This document shows, piece by piece, positions 1 through 64,000 of a stretch of 64,000 nt of DNA. Position 1 is the first letter of the stretch; each line of letters opens with the position of its first letter. The position numbers and the translations under genes were made by a program. The notes below the pieces were generated by a model, which made no database searches, had not been told where the DNA came from, and worked only from the letters and a program-made list of their open reading frames with translations. The stretch is taken from positions 18,044,398 through 18,108,397 of the forward strand of contig NC_092577.1 of NCBI RefSeq assembly GCF_037975245.1, given 5' to 3'. The DNA is from Apostichopus japonicus (Eukaryota; Echinodermata; Holothuroidea; Aspidochirotida; Stichopodidae).

Positions 1-955
1 GAGTAGAAGACTCTTTTAGGAAAGGATGCAATTGCGTTAACAATTTTTTGGACCTATTATGGATAGACTGCAGTCGCTTGTTTAGACTCTCATTTGGGTC
101 TGTCTCTAAGAAACCAGTCTGGACACTTCGTGGTTCATGATACAGGTTTCTGTGTCTTCCTCTACCAAATCTCGTGCTTCGTCGTGGTTCATCGTAGTCA
201 TCATCGTTACTGTCACTGGTGCTACTGTCTCAGATGGTGGAAGGACGGGGTGGAGAGCAGTCATCAGCGGTAGGGGAAACCTCCGACTCCTGGTGAACGA
301 TGGGACACGGCTTTATCTCCCGTCGATGAACAGTTTTCTCTTGAGCATTAACGTCGACAAGCTGTATGGTGTAGCTTACTTTACCCCCAGGTCTTGCAAT
401 TTTGTATACAACAGGGCTCAATTTGTCTTGCATTTTGTGACACCCTTGAGGATGAGTCCGGAGGTACTCTGATGTGCAATGCCAGATATTTTTCCTCAGC
501 GTCCCTGTCATATCGGACCTTTCTCTTAGCAGCTTCACTGGACAGACGCTCTCCTGCTTTCTGATATGCCATCCTCATGGTGTCCGCGTGAATTAACAAT
601 TTATCAGTTGGACTGTCATCATCAGAGTTAGCATTGAGCAGGAAGTCCACTGGAAGTTTTCGTTCTCTGCAGAACATAATGTAGAAAGGCGAAAATCCTG
701 TACACGGGTGTTCCACAGCATTGTACGCATACAACACTTCTGGCAGATGTTCAGACCATCTCTGTTTGTGGTGTGCAGGTATAGTTCTCAACAGGCATGG
801 AGAGTACGATTGAACCTCTCCACCTGGCCATTGCCCTCAGGTGATACGTAGTACTTCTTGTTTTTTACCTGGTACATAGAACATAGGGACGGAATTAGTG
901 ATGATTCGAAGTTCCTACCTTGGTCAGAGTGTACACGCTGCGGAACTCTGTACAG
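1..955 (-). pseudogene. Ty3/Gypsy-like retrotransposon pol remnant (integrase core end and C-terminus)
   Basis: Read on the minus strand, this stretch has the signature of a Ty3/Gypsy integrase. An HSDQG-type block lies near 930. A GNGQVERFNRTL block, carrying the final catalytic Glu, lies near 805-850. Next come a block on the pattern W-x-EHLPEVLYAYN with a FSPFYIMFCRER-like segment (about 640-770), a VHRREIKPC-like segment near 310-345, and an RRSTRFGRGR-like tail near 165-195. The last is typical of the Gypsy pol C-terminus. The frame changes several times and a stop falls just after the catalytic Glu block, so it is a decayed copy. No LTR, gag or reverse transcriptase is visible, and the left edge is cut by the window. 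Confidence 0.85.
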
Positions 956-1460
956 TGGTGTGCCGTTGAGGTTGACACGACCGTCCGGACGCGGCGTTTT
1001 CCGACGTTTCCGGACACTTTAGGACGTTTTCTGACACCTCCGGACAGTCGGACGCTTTTGTACATTTTACTCCAACAACATTCACTTTTAATCCGGACGG
1101 AACATGCGGTTTACTACCTACTTTTTCACACCAGATTAAATCGATCTTCTCAGTTTGTTCTGTCCGATAATCCGGACGTTTTTAGCCTGACTGAAAGTAA
1201 CAAAACAGTAAGGATTACAGAGGCAAGAACCCTTTCGTTTCAGAAAAGCGTGATGTGTCCGATAATTCGGACGCTTAAAGCTGAACTATGTTTCTATTCA
1301 AAAGCGATTTTAGAGGCAGTTCTAATATCAGCTCGCAAAACGTCTGAATCCGTCCGATAATCCGGACGGAATAGACTATCAGTACAGGTATGTATTTCTG
1401 CTACGAACAAAATCAAAGGTGGTAGAACTTTGAACACAAAATTGCTGCGAAGAAATATAT
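956..1460. repeat. Degenerate ~95-bp repeat with an imperfect palindrome
   Basis: A 17-base imperfect palindrome, GTCCGATAATCCGGACG, occurs at 1162-1178, 1257-1273 (one mismatch) and 1352-1368, spaced exactly 95 bases apart. The DNA between copies is also weakly alike (for example GATTACAGAGGCA against GATTTTAGAGGCA). Related TCCGGAC and TCGGACG words are scattered through 975-1100. No convincing protein is encoded, so this looks like a small decayed tandem repeat. Confidence 0.55.
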
Positions 1461-1885
1461 TGAAGTAATGTCATGTTTTCACAACAGCATGCAGTTTACA
1501 AGAACTATTTACTACCCTTTTGAAACAAAACTTCAAGCAGGAGTGGGAGCCGTATCAAGAAATAAGAGAAATATCGACATATTGATGATAATGCCCATCG
1601 GTGTCGGGCGACAACGAGCCATTCCAACTATATCTTATGCTGGTTCAACAAAAATATCTTTTACATACACTACAGCATCGTTACTTTATTGTTTACCACT
1701 TGCCGACACAACCGAAAATGTGTAATGTTTAAGATGTAACACGGAGATCCGGATGTCATTTTATTTTCCATTACCAAACACACAAGGGGCCACGAAATGT
1801 ACCACTGTTTAAAAAGTCGGAAACATCTGAAAGCGATCGTAGCTACATCGAACAAAAGATTCTTCGAGCGAAACAGATTTACAGA
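1461..1885. other. No recognisable feature
   Basis: I see only short open frames without recognisable motifs, and no clear repeat. It separates the palindrome repeat from the broken plus-strand gene that follows. Confidence 0.4.
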
Positions 1886-4466
1886 ATGACATCACTACGG
1901 CGGTACTTTGGCAAAGCTGTGAAAGATGTTGAAATGAAAGATGCCTCCAACTACAGAACTTACAGACTGAAGCAGCGTCTCAAACGAAGGTTTCCACAGC
2001 TGTGCTTTCTTCAGCCCAAGAAGAGGTGTTCCAGTGAGATGGTTTATGTTGAGACACTATCGGCCGAAGGTCCCGAAGCCACCACCACACCACCACAGAT
2101 GCTGAGGAGGAAGAAGTACCACCCAGAAAGCGACCAAAGGGCATACCAAACAGTGGACAATCCAAGCCTCAAATGTCGTCACTAAGGGATCGCTACTCTA
2201 CTGCACTGGATTTAAAAGAAATCATGCAAGCCATGAAAAAAAACAATGTTCCATGGCCTCCAACATCTGGCGATTTAACCCTTCATGCAGCGCGCAAGAT
2301 AGTCCCCACCAAGCTGTACAATTATAGCATGGATTGTGTTTGTTACGTGATCCGCCATGCGGGATACAAAGCGTCACGGCCAAACGGCACTACCGAACCA
2401 TCCCATTCTGAAAAACGAAACCCAGGTCAAGCGAGCCAAAAAAACAACATACGCCCGCCGACCTGCAGCGACAAACGCCCACCACCCCCCCCCCACAGAA
2501 ACATTCAAAAAACTACAAAATATCATGGATTGTTGGTGTGTCCGATGAGACAACAGATGAGCAGAAAGTAAAGATTCAAGATGCAGCAGATCGTTGCATC
2601 CTTGCCATTGGACAGGACATCATCTACTTGGCAGCAAAGGGAAGAAAGATGATGCCCAAGCATTCATCACTGTTAATGGCGATTCGTCATCTTAGTGGAT
2701 CAGCCCAGCTCATTGGTTTACTCAATGGTTTGACATTCTGTGTCACACACTAATGTCTTGGAGCACGATACAGCAATAGGGCAGCAGGAAATTGATAGAG
2801 GCAATGTTCTTCCATCCAGTCTCAACAAGTCCATCTAGACCACCCTTGTGTGGGACAACAACGATTTTGGAGAATGCACCCTATCCGGTAAAGGCACTAC
2901 CTACAACACCAACGGAGGAATAGCTGTCCAACATGTGAAGTTAGATTCTACATCTTCAGCGTCTCAACCGCGTCAACATATCAGAAAGTCAAGGAAGCGA
3001 TCCCTGCTAGCACCTGCTTCAGCGATGGTGAGATTTGGTGGTTTGAAGAAGTCATCCCCTCAGGCATTTGATGACAGTGTACAGCTGGAGGTTGAGCATT
3101 TCATTTTCTGAGGCCCGCCTTCTTCCCTCCTGGACTGGATTCAACCAGCTGCTTTCTTCCAGCATTCCACCTAAAGCAACCATTGCATACTTGTCAGTTG
3201 TAGATGCTAGCCCGACGGATTTAAATACTGTCAACACTGTACTTGACAGAAGCCTGGAAATAGCCGATCAGTTGGAACTTCCATCAATTGTGGTAGTAGT
3301 AGACCAAGCGATTTATTGTAAAGCTCAGACAATCAGATGGCAGACTCCAATTTTCCAGGAGAGGATAGTTATTCGTCTTGGAGCTTTCCATACCACAATG
3401 ACAGTATTAGCATGCATTGGAAAGATTTCAAGATGTCCTGATTGAGGCAGGTGTAGTGGCAACAGGGTCAGTGACTGGTGTGATGAATGGCCACAACTAC
3501 AATCGAAGTGTTCGCTGTCATAAGCTTATGGCTGAAGCACTGCACCGCCTTCGATGGCAAAGTTTCTTGAGTACTCTGGAGGAACAGAAGAGACAACAGT
3601 TCAAGAAAGTAGTGTCATCCCTACAGGCATCTTATCCAAGAGAGTTTGACACCCAGCTGGAAGGAAGTGCTTACAAGGCTATGATGGAAGAGTATGGAGA
3701 CTTCATTAAAGAAGGAAAGAACAACGCTACTTTCGCTTTCTGGTGCTCTTACCTAGAAATGATTGGCAATATTCTCCTCTTCATTAGTGCTACCAGGGAA
3801 GGAGACTGGAAACTGCATCTTGCTACAGTGAGAGCTTTGCTACCATGGATGTTTGCCTTTGATAGGAAAAACTACTCACGCCACCTTCCGGTATACTGGC
3901 TTGAAATGGACAAGCTCCCAATCACCAATCCATTTATCCATGATGAACTAGTCAAGGGCCACTTTGCAGTTCAGCGTGAGTAGCTTGCGACATGACAATT
4001 GAGCAAACTGCCAATAGAGATTTGAAAACGAGAGGGGGTGTTAAAGGCTTCTCAAACAACCAAGGTGCCACCAATCGATGGATCAGAGGCCACCATGAAA
4101 AAGCACTGATAACGAGACAGTGTTAGGAAATGGCTGGCAAGGGAGAAAAAGTTTCAAGACGTGCAGATTTAACAAGAGTCGTATGACGAGAGATCAGAAT
4201 GACATCAACAACATCATGAGCACCATAATGAGTATGACCAATCCTTTTGATAGTGATCCAGAAGCAGATGCTGCAGAACTTGTGCACCTATCATCAGGGG
4301 TCATCGCTTATGAATGCATATACAAAGGGTGACGAAGCCTTCATCAATTTCTCCAAGACCCGTCTGCAAGGAGACATATACCTCAACAAAACTCTGTCCA
4401 AGATGAAGTTGAAGACATTTGCAGATGTAGGCAGTTGCTGGCGAGGCTTATTATTATTGGCAGAGT
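1886..4466 (+). pseudogene. Broken copy of a multicopy metazoan gene family of unknown function
   Basis: A chain of plus-strand frames (1886-2185, 2173-2337, 2538-2753, 2848-3111, 3068-3445, 3417-3983, 4120-4466) reads as one decayed gene. Conserved-looking blocks include VPWPPTSGDLTLHAARK, VGVSDETTDEQ, RHLSGSAQLIGLLNG, VWDNNDFGECTLSGKGT, LIEAGVVATGSVTGVMNG, HYSRHLPVYWLEM-like and DELVKGHFAVQ. From memory these blocks recur in many uncharacterised, multicopy animal proteins; I know no accepted name or function. Several one-base frameshifts and stops break it, and two LINE-A insertions interrupt it (2338-2523, and the copy starting at 4467, which ends it). Its multicopy nature suggests a mobile element or transposon cargo; that is inference. 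Confidence 0.6.
2338..2523 (-). mobile_element. LINE-A 3' tail, 5'-truncated, with 10-bp target-site duplication
   Basis: This is the 3' end of the LINE described at 4467-11256 and 29209-34097, inserted in the minus orientation. It has the tail hairpin (ATCCGCCATGCGGG, one mismatch from the intact stem), the GTCACGG segment and the C-rich stretch near 2480. The host word CATGGATTGT flanks it at 2328-2337 and 2524-2533. It splits the multicopy gene between its KLYN block and its VGVSDE block. The terminal bases have drifted (GTTTGTTACG in place of GTGCTTTTTACG), so it is older than the other tails. Confidence 0.85.
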
Positions 4467-4628
4467 GTGCTTTTTACGTGACCCGCCATGCGGGATATAA
4501 AACGTCACGGCCAAACGGCACTACCGAACCATCCCATTCTGAAAAACGAAACTCAGGTCAAGCGAGCCAATAAAAACATACGCCCGCCGACCTGCAGAGA
4601 CAAAACGCCCAACCCCCCACTCAAACAT

Positions 4629-6539
4629 TCAAAAAAACACAAAAGGACGACCAGCACGGATCGAAACGAAAAACCCCTCCCCAGCACACCACCGTCCAAA
4701 AAAGGCAGCCCCAGATAAACGGCGAAAATCACCTTCAATCTGAAGGCGAATGTCAGACTTCACCGCCTCCAGGACCGCCCGCCAAGTGGCAAATTTCCCC
4801 CTAAAAACCACATCACATCTATTCCGCCAAACATGTTTTTTCACAATAGAGCAAACAAAAATAATGCGATGCAAAACAGCAACCGAACAAACTGGAGGGT
4901 CTACCCCATATAAAATAAAGCCCTGCCCTACCGACCATGAACGGTCTCCCGTAACACGGTCGGTCCAGGTCTGGAACCACTCCCATAAGTTAACTACAAA
5001 GCAACAATGCCAAAAAACATGAGCGGTACTCTCTAAGCTGTCACAGCCGGTCCTTGGGCACAGTCCATCACCCAATCGCCAATGATATCTTTTTAGGTTG
5101 GTCACCAAGGCACCGTGTGCAATTCTCCATGCAAGATCACGGAGCCTGCCACCATTCAGCCTTGAATGCACCGAACGCCATACTTCGGCAGAATGACGTC
5201 CCTGGACAAAAATTGCATTCAAGGCCCTATCTCGCAACGAACTGTGAACGAGGGCCGGCTGTGACAGGTCAACAGGGGGCAACTCAATCAGAGCGGAGCA
5301 GATGACACGCACCACCCTGTTTGGAGTACTACTATGCGGTTCTCTGTTGCTAAACAGCGCCGGGACCCATCGACGCAGGTGCAAACCGCCCCAAAAACGT
5401 ACAAAATATGAACAAGGCAACCCTGGGTCAGTTACCGCTACAAACAACTGCTTAAATAACAAAAAGGTCAATTTACTTCCCAGATGAACCACCCCTAACC
5501 CACCCTTCTCCAGTTTTTGGTACATTACCGCCCTTTTGACAAGCTCTGTACCACCCGACCAAATAAATGAAAATATCGCTCTCTCCAACCGCACCAGGAC
5601 GCGATGCGGAATTGGATACACCGCGCCCGGGTACCACAAGATGGGCGAAACAAAACGATTAACTACGGTGACTTTCCCTAGGATCCAAAGCCAGCGGGTG
5701 CCAAAAGTTTCGAGCCTGCTCTCAAGCACCTCAGCCCTCTCGTTCCAGGTTACATCACAAGGTGCATCATAGCCGAACCATATACCATTAATTTTGATAT
5801 TTTGATCCGACCACGATGCACCGAATGGTAAGTCTCTGTATCTCCAGCTACCAAGGCGAAGGCCCTTTGTCTTTTCCGGATTCAACTTCGCCCCGGTAGC
5901 TCTCTCAAAGATAGATAAATCCTGCGAGAGGGCACGAAAGGAGCCCAGACTCGAAATAACACACGTGACGTCATCTGCATATTGAACGCATTTCACTTTG
6001 GCACCCCCTGGCACAACGAATGGAACAAGTCTTGAGTCCCTTTCCAAAAGACGGGACAGGGACTCGCTAAACAAAACATAAAGTAATGGAGACAGAGGGC
6101 ACCCCTGGCGCACCCCCCTCTCCACGCTAAAAACCTCCGAACAAAACCCATTTACGATAACAGAACTGAAACTGTCCTGATACAAAACAGAAATCCATTT
6201 ACGAAAAACCGGGTGCAACTGAAACGTCTCCAATACATTCATTAAAAACCCCCGATCCACCATGTCAAAGGCCTTCTGCTGGTCCAGAGACACCAATGCA
6301 CATGGCAGATCTCGTTCAATAACAAAGTCGGTCAAGTCGCGCATCAACCACAAGTTTTGCTGGATGCAATGACCCTTCACTGCACAAGTCTGGAGATCAC
6401 CCACAAGATGCGGCATAGCCAGTGCAAGGCGGTTGCACAAAGCCTTAGCCAACAACTTGTAGTCTACATTTAACAAGGTGATTGGACGCTTGTTATGAGG
6501 GTCCAGGGGGTCCCCAGACTTGGGCAGCAAAGTAATCAT
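4629..6539 (-). pseudogene. LINE-A copy 1 ORF2, reverse transcriptase and C-terminal part
   Basis: This 636-codon open stretch holds the reverse transcriptase of the LINE. In order it shows LLPKSGDPLDPHNKRPITLL, then LVSLDQQKAFDMVDRGFL with the first catalytic Asp. RQGCPLSPLLYVLFSE follows, then YADDVTC with the paired catalytic Asps. A cysteine-histidine cluster, CPRTGCDSLESTAHVFWHC, near residue 500 is typical of the C-terminus of L1-group ORF2 proteins. The frame is open through the C-terminus, but it is cut from its N-terminal endonuclease by a deletion and frameshift near 6540-6620, so no full-length ORF2 can be made. Confidence 0.9.
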
Positions 6540-7404
6540 GCCCAGACGTTGACTTTGGTTTAACAGTCCGTTTTGGAAGGCGTCCTCGAAGACGGCTCTG
6601 AGGTCGGGTCCTTATTGAGATTCCCCTCAATAAATCGGCCTGTGCCGACAAGTCGACACTGCCACGCGTAAATAAACTCAAATAATAATCCTTGTATACG
6701 CGGACAATGCCGTGAGGGTCACTAACCACGGTCCCATCAGTAGCGCGCACTGATGGGACGCGTCTGTCACACGCCGATGAGCTTACGGACTGATAAAACC
6801 TCAGTGAAGGGCGTTCCTCGGCTTCCACCGCTTCGACACGGGCCCTGACGCGGGCACCGTGGTACTTTTCGTCGAGATAGGACTGCAAAGCGATGACAGC
6901 CGAAGGGTCGCCAAACTTCACCTCCGCACACAGCTTCGAAAAATGTTCTCTTCGACGCCGTGCGCGGGTCACGCAATACTGAATTGCGAAGCGTTTGATG
7001 CGCAACTTGACATGATCCCACCATTGGGATGTAGAGGCAAAGGCCGGCTTCAATGTTTGCCATCCTTTGTACCTGGTCTCGAAACCTTGGCGGAACTCTG
7101 CCTCGCCAAGAATCCGACAGTTAAGCTTCCATAGGCCCCGCCCGATCGGGAAAAAGGAAGGCAAAACAAAACGTGCTACTACAGTGTCATGGTCAGAGAG
7201 CGGACAGCTGAGCGTCTCGCAACCCGAAAATTTAAAACTCGCGGGCGCATACACTCGATCTATCCTGGAGGCATCTTCTCCGTTCGGCCTGACCCACGTA
7301 TACGCCTTACTACACGGGTGCATATGTCTCCAGACATCGGCTAAAAGGTGTGCCGAAGTGAATCTGTCCAGCTCTGTGATCCCAGCGTCAGGACTAGCAG
7401 ACAC
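6493..7404 (-). pseudogene. LINE-A copy 1 ORF2, endonuclease end and linker (broken)
   Basis: The frame contains the end of the APE-type endonuclease (RIDRVYAPASFKFSG, then LSDHDTVVARF with the catalytic Asp-His pair) and the long linker leading to the reverse transcriptase (SSSACDRRVPSVRATDGTVV). Near 6616 it runs into a junction where about 150 bases present in the copies at 29209 and 61090 are missing. The frame then drifts out of ORF2. Confidence 0.85.
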
Positions 7405-7750
7405 AGGAGCCCCGAGTCTGGGACACAGTTAAAGTCTCCGACCATGACACATGGTGCACATGACACATGATCCCACCATTGGGATGTAGGGGCAAAGGCC
7501 ATCCTTTGTACCTGGTTTGGAAACATTGGCGGCACTCTTCCTCGCCAGGTATCTGACAGTTAAGCTTCCATAGGCCCTGCCCGATCGGGAAAATGGAAGG
7601 CAAAACAAACCGTGCTACAACGGTGTCATTGTCAGAGAGCGGACAGCTCAGTGTCACGCAACCCGAAAATTAAAAACTAGCGGGCGCATACACTCGATCT
7701 ATCCTGGAGACATCGGCTAAAAGGTGTGCCGAAGTGAATCTGTCCAGTTC
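7010..7750. repeat. Diverged tandem duplication inside LINE-A copy 1
   Basis: The segment starting at 7011 (CATGATCCCACCATTGGGAT) recurs from 7466, an offset of about 455 bases, and continues through the same endonuclease-region sequence to about 7750. The second unit lacks about 20 bases near 7500 and has many substitutions, so the two units are not a recent duplication. The other LINE-A copies have this segment once. Confidence 0.75.
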
Positions 7751-8233
7751 TGTGATCCCAGAGTCAGGACAAGCAGACACAGAAGCCCCGGGCGAGTCTG
7801 GGACACAGTTAAAGTCACCGACCATGACACATGATGCACTACCAGGAACAAAGGAAGGCAGCGTGTCAAAAACATCTCGTCTAGCAGACCGATTGGGAGC
7901 ATACACAGTACAACGGGAGATATTATCCTGTGCATACTTGAATAGAATGCAAACCAATCGGCCCTCGTGATCCGTCTCCACCCTGGTGGCACAACCCGCC
8001 CGACGAGGTGACAGAAGGATGACAGTGCCACAGGATGAAGACGAACCAAACGAAGCATGCAGCCTACCAACCCACTCATAAGCCCACAGAGGGACATCTT
8101 CCAAAATGTGTGTTTCTTGCAGGCAAACGCAGTCGACCTCCATTGAAATACAATATTGGAAAATGCGACTGCGCTTGCGATGATCCCTCATGCTATTCAC
8201 GTTGAAAGTGGCAACTGAAAATGTATGGGCCAT
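7670..8233 (-). pseudogene. LINE-A copy 1 ORF2, N-terminal APE endonuclease fragment
   Basis: It starts from the ATG at 8233 (MAHTFSVATFNVNSMRDHRK). It carries the endonuclease motifs FNVNSM, LQETHILE with the catalytic Glu, and VGDFNCVPDS with the Asp/Asn of the metal site. A short deletion joins LADV directly to SRIDRVYAP, compared with the copy at 29209, and the frame then breaks into the duplicated region. Confidence 0.85.
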
Positions 8234-8253
8234 GAGAGGGCAATGGGGCAAAA

Positions 8254-8847
8254 CTACGCCGACGACGATTGTGTAAGCTTCAAGCGCGCTCTAGACGACA
8301 TATCGTCGTCCGAGTCGTCACTTGAAGCCGACCTTTTTAGAGAGGGTTCCCCCATCTCGTGGTACTAGCTCGTCCCAGTGGCACGTTTCGGCTCGACGAT
8401 CACCGAGCCTCCGGAGTCGCTGTCGGACAGATTCTCCGGATCTGGCGACACCGGCGGCGGACTGGGGACGGAACTGGACGTCTTGATGGGGGAAGCTGGT
8501 GGAGACTTTCTCGGTGCGGGCACGGGGTTGGGGTCTGCAACTACGGGGGAGGGTGAACTAGGTGCGGAAGGTGAATCCTCACCCGGTTCCCCCTCTTTGC
8601 GTGGAGCTTCCTCCGAGGCAGTAGGTGCGACAGAACTTGGCGCCTTTGATTGACCCCCACTCTTTGCCATAAAGACATAAGAGGAGGGACACGCGCGAAA
8701 GACATGTCCCTCCTTCCCACGGAGTGAGCACACAACTTCGCTTGGGCAAGCAGAGGTATCATGCCCAAGACGAAGGCAGCGCCCACACTTTTTGTTTGGG
8801 CAGCACTTGGCTTCGTGCCCGGTCTCCCCACACCTGAAGCAGGTACG
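8254..8847 (-). pseudogene. LINE-A copy 1 ORF1, C-terminal half with CCHC knuckles
   Basis: The minus strand encodes three CCHC zinc knuckles of the C-x2-C-x4-H-x4-C type: CFRCGETGHEAKCC, CGRCLRLGHDTSAC and a third in which the second Cys is replaced (CSLRGKEGHVFRAC). A Ser/Pro-rich tail follows. A Trp codon of the better copy is TAG here near 8366. The upstream part of the protein is separated from this part by the nested LINE-B and resumes at 10582. Confidence 0.85.
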
Positions 8848-10581
8848 TAGTATGCTTTCGTGGAGTGCGGACGTGTTTTCGGCTGCTCTCCACTTTTCGT
8901 TGACCACTCACTTTGTGGTTTTTACGTTGGCCTTTCAATAGTTTGTAGTTTGTTTAGTGTAGTTTTGGCTTTGTTGCGCGGTTTTGTTTTTCACAGCCAC
9001 ACCCCTAGCTGTCATGGCGGCTCGCCGTGACAGCAAAGTCGTATTGTTGAGTTTTTCGGGGGAGGCTAAGGTCGTCCCCGGACAATTGTTTTTCAGTTTT
9101 GCGTTCTGTTGGTTTAAAAGTCCCTGGAGAGGTTGACGCGCTTCAGCGTAAACCTCTCTGGGGTATGAATGTTTTGGATGTTCGGTTCACCTCGGAGGCT
9201 GCCCGCGTCCGAGGTGTCCATGTGTTGGATGGAGTTGGGGGACTGAAGGTCACACCGTATGACAGTTCGGTGTGGGTGAGTCCTCCATCTCCCTCTGGAC
9301 ATGTCTGGCGGACACTGGGGCGTTTTGGGAAAGTGACCGGCTACGAGGAGCCGGAATTCCTTGAATGTAAGGGTGTCAAGACCGGGACTAGACGAGTTAA
9401 GAGTTGAACTCAAGTCCGATATCCGCTCTACCTTGTGGGCTAATGGGCACAGGGCCCACATTGCATACCTGGGCCAGCCTCGCACTTGTTGGAGGTGTGG
9501 GCTAGAAGCGCATGAGGCCAGATTGTGCCAGAACATGCGGTGTAGCCGCTTTTTACAGGTTGGGCATACCCTGGCCGAGTGTAAAGGGGATATCGTTTAC
9601 AACTCGTGTGGGAAAACGGGCGTGGTTGAAGCGGTCCCTGTCCCGGCCTCTGACACCGTATCACATGATGCTCCTGTCATCGCCCCAGTGTCCGAGACTA
9701 GCGCCCCGGTGGAGGCTTTGTTCCCCCTTTCGTGTCCGACCTCTCCCCTGATCGAACTTGCCGAGACTCCCAGCCTGCCCACTGAGGCAGAGCAGGACAA
9801 AACGGCGGAGATGGTACTAGCGGAGTGGCATGCGGCGCAGGATGCCGCTTGTACTGGTTCACCGGTAGCTACGCCCGCTATCAGTGATACTAGTTGGACC
9901 CGAGTCAACCGGCCCAAGAGACATTAAGTGGCCCACATTCTGACTCGCCAACGAAGGACTGCACTACAGCCGTATTAGTTGTGGCTAAGTAGTCCTCCGA
10001 TTGGTTTGATGAGACGAAACGGGCCACTGATCTCATTGACTCGAGTGGCCCTTCCACTCTACCCGCAGCCGATTCCGCTATACCGGACACGATGGTCGCT
10101 AGTGGACCTCCTGTTCCTGACAGGGAGGTTCACTCGATCAATGACGAGGAGCTAAGAACTCTGCTCCCTCGTAAGAAAAGGGGGAACACTGCTAGGGGCC
10201 TGAAAAGACCCATATTGGGAAAACTTCGCAGGTAATGCGCAGGCCTGTTGTCTACCATCGGGACGGCGTGCCCCGGATGAAGTTTTGGAGCGGGTTAGTT
10301 GTCAGGTGTGTGTGGGGGGGGTGTGGTCGTTACATAATATGGGTTGGGGGTTCTGTTTGTGGTTGGCTTTTGGGGGCTGGTTTGTGCAGCTTTATTATTT
10401 TGGTTCTGTTGACCTTTGGGTCCGTGTCCTTTTCATGTCACGTTGAACGCTACATTGTTTATGGGTGAGTGAGAGATTCTGTTTGTGGGTTTTCAGTTGG
10501 GTGTATGCTGATTGTTAAACAGACTGGGATTGTTTTGGGTTTTGGTCCGTGTCCGTTTTTCTATGCACGTAAAAAGCACAT
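8848..10581 (+). mobile_element. LINE-B copy 1: ORF1-only LINE nested in LINE-A
   Basis: This plus-strand element sits inside the ORF1 of LINE-A copy 1, and GTACG flanks it at 8843-8847 and 10582-10586. Its 5' end has GCTTTCGTGGAGTGCGGACG, as in LINE-A. It carries a diverged ORF1 and then passes directly into a G/T-rich 3' region ending in CACGTAAAAAGCAC, the same terminal word as LINE-A. No endonuclease or reverse transcriptase is present. The second piece at 14827-15494 shows the same ORF1-to-3'-region junction. This suggests a non-autonomous family, comparable in design to mammalian HAL1, that borrows LINE-A enzymes; the borrowing is inference. Confidence 0.8.
9014..10235 (+). pseudogene. 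LINE-B ORF1, nucleic-acid-binding protein (frameshifted)
   Basis: The start ATG at 9014 gives MAARRDSKVVLLSFSGE, close to the LINE-A ORF1 start MASRRDSKIVRLTF. After a frameshift near 9100 it continues VPGEVDALQRKP and SSVWVS-like segments. It then gives LGQPRTCWRCGLEAHEARLC (first knuckle), CSRFLQVGHTLAEC (second knuckle with a lost Cys) and a broken third knuckle. A later frame ends in NTARGLKRPILGKLRR with a stop at 10233-10235. It binds nucleic acid in intact relatives; this copy cannot make the whole protein. Confidence 0.75.
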
Positions 10582-11059
10582 GTACGGGGCTGACCGGGGT
10601 AACGCACGTGAGCTTTATGCCCGGCAATGAAAAGGAAGGAGGGAATGTCCTGCTTGAGGTCGATCCGAACCTGTCGGTGCCCGTTCAACACCCCAGGGGC
10701 CTGTGCGTAGGAGCACATTTGATGGCCTTGACAGCCTCAAACCGACCTAAAATTGTTGCGAAAAGTTCCTGACGCACCTGTAGTCCTACGTGGATGACAG
10801 TTACCCATATGGAACGCTCGTATGGAGTAACTGTCAAACCTTCAACCCCACTCAGCAACGTGACACCCTTCTGCCGAGTCACATCACTGGTAAAACGTAC
10901 ATCATAAGTATTACGACCCTGGAGAGCTTGCAACGCATCAACCTCTCCAGGCACAACAACACCCTTACTCTTTAAATTACTAAAAACTTGCACCGGTGGA
11001 ACCGCTTGTTCACCGGTGAATGTTAACCTAACAATTTTGGAATCACGGCGCGATGCCAT
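10582..11059 (-). pseudogene. LINE-A copy 1 ORF1, N-terminal half
   Basis: It starts from the ATG at 11059 (MASRRDSKIVRLTFTGEQAV) and matches the ORF1 of the copy at 29209-34097 block by block: VVPGEVDALQALQGRNTYD, VTRQKGVTLLSG, LTVTPYERSIWVTVIHVG. A frameshift near 10720 moves the reading into MCSYAQAPGVLNGHRQVRID. The protein is cut at 10582, where LINE-B was inserted, just before the first CCHC knuckle. Confidence 0.85.
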
Positions 11060-11256
11060 GATAGCGAAGGTGGCTAGGCCACAGAGGAGTAACAAAACAA
11101 ACTAACGAGAGGTTGAATAAAATACAAATATACGATAACTACATACGATAACGATCTGGCGCACAGTATAAGTATAGTACAGTACAGTGAAAAAATAGCT
11201 GTTATCAGATGTACAGCGAGAGCGAAGAACACGTCTGCACTCCACGAAAGCCAACT

Positions 11257-11496
11257 ACCAACTCTGTGTTTCCCAACTCTGTGACACCCTTCTGCCGGGT
11301 CACTAAGGCTGAAGTACAGTCCTCCATTGGCGAGTCACAATATGGGCCACTTAATGTCTCTTGGGCCGGTTGACTCGGGGCCCGACTAGTATCACCGATA
11401 GCGGGCGTAGCTACCGGTGAACCAGTACAAGCGGCATCCTGCTCTGCATGCCACTTCTCTAATACCATCTCCGCCGTTTTGTCCTGCTCCGCCTCA
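11257..11496 (-). mobile_element. Chimeric LINE fragment (LINE-B ORF1 joined to LINE-A ORF1)
   Basis: On the minus strand, 11303-11496 is LINE-B ORF1 (DAACTGSPVATPAIGDTS and the DSPMEDCTSAL block). It is followed without a gap by about 25 bases of LINE-A ORF1 (VTRQKGVTE) at 11279-11302. The 5' end of LINE-A copy 1 comes immediately after. The LINE-B part is inverted relative to the LINE-B piece at 14827-15494 and the two overlap by about 35 bases, as expected for a twin-primed insertion. Confidence 0.6.
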
Positions 11497-11509
11497 ATGT
11501 CAATTGACA

Positions 11510-14500
11510 GTGGAAGGAGATAAGGTCAAGGAGATTCAGTTGGAGTATAAGAAGATAACATACATAAACAGTCAAAAATACATCAAAACATAAGATTTAT
11601 AATATATACATTTCTTAAGACAATAAAAATACATGTACTGGCATATATAAAAAAAACCTATTTCCTACAAAACTCGTTGGCAAGACTAAGAATGGCCCTT
11701 GGCAAGAACGAACGTCTGTATCTTTCTGTCCGGCATCTGATGACAATTGGCCTGCCAGTTCGACTGCTTTACTCAACCTGATTTCCTACAGGATGTTCCG
11801 ACGACGTAATTGACATAATATTTCTTTTAGTTTCCCTGACAAGCAGCTCATCTACCGATCTGAGATCATCAGACCGGCAAACTCGCCTCGCTTTTCTAAC
11901 AAGTGTATTCAACTTAGCCATGTCTCTAGCAGTCGTATTGCCAACCCATGCAGCCAAGCAGAATGTAAAAATGGTCTCGATGGCCGCATTGTAGAACAAA
12001 GAAATGAGAGAGGCGTCTAGTCTGAATAAATTGAGCTTCCGTAGAAAGAACATACGTTGATTAGTTTTGGCCAGAACAGTATTTACATGTTCACCCCACT
12101 CCAATTTATCAAACTCCCAGATACTTATAAGAATTGACTTGTTCTACTGGCTCGTTCCTAATTTCAATTCTCTCTAGTTGGTGCCCCCTACGCCGGAAAT
12201 CAACAACAAGCTCCTTAGTTTTAGACACATTCAGTTGTAATCTGTTTTCGTCACACCAATTCGTAAAGGTGGATATTTCATGCCTGTACCCGGTTTCGTC
12301 ACCAATTCTTCTCAATAAGACCTAAAATGCATGTGTCGTCAGCAAATTTAACAAAAGAACGGGAGATAAAACACAACCTTGTGGGGCACCAGTATTCATC
12401 ACAATATCGTTAGAAACTCTGCCATTCACAAATACTCTGTGTCCTATTTGTCAGGAAGTCCAACACCCACTTTGTCAGATTATAGTTAATTCCATAACCA
12501 CATATTTTGTCAACTAAGATGTGTAGAAGGATGGTGTTGAATGCAGATGAAAAATCTACAAATAGGACTGTAGCAAAATTACCAGGACTGTCCAAGTGCC
12601 TATACATGGAGTAAACAAAAACCAAGATTGCATCTTCCACAGAGCGCTTTTCCCTGTACGCAAACGCCAGGGGATCCCCATGATCACGAATTTGGGGGCG
12701 CAATCGTCAAAGTACGAGACGTTCCAAGATTTTCATGGGGATCGAGGTGAGTGCCACTGGTCTTAAGTCATTTAAAAACACTAAAGGCAGATTTTTTAGG
12801 GATTGGCACCAAGTGGGAAGTTTTCCAGGAGACTGGGACATGATGAGTGAGTAGAGACATGTTACATGACACATTTTGAGGACTTTACCATTAATACCAT
12901 CTGGTCCAGAGGCCTTGCCAGGTTTGACCCGCCTCAATTCCCGGAAGACTTCACCACGGGTGAACTCTATTCTTTCAGATTGACAAAAACCATCTAGTCT
13001 ATGAGGCACGCCGAATCTCTGCTGAAAATTCAGGATTATCAAACCTACCCATAAACTTGTTAAAAACATCAGGCATGTTGTCAGAGGTTACATTTTCTAC
13101 AGTGATATAATTGGTTTTATGGTTTCCCACCCAGTCACGCTTTTCATGCCTTTCCATACCATGCTAGTGTCATTTGATTTGAAATGACTTTCTATTTTGT
13201 CCTTGTATCTATCCTTGGCCTTCCGTATTTCACCATCTAATTTCCGGTTCACCGTTCTCAGTTTATTTCGATCACCTTCTCTGAAGCAAGTTTTCTTCTC
13301 GTTGATAACAGCTTTCAGTTCTGACGTTAACAAACCATGGGTAGAGTTTGGGTAGAGTGTCACCCATTTCTTTTCAACTACGATGCCTTTACAAAAGTTT
13401 TTATATTCACCAACAGTGTCTGTTAGTTCATCGATATCTTTACAGTTTTTCATAAACAAGTCCCAATCAGTCTCTTCGAAGCAGTCCTGCAGGCGTTCCT
13501 GGGCCGCCTGGTTCCAGACTTCAATTGTTTTCTTGATCGGCTTACTCTCTCGGAGCACTGGTCTGAATTGCCAAGGGGTGGATGGAAAGTCGGCTTGTAA
13601 GCGTCTTTTACCGAACAATAGAATAATTCCAGCGTATTATTCCCTCGCGTGGCTCTGTTTACATACTGCGTGTATCCATAGAAACCATCTTGACAGTTGT
13701 TGAAGTCACCAGTAATGAGGCTTACTGCGTCTGGGGATTTGGTTTGTTGTTCAGCAATTAACTCGATCAGTATTGCGTGAGCTGTTTCAACGTTGGCTGA
13801 TGGTGGAATATACACAACGTTTAAGGTGGATGGCTGGGAACTCTCGTGGGAGGTAGAATGGGCGGATTGTCAAAGGCAGTACCTCAATGTCTGGTGTGCA
13901 AAGTGTTTCTTTGATGTGTACGTTGTTGGGACTACACCACTTATTGTTAATGAAAGCACACACGCCTCCCCTCTCTCTTTCAGGGATTCTGGGGTACGAT
14001 CTGCCCGGTACAAATGAAATCCATCTACCCCCAAATTCGTCGTATCATGATGGAACCAAGTTTCTTAGAAACATAGGATGGAAGAGTTTCTATAGTTATG
14101 TAGATACCGTGTACTAGCTTGCAATTCGTCAAGTTTATTACAGAGGGAGCGGGTATTCGCCACAGTCACGATAGGTAGAAATGGTTTGTTCGAGCGCCTG
14201 TAAGCTCTCAATCTTACCCCAGAACGGTGTCCCCGCTGGCGTGGTCGCACTTCCTTTGGCAAATCGAATATCTTGTGCTGGTTCGATCTCCCGGGTCGTA
14301 GGGGTTTAAATTCGTAGGCTGAATACCGTAATATGTCCTGGTTCGTGTTCACAGCGCCAGTTTGGCGGAATGATGGCAATATAATGAGCATCCACATGAC
14401 AAAGAACAGCACTGTATCCACATTGGGTATAGGCTACCAGTTCCACGAAACGAGCTGAATCACCCGGCTAAGTCCATGAAGTTCCTCGTTTATTTCGAGT

Positions 14501-14640
14501 ACAATCAGTCACAGCTCAGTAATGACGGGTAGGGACTTCAGGAGCACTCACTATCAACTTTGTAGGAAATATTAACTGCCAGGAAGTGAATTTATACCGT
14601 AAATACAAAACGGATCACAGCGAGATGAAGAGCGGTCTGC
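11510..14640 (-). mobile_element. Rex1/CR1-type non-LTR retrotransposon, decayed
   Basis: A second, unrelated LINE on the minus strand. It has an endonuclease start with NTRSLCNKLDELQAS (near 14110) and a TGDFN endonuclease motif near 13710. The reverse transcriptase blocks follow: KASGPDGINGKVLK, LFVDFSSAFNTI, FADD (near 12340) and LNVSKTKELVVDFRRRGHQL. The C-terminal MFFLRKLNLFRLDASL block lies near 12040. These are hallmarks of the Rex1/CR1 group as I remember it. The outer limits are approximate, since I found no clear target-site duplication; the 3' end lies somewhere in 11510-11700. Confidence 0.8.
11769..14421 (-). pseudogene. Rex1/CR1-type LINE ORF2 (endonuclease-reverse transcriptase), broken
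   Basis: The protein is spread over at least six minus-strand frames (14065-14421, 13450-13815, 13097-13618, 12707-13069, 12410-12703, 11769-12315). The order is endonuclease, linker, reverse transcriptase fingers and palm, FADD catalytic pair, and the thumb/C-terminal segment. Frameshifts separate every block, so the copy is dead. Nothing suggests host use. Confidence 0.8.
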
Positions 14641-14826
14641 TGTCGAACAGCGACCATATCATCCTGTTACTACAGATGTATAGTTGAAAGTCCAAATAAG
14701 AAACTGATGACTAGAGGTTATTTGTTTTACAAAAGTAGCCCCTGTTATTTGGTCATCTGTATAATCAGATTAAACATTCGTTTTTCACAAACTATTACTG
14801 TTCCATTGGACACGGTTTGCCATAAC
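14641..14826. other. No recognisable feature
   Basis: AT-rich spacer between the 5' side of the Rex1/CR1-type LINE and the LINE-B tail. It may include the LINE's 5' untranslated region or old flanking DNA; no motif decides between them. Confidence 0.35.
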
Positions 14827-15494
14827 ATGACTCGCCAATGGAGGACTGCACTACAGCCTTAGTAGTTGCGGCTAAAGAGTCCTCCGATTGGTTTGATGAG
14901 ACGAAACAGGCCACTGATCTCAATTAACTCGAGCGGCCCTTCCCCCCTGCCCGCAGTCGCTTCCGCTATACCGGACACGATGGTCGCTAGTGGACCTCCT
15001 GTTCCTGACAGGGAGGTCCACTCGATCAAAGTTGATGAGGAGCTAAAAACTCTGCTAGCTCGTATGAAAAGGGGCAACACTGCCAGGGGCCTGAAAAGAC
15101 CCGTACTGGGAAAACTTCGCAGGTAATGCGCAAGCCTGTCGTCTATCGGGACGGCGTATCCCGGATGAATATTGGAGTGAGTTAGTTGTTAGGTGTGGGG
15201 GGGGGGGGGGTTGTGAGGTTGTTACATAATATGGGTTGGGGGGTTCTGTTTGTGGTTTGGAGTTTACTTTTTGGGGCTGGGTTGTAGAGCTTTGTTGTTT
15301 TGGTTCTGTTGGCCTTTTGGTCCGTGTCCTTTTCACGTTACGTTGAACGCTGCAATGTATACGTTTGTGGGCTGGTGGGAGGTTTCTGTTTGTGGGTTTT
15401 CGGTTGGGTTTTGGTGGTTGTTTAACAGACTGGGATTGTTTTTGGTTTTGTTGACCTTTGCTCCGTGTCCGTTTTCTTTGCACGTAAAAAGCAC
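14827..15494 (+). mobile_element. LINE-B copy 2, 3' part
   Basis: Closely matches 9945-10579: the same ORF1 C-terminal coding piece (IPDTMVASGPPVPDREVHSI and KRPVLGKLRR, stop at about 15126), the same direct passage into a G/T-rich 3' region with a G run near 15200, and the same terminal CACGTAAAAAGCAC at 15481-15494. It lacks ORF2 exactly as LINE-B copy 1 does. Its 5' part seems to be the inverted piece at 11303-11496. Confidence 0.75.
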
Positions 15495-16299
15495 GGTATG
15501 AGTTAAAATGATATACATGAATCTTGGTTCACAGAGTCTTCATTTAACGCTTGAATTTGAGGTCACCAATTCAAAACAAATCACAGAATATTGTTGAACA
15601 TTGGAGTGATTGTGAATACGAACTTGCTGGTCCACAGCTACCGAGATATTTACAATTGTTTTACAGAAAGTGAAAACTTCAAAGCTAATTGTAGGCTGTT
15701 TTTCTTACAAAACTTTCAATTTGCTGTAAACCTTCAACTGATCCATAACTGATTTTAACTTGAATAGTAGGGTGGTGTTTAGTTCAAATTTCTATTAAAT
15801 ATGGTGATTGGTGAGGATGTCAATTTTCTTGTAAGGAAGGACTCTAATGGTGATGTGTGATGATGAAATTATCTATGCCAATTGAACTTACTCTTCGTTA
15901 TCTATGCCAATGATGGTGCAGGTTGCTTCGGCTGAAACCTGTTTTCCTGTTATCTGTGAAGAAATTGGAAAGTAGTTGACATGAGCACTTTTGTTCATGG
16001 TTTACTGGTTTGGAATGTTGAAAGGCACAATTGAAATTGATTGTGAAATTTATAGGGTCATTTGACTTGGTTCACAATGCAGTGTTCAGGGTTGTGTACA
16101 ATCGAGAGAGCCGAATATTAGTACTTACCTATGACTAGATGTGATATGTCCCAATCTGCGTGGTTTAAAGAAACAACCAGAATGAAAACATTTCATGGTT
16201 CCTTGCTGCTGTTCATTAGTTCCATTCATAGGGAAATTTCTAACAAAGCCCTAATACAACAACAGTAATTTATGCTCACAAACTTTTGTTGCCAAAGTA
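15495..16299. other. Unannotated spacer
   Basis: AT-rich DNA with no open frame or motif I recognise. A GGTTCCTTGC word near 16197 resembles words in the hairpin at 18699-18724, which hints that the element containing the AGGTCA array begins near here. Confidence 0.35.
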
Positions 16300-18500
16300 A
16301 TGCTAAGCCCTGATATCAATTGCAACACACATCAGTGTGTGAAGACTATCTACCATTATCATCATACCAAGTTTGACGAAATTCCGACTAGTAATAGTAG
16401 CCAAGTAATTGCAATTTGGAGTATTTCACGTTTGACCCCATGACCTCATTAATATTCATGATATGAGCACCAAAATCAACAGGGTTAATCTACTTACTAT
16501 GTGCCACCCACTCACCAAGTATGGTAATGATTGGTCATTCCCTTGTTGAGTTATTTTGCATACAAACTTTTCATAACGAAATAATGCTAGGCCTCCCCCC
16601 CTTACAAACATGCATGATATCAATTGCAACACACATCAGTGTGTGGAGACTATCTACCAATATCATCATACCAAGTTTGACAAAATTCCAATAAATAGTA
16701 CCCAAGTTATTGCAACTTGGGAGTTTTTCACGTTTCACCCGTGACCTCATTAATATTTTTTAACTTTGACCTCGTATAACTTCGCACACGAAGGTCACAC
16801 GGGGGTCAACCTATTGACATTTATGATGAGAAGGTACCTTTGACATCTGAAAATAGCATCGAAACTGTAAAAATCCCCAAAACACGAAAAGGTCACCAGA
16901 GGTCAAATTGAGGTCAAGGGTCACCTACATGCGGGTCGACAACTGGATTACATTGAAGCAACTCCCAACCTTAACGGACAGTTCGTTCTCAAGTTATCAC
17001 AAAAATACTAGTTTTTTAATCATTAATTGACCTTTGGTGACCTCGGATCACATGACCATTAAGTTTGAAAATATTCCCCTATACCATATGCAACTTGTCC
17101 CAAAATATCAACCGTGTCACACCTTGGAACTGAGAGTTATTGCATTAATGGTCTGAAAATTAACTTTGACCTCGTATAACTCCGCACACGGGGGGTCAAC
17201 CCATTGACATTTATGATCAGAAGGTACACCTTTGACATCTGAAAATAGCATCGAAACTGTAAAAATCCCCAAAACATGAAAAGGTCACCAGAGGTCAAAT
17301 TGAGGTCAAGGGTCACCCAGATGCGGGTCGACAATTGGATTAAATTGAAGCAACTCCCAACCCTAACGGACAATTCGTTCTCAAGTTATCGCAAAAATAC
17401 TAGTTTTTATCATTAATTGACCTTTGGTGACTTCGGATCACATGACCGTTAAGTTTGAAAATATTCCCCTATACCATTTGCAACTTGTCCCAAAATATCA
17501 ACCGTGTCACACCTTGGAACTGGGAATTATTGCACTAAATGTCTGAAAATTTACTTTGACCTCATATAACTTCACACACAAAGGTCACCTGGGGTAAACC
17601 TATTGACATTTTTGATTGGTGAGACGTGAATATAGCATCAAAACTGTAAAAATTCAAACATTTTTTTCTTTGCCCATTTTCTCACCCAAAATACTAGTTT
17701 TTTAACATTAATTGACCTTTCATGACCTCGGATCACATGACCGTTAAGTTTGAAAATATTCCTCTATACCATTTGCAACTTGTCCCAAAATATCAACTTT
17801 GTTACACCTTTGCACTGGGAGTTATTGCATTAAATGTCTGAAAATTAACTTTGACCTTGTATAACTTTACACACAAAGGTCACCCGGGTGTCAACCCATT
17901 GACATTTTTGATCGGAAGGTACCTTTGATATCCAAATCTAGCATCAAAACCAAACATTTTCTTTTTGGCCCGTTTTCTCCCAAACTAAGCACATTTTTTC
18001 TAATGTGACCTTTGACCTTGGTTTCAAATGTAGTTTGATCTGCTGATTCCAAAAATCAACACGACAAGTCTGTACAGCCATCCTAACTCCGACCGAAAAC
18101 TTTTACCCCATATAAGTTCGCACACAAAGGTCACACGGGGGTCAACCTATCAATATTTATGATCGGAAGGTACCTTTGACATCTGAAAATAGCATCGAAA
18201 CTGTAAAAATCCCCAAAACATGAAAAGGTCACCAGAGGTCAAATTGAGGTCAAGGGTCACCCAGATGTGGGTCGACAATTGGATTACACTGAAGCAACTC
18301 CCAACCCTAACGGACAATTCGTTCTCAAGTTATCGCAAAAATACTAGTTTTTTAACATTAATTGACCTTTGGTGACCTCAGATCACATGACCGTTTCAAA
18401 ATGTTCCCCTAACCAGTTCACAACTTGTCCCAAAATATCAACCTTGTCGCACATTGGCACTGGGAGTTATTGCAGTTTTAGTATTTTGGGTTTTTGGACC
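16300..18500. repeat. Tandem array of a ~250-400-bp unit rich in AGGTCA half-sites
   Basis: A unit beginning AACTTTGACCTCGTATAACT starts at about 16762 and recurs at 17162 (offset 400), 17552 (390), 17847 (295) and 18098 (251), the later ones shortened by internal deletions. Each full unit contains AGGTCACC, GAGGTCAAATTGAGGTCAAG, TTGACCTTTGGTGACCTCGG and CAACTTGTCCCAAAATATCA. Before it, 16310-16440 and 16616-16750 share a TCAGTGTGTG...CTATCTACC segment. AGGTCA is the nuclear-receptor half-site, so the array offers many potential sites. No protein is encoded. Confidence 0.85.
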
Positions 18501-18636
18501 ATAACTGACCTTTGGTGACCTTTGTGGGCACCAAAAACAATAGGGTTCATCTACTCACTATGGACCATTCACCCACCAAGTTTGATCATGATCAGTCAAT
18601 CCCTTGTTGAGTTATCGTGCATACAAGCTAAAGCGT

Positions 18637-18681
18637 CACACACACACACACACCCATACACACACACACACACACACACAC
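18637..18681. repeat. (CA)n microsatellite
   Basis: About 45 bases of CA dinucleotides interrupted once by CCATA. It lies directly downstream of the AGGTCA array. Confidence 0.95.
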
Positions 18682-18698
18682 GCCAACCTGAATACATA

Positions 18699-18724
18699 GG
18701 TTCCTTTGCTTTTAGCAAGGAACC
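18699..18724. repeat. Short perfect-arm hairpin
   Basis: GGTTCCTT and AAGGAACC are inverted around a short spacer, just after the (CA)n run. A hairpin next to a microsatellite also occurs near 41970 and 54965, suggesting a structural end of a repeat family. Confidence 0.5.
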
Positions 18725-18988
18725 AAAAACGTGGCAATGTGCCAAATTAATAGGCCAAAATTGCATCATAGCAGCTTAGAAAAATCAGTGAAAGGCACTA
18801 TGGTTCCTTGTACTTGAGATGCAAAATGATGCAATCATTTCCAAGTATGTTTATACAGTGGCATATATCTAAAATAGTTGGCATCTGGGACGAAAACTTC
18901 CTTTGTCATTTTTGCAAGGAATGCCATCCTGGTTTTCCTCCTGTTTCAGAAATTGTTGTCTATTTTTACCCGATACTCATAGCTAGTA

Positions 18989-19086
18989 CAGTAACTACTG
19001 TTCATGTTCCACCACCGTGCATCAGTAACTACTGTGCTGTGTTCGTAACACGGTAACATGTGTTACAGGTGGCACAGTAACTACTG
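18989..19086. repeat. Three copies of CAGTAACTACTG
   Basis: The imperfect palindrome CAGTAACTACTG occurs at 18989-19000, 19023-19034 and 19075-19086. Its role is unknown; it lies just upstream of a CpG-richer stretch. Confidence 0.6.
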
Positions 19087-19094
19087 CAAAGCTG

Positions 19095-19260
19095 TTACAC
19101 GTTGAACTTACGAGCCCGAAAGCTTAAAATGCGCGGCGGCTGGGTAACGAAGACTACTCCCTAGCCGTTCGGACTACGGAGTGCATTGTCGGCGCTGCCA
19201 CAACACGTAGCGGACACACTGCGGCAGCGGTTATTTTAAACTGCATACGAGATTCAGAAG
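19095..19260 (+). promoter_or_regulatory. CpG-richer stretch, possible promoter or first non-coding exon of the KDZ gene
   Basis: This is one of the few host segments with several CpGs (GCGCGGCGGC, GCCGTTCGGACTACGG, GTAGCGGACAC). It ends with TTCAGAAG|GTATCT, a plausible splice donor at 19260. The first coding exon of the KDZ gene is preceded by an acceptor at about 22025 (TTTCACAG|AGTATCATG), so an upstream non-coding exon is expected. The link between the two is inference only. Confidence 0.3.
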
Positions 19261-19584
19261 GTATCTTAACTTTTGTCGTTTTGGTAAATCCATTTAATTG
19301 AAACCTTCTTCACGGACTGGTGAGTGTGTGCAAGTCTCAAATAGATAGCCTAGTAACAGTAATACAATAGTTTTCCAGCATAATGACTCGGCAGGTACTA
19401 CTACTACTACTAGGCTAGTACAGTATACCCGTTTGTTTTTGCAAATGCTGGAGTGTTTGATGGCCAGAATTTAACACAAGTCCCACTAGGTTATTAAAGT
19501 CGTACAGCCTCTATGCCAGGTACCTTTACCGTAACAAAAGTAAACTTTAGAAGTATTTAACCCGAATCTTGATCTAGTGCTATT

Positions 19585-20104
19585 CCGCCATAGCCTAGGT
19601 ACATGCCGCCATACATTTCCGCCATAGGATTCGAGCATTTCCACCATGGCACTGCCTAGGGCGGAAACGTACATTTTAGGAAGTACTTTACCCTGGTGTA
19701 CAGGAATGTACCTTGGTCTTGGTGTGGTACTGCAGTCCTTCGACTTTTGCTAATGGTGCTAGCTGCTGACTTTCCAGCATGATCGAACTTGAAGGAGGCG
19801 GTGTTTCCGGTGAAACCTACTTTAAATCGCATGGAAGGAGAGGTACACCGTCTTCAAATGTTCAATGGTTGGTTGAAGTAATTGAATTAAAATAAAAATT
19901 GACAGATTCTAGAAGACCTATTTGGGGACATAATTCTGGGAATTTCTTGTTCCCTAGCCCATCTTTACCCCATCCTAACAATCCATTCCTTGTTATTCCT
20001 AGCCTACATACTAACGTTACCCATAACCACAGTTATGTAGGCCTACTCTTAGTCTTACCGCCATCATAGCAAAGTGCTTTACCGCCATGGTGCTAAAATG
20101 GCGG
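19585..20104. promoter_or_regulatory. Cluster of CCGCCAT motifs (YY1-like)
   Basis: CCGCCAT occurs at 19585-19591, 19606-19612, 19619-19625, 20058-20064 and 20082-20088, and as ATGGCGG at 20098-20104. A near match, CCACCAT, lies near 19640. The core matches the YY1-type motif known from animals. The cluster lies about 2 kb upstream of the KDZ start codon. Whether it is regulatory or part of an old repeat is unknown. Confidence 0.35.
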
Positions 20105-21107
20105 AAAGGTATGCACTTTTCTAAGTGGTAAGTACCCCTTTTGACCCTAATTCCTAAAGGCGTGTGTAGTTGAAGAAACCATAGGTATTTTTGTGACATT
20201 TATGTTAGGCCTAAACGGTCACTAAACTGACAGACAGGCCTACAGTATGTACGAGAAGGTGAATCACTTTTAAGCAATGTAGCACCAAATTGTCGGTCCT
20301 TGCCCTTAAGTCTCGGAAAAAACAGGTACTTGATGCAATCGTTAATACCTTATCACTGCAAAGTATAACCTTTTGGTTTGAGCTGAGCTGTAAACTATAT
20401 ATACTAAATGCATGAGAAACAACTATGGAACACTCGTATGTAATTTGCAGGGGTAAAATTGAATGCAATTACGGCAGAGGAAATAGGATTTTTGTCTTTT
20501 GAGTTTGGTGCTAGATTGACGAGGAGCTTTTCTCCTTCTCGCATAGGCATAAATATATTAACAGCTACCCTGGAAATTGGAAATTGTATAATGCTAGGAA
20601 ACAAATGGCCACTATTTGTGATAAACCTAACTGAAAGCCTGTCAAAGACATTAAAGGTGTGTCCTACATAGCGCTGTTTTCTTTTTTTGCAAATGCCAAT
20701 AATTCAGTCAAAGTGGTGCAGTTTTCAACACAAGTATTGCTGTGTACGGTGTTTAATTCTTTGTACATTATCTACTCTAATATTATTTAGTCTAACTTGC
20801 TAAGTCTAAGATAGGTCTTCTGTGCATTGGAAGATGAAATTTGCCCCTTAAGAAATGTCTGCTCTAGCTAGTTTTCAAAGGGGTGATAATTCTTCAGCTT
20901 CTCAATCTGTATGCAACTAAATGAATGTCACTGCTAATTTGTTTACAGTATGTGTGATTATCACATTTGGTGATTACATGTAGTTGCTGGTAACCAGACA
21001 GTTGAAAAACCAAATCTGTTAGCCAGTGGGTGTGCACATACCCTGCATGGAGAGTCATGTGACATATCCCGTGGCGGCACAGTTGTTATTTCCCAATATC
21101 CGACGGT
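20105..21107. other. No recognisable feature
   Basis: AT-rich DNA with short frames only; no motif or repeat that I recognise. Confidence 0.35.
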
Positions 21108-21121
21108 GCAGTAATTGTAAT

Positions 21122-21554
21122 GTGCTTTTTACGTGACCCGTCATACGGGATACAAAACGTCACGGCCAAACGGCACTACCAAACCATCCCATTCTTACAA
21201 ACGAACCTCAGGTCAAGCGAGCCAAAAAAAAAAAAAAAGTACATACGCTCACCGACCTGCAGAGACAAAACGCCCAACCCCCCACTGAAATATTACAAAA
21301 CTACAAAAGGAGGACCAGCACGCAGCGAAACAAAACACCCTTCCCCAGCACACCACCGTCCAAAAAAGGCAGCCCTAGATAGACGGCGAAAATCGCCTTC
21401 AACCTGAAGGCGAATGTCAGACTTCACCGCCTCCAGGACTGCCTGCCAACTGGCAAATTTCCCCCTAAAAACAACATCACATCTATTCCTCCAAATAAGT
21501 TTTTAGAACAGAACAAACATAAATAATACGCTGCAAATAATACGCAAATAATAC
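21122..21554 (-). mobile_element. LINE-A 3' tail, 5'-truncated, with 14-bp target-site duplication
   Basis: It has the LINE-A 3' end (GTGCTTTTTACGTGACCC with stem CCCGT/ACGGG) and the ORF2 C-terminal codons to about 21520. GCAGTAATTGTAAT flanks it at 21108-21121 and 21555-21568. The truncated 5' edge carries three near-copies of AATAATACGC, a small duplication likely made during integration. It lies upstream of the KDZ coding region. Confidence 0.9.
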
Positions 21555-22031
21555 GCAGTAATTGTAATCTACTTCAGTACAGTATAGGCCCACAAGAAGG
21601 GTAGTGTAGAAATGACATTTCAGTGTGACATTGGTCCACGTACAACCACCATTGCATCATGCATAGAAATTATATCTTTTATATCTTGAAACTTTACCTA
21701 GGAAACATTGTAGTTAAATGACTCACATATTTTCACAGCTGTTATATTGTGCAACAGAGGAGAAGCTTTCTCACATAAAATTTGTATAGAAAGTCGTGCT
21801 TACTCACCACTTCGATAAAATGTTACGTTGGTTACTCAGCATCCCTCTGAACCTAGAAGTGACTCTCTAAAGCTCTAAAATAATGCCTGTGTTTTTTGCC
21901 AAATTACAATAAGTCATTCAAGCTTGCATGTGGCAATATAACCAAAGAAAAGTAAAACCAACTGCCAGACATGTACAGGATTGTAAAAAAAAGATGTAAA
22001 AATACTTGTCATCATCTTTTCACAGAGTATC

Positions 22032-22553
22032 ATGCCTCCGAAGCCACCAATGAAAAAACAAAAATTAAAGTTTTTCCATACAAAGGTAAACGACGACCTG
22101 ACCCAGACGAGGTCCCCATTTGAGTACACAAGATGTAGTCAACAGATGGAGAGGAGTGGCCCTTTGACTAGGACATACCCTGAGAGCAGTTTATTTGCTG
22201 GGGAGACATACCCATATCCACCTGCTACCGAGGAGCTCCATCAAGGTGATCCAAGCCCTCTCACAGGAGAACTCAGTATTCGTACTCTGTCAGCATCATC
22301 ATCACAATCATCTGATGGCTGGAGAAACAGGAAGAGAGAAGCTGCAAATGCTTGGCAGGCACTTCGTTCCAAGCTTACCAAGGCTTTCATTGAGTCAGTT
22401 GCCCCAAGCTCCAACATGTGTGATTCCTGCAACACTGTAATTTCAGAACCAGTAATGTGTGAAGACTGCACCTCAAGACCTATCTTCTGCGGGGAGTGTG
22501 CGGTAGAAAGTCACAGAGAGAATGTACAGTTCCACCATTTAGTACAGTTTAAG
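22032..22553 (+). CDS. KDZ gene exon 1
   Basis: 174 codons from ATG (MPPKPPMKKQKLKFFHTKVN) to a GTAAAA donor after phase 0. A low-complexity Ser-rich region precedes W-QALRSKLTKAF. A Cys/His cluster follows: Cys at about 130, 133, 143, 146, 153 and 156, and His at about 161, 168 and 169, as in KDZ-associated CxC2 domains. An acceptor (TTTCACAG) lies seven bases before the ATG, so a 5' non-coding exon probably exists. Another ATG at codon 7 is less likely to be the start. Confidence 0.8.
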
Positions 22554-24207
22554 GTAAAAGCCACTTTTGTGTGTTCAAAGAGCATATTTTACACCAGCCC
22601 GTCCAGATTGAGGTAGCCAATGCTCTAGTTGAAGATTACCAAACTACACACAAATAACTTCAAAAGCAATTATATATTATATTCACAGAAAGTAAAAAAA
22701 AATAATGAGAATATGTGGCTTTGTTCTTTAGCGCCATGTTTAGGGGTTGGCACTGCGATGCCAATTCCTGAAATTGGATCACAATAAAGTAGTTTTTTTG
22801 GTCTGTGCGCTGTGATCTGTAAGTACAGTACTTGCACATGTACTGTATGTCCTGTCAAGTACGGGTTATCATTATTTCATGCCCAAACTCATAACCTTAT
22901 AATGAATATATAATTTGAACCGTGACTAATTTTTCTGCATTGGCATTTGGCTCCAAGAGATAGCTGTTCTGAAAGAGATATTGAAAACAGTAGTATACAT
23001 CAATGCTGCAAATTCACAAAATGGTTACTCATGATTTCTTTTGGTAGCTTCTACTGAATGATCCCAAGGTGGGATTTACAGTATGGAAATCACGGCTTTC
23101 ACTAACAGTAGTTCCTCCTAGCTTTTGGTTTCTGAATAGGAACTTACAGTATATGCAAATTTCTAGTGTTCTTGCATGGTTACATTTCTAGGGTACTGTA
23201 ATGGGTAGTGGCATGGATGAATTAAAACAGTACACTCAATGAAGCTACAAATTCTGATTCTCATGCACCTATTACAATATGATCTTTTATGAATTATGAA
23301 TGTAACACATTTTGTCATACTGTGTAAAAAACTATGATGTTCTGTGAAGTTCCTACTTAGATTAAACTGCAGGTTAGGACAATTGATTTTCATGCTTGTT
23401 TCGATCATAACCTTAATTGTTACCACCCTGTACTCTACTAGGCTGAGCTTTATGTAACACAATAACATGCAGGGAAGGGGTCGGGAGAGGGGCATTGAAG
23501 AGACCTATTCGCTACTGGTTGATCATTTCTGGTAAATGTGGATAAATAGTGACTAACTGTGTTAATTTAAACAGAAAAAGTTTAGTGTAACCTACTTCAA
23601 TGCATGCAAGTCTCGTAGAAGGCTGCCTGTAGATTAATTTCAATGATATCCAACCTATTAATGTAATATCATGTACAGGAAGAGGAATATATATGACACC
23701 CACACCTGGTACACCATTTTTCATGGAGTCTGCTTTGGGGCCTACAAATCTGGTGCCCTATATTCCGATAAAAAAGTATAATGAGCATGGCAGACAGAGA
23801 CATTACTCTAAGATCCAAGATAATAAAAAGACATGTTATTTAATGCAACAGTCTGTGAAAGGCAACCTCTCTTGCTCAAGACACCTCCCATCTGCACCCC
23901 CCCCCCCCCAACATCAAAAAACCATTTACAAGGAATGTTGCACATATGGAGCATCATAAACTTTCTACACCACCCTTGTAATACAATGAGATGTTTTGGC
24001 ATTCTTCAAAGTTGGGGTAGTACACAAATTTTCAAGATTCTTAATTAAAACTACCTTCTGGAGAGATTAAAAAGGACCCTGCTGCACAGTATTATGAAAA
24101 TCTTCAAGAAATGAAAATTGCTTTTATTTGACCAAACTTTTTTGGACCTTTACCGTAAGTGATGAGCATAACACTATCTTTTTGCTTTTTATGTTTAATG
24201 CTCACAG

Positions 24208-24310
24208 AATGGATACCGCTCAACTTTTAACTTCTGCAGAGAGCTCAATGCCTCACAACACAGTTGTAACAAGAAATATTTGAAGTCAATGAGGTTATTT
24301 GACAAACATG
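24208..24310 (+). CDS. KDZ gene exon 2
   Basis: Acceptor CTCACAG, phase 0 in, phase 1 out at a GTAAGA donor. Encodes NGYRSTFNFCRELNASQHSC and ends in LFDKH, matching the KDZ segment between the Cys/His cluster and the vFD-x-G turn. Confidence 0.75.
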
Positions 24311-25464
24311 GTAAGAATTACACCCCATAGTGGAATACATACACTGTTTAATACCATGCTGTGATATGCTTCTTTGTGCAATTCAACTGATAATGCCATG
24401 TTGCATTATTGTGATGTACGGATATGGGTTTGTGACTCTTTATTGTGTGGGATAACCACACGAGGGAGTAATTCATTATCATCATACTTTGCGGGTGGAT
24501 TTATTGCAATGTTTCTCCATATTAACCACGCCCTACTACATTTGGTGACATATGTTGAAGTGTACAGTAGTTGCAAAAATGTGACAACCAGAATTTCTCT
24601 AAAATGGGTATGATGATACTGCATGGGATTATATACACATGCTATACACATAAAATTGTTTCTATTAATAAGGGGTTAGCTTAGATATATTCAGGATAAA
24701 AAGGTTGAGCTTTTGTATAAATTTTTCCTCAGAAGCAAACAAACTAGGAAATTATTCTCTATTTGAAGATTGCAAAGAAACTATTGTGATCTCCTTTGTG
24801 TTTGTTGAGTCTCCTCTTCAGTGTGTATAGGCCTAGTTGTAATCTATATGTGCCTCTTTGCTCTTGTGTATTGGAATCAGAATTCACTGTCGATTGAAAT
24901 TGATGATGTTCTTATGCAGCCTTTAATAATAATGCCATAAGTCATTACAATTTCTCAAGAAAGGGAACCACGATAATTACTTGGTATGATTTTGCCTTCA
25001 TCGCTCTCCCCTGCATTAAGGAAACCTAATAGATATCAAACACAAGGGTTTGGTGATCTGTTGATTAAAGGCATTGAAGACACGCCTGAAACCGCTGCCA
25101 TCTGAAAAAGTAAACTTTCTGTTGCTTGCAAGTGAATTTTTTTTCGTGCCGCTACAAAATGCAGACAGTAATGAAACGTGATACCTTGTTATCTTTAATC
25201 TAGCCCTGAGATGTCCATCGCTGCTATGTACACTGTGTTGTGGGTATTGACTGTAGCTGCATGTAAAGACTGTGCACAAGTGTCTAATTACAGTACCTAC
25301 GGTAGCAAACTGTGTGTGTATTTTCTGGGATTGATGGTGGTGCCTAAAACGCTTCTGTTACACTTCATTCGAAACTAGGTCAGATGACCGGCATGAGATG
25401 TTTCTTTGTGCACGAGTCTTCAATGCCTTTAAGCATGCCTCCCTTTTCCCTTTAACCATTGCAG

Positions 25465-25886
25465 GAATGGCTTTTTCTGTTCAAGTGACTTTTTGCCATT
25501 GCACAAATGATACAGAGAGTCTTGTGAGATGTGGTTATTGGCCATCTAGTCCGAGGAATCCAACTTGTGCAATAAGTGCTTTTTACGTGACCCGTCATAC
25601 GGGATACAAAACGTTACGGCCAAACGGCACTACCAAACCATCCCATTCTTACAAACGAACCTCAGGTCAAGCGAGCCAAAAAAAGTACATACGCTCACCG
25701 ACCTGCAGAGACAAAACGCCCAACCCCCCACTGAAATATTAAAAAACTACAAAAGGACGACCAGCACGCAGCGAAACAAAACAAAACACTTGTGCAATAA
25801 GTATCTGCTTGCTAAAATGGATTGCAACATTTCTACTGTCTATATGCCAATCATTGAAGTGGCTACATGGAATAGCAGATAACGAT
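25465..25886 (+). pseudogene. KDZ gene exon 3, interrupted by LINE-A tail
   Basis: Acceptor ATTGCAG, phase 1 in; donor GTGAGT, phase 0 out. The left part (25465-25577) encodes FSVQVTFCHC and GYWPSSPRNPTCAIS; the right part (25803-25886) encodes ICLLKWIATFLLS and LHGIADND. Between them lie the LINE-A tail (25578-25787) and the second target copy (25788-25802), together 225 bases. The length keeps frame, but the insert contains TAA at 25740-25742. Before insertion the exon would have been 197 bases and open. Confidence 0.8.
25578..25787 (-). mobile_element. LINE-A 3' tail inside KDZ exon 3, with 15-bp target-site duplication
   Basis: ACTTGTGCAATAAGT flanks the insert at 25563-25577 and 25788-25802 without a mismatch. 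The insert begins GCTTTTTACGTGACCC and carries the hairpin CCCGTCATACGGG. It ends truncated in the ORF2 C-terminal region. It closely resembles the tails at 21122 and 29209, and the perfect duplication argues for a recent insertion. Confidence 0.95.
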
Positions 25887-26359
25887 GTGAGTGTCAAGTT
25901 AACTTTGCAGCTTGTTGTGTCCCCCTAGATGTGGGTCTTGAAAAAAATTTGTTGGTAAGAATTTTAGGTAATAGAATCAGAATTTAACATGTCGTAATAC
26001 TGACTGCACATTGATGTTCACAGGAAACAATACGATATTGTTTTATCAGTGAGTAACCATTTGAAGTTGAGCACACATAGGGCACTCCACCGCATCTCAC
26101 AAATGTCTTATTTAATACTTAAGATGGCTCGCTTTTTAAATAAAAAGTTGTTTTTTACACAGTTTAAACAGCCAAAAGGAAATACATATCTTAGCTTTGA
26201 TTTTCATGGATATTCTGGTATGTAACATGCAGGCATTGATGTAGGAGTTTTTTGACCAACAGGTGTGTGCTGCTTGTTTTACAGTCATTAAGTTAGCACA
26301 TCTCCTATATCTTCATTTACAAGCAAAAATTGTATCCGACTAACATTTTGAATTTTCAG

Positions 26360-26491
26360 GTATCCTACCTGTATCGCACCTTAACAGATGAGACCTTTGA
26401 AGAATTCCGTCACTTTTACTTTTTGATCAGCCACCTACAAGGAGAGGGTCTTGATATAGATGATGGAACATCTTGTCCCGCTTGTCCAAAG
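26360..26491 (+). CDS. KDZ gene exon 4
   Basis: 44 codons, phase 0 both sides, acceptor TTTTCAG, donor GTAACG. Encodes YRTLTDETFEEFRHFYFL and ends TSCPACPK, the Cys-Pro-x-Cys turn that precedes the first catalytic strand in KDZ proteins. Confidence 0.8.
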
Positions 26492-27983
26492 GTAACGTGA
26501 AACCTAAATTTAATCATATAAATTACTTAACACTTGCATTCAATTTATACAAAGGTTTGCAACTGGTAAGTTATAATAGCATTACAGGAATCCTTCAATC
26601 ATTGGCAGCACAGGGGATGATGATGCCGTTCCTGATCTAAGAATAGGAATACAAAGAAATGTTTGCAAATATTTAAGTACTTTAATATTAAACATTTTGC
26701 ATCATTTTGTATCTTGAGGATTCACTTGCCCACCCCCCCCCCCTGTTATCTATAAATTATTGGATTCTCAGCTGTCAATTTTGGCCAAAAATGTAGCTAT
26801 AAATTTGCTACAGCTCAAAAAAATAAAATTGTTAGGGTATTCTGCTTTTCTATAAAGTTTGCAGTTATGATTATTGCATAGAATGCTCCTGTAGTGCAAA
26901 TTTCAATTTCTCTACAGTGGAATTTTTAGTTGGAATATTTATTGCATGCTCTAAATATTTGTGACAGCTCATTCAAAGATATTTCATGCTAACACCAGGA
27001 GAACCAATGCTGAAGTCCATCACTAATTGTCCATCACACATTGGAGAATACTTCTTAACATATCACAGGGTGTCTTAAAGCAGCATTTTGCGTCCTTTTC
27101 TATTAACTTTCTCAACCTCATTGACTCCACGATGCAATAACGACATACATAACTAGCTGATCTATTCAAATCTGACTTCAAAAATGGTGGCAAATTTACA
27201 ACTTTCAACTTTGATTACTCAAAGATTTTTTCCGTTGGGCAATTGTACCAGGGAGTTCCATAACAACTCCCTGGTTGTACCAATGCAACGTTTGAATCTA
27301 GTTTTAGCAACGGCTCATAACTAAACCTGCATCTCTGATTGGTTGAATTCAAACTAGCAGGTTTTTGGGGGAACTGCATGCGATTAATTTTAAATGTGGA
27401 TTTTGTCGTTATACACTTTTCTCATTATCTGCAAATGTCCTTAATTACTCGCCAATTAATGCTGCTTGCAGGGAAAAACTTGGCTAATATCTTAGTTTGC
27501 TGTTTTGTGAGTGATATATGTAAAAACCTCTATGGACATGTCAAAAAAGTGGAAAATTGCAACAAATGCAAAGTCTTGCTTTAATTTTTGCCTTAATTGT
27601 TAATATTAAAAAAGTAACAAGAAATAATATATTATGATGAAAGCATATGAAGTTACAGTGTTGGAATAAACATACATGAACCATTTCATTTTAAATGAAG
27701 CATGAAAAGTAGATTTGTTGCACAAGTGGAATCCTGAAAATATTATAAGCAGATAGTAATATTTATATCAAGTCCCTTGAGAGGACAGAATAGCGTGGAT
27801 TAACGCCAATACATAATCCCTCTTCAATCTTGTTTGTCTCGCCATCTTTATCAAGAGGTTTGTGTCTGTAAACATGTGGTTTTATGTTGATCCCACCACT
27901 ATTTACATGCAGAATGACATGTGTCAATTTCATTTACAGTTTATGGTAATCTTTCTTTTTACTGTTTTCTACTCCCCTAATAG

Positions 27984-28139
27984 GAAGAGGGGAACATTTT
28001 TGTCAGTTTTGATGCCAATTTTGGTCTTGTCAGAAAGAGCAACTCAGGCACAAGTTCACAGCCATCGAAGCATGCTACAAGGTACTTCCTTGATGATAAA
28101 GAAGTTAATTCTTTTGTAGACAGCTACCAATCTGAGGAA
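27984..28139 (+). CDS. KDZ gene exon 5 (first catalytic Asp)
   Basis: 52 codons, phase 0 both sides. Acceptor CCTAATAG; a GTGAAC donor is chosen at 28140 because it keeps frame with exon 6. Encodes IFVSFDANFGLVRKSNSGTS, with the candidate first catalytic Asp, and RYFLDDKEVNSFVDSYQSEE. Reading on past 28139 soon hits a stop, consistent with a donor here. Confidence 0.8.
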
Positions 28140-28762
28140 GTGAACACACTTGGAAAACAAAGACTTTGAAAGTTCAATTATTTTCTTTTTGCCTAGTTCA
28201 AAGTTCAGATAAATATGATCAGTTAATGATGTAGTATCCAATGATAAGCTCACATTCTTAAACAATAATGTTTGTCTTCCTGACCTAACTCAGGTCTGGG
28301 TTTTTTTGTGTCCAAAATGAGAAGTTTGAGCTTTTCTCTTGTTGAAACACATTATTTGTATTCATTGAAGAAAAAATATACATAAAATTCTCTTATCTGA
28401 AATCTACCATATATCTGCAACTCTGATCAGCTCAAATGGTACAGCTTTTTGCAGGCAACCAATCATTTCGGACAAAAGGAGGGGGGGGGGGTGTTTATCT
28501 AACTAAACAGAGTTATTGCCCTCAAATGGCTATAATTGTTATCTTTGCATTCCTACACTTGCAATCTATGTAACAAGTATGTCTCTCAGTTTTGCACAGT
28601 TGGTGCACTCGAGTCTATCCTCTTTTGTGTTCTCTTGTTTTCAGTTGTTTCAAAAATATTGAACTTCTTGAGACATTATTCAAGTACATTCATTTTAGCC
28701 ACATTTGAAATGTGCAATCTCCTTTGATGTACATAGTGTTGTATTTTGTGTCATATCTCTAG

Positions 28763-28899
28763 GATTGTAGCAACTTCCAGGCAGCCAATACAATTCGCTC
28801 AAAGAACAAATCCGCAAACTTGTCATCAAAGGGTGTATTCGGCTGTGCATGTAGACATGGTATTCCTCGCCTTTTCTTAAGCATGCGCCATGGTGAACG
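28763..28899 (+). CDS. KDZ gene exon 6
   Basis: Acceptor TCTCTAG, phase 0 in, GTGAGT donor, phase 2 out. Encodes CSNFQAANTIRSKNKSANL, KGVFGCACRHGIPRLF and SMRHGER. The GvFG-x-x-CRHG and GER blocks are among the strongest KDZ signatures here. Confidence 0.85.
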
Positions 28900-29439
28900 G
28901 TGAGTATATCAAGTTGTGCTATGATTGTAACTCAAGTTCTCTCAAAAGTATATAATTTACTCTGAGTGAGAAATTTAATTCAGATGTAAAAAAATAAACA
29001 AATCAAATTTATTAAATTGTTATTTCTCACATAATCTTATTCCATAAGTTATTGTATCTTAAACAAAGGAATATAATTACTGAAATATCTTTTCATGGGC
29101 TCTGTGCCACAAACACTTCCTTGACGATAGGTCTGATGAAATGGATTAGTAGGCATAGTACAAATGCATAATGTTTGTGTTGCTTTGATTTATGATGATA
29201 TAAGTAAAGTGCTTTTTACGTGACCCGTCATACGGGATACAAAACGTCACGGCCAAACGGCACTACCAAACCATCCCATTCTTACAAACGAACCTCAGGT
29301 CAAGCGAGCCAAAAAAAAAAAAAAAGTACATACGCTCACCGACCTGCAGAGACAAAACGCCCAACCCCCCACTGAAATATTAAAAAACTACAAAAGGACG
29401 ACCAGCACGCAGCGAAACAAAACACCCTTCCCCAGCACA

Positions 29440-32400
29440 CTACCGTCCAAAAAAGGCAGCCCTAGATAAACGGCGAAAATCGCCTTCAACCTCAAGGCGA
29501 ATGTCAGACTTCACCGCCTCCAGGACTGCCTGCCAACTGGCAAATTTCCCCCTAAAAACAACATCACATCTATTCCTCCAAATAAGTTTTTTTACAACAG
29601 AACAAACATAAATAATACGCTGCAACACAGCAACGGAACAAACTGGAGGATCTAATCCATACAAGACAAAACCCTGTCCTACCGACCAGGAACGGTCTCC
29701 CGTTAAACGGTCGGTCCAGGACTGAAACCACTCCCACAAGTTCAAAACAAAGGGGCAATGCCAAAAAACATGGGCAGTACTCTCTAAGCTGTCACAGCCG
29801 GTCCTCGGGCACAGTCCATCACCCAATCGCCAGTGATACCTTTTCAGATTGGTCACCAAGGCACCGTGTGCAATTCTCCATGCAAGGTCACGGAGCCTGC
29901 AACCATTCAGCCTTGAATGCACCGAACGCCATACTTCGACAGGATGACGTCCCTGTACAAAAATTGCACCCAAGGCCCTATCCCGCAACGAACTGTGAAC
30001 GAGGGCCGGCCGTGACAGGTCAACAGGGGGCAACTCAATCAGAGCGGAGCAAATGACACGCACCACCCTGTTTGGAGTACTACTATGCGGTTCTCTGTTG
30101 CTAAACAGCGCCGGGACCCATCGACGCAGGTGCAAACCTCCCCAAAAACGCACAAAATATGAACAAGGCAACCCTGGGTCAGTTACCGCTACAAACAACT
30201 GCTTAAATAACAAACAAGTTAACTTACTTCCCAGATGAACCACCCCTAACCCACCCTTCTCCAGTTTTTGGTACATTACCGCCCTTTTGACAAGCTCTGT
30301 ACCACCCGACCAAATAAATGAAAATATCGCTCTCTCCAACCGCACTAGGACGCGACGCGGAATTGGATACACCGCGCCCGGGTACCACAAGATGGGCGAA
30401 ACAAAACGATTAACTACGGTGACTTTCCCTAGGATCGAAAGCCAGCGGGTGCCAAAGGTTTCGAGCCTGCTCTCAAATACCTCAGCCCTCTCGCTCCAGG
30501 TGACATCACCAGGTGCATCGTAGCCGAACCATATACCATTAATTTTGATATTCTGATCCGACCACGACGCACCGAATGGTAAGTCTCTGTATCTCCAGCT
30601 ACCAAGACGAAGGCCCTTTGTCTTTTCTGGATTCAACTTCGCCCCGGTAGCTCTCTGAAAAATAGATAAATCCTGCGAGAGTGCGCGAAAGGAGCCCAGA
30701 CTCGAAACAACACATGTCACGTCATCTGCATATTGAGCGCATTTCACTTTGGCACCCCCTGGCACAACGAATGGAACAAGTCTGGAGTCCCTTTCCAAAA
30801 GACGAGAGAGGGACTCGCTAAACAAAACATAAAGTAATGGAGACAAAGGGCACCCCTGGCGCACCCCCCCTCTCTACGTTAAAAACCTCCGAACAAAACC
30901 CATTTACGATAACAGAACTGAAACTTTCCTGATACAAAACAGAAATCCATTTACGAAAATTTGGGTGCAACTGAAACGTCTCCAATACATTCATTAAAAA
31001 ACCGCGATCCACCATGTCAAAGGCCTTCTGCTGGTCCAGAGACACCAATGCACATGGCAGATCACGCTCAATAACAAAGTCGGTCAAGTCGCGCATCAAC
31101 CACAAGTTCTGCTGGATGCAATGACCCTTCACTGCACAAGTCTGGAGATCACCCACAAGATGCGGCATAGCCAGTGCAAGGCGGTTGCACAAAGCCTTAG
31201 CCAGCAACTTGTAGTCCACATTTAACAAGGTGATCGGACGCTTGTTACGGGGATCCAAGGGGTCCCCAGACTTGGGCAGCAAAGTAATCATGCCCAGACG
31301 TTGACTTTGGTTAAACAGTCCGTTTTGGAAGGCGTCCTCGAAGACGGCTCTGATGTCGGGTCCTATTATTGCCCAGAAGGTTCGGTAGAACTCCCTCGGA
31401 AGCCCGTCCGAACCCGGGGACTTGCCATTCTTCATCTTCGAAAGCGCCTTCCAAAGCTCAACAGTGGTTATTTCGCCCCCCAAAATATCATTGACATCGT
31501 GGGGAACGGTTTTTGAGATTCCCCTCAATAAATCAGCCTGTGCCGACAAGTCGACATTGCCACGCGTAAACAAACTCGAATAGTACTCTTTATATACGCG
31601 GACAATGCCGTGAGGGTCACTAACCACGGTCCCATCAGTAGCGCGTACAGACGGGACGCGTCTGTCACCTGCCGATGAACTAACGGACTGGTAAAACCTC
31701 AGTGAAGGGCGCTCCTCGGCTTCCACCGCTTCGACACGGGCCCTGACGCGGGCACCGTGGTACTTTTCATCGAGATAAGTCTGCAAAGCGATGACTGCCG
31801 AAGGGTCGCCAAACTTCACCTCCGCGCACAGCTTGGAGAATTTTTCTCTTCGACGCCGTGCGCGGGTCACGCAATACTGAATTGCGTAGCGTTTGATGCG
31901 CAACTTGACCTCATCCCACCATTGGGATGTAGAAGCAAAGGCCGGCTTCAATGTTTGCCATCCTTTGTACCTGGTCTCGAAACCCTGGCGGAACTCTGCC
32001 TCGCCAAGAATCCGACAGTTAAGCTTCCATAGGCCCCGCCCGATGGGGAAAATGGAAGGCAAAACAAAACGTGCTACTACAGTGTCATGGTCAGAGAGCG
32101 GACAGCTGAGCGTCTCGCAACCCGAAAATGTAAAACTTACGGGCGCATACACTCGATCTATCCTGGAGGCATCTTCTCCGTTAGGCCTCACCCACGTATA
32201 CACCGTACTACACGGGTGCATATGCCTCCAGACATCGGCTAAAAGGTGTGCCGAAGTGAATCTGTCCAATTCTGTGATCCCAGCGTCGGGACTTGCAGAC
32301 ACAGAAGTTCCGAGTCTGTCAAGACCCGAGTCTGGGACACAGTTAAAGTCTCCGACCATGACACACGGCGCACTACCAGGAACAAAGGAAGGCAGCGTGT

Positions 32401-32773
32401 TAAAAAAATCTCGTCTAGCAGAAGGCCGATTGGGAGCATACACATTGCAAATGGCGATGTTACCCTGTGGATACTTGAATAGAATGCAAACCAATCGGCC
32501 CTCGTGATCCGTCTCCACCCTAGTGGCACAACCCGCCTGACGAGCTGACAGAAGGATGACAGTGCCACAGGATGAAGACGAACCAAACGAAGCATGCAGC
32601 TCACCACCCCACTCATAAGCCCATAGAGGGACATCTTCTTCCAAAATATGTGTTTCTTGCAGGCAAACGCAGTCGACCTCCATTGATTTACAATATTGGA
32701 AAATGCGACTGCGCTTGCGATGATCCCTCATGCCATTCACGTTCAAAGTGGCAACTGAAAGTGTATGGGCCAT
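29440..32773 (-). pseudogene. LINE-A ORF2 (APE endonuclease-reverse transcriptase), one frameshift
   Basis: About 1110 codons from the ATG at 32773 (MAHTLSVATLNVNGMRDHRK). Endonuclease motifs are LNVNG, LQETHILE, VGDFNCVPDSG and LSDHDTV (first ~230 residues). The reverse transcriptase has LLPKSGDPLDPRNKRPITLL, LVSLDQQKAFDMVDRGFL, RQGCPLSPLLYVLFSE and YADDVTC, then a C-terminal CPRTGCDSLESTAHVFWHC cluster. The protein nicks target DNA and copies the RNA in place. A run of seven C (six in copy 1 and in the copy at 61090) near 30866 shifts the frame just before RQGCPLSP. That is the only break I see; a sequencing or assembly error is possible. Confidence 0.9.
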
Positions 32774-32793
32774 GAGAGGGCAGTGGTGCAAAA

Positions 32794-33885
32794 CTACGAA
32801 GACGACGATTCCGTAAGCTTCAAGCGCGCCCTTGACGACATATCGTCGTCCGAGTCGTCACTTGAAGCCGACCTTTTAAGAGAGGGTTCCCCCATTTCGT
32901 CGTACCAGCTCGTCCCAGTGGCACGTTTCGGCTCGCTGATCACCGATTCACCGGAGTCGCTGTCAGACAGAACCTCCGGAGAATCGATGACCACTGATTC
33001 TCCGTCAGACAAAGCCTCCGGATCTGGCGATACCGGCGGCGGACTGGGGACGGAACTGGACGAGTTGATGGGGGAAGCTGGTGGAGACTTTCTCGGTGCG
33101 GGCACGGGGTTGGGGTCTGCAACGACGGGGGAGGGTGAACCAGGTGCAGGGGAGGGTGAAATCCCACCAGATTCCCCCTCCTCTCGTGAAGTAGTAGGTG
33201 CGTCGGAACTTGACTTACCCCCACTCTTAGTCCTAGAGACATAAGAGGAGGGACAAGCTCGAAAGACATGTCCCTCCTTCCCACATAGTGAGCACACAAC
33301 CTCGTTTGGGCAAGCGGTGCTATCATGCCCAAGACGAAGGCAGCGCCCACATTTCTTGTTTGGGCAGCCCTTGGCTTCGTGCCCGGTCTCCCCACACCTG
33401 AAGCAGGTACGGGGCTGACCGGGATACCGCACGTGGGCTTTATGCCCTGCTATAAACAGGAAGGAGGGAATGTCCTGTTTCAGGTCGATCCGAACCTGTC
33501 GGTGCCCGTTCAACACCCCAGGGGCTTGTGCATAGGAGCACATTTTGGCAGCCTTGACAGCCCCGAACCGACCCAAAACCGTTACGACAAGTTCCTGCCG
33601 CACCTCTAGTCCTACGTGGATGACAGTTACCCATACGGATCGCTCGTATGGAGTAACTGTCATCCCCTCGACGTTACTCAGCAACGTGACACCTTTCTGA
33701 CGGGCCACGTCACTGGTAAAACGTAAATCGTACGTATTACGACCCTGGAGAGCTTGCAAAGCATCAACCTCTCCAGGCACAACAACACCCTTGCTCTTCA
33801 AAATACTAAAAACTTGCACCGGTGGAACAGCTTGTTCACCGGTGAACGACAACTTAACTATCCGAGAATCACGGCGCGATGCCAT
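32794..33885 (-). CDS. LINE-A ORF1 protein, intact, three CCHC knuckles
   Basis: 363 residues from the ATG at 33885 (MASRRDSRIVKLSFTGEQAV), chosen over an earlier in-frame start because MASRRD is conserved in copy 1 and, as MAARRD, in LINE-B. An N-terminal domain of about 150 residues resembles the fold seen in ZCCHC3-like ORF1 proteins. Three perfect knuckles follow: CFRCGETGHEAKGC, CGRCLRLGHDSTAC and CSLCGKEGHVFRAC. The tail is rich in Ser, Pro and Asp. In relatives this protein coats element RNA in the cytoplasm to form the RNP. The stop is 20 bases before the ORF2 ATG, in a different frame. Confidence 0.85.
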   Translation of the reverse strand: MASRRDSRIVKLSFTGEQAVPPVQVFSILKSKGVVVPGEVDALQALQGRNTYDLRFTSDVARQKGVTLLSNVEGMTVTPYERSVWVTVIHVGLEVRQELVVTVLGRFGAVKAAKMCSYAQAPGVLNGHRQVRIDLKQDIPSFLFIAGHKAHVRYPGQPRTCFRCGETGHEAKGCPNKKCGRCLRLGHDSTACPNEVVCSLCGKEGHVFRACPSSYVSRTKSGGKSSSDAPTTSREEGESGGISPSPAPGSPSPVVADPNPVPAPRKSPPASPINSSSSVPSPPPVSPDPEALSDGESVVIDSPEVLSDSDSGESVISEPKRATGTSWYDEMGEPSLKRSASSDDSDDDMSSRARLKLTESSSS

Positions 33886-34097
33886 GATACCGAAGGTGGC
33901 TAGGCCACAGGGGAGTAACACAAAACAAACAAAAGACAGGATAGTGAAACAACAAACGATATACGAACTGAGGAAAACACACGAACACAAGCTATCACAC
34001 CCGCCTGGCGGGAAGTATAGCACAGCACAGTACAATAACAGCTGTAACAGATGAAGAGCGAGAGCGAAAACACGTCCGCACTCCACGAAAGCCAACT

Positions 34098-35065
34098 GCC
34101 CTATTCATACGTTCAAGTGATGTAAACCAAAACTTCAAACCTATTTGGCACATTTGCATGTCAAACTCGACTTGCAAGAACTCTTTGACTATCAGGGATG
34201 AAATTTAGTTTGCATACTTCAGAAACTAGTGCATTGTTTGTAGTAACTCTTGAAGGTTATTCATCACATGAACACAATGAGATATGCTGGTGGTTGTCGT
34301 GAGCATTCCTGAATGAAGTCCTGAACTGCTGTTCTTTGCCCTTTTTTATTTGAAGACTATGCTTTTCTTCAGACCCAACTACTATATCCTTTTAGAGATG
34401 TAAACATCTTTTCTTAGTGATGATAAGATGTATCAGAGGTGCAAAGCACACTGAGTATCCACAATCGAATTAATGCATTCATTGATCTTGTCATCCTAGA
34501 AGCCTGCACATGTATCGAAAAGTGTATGCCCTCCATACGCTGCGTGTTAAATTGTATGTCATTGGTTTCTGTACTCTTTACACACCATATATGTTGATGT
34601 GGTGTAACTTGGCCATTGTGGTAACATGGATATCAAACTGCTGTATATTTAGTATGTCTGAGAAATTGGTGTAGCATAGATTGCTTCTGATCATGCTCTT
34701 CTATTTACTCATCCCAAGCATGAAAATGGAATGGATAATTGTAGTGAACAATTTAAAGCATTTTCTGATGGAAGATTTTGATACATTGTCCTCATAGTTC
34801 TTATTTCTCTTTCTAACCAAGTGAAACTTGTCCCCATTTGAAAGATTTCTGCTTGTACAAATCTAGTTTAAAATATTCACCAGTTTCTCACTCAAAGCAC
34901 CATTTTTTGAGCGCATCTATTAGGTGAATGATGTTATGTGTGCGAATTGGTAAAACAATCGACTTGCAGTTAGCACTTCTATTTCCGCAACATAAGCACT
35001 TTCACAAGTACATGCACAGGTGATTCCCTATTATATATTACTGAACGTACACATTGTGAACGTAG
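34098..35065. other. KDZ intron, no recognisable feature
   Basis: AT-rich intronic DNA between the LINE-A copy and the candidate micro-exon. No open frame or repeat that I recognise. Confidence 0.4.
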
Positions 35066-35090
35066 GTATACAGCCTACCATGATCACTTG
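35066..35090 (+). CDS. Possible KDZ micro-exon
   Basis: Exon 6 ends in phase 2 but exon 7 needs phase 0, so an exon of length 1 mod 3 is expected between them. This 25-base stretch fits: acceptor GAACGTAG, coding YTAYHDHL, phase 0 out. With it the total length is a multiple of three. The donor GTCATA is poor and the piece is short, so it is only a candidate. Confidence 0.35.
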
Positions 35091-35392
35091 GTCATACATA
35101 GCTAATCACTGGTATCTGCAGATTTAGATTATATCAGTACTTGAAGATCTGCATTATTGGCCTAAATTTAGCACCCTATATTGCAAAAGCAGTCTTTTAT
35201 TAATTAATAGACATGCCATGGTATGATATGAGCTCTGTACTTTCCACAGTTATTCTAGATAAGGATCATCCTATTAAAGCCTTGAACTAACAATTAGAAT
35301 TTTCTCTCAAGTCCTAAGAGGGCACAAGAATTGAAAGGTATACTAGCAGCTTTTTCCATGGTAACACTTTTAGGTCATTTTTCCTTTTGCAG

Positions 35393-35455
35393 GTATGCAT
35401 ACCCGGCACTACTGTCATTTATGATATTGCGTGCAAATTCGAAGGACACATTAAG
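35393..35455 (+). CDS. KDZ gene exon 7 (second catalytic Asp)
   Basis: 21 codons, acceptor TTTTGCAG, donor GTGCGA, phase 0 in this reading. Encodes VCIPGTTVIYDIACKFEGHI; the YDIAC block holds the candidate second catalytic Asp. The other open frame over this exon has no KDZ-like sequence. Confidence 0.8.
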
Positions 35456-35694
35456 GTGCGAACCTCTAACACCTGTATGTATGTGGAATACAATATGCCC
35501 AATACGTAATGTATTTTCCTTACCATTGGAAACAGATTCACAATGTAGAGTTAATCTAGGTTTCAGAGTGAATTCTAAATCTTATTCCTTTAATGCGTTG
35601 TGGCACATTGTTGTATTAATTGAATTTCATGTAGGAGGAAAATATGCGTCACATTCTTAGCTAACACTAGTATCCGACGTAGACATCGCCCAAT

Positions 35695-35795
35695 TTCAGA
35701 TCCATCTATCTGTCTATAGATCTGTCTGACAGTCGGTCTGCCCATCTGTCTGTCTATCCACCATGTCTGTACGTCTGCCTATCCGTATGTCAATA
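35695..35795. repeat. Degenerate TCTG/TCTA simple repeat
   Basis: An interrupted pyrimidine-rich tetranucleotide run (ATCTGTCTAT, GTCTGTCTATCC and similar) in the intron after exon 7. Confidence 0.7.
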
Positions 35796-36042
35796 ACTAC
35801 AAATACAATGCTACTTTTCCTGCATTCTGTCGTGAAAATTTATCACAGTGATCACCACAATAGGGGCATTACTAGTGCTCAGGAAGCTAAGGTCAAAGTT
35901 CACTTTCAGTAAGAGTCATCAGCCATTTTGTGAAAACACAAAATATGCTTCTCCACAATTGCAATAGATGAACAATGACATTTGGTAAGAATTATCAATT
36001 TATATTTTGAATTTAAAAACAACAGTTGTTCTTTGTCCACAG

Positions 36043-36120
36043 AAGAATATGCCGGAATTGGGAGGTTTTGATATGGCACTGCCTGTATTTCATGCATATG
36101 GACATAAACTTCATTGCCAG
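36043..36120 (+). CDS. KDZ gene exon 8
   Basis: 26 codons, acceptor TGTCCACAG, donor GTAAAC, phase 0 both sides. Encodes GGFDMALPVFHAYGHKLHCQ, with the FHAYGH...C block found between the second Asp and the Glu of KDZ transposases. Confidence 0.85.
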
Positions 36121-36899
36121 GTAAACACATGCACGCTTCTGACAAGTTGTCTGCTTCCTCTCATACTACATTTTTCAGAACAGGCATGCAAGTGTCGTAT
36201 GCCACCTAGTTTTATAACTGAGGTAGTTGTATGAGTATGTATGTACACATACTTTTTTTATTGGGTGTGTGTGTGTGCTTGGGTGCAGGTGAATGTGTGT
36301 GCTTTGAGTTAATTGGAGACCATTACAGTTTTCAAATTGTGCATGTGACTATGAGCCTAAAGTAGGTACCAGTATTATATTGGTTTTGGTGGATTGAAAT
36401 CACAGAATGTTGATAAGAAAAAATCTAGTGTACTAGAAGTATAAATAGAGCACATGTTTTGCATTATTCGTTAGTCCGCTGGGAGTTGGGGCATTTGCAG
36501 AAATTTGTAAATCAATTTTTGGTCTTCATTCATTTTGTTGATCTATCAACTTCAGTGCTCCCATATCACCTTGTCAGTGCATGTTAGTTATATTTTGAAA
36601 AAAAAAATCGCCTGTTGCATAACATCATTCGTAAGTGACCTCACAGGCTAGACAGCCTGTACAGTTTGCTCTGCTTAGATGCTTTTTGTACAGAGAACAT
36701 GTGTGTTGGCTTTAAAGCAATGTGTTCATTGGTTGGTAGATCAAGCACATCAGATGATGTGGCGAGTAATGACTTATTCAGTGCTGGCATGCTATATTAA
36801 GGGCCAATACACCAGACCTTTACTTGACTAATAGAGATTTGTGAATTTTGCTGTAAATGAATAATAATCAGCATTTTCCGTTGTTTTTTGGTGGTGTAG

Positions 36900-37080
36900 A
36901 TGTCGTATACCACAAGATGGAAGAAGGCATTTGGCCTAACGGACGGGGAGTGTATGGAACGTTTATGGTCATTTCTGAGAAAGTTCTCTCATATCAGCAA
37001 AGAGATGACCCAATCACACAGGATCGATCTTCTAAGCGATGCACTGTTGCATTATTCTGCATGCAAACTTGCCAACCTTA
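36900..37080 (+). CDS. KDZ gene exon 9 (catalytic Glu region)
   Basis: Acceptor GGTGTAG, donor GTGAGT, phase 0 in, phase 1 out. Encodes WKKAFGLTDGECMERLWSFL, the most diagnostic KDZ block, with the candidate catalytic Glu, then FSHISKEMTQSHRIDLLSDA. It joins exon 8 directly to give C-Q-M-S-Y. Confidence 0.85.
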
Positions 37081-38253
37081 GTGAGTTACTTTAATGAATG
37101 CGCCTTACATGATCAGTTATTGATGTTAAGGTAGTGACTACCATGTGCATATGCATCAACTATCTCAGTCAATACAGTAAGGCAACTTTCTCAAATAATA
37201 TGACAGACCATTTCTGCTAAGTAATACTGTGTGCCAAAACCAATTTTTTCAGTAATACACAATTGATGAACTTCCAAGATTATGCAATTTGAGTGATTTG
37301 CAGCACTTACAGAGAAATTGGTTTTGTAGGCTAAGTCTTGATATGTGTTACTTATTAAAATTTGTTTTGTGACATAACTAAGAAAAGCAAAGGATCACCA
37401 TATTGTGATAATTTTTGTTTCAGCCAGCACCACAAACACATTGTAGGGATACAAGTCTGTGTGGTAGTAGGCCGACATACATTATGGATACAGGCATCTC
37501 ATCTATATGCACTGGGATATGTAAGCAGAAATTTGGTAGTGTTTACATTAAGATTCACCATACTTGTATTAGGTAATTTCACAAATAAAATCAGGAGCAA
37601 AGTAGACTAAGGATTTTTTCCGTAGTGAATCAAAATCACCACAACCCTGATTACTGCACACATGCTATGATTATTCCTGCATTAGCTACAAGTTTCAGCT
37701 GATAGAGCTGAAAAGTGAACAGGTACAAGTCGAACTTTCATCACTTTTAAGTTAAGTATGCACACATTACTCAATATCAGAACCTGCCATTTGGTCACAA
37801 ATGGTGATTTATAGAGTATCTTGTTTCCAAATTTATTTAATTAATTGCCAATTTATGGGGTATTTGGGTTTATTTGCATAATGAAGCTTTTTTATCACAG
37901 AAAATTGGCAAATGTGTGATGCATGGTTAGCTGCATAGTGAAGGTTTAAGGTAAGTAATTAAAGTTCTCATTTGTAGAACCCTGTTGTGTGGACAATCCT
38001 GTGGACCATGGAAAGAAAAAGCAATGTAGTAAGTCACCTACAGATACCATCCTCTCCAACCCTCCCCTTTTAAAATGAATAGTTGCTATAACTCACCTGC
38101 TCCCCACCCCCCCCCCAAGTGCACAAAATCTAAGAAACAAAATTTTTGAAGATTCTCTCACCAGTCACCACACTTCCTTAACCCTCCCCCCTCCCCTAAC
38201 CTCCCAGTTAATTAAAATTATGACATGTTTGTTCTTTCACATTATTCATATAG

Positions 38254-38334
38254 TTTCTGTCACAATGAACACCATTAATTCATGGCGTGAGGAAGCAAAA
38301 GCACTCTTGGCAAAGAAGCAAAAAACATCCAAAA
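38254..38334 (+). CDS. KDZ gene exon 10
   Basis: Phase 1 in and out, acceptor ATATAG, donor GTGAGT. Encodes TMNTINSWREEAKALLAKKQ and KTSK, a charged helical segment. Confidence 0.65.
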
Positions 38335-38976
38335 GTGAGTTTATGAATTCTCTCAATACTTCAGGGCTTGTAGCTTGGAGAAGAGGGTAGATCTTTATAA
38401 TTGCTGTGCTTTTTGTATTATACTTTTTCATTTCAGTCAAGATTCCACTAATAACATAAACAATGCTAAAAAAAACTTTTATATCAACATGGCAAAAGTA
38501 ATTCTAGGCCTGATGTTTTGATCTTGACAGATTATTCTTCAGAGCAAACAGTTTGCCATTGAAAAGGATTTGTTTATATTGAAACATTTTTAAAATATAT
38601 TGATCTTACGCTGAATCTATTTGATATGAATTGTCCTAAGACTTCATTTGTCATTATCCTTTACAATAAGAGTCAGCTGCCAGGCTCCTTTCTCCTGTAT
38701 CTTTCAAGATTGACAATTTTTTCCCTAAATTGTTACTTTACTGTATCCCTGGAATGCATACTGCTTGGCAAGATTTCTCAAAGTGAAGGAATCTTCGAAA
38801 GGGCATAAAACCGAAACAAAAGTTACATGCAAATTGTTTTTTTTTTACCTGCAAGCTCCTGCACATGTAATATGTTTTAGCTGGTAGAGCTTGTATGTAA
38901 ATTGTATGTAACCTTTAACGGAATGTACCTGCTTTTATCAACCAAAAGAGAAAGTATCTTTCGTTCATCTTTTCAG

Positions 38977-39037
38977 AAATCAATCTTTCTTGGAAAGAAA
39001 GTTACGTTAAAAATCTGGATCTGTATCACGCTTTGTG
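38977..39037 (+). CDS. KDZ gene exon 11
   Basis: Phase 1 in, phase 2 out, acceptor CTTTTCAG, donor GTATGT. Encodes INLSWKESYVKNLDLYHAL; the split Trp codon is completed by exon 12. Confidence 0.65.
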
Positions 39038-39602
39038 GTATGTTATGACATTTTGCTCTCATTCGTTGCAATAAAATCATAAACTTTGTATAAACCATGC
39101 TGCCGTGTGAGTGTGCATATTTGTTTGCATTCGTGTGCGTGTCTGTGTGCGATACCGTGCTTGTATATCACAGACTGAAAAGGAAGTTCAGGCAAATCTG
39201 AAGTATACATAGGTGTACCACATTGAGTACACTGTGCAGGTGATTTATTCTTATGCACCTTATGCGCTAAATTGGGCATAATTGTCTCTACTGGTGCAGA
39301 CTTGGTTATATGTGTATAATGCTGTCATTACACTTGGGAGATAGGGAACATAATTCTCTTCGTTTTATTTCTTTCATTTAGTTTGGATCTAGCGCTATGT
39401 GAAGACCAAGATCAGATTATGCTAACAAATTCACACATAAGTATATTGCAATTTTAGCAATTGTAAGTAATGAGTATCTCTAATATCATGTAAGTGTCAT
39501 ATCATGATCAGTGGTTCTATAACTGTTATGTCAAAACCAGTCAAATCATGATAAACTTTGTTCAGTATGTTTTTCTTTACTAACTTTTGATGTTACCTCC
39601 AG

Positions 39603-39790
39603 GGTGCATGAGGCATTAGCAAAAACAGAAGAGAGGAATGGCATATCAGTCCGATGGTCTCAAGAATCCCCTGAGTACAGCGATGTGTCAAGAGACATGC
39701 AGAACAGAAGCATGAAAGCCATGCAGGAACAGATGAGAAGTCAAGCAGTAGAATACTGTTACCTCAAAGAAATATCACGTAAATATAGTG
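39603..39790 (+). CDS. KDZ gene exon 12
   Basis: Phase 2 in, phase 1 out, acceptor ACCTCCAG, donor GTATGT. Encodes VHEALAKTEERNGISVRWSQ and a Met/Gln-rich helix ending ISRKYS. Confidence 0.7.
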
Positions 39791-40470
39791 GTATGTACAC
39801 ACTGGTATCTCCATCTGTGTTATGTCAAGTATTCTACCAGTTGGTGCATTTATATCAGATACTGTTAGAAAGTAAAAACTTTGCACTTGTATAACTTGTA
39901 TTCATGAATAACCTACCCAATAGCACACAACAACTTGGGCGATATGATTTTACATGCACTCAGTAAGAATGTGGCTTGATTTATAGTACATAGTAAGGAA
40001 GGTTTCAAGATACTATTTGATTTGGAGGATACGTATACTTATTTGAAAGACATGCAACTTGAGGTACTCTGCATTGCTTTGTATAGCTGTTCTTCGGTAT
40101 GCATGTAGTTTCAGCGATGGAAACACAAAAGTGACTAACAATATGATGCATGTGGTGATGGCTGTTCATGTTGCACAGGTTTTACTATGCATTAAACAGG
40201 ATATAGGAAAGTCATCACTGGAATATCTTTATTTGGTGATGAGTTGACAAATATAGTTCAGGAATATCTTGAAGAGCATATTATGAATAACCTATTTACA
40301 CTAAACCTGTAAAATATTTCATTAATTAGGGCAATAACAAACACACTAAGTAAGTTTGTTAGATGGGAATGGTTTGATATTCAACTGTGTCAATCTTTAC
40401 CAGGTACATTGTCATTGAATCACCAAACCTATTATTGTGTAAGTGATTGCTCTACTTCTTTATGATACAG

Positions 40471-40646
40471 ATGGGCAGGCTATTGCACAGAGAGTGGCAA
40501 AGCAGCTGAAAAGGTCTGCTGGTTCATTGAAGAGCTCCATTCGTGGATTCAACAATAAATTTGCCTCTCAGCAATCTGTAACATTTGCTCAAGTTGCTGA
40601 TCCTTCAAGTGACTTCTACCATCTCATTAGTAGTGATGTACTCAGT
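40471..40646 (+). CDS. KDZ gene exon 13
   Basis: Phase 1 in, phase 0 out, acceptor GATACAG, donor GTGAGT. Encodes AIAQRVAKQLKRSAGSLKSS, IRGFNN and VTFAQVADPSSDFYHLI, resembling the C-terminal helical part of KDZ proteins. Confidence 0.75.
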
Positions 40647-40983
40647 GTGAGTAGTTGTTTCAATATACAGTGTACATTTCATGATCCACATTATTAAGTC
40701 TACACACCATCTCATTATTTTGAGAGCCTTCCATATCGGGGCTCATGGAACCATTACATACCCCATATACTGATAGACCAAAGTGTTTTCTCAGCATTTG
40801 ACCACTGTTTCATCACTCAAGTGTTAAGGCATTGTTAGCTCTCAGTGACCTACTTATATGAAATGGGCACCTTACTCCGGGGGGGGGGGGGGTGGATCCT
40901 GACTCCTGAGGATAATAATTGGAACCAACGTAGTGAAAGTTGAAAGTTATTTTATTTCCTAACAATAATGTATTTGCTTGCAG

Positions 40984-41346
40984 TATAATCAAGAAATACC
41001 CCTTGTCGTTCGGAGAAAGGCCATTGATGCTCTGAATCTGTGTGACAGAGGCCATGAAGAGGAAGAAATTGTCAGAACAGAGATGAAAAACACTCTCCAT
41101 TTTTACCAGAGGGAACAATCTATCATCCAGGCTGAGATATCAAAGTTGGACCAAGGGAGTAGATCACTGGCAAATATGGGCCTAAAATATTTGCTACATG
41201 ACAAGAAGAGTTATTATGAACAATTGGAAGAAAATGCTACATTACAGTTTGAGCAATTAGCAGTAGCAGGATATCTTAACATTAAAGCTAATGAATTGCT
41301 CTTAAGTGATGATGACACATTGGAAGATATCTTATTGCTCTCATAG
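40984..41346 (+). CDS. KDZ gene exon 14 (last, with stop)
   Basis: Phase 0, acceptor TTGCTTGCAG, stop TAG at 41344-41346. Encodes IPLVVRRKAIDALNLCDRGH followed by Glu/Leu-rich helices and an acidic C-terminus (DDDTLEDILLLS). A poly-G run and a spliceable pyrimidine tract precede it. No clear polyadenylation signal is close by. Confidence 0.75.
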   Translation, partial: YNQEIPLVVRRKAIDALNLCDRGHEEEEIVRTEMKNTLHFYQREQSIIQAEISKLDQGSRSLANMGLKYLLHDKKSYYEQLEENATLQFEQLAVAGYLNIKANELLLSDDDTLEDILLLS

Positions 41347-43779
41347 CGAGGATGAGATTTTGTAGTTCCTTTGCTAGTTGGGCTATATACAGATATCTGA
41401 GTTTTCATAGCAACAGTTGCCAGGCTAAGGATGTGCGGTCTTAAGCTAAGCTTCTATGTACAGCTCACTGTCAATAGTGGCCTTTGTAGAGTTTTTTTAC
41501 TGGTAACTGCTGATCTTTTGCGATTCAGCTCACATACCCTTTAACAAAGCGGATGATGATAGCTTGTCTTACAGCAATCATGATTACTAACAGCTAGCGA
41601 TATGCTCCATAGTTGTGCAGGCAATGCAATGCCTGATGCAATTACACATTAAATTTTATGTGAACCTACAATATGGACCTCAGAAAGTAATTCAAAGTAA
41701 TACCTGGTTTCTACATAACATAAAAATATTGAAGTTTGCAGGTATTATTATTAACATAATTATTATTATTTTATGCAGGTATTATATTTTGAAATGTACT
41801 AGCTCAATATGAATTGACAAAAAAAGGCCCAGGGGTATGTGATCTGCTGCCTTCGATGGTAAAAAAGCAGATCAGATTGCCCTCTTTGATTATTTGTTGA
41901 ACACAAAAAGGAACCTATGGAATGGGTATGTGGTGTAGGTGTGAGAGTGTATGTTTGTATGTATGTATATTAGATCCTCCTGCAAGCAGGAACTTGCTTA
42001 TGAGGGGTGTCGAGACAAAGAGTGCCTCAGCTAGTCCAAATCTCAAAAAGGGAAAGTTACTTGAACTCCAAACTTAATATGTAGGTAGCACTAATTGAAT
42101 AAATAATTGTTTTTCATAGAGATCAAATTCATTTGAGGTCAAACTCTGAAAAATTTAAAAATGCTACATCTCAGCAGGAAATGTTGCTTGAACTTCATAG
42201 GTCTTTCTTAGGTACCCTATGGTGAGTAAGTCTCCACAGATGTTCATGGGGTCAAAGACAGTGTGAGGTCAATACCTAGATACAAAGGCTTTGAGATAAA
42301 TATGCATACATTTTACAAAACCTTTGCATTCTGCCATTGCCTGCACAGATTAACTATTTTGCTCACCAGGTTGAGAGTGGTGCATGGCCCAATGTACCTT
42401 CCAATGGATTGTTACTTCTCCTTGTATACATAAAATGGACATTAGTGCAGAGGCAGTCAAAATAAGCACCAGCTGTATTTACATACATTGCAGAGCATCT
42501 CTTGAAAGTATCAGCATTTCACTTCAAAGCCTTTTATTGCATCAGCAGTAGGTGGTTTTCTGTCCATTGAGCGTGTTGAAGTTGTCCAATGGTCCAGTAT
42601 CATTTCAGACTTACAACATAAAGAGATACTATATTCATGTTGAAATACAAACATGCATGTACTGTTAACCTGCATCATGTGCATGTAGCAGAAAAAAATA
42701 CAATTACATGTAGGCTAGCTGTGATGTGCTTGTGATTTTGCAAGTTGTGAAAGAATTCTATTGACTGGCACATACAAAGCTCTTTCCCAACCAGTGAGGT
42801 AATCATGCTACATACAGATATTGAAACAGGCGGCTACAAGGTCTGAGTTTTGTAGCCCAGGGTTATTGTTTATTATGATACCTACATAACATAACATCAT
42901 TGAACCTGACCATTACTGCAGATTTGCTCAAAGCAAATTTGCACTCAACGATACCAAATCCTCTATTGGTCAATCGGTGGCATTGATGCCTTCCTAACGT
43001 TACTTGATCTGCCGAGAACCGCAATTAATAAATGGCAGATTTGGGGCCTTCCAGTCATCAATTATTTGCACAGTACATACCACCCTTCAAAACTTTACTC
43101 CAACCTACCATAAATGTAGTCTTGTTCATGTTTAAGTTTAAAATTCTGTGCTTCTTGCCCTGCAACCAGATAACAGTGTTATTTTATGATAAATATGGAG
43201 CATGCCATTAGCATCCAGTAAAACCTTATATACATATTGTCATTATGTAACATTTGATTTCCTAGTGCAAATTCAGCAGAACTTTAGAAGATGCATCACC
43301 TTTATTTATTGAGGAAAATATGAAAACCTAAATTAATTCGTAACCTGAGTCATATTTCATCAATTATATTTTTCCGTCAAACTTGTAGAGAGTAGCAGGA
43401 AATGGTGCAAACTGTGAATCCTCACTCATTGACATTATTATTCTAAGTATAACTGATTGTGATTACCATGTCATCTTCAATTGTCCAATTATTATGCAAT
43501 AAATTCACAACGAAGATCAAACGTTTGAATGAGCATTGCATGCAGCCAACATGGCTGGGAATATATTAACCAAATTAAATGAAATCATACGAAAGTTATT
43601 AGGTAACATATTGTAACGTTGACCTCGGTCCACTGCATACAAGCACAGTCAACGAAAATGATGAAGAGAACTTTCTGTGTTGTTTCTTGGAAATCACTTT
43701 ATTTCTCAAATTTTTACAAATGATTATTCTTAATTGGTGAGTCGAAGAACAGCAAGACGGATTTACAGTGTGTCAGTGT
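41347..43779. other. Intergenic region between the KDZ gene and the downstream gene
   Basis: No gene seen. A repeat-like stretch at about 41930-42310 has a (TATG)n run, the hairpin CCTGCAAGCAGG at 41980-41991 and AGGTCA-type words. The hairpin and its TATTAGAT neighbour recur inverted near 54965. The rest is AT-rich and unrecognised. Confidence 0.4.
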
Positions 43780-44360
43780 ATAAAACGGTTTCAAACTTGA
43801 GTAATTGCTCAAGAGTAACACTGAGCCTGGAAACTAGCAATGACCTATGATGAGCATGTAATCATAACGTATACCTGAGTAAATACATTCACTGGTATCT
43901 GAGAAAGTGTCTCACCGGCACAGCTACTCGCGAGTAAGTAGAGTATACTAGATAACAATAAGCAGTGTTCTCCCCAGTTCACATACCACAGTTGCTCTTG
44001 AGAAAGTATCCTATGAGCAGGTTTCTAGTATGCAGCTAAACATTGAGAAGACAACTGAGCAAACGTCTCAGGAGTAGATTTCTCATAAGTGAGAAATCAT
44101 AATTTGAGCAGATTTCTCATGAGTAGGTAAACGATGAGAAAATATATTTGAGTAGTTATCTCACGAGTAGATGACCAGTGAGTAGATTTCTCATGAGTAG
44201 GTAAACGATGAGAAAATATATTTGAGTAGTTATCTCACGAGTAGATGACCAGTGAGTAGATTTCTCATGAGTAGGTAAACGATGAGAAAATATATTTTGA
44301 GTATATGGCTGGCTAACTATTGAGAAGGTATTTGGCGAGTAAATCAATCGCCAGAGAGAC
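43780..44360. repeat. GAGTAG-rich region with a 74-bp tandem repeat
   Basis: A 74-base unit containing GATTTCTCATGAGTAGGTAA starts at 44111, 44185 and 44259, nearly identical in each. On both sides, short words such as TCTCATGAGTAG, CTCACGAGTAG, CTCGCGAGTAAG and CTCTTGAGAAAG recur, so the whole stretch seems grown from a CTC-N2-GAGTA palindrome. Confidence 0.85.
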
Positions 44361-47102
44361 GTCCTTCCACGTGGTATATAATGTAAGGAATTTGATTAAA
44401 AGTATTCCGCTAGATCGCTAGATCGTAGTTCGCTAGATCGTAAATTAACAGTCTTTCCCAAAATCTAACAGACAAATAACTACCAAATCATGGCTAACGA
44501 TCGTTTTAAAATTGACAACCAACATGTATCATCATGAATTTGTTTACTATATACCCCACTTGCGTTCAATGGCTACGTGACTCTCAGTGGCCTATAACAC
44601 AATAACGGGTCAACATATCGTTCCTTATTTTCTTAATTAACACTTTGTTCCCTACATATATTCTGACCCAAATTACTTGATACACAAATAATTACTTAAT
44701 AACACATTTCTTAGCTCGCTACGTTACGACAAAGCGCTGCCTCGAACACAGTACCTAACGTTGCAGTATATCAACCAGCCTATCGAACCTAGCCCTTCGT
44801 TAAATTCTGGAAGTAAGTTTACTCTGAATAACACAACCGTTTCGTGTCCTAAACTAATTTACGGATCATTGCAACTATTTGTAAGCAATATGTCATTAAT
44901 TTTACAGCTAAACGTGTCCTTGATCAAGTAATTAAACTTATATAAGGCCCAATTCACCTATAATTCCGACAACTTACATGTATACGTCTTAACCGCTTGC
45001 GTTCTTTCGTTCGACTCCCTAACACATGTGTAAAATCAATACAGGTATATACGGTAATTTTCCATGGAATTTCCAACGTTATAACAATACACAGGAAGCA
45101 ACGGGTGATGCAATCAGCTGTTCAGTGATTGGCTAGAAGCCTCTCGCACGACTATATGCAAATATGGAGGTCAATAAACTTTGCCTAAGAAGTTCACCGG
45201 CTTATTCCGGTATAAGATAAAGATAAAAACATAGAAATAATAAACGAACATAGTGAATATAAATTTTCGCTACAATATCATAGTGGTGTACAGTTGGGAT
45301 GGATAGGCATACATATCTCCGTTTTTGTTGATTTTACCGACTTGACATGCTAGGAATAGTGGTTCAAATGTCATGATTTTATGAAAATTTATTTTCGATG
45401 AAATAACTTGATATTTTATGGATTAAATTTGTTTTGATGGAGAATATATACATTGTTTATGTTAAATTGATTTTTGGTGTAATTTCTTTTTATATTTTAT
45501 TTTTGTGGTAATGGACAGCAATTATTTCCTACAATAGTATAGCACAACTTCCCCTCTAACAAACGTTTATTATGGAAACAAAATTTCAATGGGGAGAGAA
45601 ACTCCACCTTCTGTAAGATCACTCAACCCGGGATGCAGAACGCATTAACTTTATTTATCAATTTGACCCTTTCAAAGCATGAAATGTGGATCATGGATAA
45701 CAACTAAATTGCCCCGGAACAACCTTGCTGCATGCTGCATGGCATTTTAGGTCTTTTGATTAAGTGTGGCAGATTTTTTTGTACACAACTGACGTGGAAT
45801 AACTGCCTTAATATTAGGAAATTCATTGCAGCAATTAAGCTAGAATACTTGCAATAAAGGCCTTTGTCCAACCATACTACATTTGGCTTAGTTAATAATA
45901 TGAAGACAATCACCATCAAATTCATTTTTTTTTTACTTGTTTGAATTTGTTTGTATTTTTTTTTTCAATATACAACTTAGATATATATTAATGAAGTAGA
46001 GTTCCCGGTAAATGCACCTCCATAGCATAACTATGTTAATGTAAGGCAATTCATTCCTGCAAATATGAGCATATATGCCAGTTAAATGACAGTAACGGCA
46101 TCAACACAAACTAGTTTCATACGAATTTCTTAAAGGTGGAGAGGCTAGAATACTCATATCAAAAACAATCATTGCGGTTCTGTTAAGTATGTTAAAAATG
46201 TAGTGACATTTACAAAAACAAATTATATTCCATCACATCAAATAAGGTCGATTGATCATTAGCCTACAGTGTAGCTGCACTTCAGAAAACTTACATAAAA
46301 TTGCATCTAACATCTAACATTCTGTATACAGGGGAGTTACAACTTACAACATAAGCCTGTAGTTTGTTTTCATTCTCCTCATCCTCAATCAAGTAGTGAT
46401 ATTAACTGTTCCTAAGTGAGGTTTTCCTTTAGCTGTTACCAGGCCTGTTGATGAGTGCTGTAGAAACTAAGTGTTTCTGAAATAAATATAAATTCCACTG
46501 CAATTTGTTACTGCATCCTGTCCTTGGAATTTATCTCAGCTTGAGGAGATTTTGAAGTTAAATTTATGGCATTAACCCTCAGCAGCAGCTGTGATGACAT
46601 TTAGCCTTGGTAGTTACAACCTTCTAAAGTCTTGCCATATTCCCCATTGACCACAAATTAGAGAAGAATCAACTGAGGTAGCATAACCTTTGAAGTCACT
46701 TGTTAAAAATAGTGAGGACAAGCTATAAGGCATAATGTAGGCGTGGAAAGACCAGGGCACCTTGCATGCTCACCTGAATATTGCCAAGTAAGGACATGCA
46801 GAAATGGTAAATTTCCTCTAGATTGGTAATAAAAAGATTAAAGAATTTCGTCCAAAGGTGACCATATTTGAAAATCTAGCATATAAGGTCAAATACAGTA
46901 AACCTTCAATGTTGTAAAGTCCATTATAAATTTGCTGGTACATGTAATAATGGTTGGTTTAATTAAAACATAAATAAAAATTTAACAAGCATTTAAGCTA
47001 TTATGCTTTTGAAATAAGACTACCATATCTTGCTAAATAGGCTTCTTGTAAATTAAATAAATTGCTTCCCCAGCAGAATTTACATTTCTGTTTCTTTTGT
47101 AG
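44361..47102. other. Upstream region of the homeodomain-HMG-chromodomain gene
   Basis: The missing 5' exon or exons and promoter of the next gene should lie here or further left. 45140-45190 has an ATTGGCT (inverted CCAAT) and an octamer-like ATGCAAAT, but no convincing start exon. CGCTAGATCGTA-like words repeat near 44408-44445. Nothing else is recognised. Confidence 0.35.
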
Positions 47103-47241
47103 GAATGCACTTACCGCTGATGAGAGTAAACTCCTTGAGGAATATTGGTGTAATGGGCTGCAGAGTTATGGGAGCAGTTCGAACAAGAAAAAGATATTGG
47201 AGTTAACAAAAGAAACTTCATTAAGTGCCAGAAGAATAAAG
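47103..47241 (+). CDS. Exon a: homeodomain-like helices
   Basis: Acceptor TTTTGTAG, phase 2 in, donor GTCAGT, phase 0 out. Encodes [20 protein letters not shown] and [16 protein letters not shown], matching the first two helices and the start of helix 3 of a homeodomain. An unseen exon must precede it. Confidence 0.75.
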
Positions 47242-50200
47242 GTCAGTTTAAAATTTATTATTTTGCTCAAATTTGAACAACATTGGGTTCATTTTCTGCC
47301 ACTGCTGATTCGTTTCCTATGAGTTTGAGAGCTCAACCAGGGCGGGCGTGATGTTAGAAAGCCCACTGAAATGGACTCTAGGGTCACCTTGATCCAGCGC
47401 AGTAGTTAAACAACATTGTTTTTATCTCAGTTGCAAGCGATCTTCTTATTCTCCACAAAAGGAGTCATAGCTAGTCTTATTTGAACCCAATTAGGCTATG
47501 CCTGTTTAATTTATACCGAGGAATGGCTGGGATCTGATCTGGACCATCTGCAGGTAGCCTGTGCCCTCCCTGTGCTATTCTGTAGAAGGCCTTATGTAGA
47601 CAGTAACAACTTCTAAAACGTTCCTCGCAACCAATGACACAAGGAACAGTCATTGCAGTCTCTAAGTTTAATCTAAAGCTAATTCAACAACTGTCAATTG
47701 GAAGCAAACTACTCAATCTCTGTAAGACATGACAGATTACTGACAGCACAATACTGAGGTAAATTTTACTGAGCATGTTGAGACATACCCAAGATATTGC
47801 ATTACAAACGGAATGTCCCCATAATGGGGGAAAAAGAAAATATACTTGTCACAGCATTTTCTGGAAAAAGAAGGCATCCAAGGAATTAAAGCAGACTCCC
47901 TGAATGAGGGCAATTATTGGGTAAAAAAAAATATTCATGTCTTCATTGTCATCTTCGTTATGATTTTCGTCGTCAACATTAATAGAATACTGTACCTAAG
48001 TATCAATCTTTCCTGAATGTTTATATTGAGTAAGAAAGCCAATTATGGCTGGTAGAGTCAGTTGTGCCATGTAATCCATAATTAATCAGAAGTCGGTGAT
48101 CAGCTGTACTGTACATCGGCTAGGGATGGTGGTGTAAATTGTGCAAACTGTTCTGTCAATTCAGAGGAATGTATGTGTTCTCAATATACTGTAGGAAACA
48201 CTCCCTGTTTAATTTCCCATAGGAGCAGTACTCTATGACTCACAGACCAGAGTGAGCAGTTCATGCTAGCCATGATACATGTCTGTCTGTTCTCTTGAGA
48301 ATTGCTGTATTGCCTGCATAAAACTATGTCACATAATTTGTGTAACGGTCCCAGTTGATCTGTGCCCATGAACAGCTTTGTTAGGGATCTACTACCCCTT
48401 GCAGAGGTTATCTTGTAAATTCCTCAAACACAAGGTCTTTAAACTGTTGATGATTCAGATCTTGTATGAAATAGCTTAAAAAGACAAACAGAATAGTGAA
48501 GAAACTACCATGATAGCATTCTCTGCTAAGGAGATATCACACTTTGAAGATTTCACAATTTCTTTGCAAATGACTGGTGTAGAAAGACTAACTGTGAGGG
48601 TGTGATGTCACATCCTCACTTCCTTAACATGTGTCAATATATTTCATTAAAGAATAATTATATCTCAAACACTTCCCTTGACACATATGGGTCAGATCCA
48701 AAACCTGTCAACCTCAGGGCTAAAATTTAGATGATCATAGTTATCAATTTTGATAGTTTTGTCCAAAAGAAGAACAATTTAAGCTTGCTTGGCCAAAAAA
48801 TTAAATTTGTATGTTTCTTTGTTAACGAGTACTGCTTAATTATATCAACAATGCACTTAAACCAGCGTTATGGACGGAAACAGCAATTTGTGCCACTGAA
48901 CTGCAAGGAATGATGGAATTCACAGGAATCTGCACCTGAATAATTGTTTATGGTACTGATCTCTCCAAAATAGTTTTTGGAAAAATTAAGTAGGGCATCC
49001 CTAATTAAGATTCTAATCGAGAAGAAAATCATTAATTCCGTCCGTAACGCTACCTGATGTCATTAATCTCCTGGCAAGTTTAAAGTTCACTTCAGTGATA
49101 AAATTTGCATGTAATCTTCTGAAGGTTATCAATGCCATTAAGGATGAAGTGAAAAATTACCAGATTCTTGCATATTGATAAGCTGGGGTTCAATGAAACA
49201 TCTGTGTTATGGATGGAATTAGGAAAACGTTATGGACGGAATGTGAATGTTATGGATGGAAATTACTTTCTTTGGAAAAACTATGCAGAATGTTTTCATT
49301 AAGTTAAATCAAAGACATCAAATGTGAATGAATGGTATTTTGGATGGAAAACCTTTTTTTACATGTACATTACAGTATTTTTCTACGCTTTCAGGTGATG
49401 TTTTCCCTAATTTAAAAAAAAAAAAATTAATTTCGGTAAAAATCACAAACTTTGAGGATTTTTTATTTCAAATAAGGCAAAACACCCTCCTGAAATTTTT
49501 TGTACAAACAGGGTGGTACTATATCTCTTCCAGAAAAAATTATCCGATTTTTTCAACATTACGCATTTTGAGTTATTGGCCGTCAAAGACGACCTCTTTT
49601 GTACATCGGAGCAGCTTAACAACTTCTTAAATTATTATTCAGAACAGCAAGAACCCTGAAATTTGTTTAGGGGTAAGAACTTTATACTTATAGTTTAAGT
49701 ATAAAACCCTGACAGCTCTAACATGGTTACTTTGGTAAAAAATTGGCATAAAAACTCCTACCTCATGCTGAATCGCAGCATGAAATAGCAACTTTAGAGT
49801 TGCACAACTTGCAAATATATCATAGGAAAGCATTGTAATCGTTATTTTGTAATGTTTGTACCAGACATAATAACCTCTGAAAGAATCAAGTACCCTGAAG
49901 CAATGGTTTAGGAGGAATTCATCACTAAAAATAGCACATTTTTTAGTGATCCTATCTATGGGATAGACTCTATAGGCATCTGTAATAGAAAGGTGGTAGA
50001 ATGGTTAATTGCTGAGAAATGAGACCTCAAAAGTCAAGAAAATGCCATGGTGGCGACAAATTGCGGAATTTCAAAGTGTGATAAATCGGCCAATTGGAAA
50101 GCAATGCAACTGAAATTTTCAGAATATGCTTATTTCATGATGGTCCAATCATACCAAAAATTTGAGAATTTTTTGGAGAGGGTGCAGCAACAGCCATTCT

Positions 50201-53200
50201 TGATTTGACACGGAATGACCCTTATAAATCCAAGTTGTCATCCTTATGCAACGTGGTTTTTGTGTATGAAGGAGACTGGTGGTTGGAAAAGGTGGACCAA
50301 ATATCAGTTGACAGTAATGATGTCTATGTCTCCTTCCTACACCCTAAGGGCCCTACCAATACTTTCTTCTGGCCATCACCTGAGACAAATATCCCACTAG
50401 GAATGATCATGGGGAAACTAGAACAGCCTGTCCTCCAAATTTCAAGTAGCAAAGTGGGAATTGCAACAAAGGTGGTTGAATATATTAGGGACAAGTTTCA
50501 AAGAGATTGTGAGCCGTGATGGTGACGAAAAATTTTGACAAATATGAATCGATGTATTTTGTTGAGATTGAAAAGTCTATTTCAAATTTTCATGACTGTT
50601 CAACCATACAGGCCTCCCATGTCCACAGTTTTATTTGCATGTGTTGTTTTCTTTCATACAAGCTTTGCAGACTGGTGAAACTTTGATTGCATTGGCATTG
50701 TTTGAAGGAGGTGAAGCCACAAAAGTGAAAAAAACAAATGGGAAAAGTACTGACAGCCTCTGCTTATAGTGCTGAAAGCCACCTGATGAGTACCTTCAGC
50801 AAGAGTGAAACTTTTCATGTGCTGTAGCAATTCATTTCAGGCTAATTCAATACTTTCCGTCCATAACATTCCGTCCATAACAATTCCTATTTCAGGACTA
50901 GCTCTTTCCCTTCTTATAATAAATTCAATTTTATTTCATATTATTACACATATTGGCCATAAGTATTAACTTATAACACACACTTCACAATTCAAGAGTT
51001 GATCCTAAATCAGGACAAAACCTTCCGTCCATGACGTTGTACATTCCGTCCATAACACAGAATTTTGGTTTGGGGTAGTGGGTTAATAGAGGTACATTGA
51101 AGATTATGAGTGGGAGTATGATAAAGCTAAGGTACCAGGCCTGTGATGAAAAGTACCTGATACTTTGAAATCCTGAACACTTCACAGAGTTTTGACCCAC
51201 TATGAAGGTTGGTGGAGATCGATCATTTTTCTGATTCCGTCCATAACGAACACCTAATTTGCATATTCAGACTAATATTGCACTACCCAATTAATTTTTT
51301 TCCGTTATATCAGGTACAGGTACAGGTACAGGTATCCCAACTTAGATCAATCATGCATACCTTACCAAATACTAACTCTCACACTATTTTTGATGGGATT
51401 TTATCTCTGTGAATTCCGTCCATAACATTGGCAGAGGTTTTGGATCTGACCCATATGAGATCTCCTGACGTATCTTTTGGTTGTAGGTCATAAAATCTTA
51501 CAAAATATTTTAATAAAATAACAAAGACTTTTCAGGAATGTGAGGATATGACGTCACAGCTAGTCTGATTTCAGCAGTTTCTACACAATCAGATAGAACT
51601 TGAAATTTGAATATCTCCTAAACGGAAAAACATATTTGAATAATTTCTTCACTGTTGGGTTTCTTTTATTGTCCTCTTTCATATAAGAAACATTTTTGAC
51701 ACCTGAACTATTCCTTTAATTGTGTTTGCTCTGTGGTGCTCTACATTAATTATTTGAAGCAAGTCTAGCAGCAGTGTGTCAAGTTTTTTTTCCATTAAAC
51801 CTACATCTCCCATCATTACGTTATAACGAAGTGTACAGTACTTTGACTTCAACCTTCTTTCACTTAAATTCATTGGCAACATAATGTGCTACATCAGCAT
51901 ATTCTTAGGCCAGTCTGGATTTTGTATGGATTACACTGTTTACCAAAATTTGTAACCTACACTTGCAGCAGTGATTCAATGCTTGCCACGCATGGCAATT
52001 GCCATCAGCTACCATGATGTTTATGAGCCAAATGTTGGTAAGCTGAGTTGACCAAATCTGTCTTATTAATCTGACGATTAAAAATAGTTGAGAAGGTTGA
52101 AAGACAAACATGAAGAAATGTTCCAGGAATGTTCAATATCTCTAGGCCACTACCATCACTAGATTAAATTTAGCTTCTGACTTGATCATACTTTATTGGA
52201 TTGTTTGTAATTGTTTAAATGACACTAGACACACCGTTTTTTTTTATGTATTTGTTTTTTATATATCTCATTAGAACTGGAATTACAACAAAAAAACAAA
52301 GCAGGTCAGAAGAAAATTTGGCAGCCGCAGCAAAGTACCTTCACTAAAACCCAGGAAAAAGAGTGCCTATAGCTGCTTCATGGCAGAGTATATTTCAGAA
52401 CATGGTGGGTACAGTAGATATGAAGTTCATTATATTTGAGCAGTCAAGAAAATCCAACCTTGTTTCTGATGCAAGCCACAAGTCTTTTAATTTTATTGTT
52501 AGAAGAATTGAGCAAACATCCAGCTTTACTATTGGCTTTCTTTGTGGTGGTTTTGAAGGAGGTGGCTTGAGTCACCCCCCCCCCCTTCTATCCTTCCCAC
52601 AATCACTTTCCTTGTTTAGCTGTGACAAAGATTGTTAGCATGCATGCCATGACATTTCAAAGAAAAACAAATTAGAAAAATGTGATACTAGTACTGATCA
52701 TAATGGTGGTACTAAACCCAGGTGTTTGCTCTTTCTGACTGGGGTGGGAGTCTAAAATCCAACACAGGACTCACAAAATGTGGGGTGACATGTTGGTTAC
52801 TAAAAACATAAAAAAGAGAAAGTGGTGAGCTTTTATGATTTCTTTACCATAAGTCAGCTCATACACAGCTCAACATGGCAATGTTCACCTTTATGCAACC
52901 AAGGTAAGGATATCATGTCTGTCTGACTTAAGTCTATCTGTCTGTCAGCCTGGCTCTGTGTCCAAATTTGGAAAGATTCTTCTATTCACACAGTGTCCAA
53001 TGTAACTGAATAAAATTTGATGAAGTTGGATGATTTGTATCTGTGTTGTTCATGAGCTTGTGATCAAGGTCATGTATGGCTTACGATGTGACATAGATAT
53101 GCCTGGGATATTCAAGAATTTGAATTGGAGCCTTCTTCTAGAGATTATTAACATGTGTTCATTATATTAAGTTTGCAATGCCTGATCAAGATTCATAGTG

Positions 53201-56200
53201 TTCTCTAGTCCCGATTGTGTATGAGAATTTAATTACTTGAGGCCTAATCACAAGTCGTGTACTGATTCCAGTCAGCTTGTGTTCAAAATAACGTTCTTCT
53301 ATGTAAGCATGCATGGTTTGTGGGATATGGGACATGGGTTTGTCTCCTGCACAGGTACAAATGTGTACAATAGATCTGCATGCAAGTAGTCAAGTAATAC
53401 TGTGTAATGTTGTCTGGAGTGGTCTATATATGCTACACTCCGTACATTCATTGCATGAAACAAGTTCTCTGTCTGAATTCCAAGTAATTAACCACTTTTA
53501 GGGATGCAGCTATCTGGATAAAATACTGACATTGAGCTGCCTTTTATCATAATTGCCTAAATGAGTTAATCTTCAATTTTTCTTTGTTTTGCAGCAACAT
53601 CACCTGAAAACCAGGCTACAACCCTTAACAAAGCCAATGAAGCATGGAAGAAAGTAAAAGGTACACCAGAAGTAAGCAAATACAAGGAGCAAGCAGATAA
53701 CAAAAATAGGATGGATGCCGAAGGTGCTACAATCAGGCAGGAGCATAAGAAGGTCATGGCCAGGCACATTTTGACTGAAATCAAGAAAATGGTAAAAAAC
53801 TGAAATAGCAGTAACCAAAGGCTATCATTTGTAGTGAGAGTGTTTATAAACACAATTTCATGGTATGTCAATTACATACTGCAGAAATTTCAGTGGAAGA
53901 CTGATGACTATAACAATCTGTATAATTAGAGCTGCATATTGTTTCACTCCCATCTGTAGGTATGACATTGCAGGTGTTATCATGGCTGCTAATTAAATAG
54001 TCTTTCACTTATGTTTTTACTCCAATGACTATGCCAAATAATGTTTCTCTATATTTCATTACCGATGAAAATACTCTAGTACAACATTCCCAAGTACTTG
54101 ACACTTGACATAAGAATTAAGACGCAAACTCTAACCAATTTCCCCCATATGATAGAACATGCATGGAACCGCTACGTACCTCCACATTTTTTACTATAGC
54201 AAATAAAAGTGGAAATATTAGTGTTATCATAGTGTGCTCTGTACTGAAGAACAGCAAAGTCATCTTTCAAAGTATGAAACAAAAAACAACAATCACAATC
54301 AAATTTACCACAAAAGTCATAACCAGTGAATCAGATTGACTCTGTGATGTTGCATGTTAACTCCAGTTACTGTATTCTGTCATAGAGGTCACAAGCATGT
54401 CTGCTATGATATCGTTGACTCAAATAACTAGCAATTCAATAATTTACCTCAATATTGCAATGAATTATCATTGGGGTATTGTGCTGGAAAACAAAAAGAT
54501 ATTCCATCTTGTTTTTGCACGTCTGTGTGTGTGTGCGTGTGTGAGATTGTTGAGGGTGCTTTAATGTTTGTTCCTATTACTGGGAGTAATATAATCGTTC
54601 TTCATTTCTTTCCAGTGTTTTCAACTTGAAGAATTGGACTATGAAGCAATGTTCGTTGCCATAGATACAGAGCAAAATCTCCATAGTTCAGGAACTACTG
54701 AAGGACAAAAGTTTTTAGATAAAGAGGTAGAACTCTTACGAAAATTTGGACTGAGTGTTATAGGTATGCAAAACAATTTCATTGTTGAGTTATTATTCAT
54801 TGCAGTTATTTATTAGTCAAGCGGCATAGAGACTTTAAATGCCTGGAAGTCAGATTGCTTTGACTTCATCCCAAAGTAGTAAGTAGAGCAATTACATGAA
54901 TGGGTTTTCCAGTAGAAGTCAAATCTATCAGGTGGTGTAATGCACAGTAGCACAAGTGGCGCGAGTTCCTGCTTGCAGGATCATCTAATATACATACATA
55001 TATATTTATATATATATATACATACAATTATCCCACAAAAATCAACTGCATATGAGGAAATATTTAAAGGTCATACATTCATTTTGAAGGTAGATCAAAC
55101 TTGTGATTGTTTTTTCTTTCTGTTTCATTCAATAGGGGGTAATGCTGATGGTCCTGTTAAAGAAGCAACCCGTGCAACACTACGTACCAGCGTGCAGGAG
55201 CTCTTTAACGAAAAATACTGTAAGTGAAACTGACTAAATCACATTCATCGATTGCATCTTGGGAGAGAAATATTACTATTGTCTTGTTGTCACTTATAAC
55301 TCATTAGCAATCAACAGGAATTTTTTTGATATGATAAAGTCAAATTCCATTCTTAAACTGCTGAGTGAAGTACGAACAACTGGAAAATCAGTCAATCAGT
55401 TTCCCAATTGTTGACAGCGCTACTTACATTAGCTGCCTAATATTGATTGTTCATTATTATGAGCTGCAGACATTAAAATGCAATATTGCAATTTTTCGGC
55501 TCATAGTAAAGTATTTACTACACAAACAATACTGTGGTTTCCGTTTAGTTGGAAAAGAAAGCAATTTAAAGAAATTTGATGTTAAAGTTACCAGATTCTC
55601 ACTGACCAGAAATGTGATGCGAACAAGCTAATGAACGTACAGGTCACTGTGTGTCGTCATTCTGCAGAGTGTACCCCATAGGCAAAACAATAACAATGGA
55701 CTTTCTTTTTACTTCTCTTAAGAAAGTGAGCCATTTATTAACTTCATTCTTGCAATAAACATGCAGCTACAGGAGAAAGAAATGGTTGTTAGAATTGTTC
55801 ACACATAGCTACTTAAACTGATTTTGGTTGGCAGTTCTTCAATTACAAGTAAATTATGGTTACAAACCTGCATCAACGACTGATCATATTTTGTAAGATT
55901 CGTTGTCATTATAGGCCACGTTACATAGTGTGCGGTATGATATTGAGGCCTTACCGGAATTCCGATTCTTACCTTGTGAAAATATCAACATTTCAGGTAT
56001 TTCTTAATTTTTGTTGCAATTAATCGTGTTTTGCAGTTAGTTTCGGTCAGTGGATACAGTTGAATCCAAGAAATACAAAGCTCTGCGGGGTATATGTCTC
56101 AGTCTTGCTGACATAAAGTATAATGCTTTCAGCAAGTCACAACTGCACAAAAGCAGATACACAAGCAATTGGAACACCACAGAAAAACAAAATGCCTGAT

Positions 56201-59200
56201 GGATTCCTTGTTACACATTTTAAGAGTTTGAAAAGTGAAAAATGCATGAACTTTTACCGTCTCAGGAAAATATATACATTAGGTAGTCGGTAGTCGAGCA
56301 CAATTGGCATGGATAATTTCAAATGGTATAGCAAACATGCCAAATATTCAAAGCATACTTCCAGCCAACCAATAAGGATGACTATCTCTATTAACAGAAG
56401 ACCCAAAAATGGAACTAATCAGTATCGATCTAGTATAGCCCATCATTCTTCCTAAGGTAAATAAAAAAAGCTTAACTCTTCGCTGGTTGAATAAGTCATA
56501 TTTTCTGTCATCCTCGTTGTCTATAACCCGTCCTTATAAACCTGGATTTACCTAGATATGACTAAGTGACGTGAAAATAACTGTCAGCCTGGCATATGAA
56601 AGATATTGCTTATACCACCCAAAGACTGAAATGTGACGGTAATTAAGGGTCAAAAAAATTGACGTACAAAAGGTAACAATTTTGAGTTTAGAAGTAAACA
56701 TCTAGCATAACGCCAATTCGTCCCAAGGAAACTATTCGGAACAATGTATCCTCTGTCCCAGTCATCGTTTCTGAAGTGTGCTGAACATATTTTTGCCGGC
56801 ATACGGTGGGAAACCTGGGAGCGAGAAAGTCATTGCGAGTTCTCCTTACAAAATAAATCCAAGCCTGCAGCGTTTGTCGTCGGTTTGATGACTGGGAAAC
56901 ATAAAGAAACTAAATCTTCGGTTCCAAAAAGTGTATTGGCAACATCCTACTACAAAAATCATTGGCATTTTGATACTAACAGTTTATATTTGACAGAGTG
57001 TCGTACAGGCATAGTACCGTACTGAAGTGAATAGCTGGATCGACGGTTTTCCTCACACAACTCCACACATCTACGTCAGGGTGAACTACAGTCACTTGTG
57101 CGCTTAGGAATGTTTGTGAAAATAGGAATTATTTTGTCCAAAAGTGCTAGGTTTTACTGAGTCCCACAATAACATAATGCAATTTGTGATAATGGAAGTG
57201 AAAAGATGTAACATAAATTTGAACGGATTAGAGGATGTAGAAAAACCACCACATATTCAATTTAAAGGAATTAAAATGTTTTCAACTTAAGGAAACTTGC
57301 AAAGCTTTAATGTTGGGAAGGTTTCCAGTGAATAGAACAGTTCTTGTGTGTTAATATTACACTGTTAGCTGGATTGAGGCATGAACTCGAGTTTATCATG
57401 TAAACTAGTAAACTATGTTACTAGCTATCTGATTTAAGGCACATTGCTATCCCTGCAACATTTTAAGGACACATGTTTGGTTTATATGATCATAGATGCA
57501 GGTACGGGCAGAAGAGCAATGAGCTACAAGCAGCTTGCTATGGGGAATATTGTGGTTGATGGTCTGCCACCTGGTATTACCTGCAAACGACCGTCTGCGT
57601 ATGGAGTCGATGATCTGCAAGCAATATTACGCAGCAAAAATAGTATTACCATCTGTAAGTTTGTTGTTTTATTTTTGTCTTACTAGTAAAGCACAAGGCC
57701 AACAAGTGTTACCTTTCAGTGAGCAGATATCCTTTTGCTTTCTACAGTCATTTACAGTCATCAATTGTTATAAAGCTAAGCAGGACAATTGGAACACTTA
57801 CAAACATGATATGAGAGTAGGGGAGGGGGGGGGGTGAGTGGACATAGGGGCTGGGTGTTTTTGCTGCAGAACTTCATTGAAATTGTCACATGATACATGC
57901 TGGTAGGTACACACATACCAGCTTAAAGGGAAATAATCACAATGAAATATATTCACTGAAATGGAGAAGGGAGGGGTCTGTCCATAATATAGATAGTGGT
58001 ATGTTATATTTACACCACTACATAAAAATTTTGACCTGGGTTTAGGGTACTTGCTGTTTTTTCGTCCTGTAATGGTGTTCATGACTGTACACATTTATAT
58101 TGTCCATATATTGTTGTATATACTTATAGTGTGTGTAAGTTCTCATGAGAACATATTGTAACCAATCAAATTTATTTCACTTTCATTGCTTTTCCTCACA
58201 AGGTTCTTCCAGCAATGCAACTATTACTCCAGTGGCCAATTGCTCATCAGCAAATCAACATGGTACGTACAAAACTTATATCGAACTTAAAAGTTTGCTG
58301 ATATAACATACTTTTTAAAAATATCTTTTGTTCGATTTTACAGCACAAGTCATTTAACTTCCTGTTCAAAATCTAAACCTTTTGGTTTAAGCTAGTTTAC
58401 CATTTGTTAAATTGTAGTTCTGCAGTTTTGTAGTGACCATGATCAGAATATTAATATGTCGGCAGCAGAATTGCACATATCAAAGCTTAAAACAAACACA
58501 AATATAATCAATTTTATATAATGTGCTTGCTCACTGTGTTTGTTCCCTTTCCTCTGTAATTTCTGTTTGCAGTGTCTGTGAGTGATGAGAGTCAAATGTT
58601 AGACCTGCAGGATCAAGATCAAGGCTCTAGTCATGATGAAGCTGTTCAGCCATCGTACGACCAAGAGGGTTAGTGGTTTGGCTGTCATGTTCTACTTCAT
58701 TTCTATCTTTATTGCAGTGGTTAGAACATTCTTTGCTTATGCATACAACAAGCATTGCATTTCATCATTTTTGGTTTTGATGATAATTGTAACCTTTTTA
58801 GTCGTGATGCATGCATGTGTATGTGTTGTGAAGTAAAGCTTGTAAACAGGATATCTCACAAAGAGAAGCGTGGACATATCATGTGAATGTCAGATTTAAT
58901 AAGTGACATGCAAGGTGATATATTACAGGGTATTTATTTGTATCTATTATCTCCACTTACTGGAGTGACAAAGATTTTGTAGTATCTTAGGGGAGTATTT
59001 GTCACCATGACACTCAGACAAACCCTTGTTAGTACTCAGTGTGCCAGTGAGCATTCCTATCCTAAAAAGTGACAAATGTCATGTCCAGTGCATGATGTAA
59101 TTCCCAATGTGATTGTTTCTTATTAAAACTAATGAGTCTGAGATAAACATCCATGACAGAAATGAATTACATTAAAGTCATTAACTTGTAGCTTCTGTCC

Positions 59201-59770
59201 TTCATAAATGTGAATGTTACCATTACTTCCTGTCATTACATTGTGCTGAAGTAGGAAATTGTTTATTCTTTTTATCCCTCTCATCATCTCATTTCATTGG
59301 AAGTTACGAAGATTGTAACATCCCGATGCATGAGTTTGCACTTCTAATGGAACTATGTATCATCTTCATAATCTCCATAGAACCTGCAGTCATTCTGCTG
59401 GACATATTTGAAGATGATTCTGTTGCTTTTAACAGATTTCTCAACATGCTTACATATTTTGCACATTGTGGGTTCCTGCTTCTAGGGCATAGGCCTACTA
59501 ATTTGAACATAGTTTTCAAGCTGGAGTAGCAACTTCCTGATTAATCATTCACCACTATTATTGTTAAATGATTAAGTTTTCCATGCTATTAAAAGTATTT
59601 TTTTTGTTTCAGCTGATTTCTTCCCGGTGGAGAAAGTCCTTAAGAAGAGGCAGAAGAAGGGAGAAACTCAGTATCTGGTCAAGTGGCACGGGTACTCTTC
59701 CAAATATAATCAATGGGTAGATGCAGGGAGCATCTCAAAGGAAGCCCTGGATCTGTATAAAGGCATTTAA
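47103..59770 (+). CDS. Split gene: homeodomain-like, HMG-box-like and chromodomain protein (5' end missing)
   Basis: Nine exons with agreeing phases at GT-AG junctions give at least 388 residues. Exons a-b encode a homeodomain-like segment whose third helix reads [17 protein letters not shown] across the junction, keeping the W-x-x-N signature. Exons b-c encode an HMG-box-like segment ([16 protein letters not shown], then [20 protein letters not shown]). Exons d-h are unrecognised, with a block [20 protein letters not shown]. Exon i is a chromodomain ending the protein. All three domains bind DNA or histone tails, so a nuclear chromatin-binding role is likely. No frameshift or stop is seen. 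Upstream coding sequence is required because exon a starts mid-codon. It lies 5.8 kb downstream of the KDZ gene on the same strand. Confidence 0.8.
48439..51719. mobile_element. TTAA-flanked DNA transposon remnant (Kolobok-like) with long inverted ends
   Basis: TTAA lies at both edges (48439-48442 and 51716-51719). The edges are inverted relative to each other over about 270 bases, decayed outside but with a perfect 23-base block at 48684-48706 and 51435-51457. The right end on the minus strand begins TTAAAGGAATAGTTCAGGTG, a form I associate with TTAA-targeting Kolobok-type elements. Inside, TTCCGTCCATAAC and close variants occur about twelve times, mostly pointing inward-out in mirror fashion on the two sides. 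It lies in the intron between exons a and b of the chromodomain gene. Confidence 0.65.
50205..50519 (+). pseudogene. Transposon-encoded protein fragment with an SH3-like C-terminal segment
   Basis: 104-codon frame inside the TTAA element. It reads [20 protein letters not shown], then [19 protein letters not shown], a pattern I recognise from the C-terminal parts of uncharacterised animal transposon-derived proteins. It has no catalytic motif and no upstream partner, so the element appears to have lost its transposase. Confidence 0.5.
51720..52274. other. Intron of the chromodomain gene, nothing recognised
   Basis: AT-rich DNA between the TTAA element and exon b. Confidence 0.4.
52275..52404 (+). 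CDS. Exon b: end of homeodomain-like helix and start of HMG box
   Basis: Acceptor CTCATTAG, phase 0 in, donor GTGGGT, phase 1 out. Begins [20 protein letters not shown], which completes helix 3, then a basic linker [20 protein letters not shown]. Another open frame over this stretch has no such pattern. Confidence 0.75.
53595..53791 (+). CDS. Exon c: rest of HMG-box-like domain
   Basis: Acceptor TTTTGCAG, phase 1 in, donor GTAAAA, phase 0 out. Encodes [20 protein letters not shown] followed by [12 protein letters not shown], fitting helices 2 and 3 of an HMG box, then a charged helix [16 protein letters not shown]. Confidence 0.8.
54616..54763 (+). CDS. Exon d, unrecognised
   Basis: Acceptor TTTCCAG, phase 0 in, donor GTATGC, phase 1 out. 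Encodes [20 protein letters not shown] and [18 protein letters not shown]. No domain recognised. Confidence 0.75.
54950..55025. repeat. Hairpin plus TA-rich microsatellite
   Basis: GAGTTCCTGCTTGCAGGATC with a TCCTGC/GCAGGA stem is followed by an (ATAC/TATA)n run. It is the inverted counterpart of 41965-42000, where CCTCCTGCAAGCAGGAAC follows a (TATG)n run. Probably two ends or copies of one repeat family. Confidence 0.55.
55136..55219 (+). CDS. Exon e, unrecognised
   Basis: Acceptor TTCAATAG, phase 1 in and out, donor GTAAGT. Encodes [20 protein letters not shown] and ELFNEKY, a likely helix. Confidence 0.75.
55220..57501. other. Intron e-f of the chromodomain gene
   Basis: Contains a 93-codon frame at 56744-57025 from ATG with no recognised motif and no spliced partner. 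Otherwise AT-rich and unrecognised. Confidence 0.35.
57502..57654 (+). CDS. Exon f, GLPPGI-KRPSAYG block
   Basis: Acceptor TAGATGCAG, phase 1 in and out, donor GTAAGT. Encodes [20 protein letters not shown], then [20 protein letters not shown]. The block looks conserved in kind and I have the impression of similar blocks in uncharacterised invertebrate proteins, without a name. Confidence 0.75.
58203..58262 (+). CDS. Exon g, Ser/Asn-rich linker
   Basis: Acceptor CTCACAAG, phase 1 in and out, donor GTACGT. Encodes [19 protein letters not shown], low complexity. Confidence 0.6.
58573..58668 (+). CDS. Exon h, acidic linker
   Basis: Acceptor TTTGCAG, phase 1 in and out, donor GTTAGT. Encodes [20 protein letters not shown] and [10 protein letters not shown], an acidic flexible linker before the chromodomain. 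Confidence 0.65.
59613..59770 (+). CDS. Exon i: C-terminal chromodomain and stop
   Basis: Acceptor TTTTTGTTTCAG, phase 1 in, stop TAA at 59768-59770. Encodes [31 protein letters not shown] and [12 protein letters not shown]. The aromatic, V-E-K, W-x-G-Y and W positions match the chromodomain that reads methylated histone tails. The domain is at the very C-terminus. Confidence 0.85.
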
Positions 59771-59991
59771 GGATTTCCACTTATATCTCCTTAATTTTTT
59801 ATTTAAAATAGCATAATTGTTTAAGTAGTAGCTTGCCAAGTGTTTGGTTGTATGTTGAGTGTAATTAAGATGTTTTAGTAGAGTAAATGCCAGGCTACGG
59901 CATGACGTTGTCATGTTTCCTTGTTTAGGTATATGAGTTCTTTTAAGCAATCAAGTAGAACACAGTCGACGTAGAGTATTAACAAATAACA

Positions 59992-60224
59992 TGTTATAAT
60001 TTATTGCGTTACATGATGCTGTACAGGACAGATATATAGGACGACATGTCCAAGGTTACTTGTTGACAGATGGAGAGACAGGGTGAACAAGGACGGGCAG
60101 ACGGCATGCTTTAACTTATATATCAATATGCAAATACACAGCTCATTAACATACAGGTGCAGATTATACAATGTAGTGCATCGTTTGCACACGTACATAT
60201 GAATGCATATTCAATAACATTACA
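59992..60224 (-). mobile_element. Gypsy LTR (3' LTR of a minus-strand element)
   Basis: On the minus strand the block starts TGTAATGTTATTG and ends ATTATAACA, so it has the TG...CA ends of an LTR. It contains a TATATAAG box near 60110-60120 and AATAAA near its end. A purine tract AAAGAAAGGGGGA sits directly before it at 60225-60237, as expected for the polypurine tract of a 3' LTR. The length, about 233 bases, is short but reasonable for Gypsy elements. Confidence 0.75.
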
Positions 60225-60530
60225 TCCCCCTTTCTTTAATAAGTTGGGAGTCTTAGATAGGCTACAATTCAATTAAACGTTCTTAATAATTACAAGGGCT
60301 TTGTGTAAGTCTGGTAGTATTTCGCAAACAATACTACACAGCTTGTAAAAATTATAATTCCAACATCAATCTCTTCTTTACTCTCTGACCAGACCTAGTA
60401 ATAAAAACATCTTCTTGTGGGTCTGGACCTTCTGGTTCTGGTGCCAGAATATTTTCTATTTCTGAACTGGGGTCAGAGTTATGGTTTATAATCTCTGACT
60501 GGGGTAGAACCTTTTCCCCTTCCTTTAAAT
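60225..60530 (-). pseudogene. Gypsy pol C-terminus next to its LTR
   Basis: The minus-strand frame 60352-60530 ends VFITRSGQRVKKRLMLEL and stop at 60352-60354, the form of a Gypsy pol C-terminus (acidic/Pro stretch then T-R-S-G-R-x-basic). It is cut at 60531 by a LINE-A tail, so the rest of the element, if present, lies beyond the LINE insertions. Confidence 0.7.
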
Positions 60531-61089
60531 GTGCTTTTTACGTGACCCGCCATGCGGGATACAAAACGTCACGGCCAAACGGCACTACCGAACCATCCCA
60601 TTCTGACAAACGAAACTAAGGTCTAGCGAGCCAAAAAAACATGCGCCCGCCGACCTGCAGAGACAAAACGCCCAACCCCCCCCCCCCCCCACTGAAACAT
60701 TCAAAAACGTACAGAAGGACGACCCGCACGCAGCGAAACGAAAAACCCCTCCCCAGCGTCCAAAAAAGGCAGCCCCAGATAAACGGCGAAAATCGCCTTC
60801 AATCTGAAGGCGAATGTCGGACTTCACCGACTCCAGGACTGCCTGCCAACTGGCAAATTTCCCCCTAAAAACCAAATTACACCTATTCCGCCAAACATGT
60901 TTTTTTACAATAGAGCAAACAAAAATAATGCGGTGCAACACAGCTACCGAACAAACTGGAGGGTCTACCCCATATAAAATAAAGCCCTGCCCTACCGACC
61001 ATGAACGGTCTCCCGTAACACGGTCGGTCCAGGTCTGGAACCACTCCCATAAGTTTACTACAAAGTAACAATGCCAAAAAACATGAGCG
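60531..61089 (-). mobile_element. LINE-A 3' part, itself split by another LINE-A
   Basis: Begins GTGCTTTTTACGTGACCC with the CCCGCCATGCGGG stem and runs into ORF2 C-terminal codons (MEWFQ-like region, WEWFQTWTDRVTGDRS). It stops at the word ACATGAGCG. Copy 1 continues with GTACTCTC at that place, so this copy was interrupted here by the next one. Confidence 0.85.
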
Positions 61090-64000
61090 GTGCTTTTTAC
61101 GTGACCCGCCATGCGGGATACAAAACGTCACGGCCAAACGGCACTACCGAACCATCCCATTCTGACAAACGAAACTAAGGTCTAGCGAGCCAAAAAAACA
61201 TACGCCCGCCGACCTGCAGAGACAAAACGCCCAACCCCCTCCCCACTCAAACATTCAAAAACGTACAGAAGGACGACCCGCACGCAGCGAAACGAAAAAC
61301 CCCTCCCCAGCACACCAGCGTCCAAAAAAGGCAGCCCCAGATAAACGGCGAAAATCGCCTTCAATCTGAAGGCGAATGTCAGACTTCACCGCCTCCAGGA
61401 CTGCCTGCCAACTGGCAAATTTCCCCCTAAAAACCAAATTACATCTATTCCGCCAAACATGTTTTTTTACAATAGAGCAAACAAAAATGATGCGGTGCAA
61501 CACAGCTACCGAACAAACTGGAGGGTCTACCCCATATAAAATAAAGCCCTGCCCTACCGACCATGAACGGTCTCCCGTAACACGGTCGGTCCAGGTCTGG
61601 AACCACTCCCATAAGTTGACTACAAAGTAACAATGCCAAAAAACATGAGCAGTACTCTCTAAGCTGTCACAGCCGGTCCTAGGGCACAGTCCATCACCCA
61701 ATCGCCAATGATATCTTTTTAGGTTGGTCACCAAGGCACCGTGTGCAACTCTCCATGCAAGATCACGGAGCCTGCAACCATTCAGCCTTGAATGCACCGA
61801 ACGCCATACTTCTGCAGAATGACGTCCCTGGACAAAAGTTGCATTCAAGGCCTTATCCCTCAACGAACTGTGAACGAGGGCCGGCTGTGACAGGTCAACA
61901 GGGGGCAACTCAATCAGAGCGGAGCAGATGACACGCACCACCCTGTTTGGAGTACTACTATGCGGTTCTCTGTTGCTAAACAGCGCCGGGACCCATCGAC
62001 GCAGGTGCAAACCGCCCCAAAAACGTACAAAATATGAAGAAGGCAACCCTGGGTCAGTTACGCTACAAACAACTGCTTAAATAACAAAAAGGTCAATTTA
62101 CTTCCCAGATGAACCACCCCTAGTCCCCCCTTCTCCAGTTTTTGGTACAATACCGCCCTCTTGACAAGCTCTGTACCCCCAGACCATATGAATGAAAAAA
62201 TCGCCCTCTCCAACCGTACCAGGACGCGACGCGGAATAGGGTACACCGCGCCCGGGTACCACAAGATGGGCGAAACGAAACGATTAATAACGGTGACTTT
62301 CCCCAAGATCGAAAGCCAGCGGGTGCCAAAGGTTTCGAGTCTGCTCTGAAATACCTCAGCCCTCTCGTTCCAGGTGACATCACAAGGTGCATCGTAGCCG
62401 AACCATATACCATTAATTTTGATATTCTGATCCGACCACAACGCACCGAATGGTAAGTCTCTGTATCTCCAGCTACCAAGACGAAGGCCCTTTGTCTTTT
62501 CTGGATTCAACTTCGCCCCGGTAGCTCTCTCAAAAATAGATAGATCCTGCGAGAGTGCGCGAAAGGAGACCAGACTCGAAACAATACATGTCACGTCATC
62601 TGCATATTGAGCGCATTTCACTTTGGCACCCCCTGGCACAACGAATGGAACAAGTTTGGAGTCCCTTTCCAAAGACGAGAGAGGGACTCGCTAAACAAAA
62701 CATAAAGTAATGGAGACAGAGGGCACCCCTGGCGCACCCCCCTCTCTACGTTAAAAACCTCCGAACAAAACCCATTTACGATAACAGAACTGAAACTTTG
62801 TTCATACAAAACAGAAATCCATTTACGAAAATTTGGGTGCAACTGAAACGTCTCCAATACATTCATTAAAAAACCGCGATCCACCATTGCAAAGGCCTTC
62901 TGCTGGTCCAGAGACACCAATGCACATGGCAGATCACGCTCAATAACAAAGTCGGTCAAGTCGCGCATCAACCACAAGTTCTGCTGGATGCAATGACCCT
63001 TCACTGCACAAGTCTGGAGATCACCAACAAGATGCGGCATAGCCAGTGCAAGGCGGTTGCACAAAGCCTTAGCCAGCAACTTGTAGTCCACATTTAGCAA
63101 GGTGATCGGACGCTTGTTATGGGGATCCAAGGGGTCCCCAGACTTTGGCAGCAAAGTAATCATGCCCAGACGTTGACTTTGGTTTAACAGTCCGTTTTGG
63201 AAGGCGTCCTCGAAGACGGCTCTGATGTCGGGTCCTATTGTTGCCCAGAAGGTTCGGTAGAACTCCCTCGGAAGCCCGTCCGAACCCGGGGACTTGCCAT
63301 TCTTCATCTTCGAAAGCGCCTTCCAAAGCTCAACAGTGGTTATTCCGCCCCCCAAAATATCATTGACATCGTGGGGAACGGTTTTTGAGATTCCCCTCAA
63401 TAAATCAGACTGTGCCGACAAGTCGACATTGCCACGCGTAAACAAACTCGAATAATACTCTTTATATACGCGGACAATGCCGTGAGGGTCACTGACCACG
63501 GTCCCATCGGTAGCGCGCACAGACGGGACGCGTCTGTCACCCGCCGATGAGCTAACGGACTGGTAAAACCTCAGTGAAGGGCGCTCCTCGGCTTCCACCG
63601 CTTCGACACGGGCCCTGACGCGGGCACCGTGGTACTTTTCATCGAGATACGTCTGCAAAGCGATGACTGCCGAAGGGTCGCCAAACTTCACCTCCGCGCA
63701 CAGCTTCGAGAATTTTTCTCTTCGACGCCGTGCGCGGGTCACGCAATACTGAATTGCGTAGCGTTTGATGCGCAACTTGATATTATCCCACCACTGAGAT
63801 GTAGAAGCAAAGGCCGGCTTCAATGTTTGCCATCCTTTGTACCTGGTCTCGAAACCTTGGCGGAATTCTGCCTCGCCAAGAATCCGACAGTTAAGCTTTC
63901 ATAGGCCCCGCCCGATCGGGAAAATGGAAGGCAAAACAAAACGTGCTACCACAGTGTCATGGTCAGAGAGCGGACAGCTGAGCGTCTCGCAACCCGAAAA
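61090..64000 (-). mobile_element. LINE-A copy at the right edge, runs off the window
   Basis: Starts at the tail GTGCTTTTTACG at 61090 and covers ORF2 from its C-terminus back to the end of the endonuclease domain at 64000. ORF2 frames are 61255-62046, 62058-62672 and 62618-63900. Breaks are a lost C near 62061, a lost A near 62672, and a Trp codon changed to TGA at 63899-63901. The reverse transcriptase blocks RQGCPLSPLLYVLFSE and YADDVTC are present, and AFAMVDRG replaces AFDMVDRG, which changes one conserved Asp. The tail stem is the CCCGC/GCGGG type. Confidence 0.9.

Follow-up and report, generated by a model that had tools for sequence, protein, structure and literature searches.

A gene with a GTF2I repeat and an HMG box lies inside a giant, Kyakuja-like KDZ transposon of the echinoderm Apostichopus japonicus

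The TFII-I proteins (GTF2I, GTF2IRD1 and GTF2IRD2) form a family that published accounts, in their available text, call vertebrate-specific, with repeats unique to the family; GTF2IRD1 has five of these repeats. Among KDZ transposons, the available text of one report (PMC12477816) lists giant elements from Ectocarpus (30.3 kb) and Chlamydomonas (31.7 kb). Fungal Kyakuja elements are reported to lack terminal inverted repeats (TIRs) in section 3.2.1 of another (PMC12730594), in what is a description and perhaps not a definition, and the available text of that report has them carrying TET/JBP cargo that is speculated to remove silencing marks. A stretch of 64,000 nucleotides of Apostichopus japonicus DNA (contig NC_092577.1; referred to here as the window, in which all coordinates without a contig handle are given) brings the two systems together, with a gene encoding a GTF2I repeat located inside a giant KDZ transposon.

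Spanning positions 47103 to 59770 of the plus strand is a gene of nine exons, which splice to 389 open codons followed by a TAA at 59770 and have AG..GT at every internal border, so that the consistent phases and open frames of the original prediction hold. The encoded protein comprises an HDX-like homeodomain, an HMG box, a small conserved domain, a GTF2I repeat and a chromodomain, in an order that we know from no standard host protein. Exon 1 (47103..47241) contains the first part of the homeodomain, and across an intron of 5,033 bp is exon 2 (52275..52404), comprising the end of helix 3, a linker and the start of the HMG box; the join gives NWNYN, the W-x-x-N that had been proposed to be completed across an intron of about 5 kb. 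The HMG box, also predicted to be split, is interrupted by a phase-1 intron and continues in exon 3 (53595..53791), where it is followed by a basic tail. Exon 4 (54616..54763) encodes the small conserved domain, perhaps resembling the TFII-I region that precedes repeat 1, exon 5 (55136..55219) the start of the GTF2I repeat (LFNEKY) and exon 6 (57496..57654) its remainder; phase 1 applies both to the intron separating exons 4 and 5 and to the one that follows FNEKY. Two linkers, the second acidic, are encoded by exons 7 (58203..58262; its donor is not GT in the copy on C12) and 8 (58573..58668), and at the end is exon 9 (59613..59770), with the chromodomain and the stop codon. The exons beyond the GTF2I repeat, chromodomain included, are known from the window family alone and are joined here by splice phase only. 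Upstream of exon 1, comparison of the window family (family A) with the related family D yielded no 5′ exon.

All three domains of the original prediction (homeodomain-like, HMG and chromodomain) are matched; overlooked was the GTF2I repeat between the HMG box and the chromodomain, which is the top Pfam match of the protein (PF02946, exons 5 and 6, 43.4 bits against a cut-off of 27). The chromodomain is also detected directly (PF00385, 42.6 bits against 25.1); with the window protein alone, the homeodomain scores 17.0 bits, under its cut-off of 22.9, and the HMG box has no Pfam match. Profiles built across families supported both folds. The homeodomain profile (two families) matches the solved homeodomain 2da4 (E of 1.1e-5), listed as hypothetical protein DKFZp686K21156 and taken by us to be HDX, with L..YW.NGMTS.GS and helix 3 in common and the likeness confined to the homeodomain; at what we number as position 51 is an N in family A and an S in family D. 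The HMG-box profile (HMG exons of five families) matches UBF, TFAM and HMGB1 at 1e-7 to 1e-5, although, unlike in these proteins, the box is intron-split and precedes a basic tail and a GTF2I repeat. The GTF2I repeat of the window protein matches the GTF2IRD1 repeat 2dzr (2.8e-7), and the corresponding profile matches ten solved repeats (3.5e-15 to 8.4e-8). The chromodomain is most similar to that of CBX4 (3e-7), with weaker matches to others of the CBX, Polycomb and HP1 type; it differs from these in being C-terminal in a transposon protein, where methyl-lysine binding is putative.

Enclosing the gene is a transposon that begins at 18967, runs in plus orientation to the end of the window at 64000 and continues to C17:18122435, with a TIR and a target site duplication at both ends. 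This copy measures 59.07 kb with its insertions included (C17:18108398-18115000 was not read) and, barring insertions and deletions, is collinear from 18968 to 60532 with a copy of 45.2 kb at C14:17023431-17068674, giving an element size of about 45 kb. The left TIR (18967..19103, plus strand) is preceded by the duplication CTATTTT (18960..18966), which recurs base for base just beyond the right end, outside the window. The TIRs are about 137 bp long; of 138 printed columns, the first of which is flank, 132 are identical. Each TIR contains three copies of the near-palindrome CAGTAACTACTG (in the left TIR at 18989, 19023 and 19075), which within the 74 kb and 64 kb stretches examined is confined to the TIRs. 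Both C14 copies end in CACCC..GGGTG, and the terminal C of the left TIR is changed to T in the window copy. Perfect 7-bp duplications (CTATTTT, TTTATGT and CTCTGTT) flank all three giant copies with both ends read, and two small TIR-bounded relatives have duplications agreeing in 6 of 7 bases. For those three giant copies, segmental duplication is ruled out, as they end at the same inverted repeats within differing 7-bp duplications. Two LINE-like insertions on the minus strand were named by eye, one at 29208..34110, with reverse-transcriptase-like frames and absent from the C14 copy, and the other at 60539..64000, extending past the window and concealing the right part of the element.

The test of copy number suggested with the original prediction proved informative. 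The HMG exon is present at 15 places in the genome, at 14 of them full-length and with 89–100% identity, and exon 9 likewise has 15 matches; the gene is repeated because it is carried by the giant KDZ transposon, a setting that the original prediction had likewise overlooked.

Upstream of the cargo gene, and on the same strand, are the remains of the transposase. Its probable N-terminal part is a frame with a Cys/His cluster (21987..22616) that we liken to the CxC2 cluster, for which Pfam gave no match to this frame. The KDZ profile PF18758 (cut-off 26.6 bits) matches the window at 36900..37088 (core, GLTDGE..ERLWS; 34.2 bits), which is 65% identical to family D and 55% to family B, and at 28760..28909 (30.8 bits, in a match that reads through one TGA and one TAG); the C14 copy reaches 38.7 bits, and its single frames, at 16.9–21.0 bits, fall under the cut-off alone. 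Among these is the counterpart of the exon at 27993..28139 (DANFGLVRK; 21.0 bits and E of 0.0003 in the C14 version). A further stretch (35331..35455) is split over two differing frames, and the window copy is therefore frameshifted; another (36052..36123) contains PVFHAYGH, and two C-terminal frames (40464–40610 and 40978–41328) are common to family D. The cargo exons are unlikely to be a 3′ extension of the transposase, because the gene is on the opposite strand in families B, C and E.

The element is a KDZ transposon, and its duplication length (7 bp in three of three giant copies) and ends (5′-CA..TG-3′ in both C14 copies) fit the Kyakuja branch; on these two features we refer to it here as Kyakuja-like. 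Large size and an accessory gene are further points in common. It differs from the fungal description in having TIRs, and at 45.2 kb it is above the KDZ sizes given in the available text. Its cargo also differs from that of fungal Kyakuja, being a GTF2I-repeat protein with DNA- and chromatin-binding domains; no TET/JBP was found.

In at least four other KDZ families there is a homologous gene, which encodes an HMG box, the small domain and a single GTF2I repeat and whose introns are at shared positions; in four other families it is near KDZ transposase exons, and it is found on the same strand as the transposase or on the opposite one. Family D has homeodomain, HMG, exon-4 and GTF2I exons in identical order, with 34–69% identity per piece (tblastn), and the last three of these are also present in families B, C and E and at one locus on C6. 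The GTF2I repeat scores 51.0 bits in family B, 41.8 in C, 45.2 in D and 39.3 in E. Against a cut-off of 22.4, the HMG box scores 26.7 bits in the C6 gene and 21.3, just under, in family C, with families B and E not listed in Pfam; the homeodomain of family D alone has no Pfam match. Apart from the window family, a single relative was found to have the homeodomain; a chromodomain after the GTF2I repeat was found in the window family alone. The exon set is beyond chance, given that family D keeps the same exon order, broken at matching points, and that part of the set recurs in the other families and at C6; the odd multi-domain protein thus appears to be real. Genome-wide, 22 of 32 listed GTF2I matches have a listed KDZ exon no more than 40 kb away, as do 10 of 17 once the 15 window-family matches are removed, and such surroundings make up 0.38% of the genome. 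The remaining seven of the 17 places have no KDZ neighbour among the matches listed, and near C8:17951245 no KDZ exon was found in the 9 kb where the other families would predict one. No convincing TIR pair was found for family B in 48 kb or for family D in 30 kb.

The role of the cargo would most likely be that of a DNA-bending, chromatin-binding helper of transposition, and we give an even chance to the full proposal of such a helper carried by a giant Kyakuja-like KDZ transposon. The protein has a conserved core of HMG box, small domain and a single GTF2I repeat, to which the window family adds the homeodomain ahead and, by splice phase, the chromodomain behind; it would bind and bend DNA at the long inverted repeats with their three CAGTAACTACTG sites each and, with the transposase, help to bring together ends 45 kb apart, and its chromodomain may hold to modified chromatin, either where copies are silenced or at target sites. 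Less probable, though still a serious contender, is that the same cargo serves as a counter-silencing or regulatory factor, which would open or protect the chromatin of the element and control its transcription. The chromodomain and DNA-binding domains are consistent with such a job, as is the removal of silencing marks proposed, in the available text of PMC12730594, for the TET/JBP cargo of fungal Kyakuja; however, no enzyme domain was found, and common to all families read is the HMG box with the GTF2I repeat, the chromodomain occurring in one alone.

Purifying selection inside the window family looks weak: pN/pS in four copies is 0.91, 0.56, 0.48 and 0.39, the ratio of exon to non-exon divergence is 0.70, 1.12, 0.83 and 1.05, and the C22 and C5 copies each have one stop. 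This near-neutral drift is what a passenger, useless to the element and just carried and decaying, would show, but any transposon gene should drift once it has inserted, and exon order and intron phases are kept in families whose transposase cores are 55–65% identical, which makes a passenger improbable. The earlier picture, a host regulator with homeodomain, HMG box and chromodomain, has its domains and joins borne out, yet it is scarcely credible with the HMG exon at 15 places within a unit that has TIRs, target duplications and a transposase; an ordinary host gene is ruled out by copy number and element ends.

The cargo proteins share the GTF2I repeat with the TFII-I family and differ from it in having a single repeat (in the window protein and the other gene models, where TFII-I proteins have several), an HMG box ahead of it and a location in an echinoderm transposon instead of a vertebrate host genome; the window family further adds the homeodomain and chromodomain. 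Both the mitochondrial code and the mitochondrial gene order indicate an echinoderm. The alignment score between the exon-4 domain and a provisional sequence of the N-terminal region of human TFII-I was reached by 5 of 5,000 and 3 of 10,000 shuffles. As TFII-I is called vertebrate-specific and its repeats unique, at least in the available text, the vertebrate family may descend from KDZ cargo domesticated in an early vertebrate, with the repeat then multiplied, a tentative proposal that falls somewhat short of an even chance. To the same tentative degree, the ancestor would have been a transposon protein with an HMG box, the small domain and a single I-repeat, and the echinoderm gene could still be found on giant, recently active-looking transposons that have been gaining DNA- and chromatin-binding domains.

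Capture in the other direction is a comparably tentative reading, in which a KDZ element took up an old deuterostome host gene on a single occasion, and vertebrate TFII-I derives from that gene and not from the transposon. The captured gene would then have had an HMG box, the small domain and one GTF2I repeat, and the single-copy C6 gene could be its heir. At the C6 locus are HMG, exon-4 and GTF2I frames with one DNA match genome-wide, and the 10 kb examined there gave no KDZ exon. These 10 kb, however, are only the spot that the other families predict, a decayed element on its own would give the same picture, the exon-4 splice donor of the C6 gene is tentative and the comparison is unrooted.

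The involvement of GTF2I and its relatives in Williams–Beuren syndrome is a subject of study, and the origin of their repeat is unexplained in the available text of that literature. In this echinoderm giant transposons commonly carry the repeat as cargo, in a fixed order of partner domains and with shared introns, and the origin of TFII-I can therefore be tested by phylogeny and intron comparison. The finding also describes a family of animal transposons in which the cargo protein bears several DNA- and chromatin-binding domains, acquired in different families, and it is a caution for annotation, where predicted transcription factors of this kind can be transposon genes.

At 15 places in the Apostichopus japonicus genome lies the HMG-box exon of the cargo gene, so the copy-number check raised with the original prediction bears the gene out as repeated; 14 matches are full-length at 89–100% identity, four of them, the window's own included, at 100%, and one is partial. 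The chromodomain exon likewise has 15 matches. Carrying the gene is a giant KDZ transposon (family A), a mobile unit with its own transposase. A second giant copy, on contig C14 (C14:17023431–17068674, 45.2 kb), is bounded by inverted repeats of ~137 bp (132 of the 138 printed end columns agree, with column one belonging to the flank), and window positions 18968–60532 are collinear with it at 95–99%, insertions and deletions aside. The window copy, on contig C17, ends on the right at C17:18122435, for a total of 59.07 kb, spanning C17:18108398–18115000 between the two parts read. In all three giant copies with both ends read, the 7-bp target duplication is perfect: CTATTTT for the window copy, and TTTATGT and CTCTGTT for the two on C14 (C14a and C14b).

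Within each terminal inverted repeat (TIR), CAGTAACTACTG occurs three times; outside the TIRs it was found neither in the window nor in 74 kb around the C14 copy. Short stretches between matching TIRs (C9:27115956–27116336, C22:22664584–22665185 and C12:4022512–4022830) resemble non-autonomous derivatives, and six of the seven flanking bases agree by eye at each of two small relatives with TIRs at both ends, one on C22 and one on C12. A genome search with the left TIR gave at least 42 matches, from the 40 scored of 1,101 first-look candidates; given this number of candidates, small derivatives are probably common in the genome.

The nine predicted exons (window 47103–59770) hold their positions, with AG..GT at internal borders, and join into an open frame of 389 codons ending in TAA at 59770, the gene models being drawn from the DNA of one genome with joins predicted from sequence. 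The C14 copy retains all nine exons with the expected splice ends and 389 codons without a stop, differing by 9 substitutions in 1,171 bases and no gaps. Among copies compared over partial stretches, exons were detected on C22 (seven of nine), C12 (eight of nine, lacking GT after exon 7) and C5 (four of nine, one incomplete), some with gaps of one base or more. Drift in the cargo gene among window-family copies is almost neutral. Intron 1 measures 5,033 bp in the window, of which ~2.8 kb (48663–51446) is absent from the C14 copy; this stretch, where GTTATGGACGGAA and TTCCGTCCATAAC are repeated in both orientations by eye, is perhaps another mobile element.

The homeodomain, HMG box and chromodomain originally predicted were recovered, together with a GTF2I repeat that the prediction had missed. 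The GTF2I repeat (residues 220–285; Pfam 43.4 bits, cut-off 27) matches solved GTF2IRD1 and TFII-I repeats (best 2.8e-7), and the chromodomain (residues 343–386; 42.6 bits, cut-off 25.1) matches many solved chromodomains (best 3e-7). The homeodomain falls under its Pfam cut-off (17.0 against 22.9 bits); a two-family profile of it reaches PDB 2da4, which we take to be HDX, at 1.1e-5, with L..YW.NGMTS.GS in common, followed mostly by homeodomains at 0.0019 and weaker. A five-sequence HMG profile finds UBF, TFAM and HMGB1 at 1e-7 to 1e-5.

A profile of exons 4–6 matches ten repeats of solved structure from the TFII-I, GTF2IRD1 and GTF2IRD2 proteins (3.5e-15 to 8.4e-8). Exon 4, which encodes a small domain, may resemble the TFII-I region before repeat 1: the score was reached by 5 of 5,000 shuffles with five sequences and by 3 of 10,000 with six, and the reversed sequence scored like a shuffle (1,006 of 10,000). 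In the human sequence used, residues 102–193 are identical to PDB 2d9b and the compared stretch lies outside the part so confirmed, so this likeness is a lead. TFII-I is called vertebrate-specific (PMC10721858), I-repeats are called unique to the TFII-I family (PMC3493543), and genes annotated as GTF2IRD2 outside mammals are in many cases hAT transposases (PMC10641963), whereas the cargo gene has the I-repeat itself. Among the open-licence papers that searches listed, no title or displayed abstract linked GTF2I repeats to KDZ elements; unnamed database entries may exist.

The KDZ assignment comes from the genome search with PF18758, in which the window copy (34.2 and 30.8 bits) and the C14 copy (38.7) exceed the cut-off of 26.6; three C14 frames taken singly score 21.0, 16.9 and 18.0 bits, each below it. 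The window transposase is split between two frames near 35.4 kb. In duplication length and CA..TG ends the element resembles Kyakuja, but the fungal families described in PMC12730594 are reported to lack TIRs; other KDZ elements described in PMC12477816 reach 30.3 and 31.7 kb.

Homologous genes lie in four further KDZ families, B–E. Genome searches listed 48 KDZ and 32 GTF2I matches (30 over cut-off), 15 of the latter assigned to the window family by adjacency to HMG-exon and chromodomain-exon matches. Of the 32, 22 have a listed KDZ exon no more than 40 kb away (12 of the window family's 15 and 10 of the 17 outside it), a distance that takes in 0.38% of the genome. The binomial value of 1e-20 assumes independent loci and these are kin; as the ten outside loci fall into families (B 4, C 2, D 3, E 1), the fair count is four families, with sequence read at one locus of each and the rest placed by score, spacing and strand. 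Seven GTF2I loci have no listed KDZ neighbour, a missing match not proving absence: C12:10844117, C16:43415286, C7:18734904 (a family D copy), C7:18843512, C8:17951245 (E-like), C6:16338873 and C17:18571785. Further search near the C6 and C8 loci (10 and 9 kb) found no KDZ.

Common to families B–E and the C6 gene are HMG exons, exon 4 and two GTF2I exons in identical order. Intron phases, called by script for C, D, E and C6 and read by eye in A and B, are 1 within the HMG box and 0 at exon 3|4. The intron at 4|5 has phase 1 in A (by eye) and in B–E (by script), and that at 5|6 has phase 1 in A (by eye) and in B–E and C6 (by script); the script missed the first two borders of B and chose an incorrect donor at 4|5 of C6. 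GTF2I exceeds the Pfam cut-off in B–E. In A and D the cargo gene lies downstream of the transposase and in its orientation; in B, C and E the two are on opposite strands. Across the KDZ core, A shows 65% identity with D and 55% with B. The homeodomain is common to A and D (42%); no match to it was found in the stretches of B, C, E and C6, whose upstream reach is short. Only in A was a chromodomain seen 3' of the GTF2I repeat in the gene's own orientation. Near the family C gene (C17:16304001–16320000), on the opposite strand, is a chromo-like frame, FFPTNMV.. (tblastn E 0.047), with no Pfam match.

The C6 gene (within C6:16337001–16347000) has one DNA match in the genome and contains HMG (HMG_box_2, 26.7 bits, over cut-off), exon-4-like and GTF2I frames, and a search of 10 kb there turned up no KDZ exon; it is perhaps a domesticated copy, or perhaps a lone relic.

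Several other features were noted. Two LINE-like 3' ends stand in tandem at window 60539–61130, with ~550 bp repeated from about 61088 by eye. Frames resembling a Gypsy polyprotein tail by eye lie at window 60352–60537 (minus strand) and C14:17059955–17060572; the tail frame gave no Pfam match. Close to its right end, the C14 copy has a 141-codon frame with Cys/His fingers (C14:17066346–17066768, minus strand), perhaps a second cargo gene, with weak FOXP-CC and ROS_MUCR matches under cut-off. Outside the element, the frame at window 3047–3983 belongs to another repeated family, with near-full matches on C19, C18 and C8 (each 95%) and a split match on C17. Contig C35 starts with cox1, and the frames that come next on that strand were identified by eye as nad4L and cox2; the first 100 cox1 residues read as expected under table 9, with AAA where N is expected. 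This code and gene order are those of echinoderm mitochondria.

That this is the cargo gene of a transposon, with the domains described, we regard as nearly certain. Its domain types point to a protein that would bind nuclear DNA and chromatin, and the likeliest role would be that of a transposition helper, ahead of counter-silencing as the next candidate. As such a helper, the HMG box would bend DNA, the homeodomain or I-repeat would sit on the element ends and the chromodomain would engage chromatin. With element ends 45 kb apart, an architectural helper is plausible. We put the proposed job forward tentatively, at somewhat under even confidence; for the structural part and the job taken together, weighted towards the former, confidence is evenly balanced.
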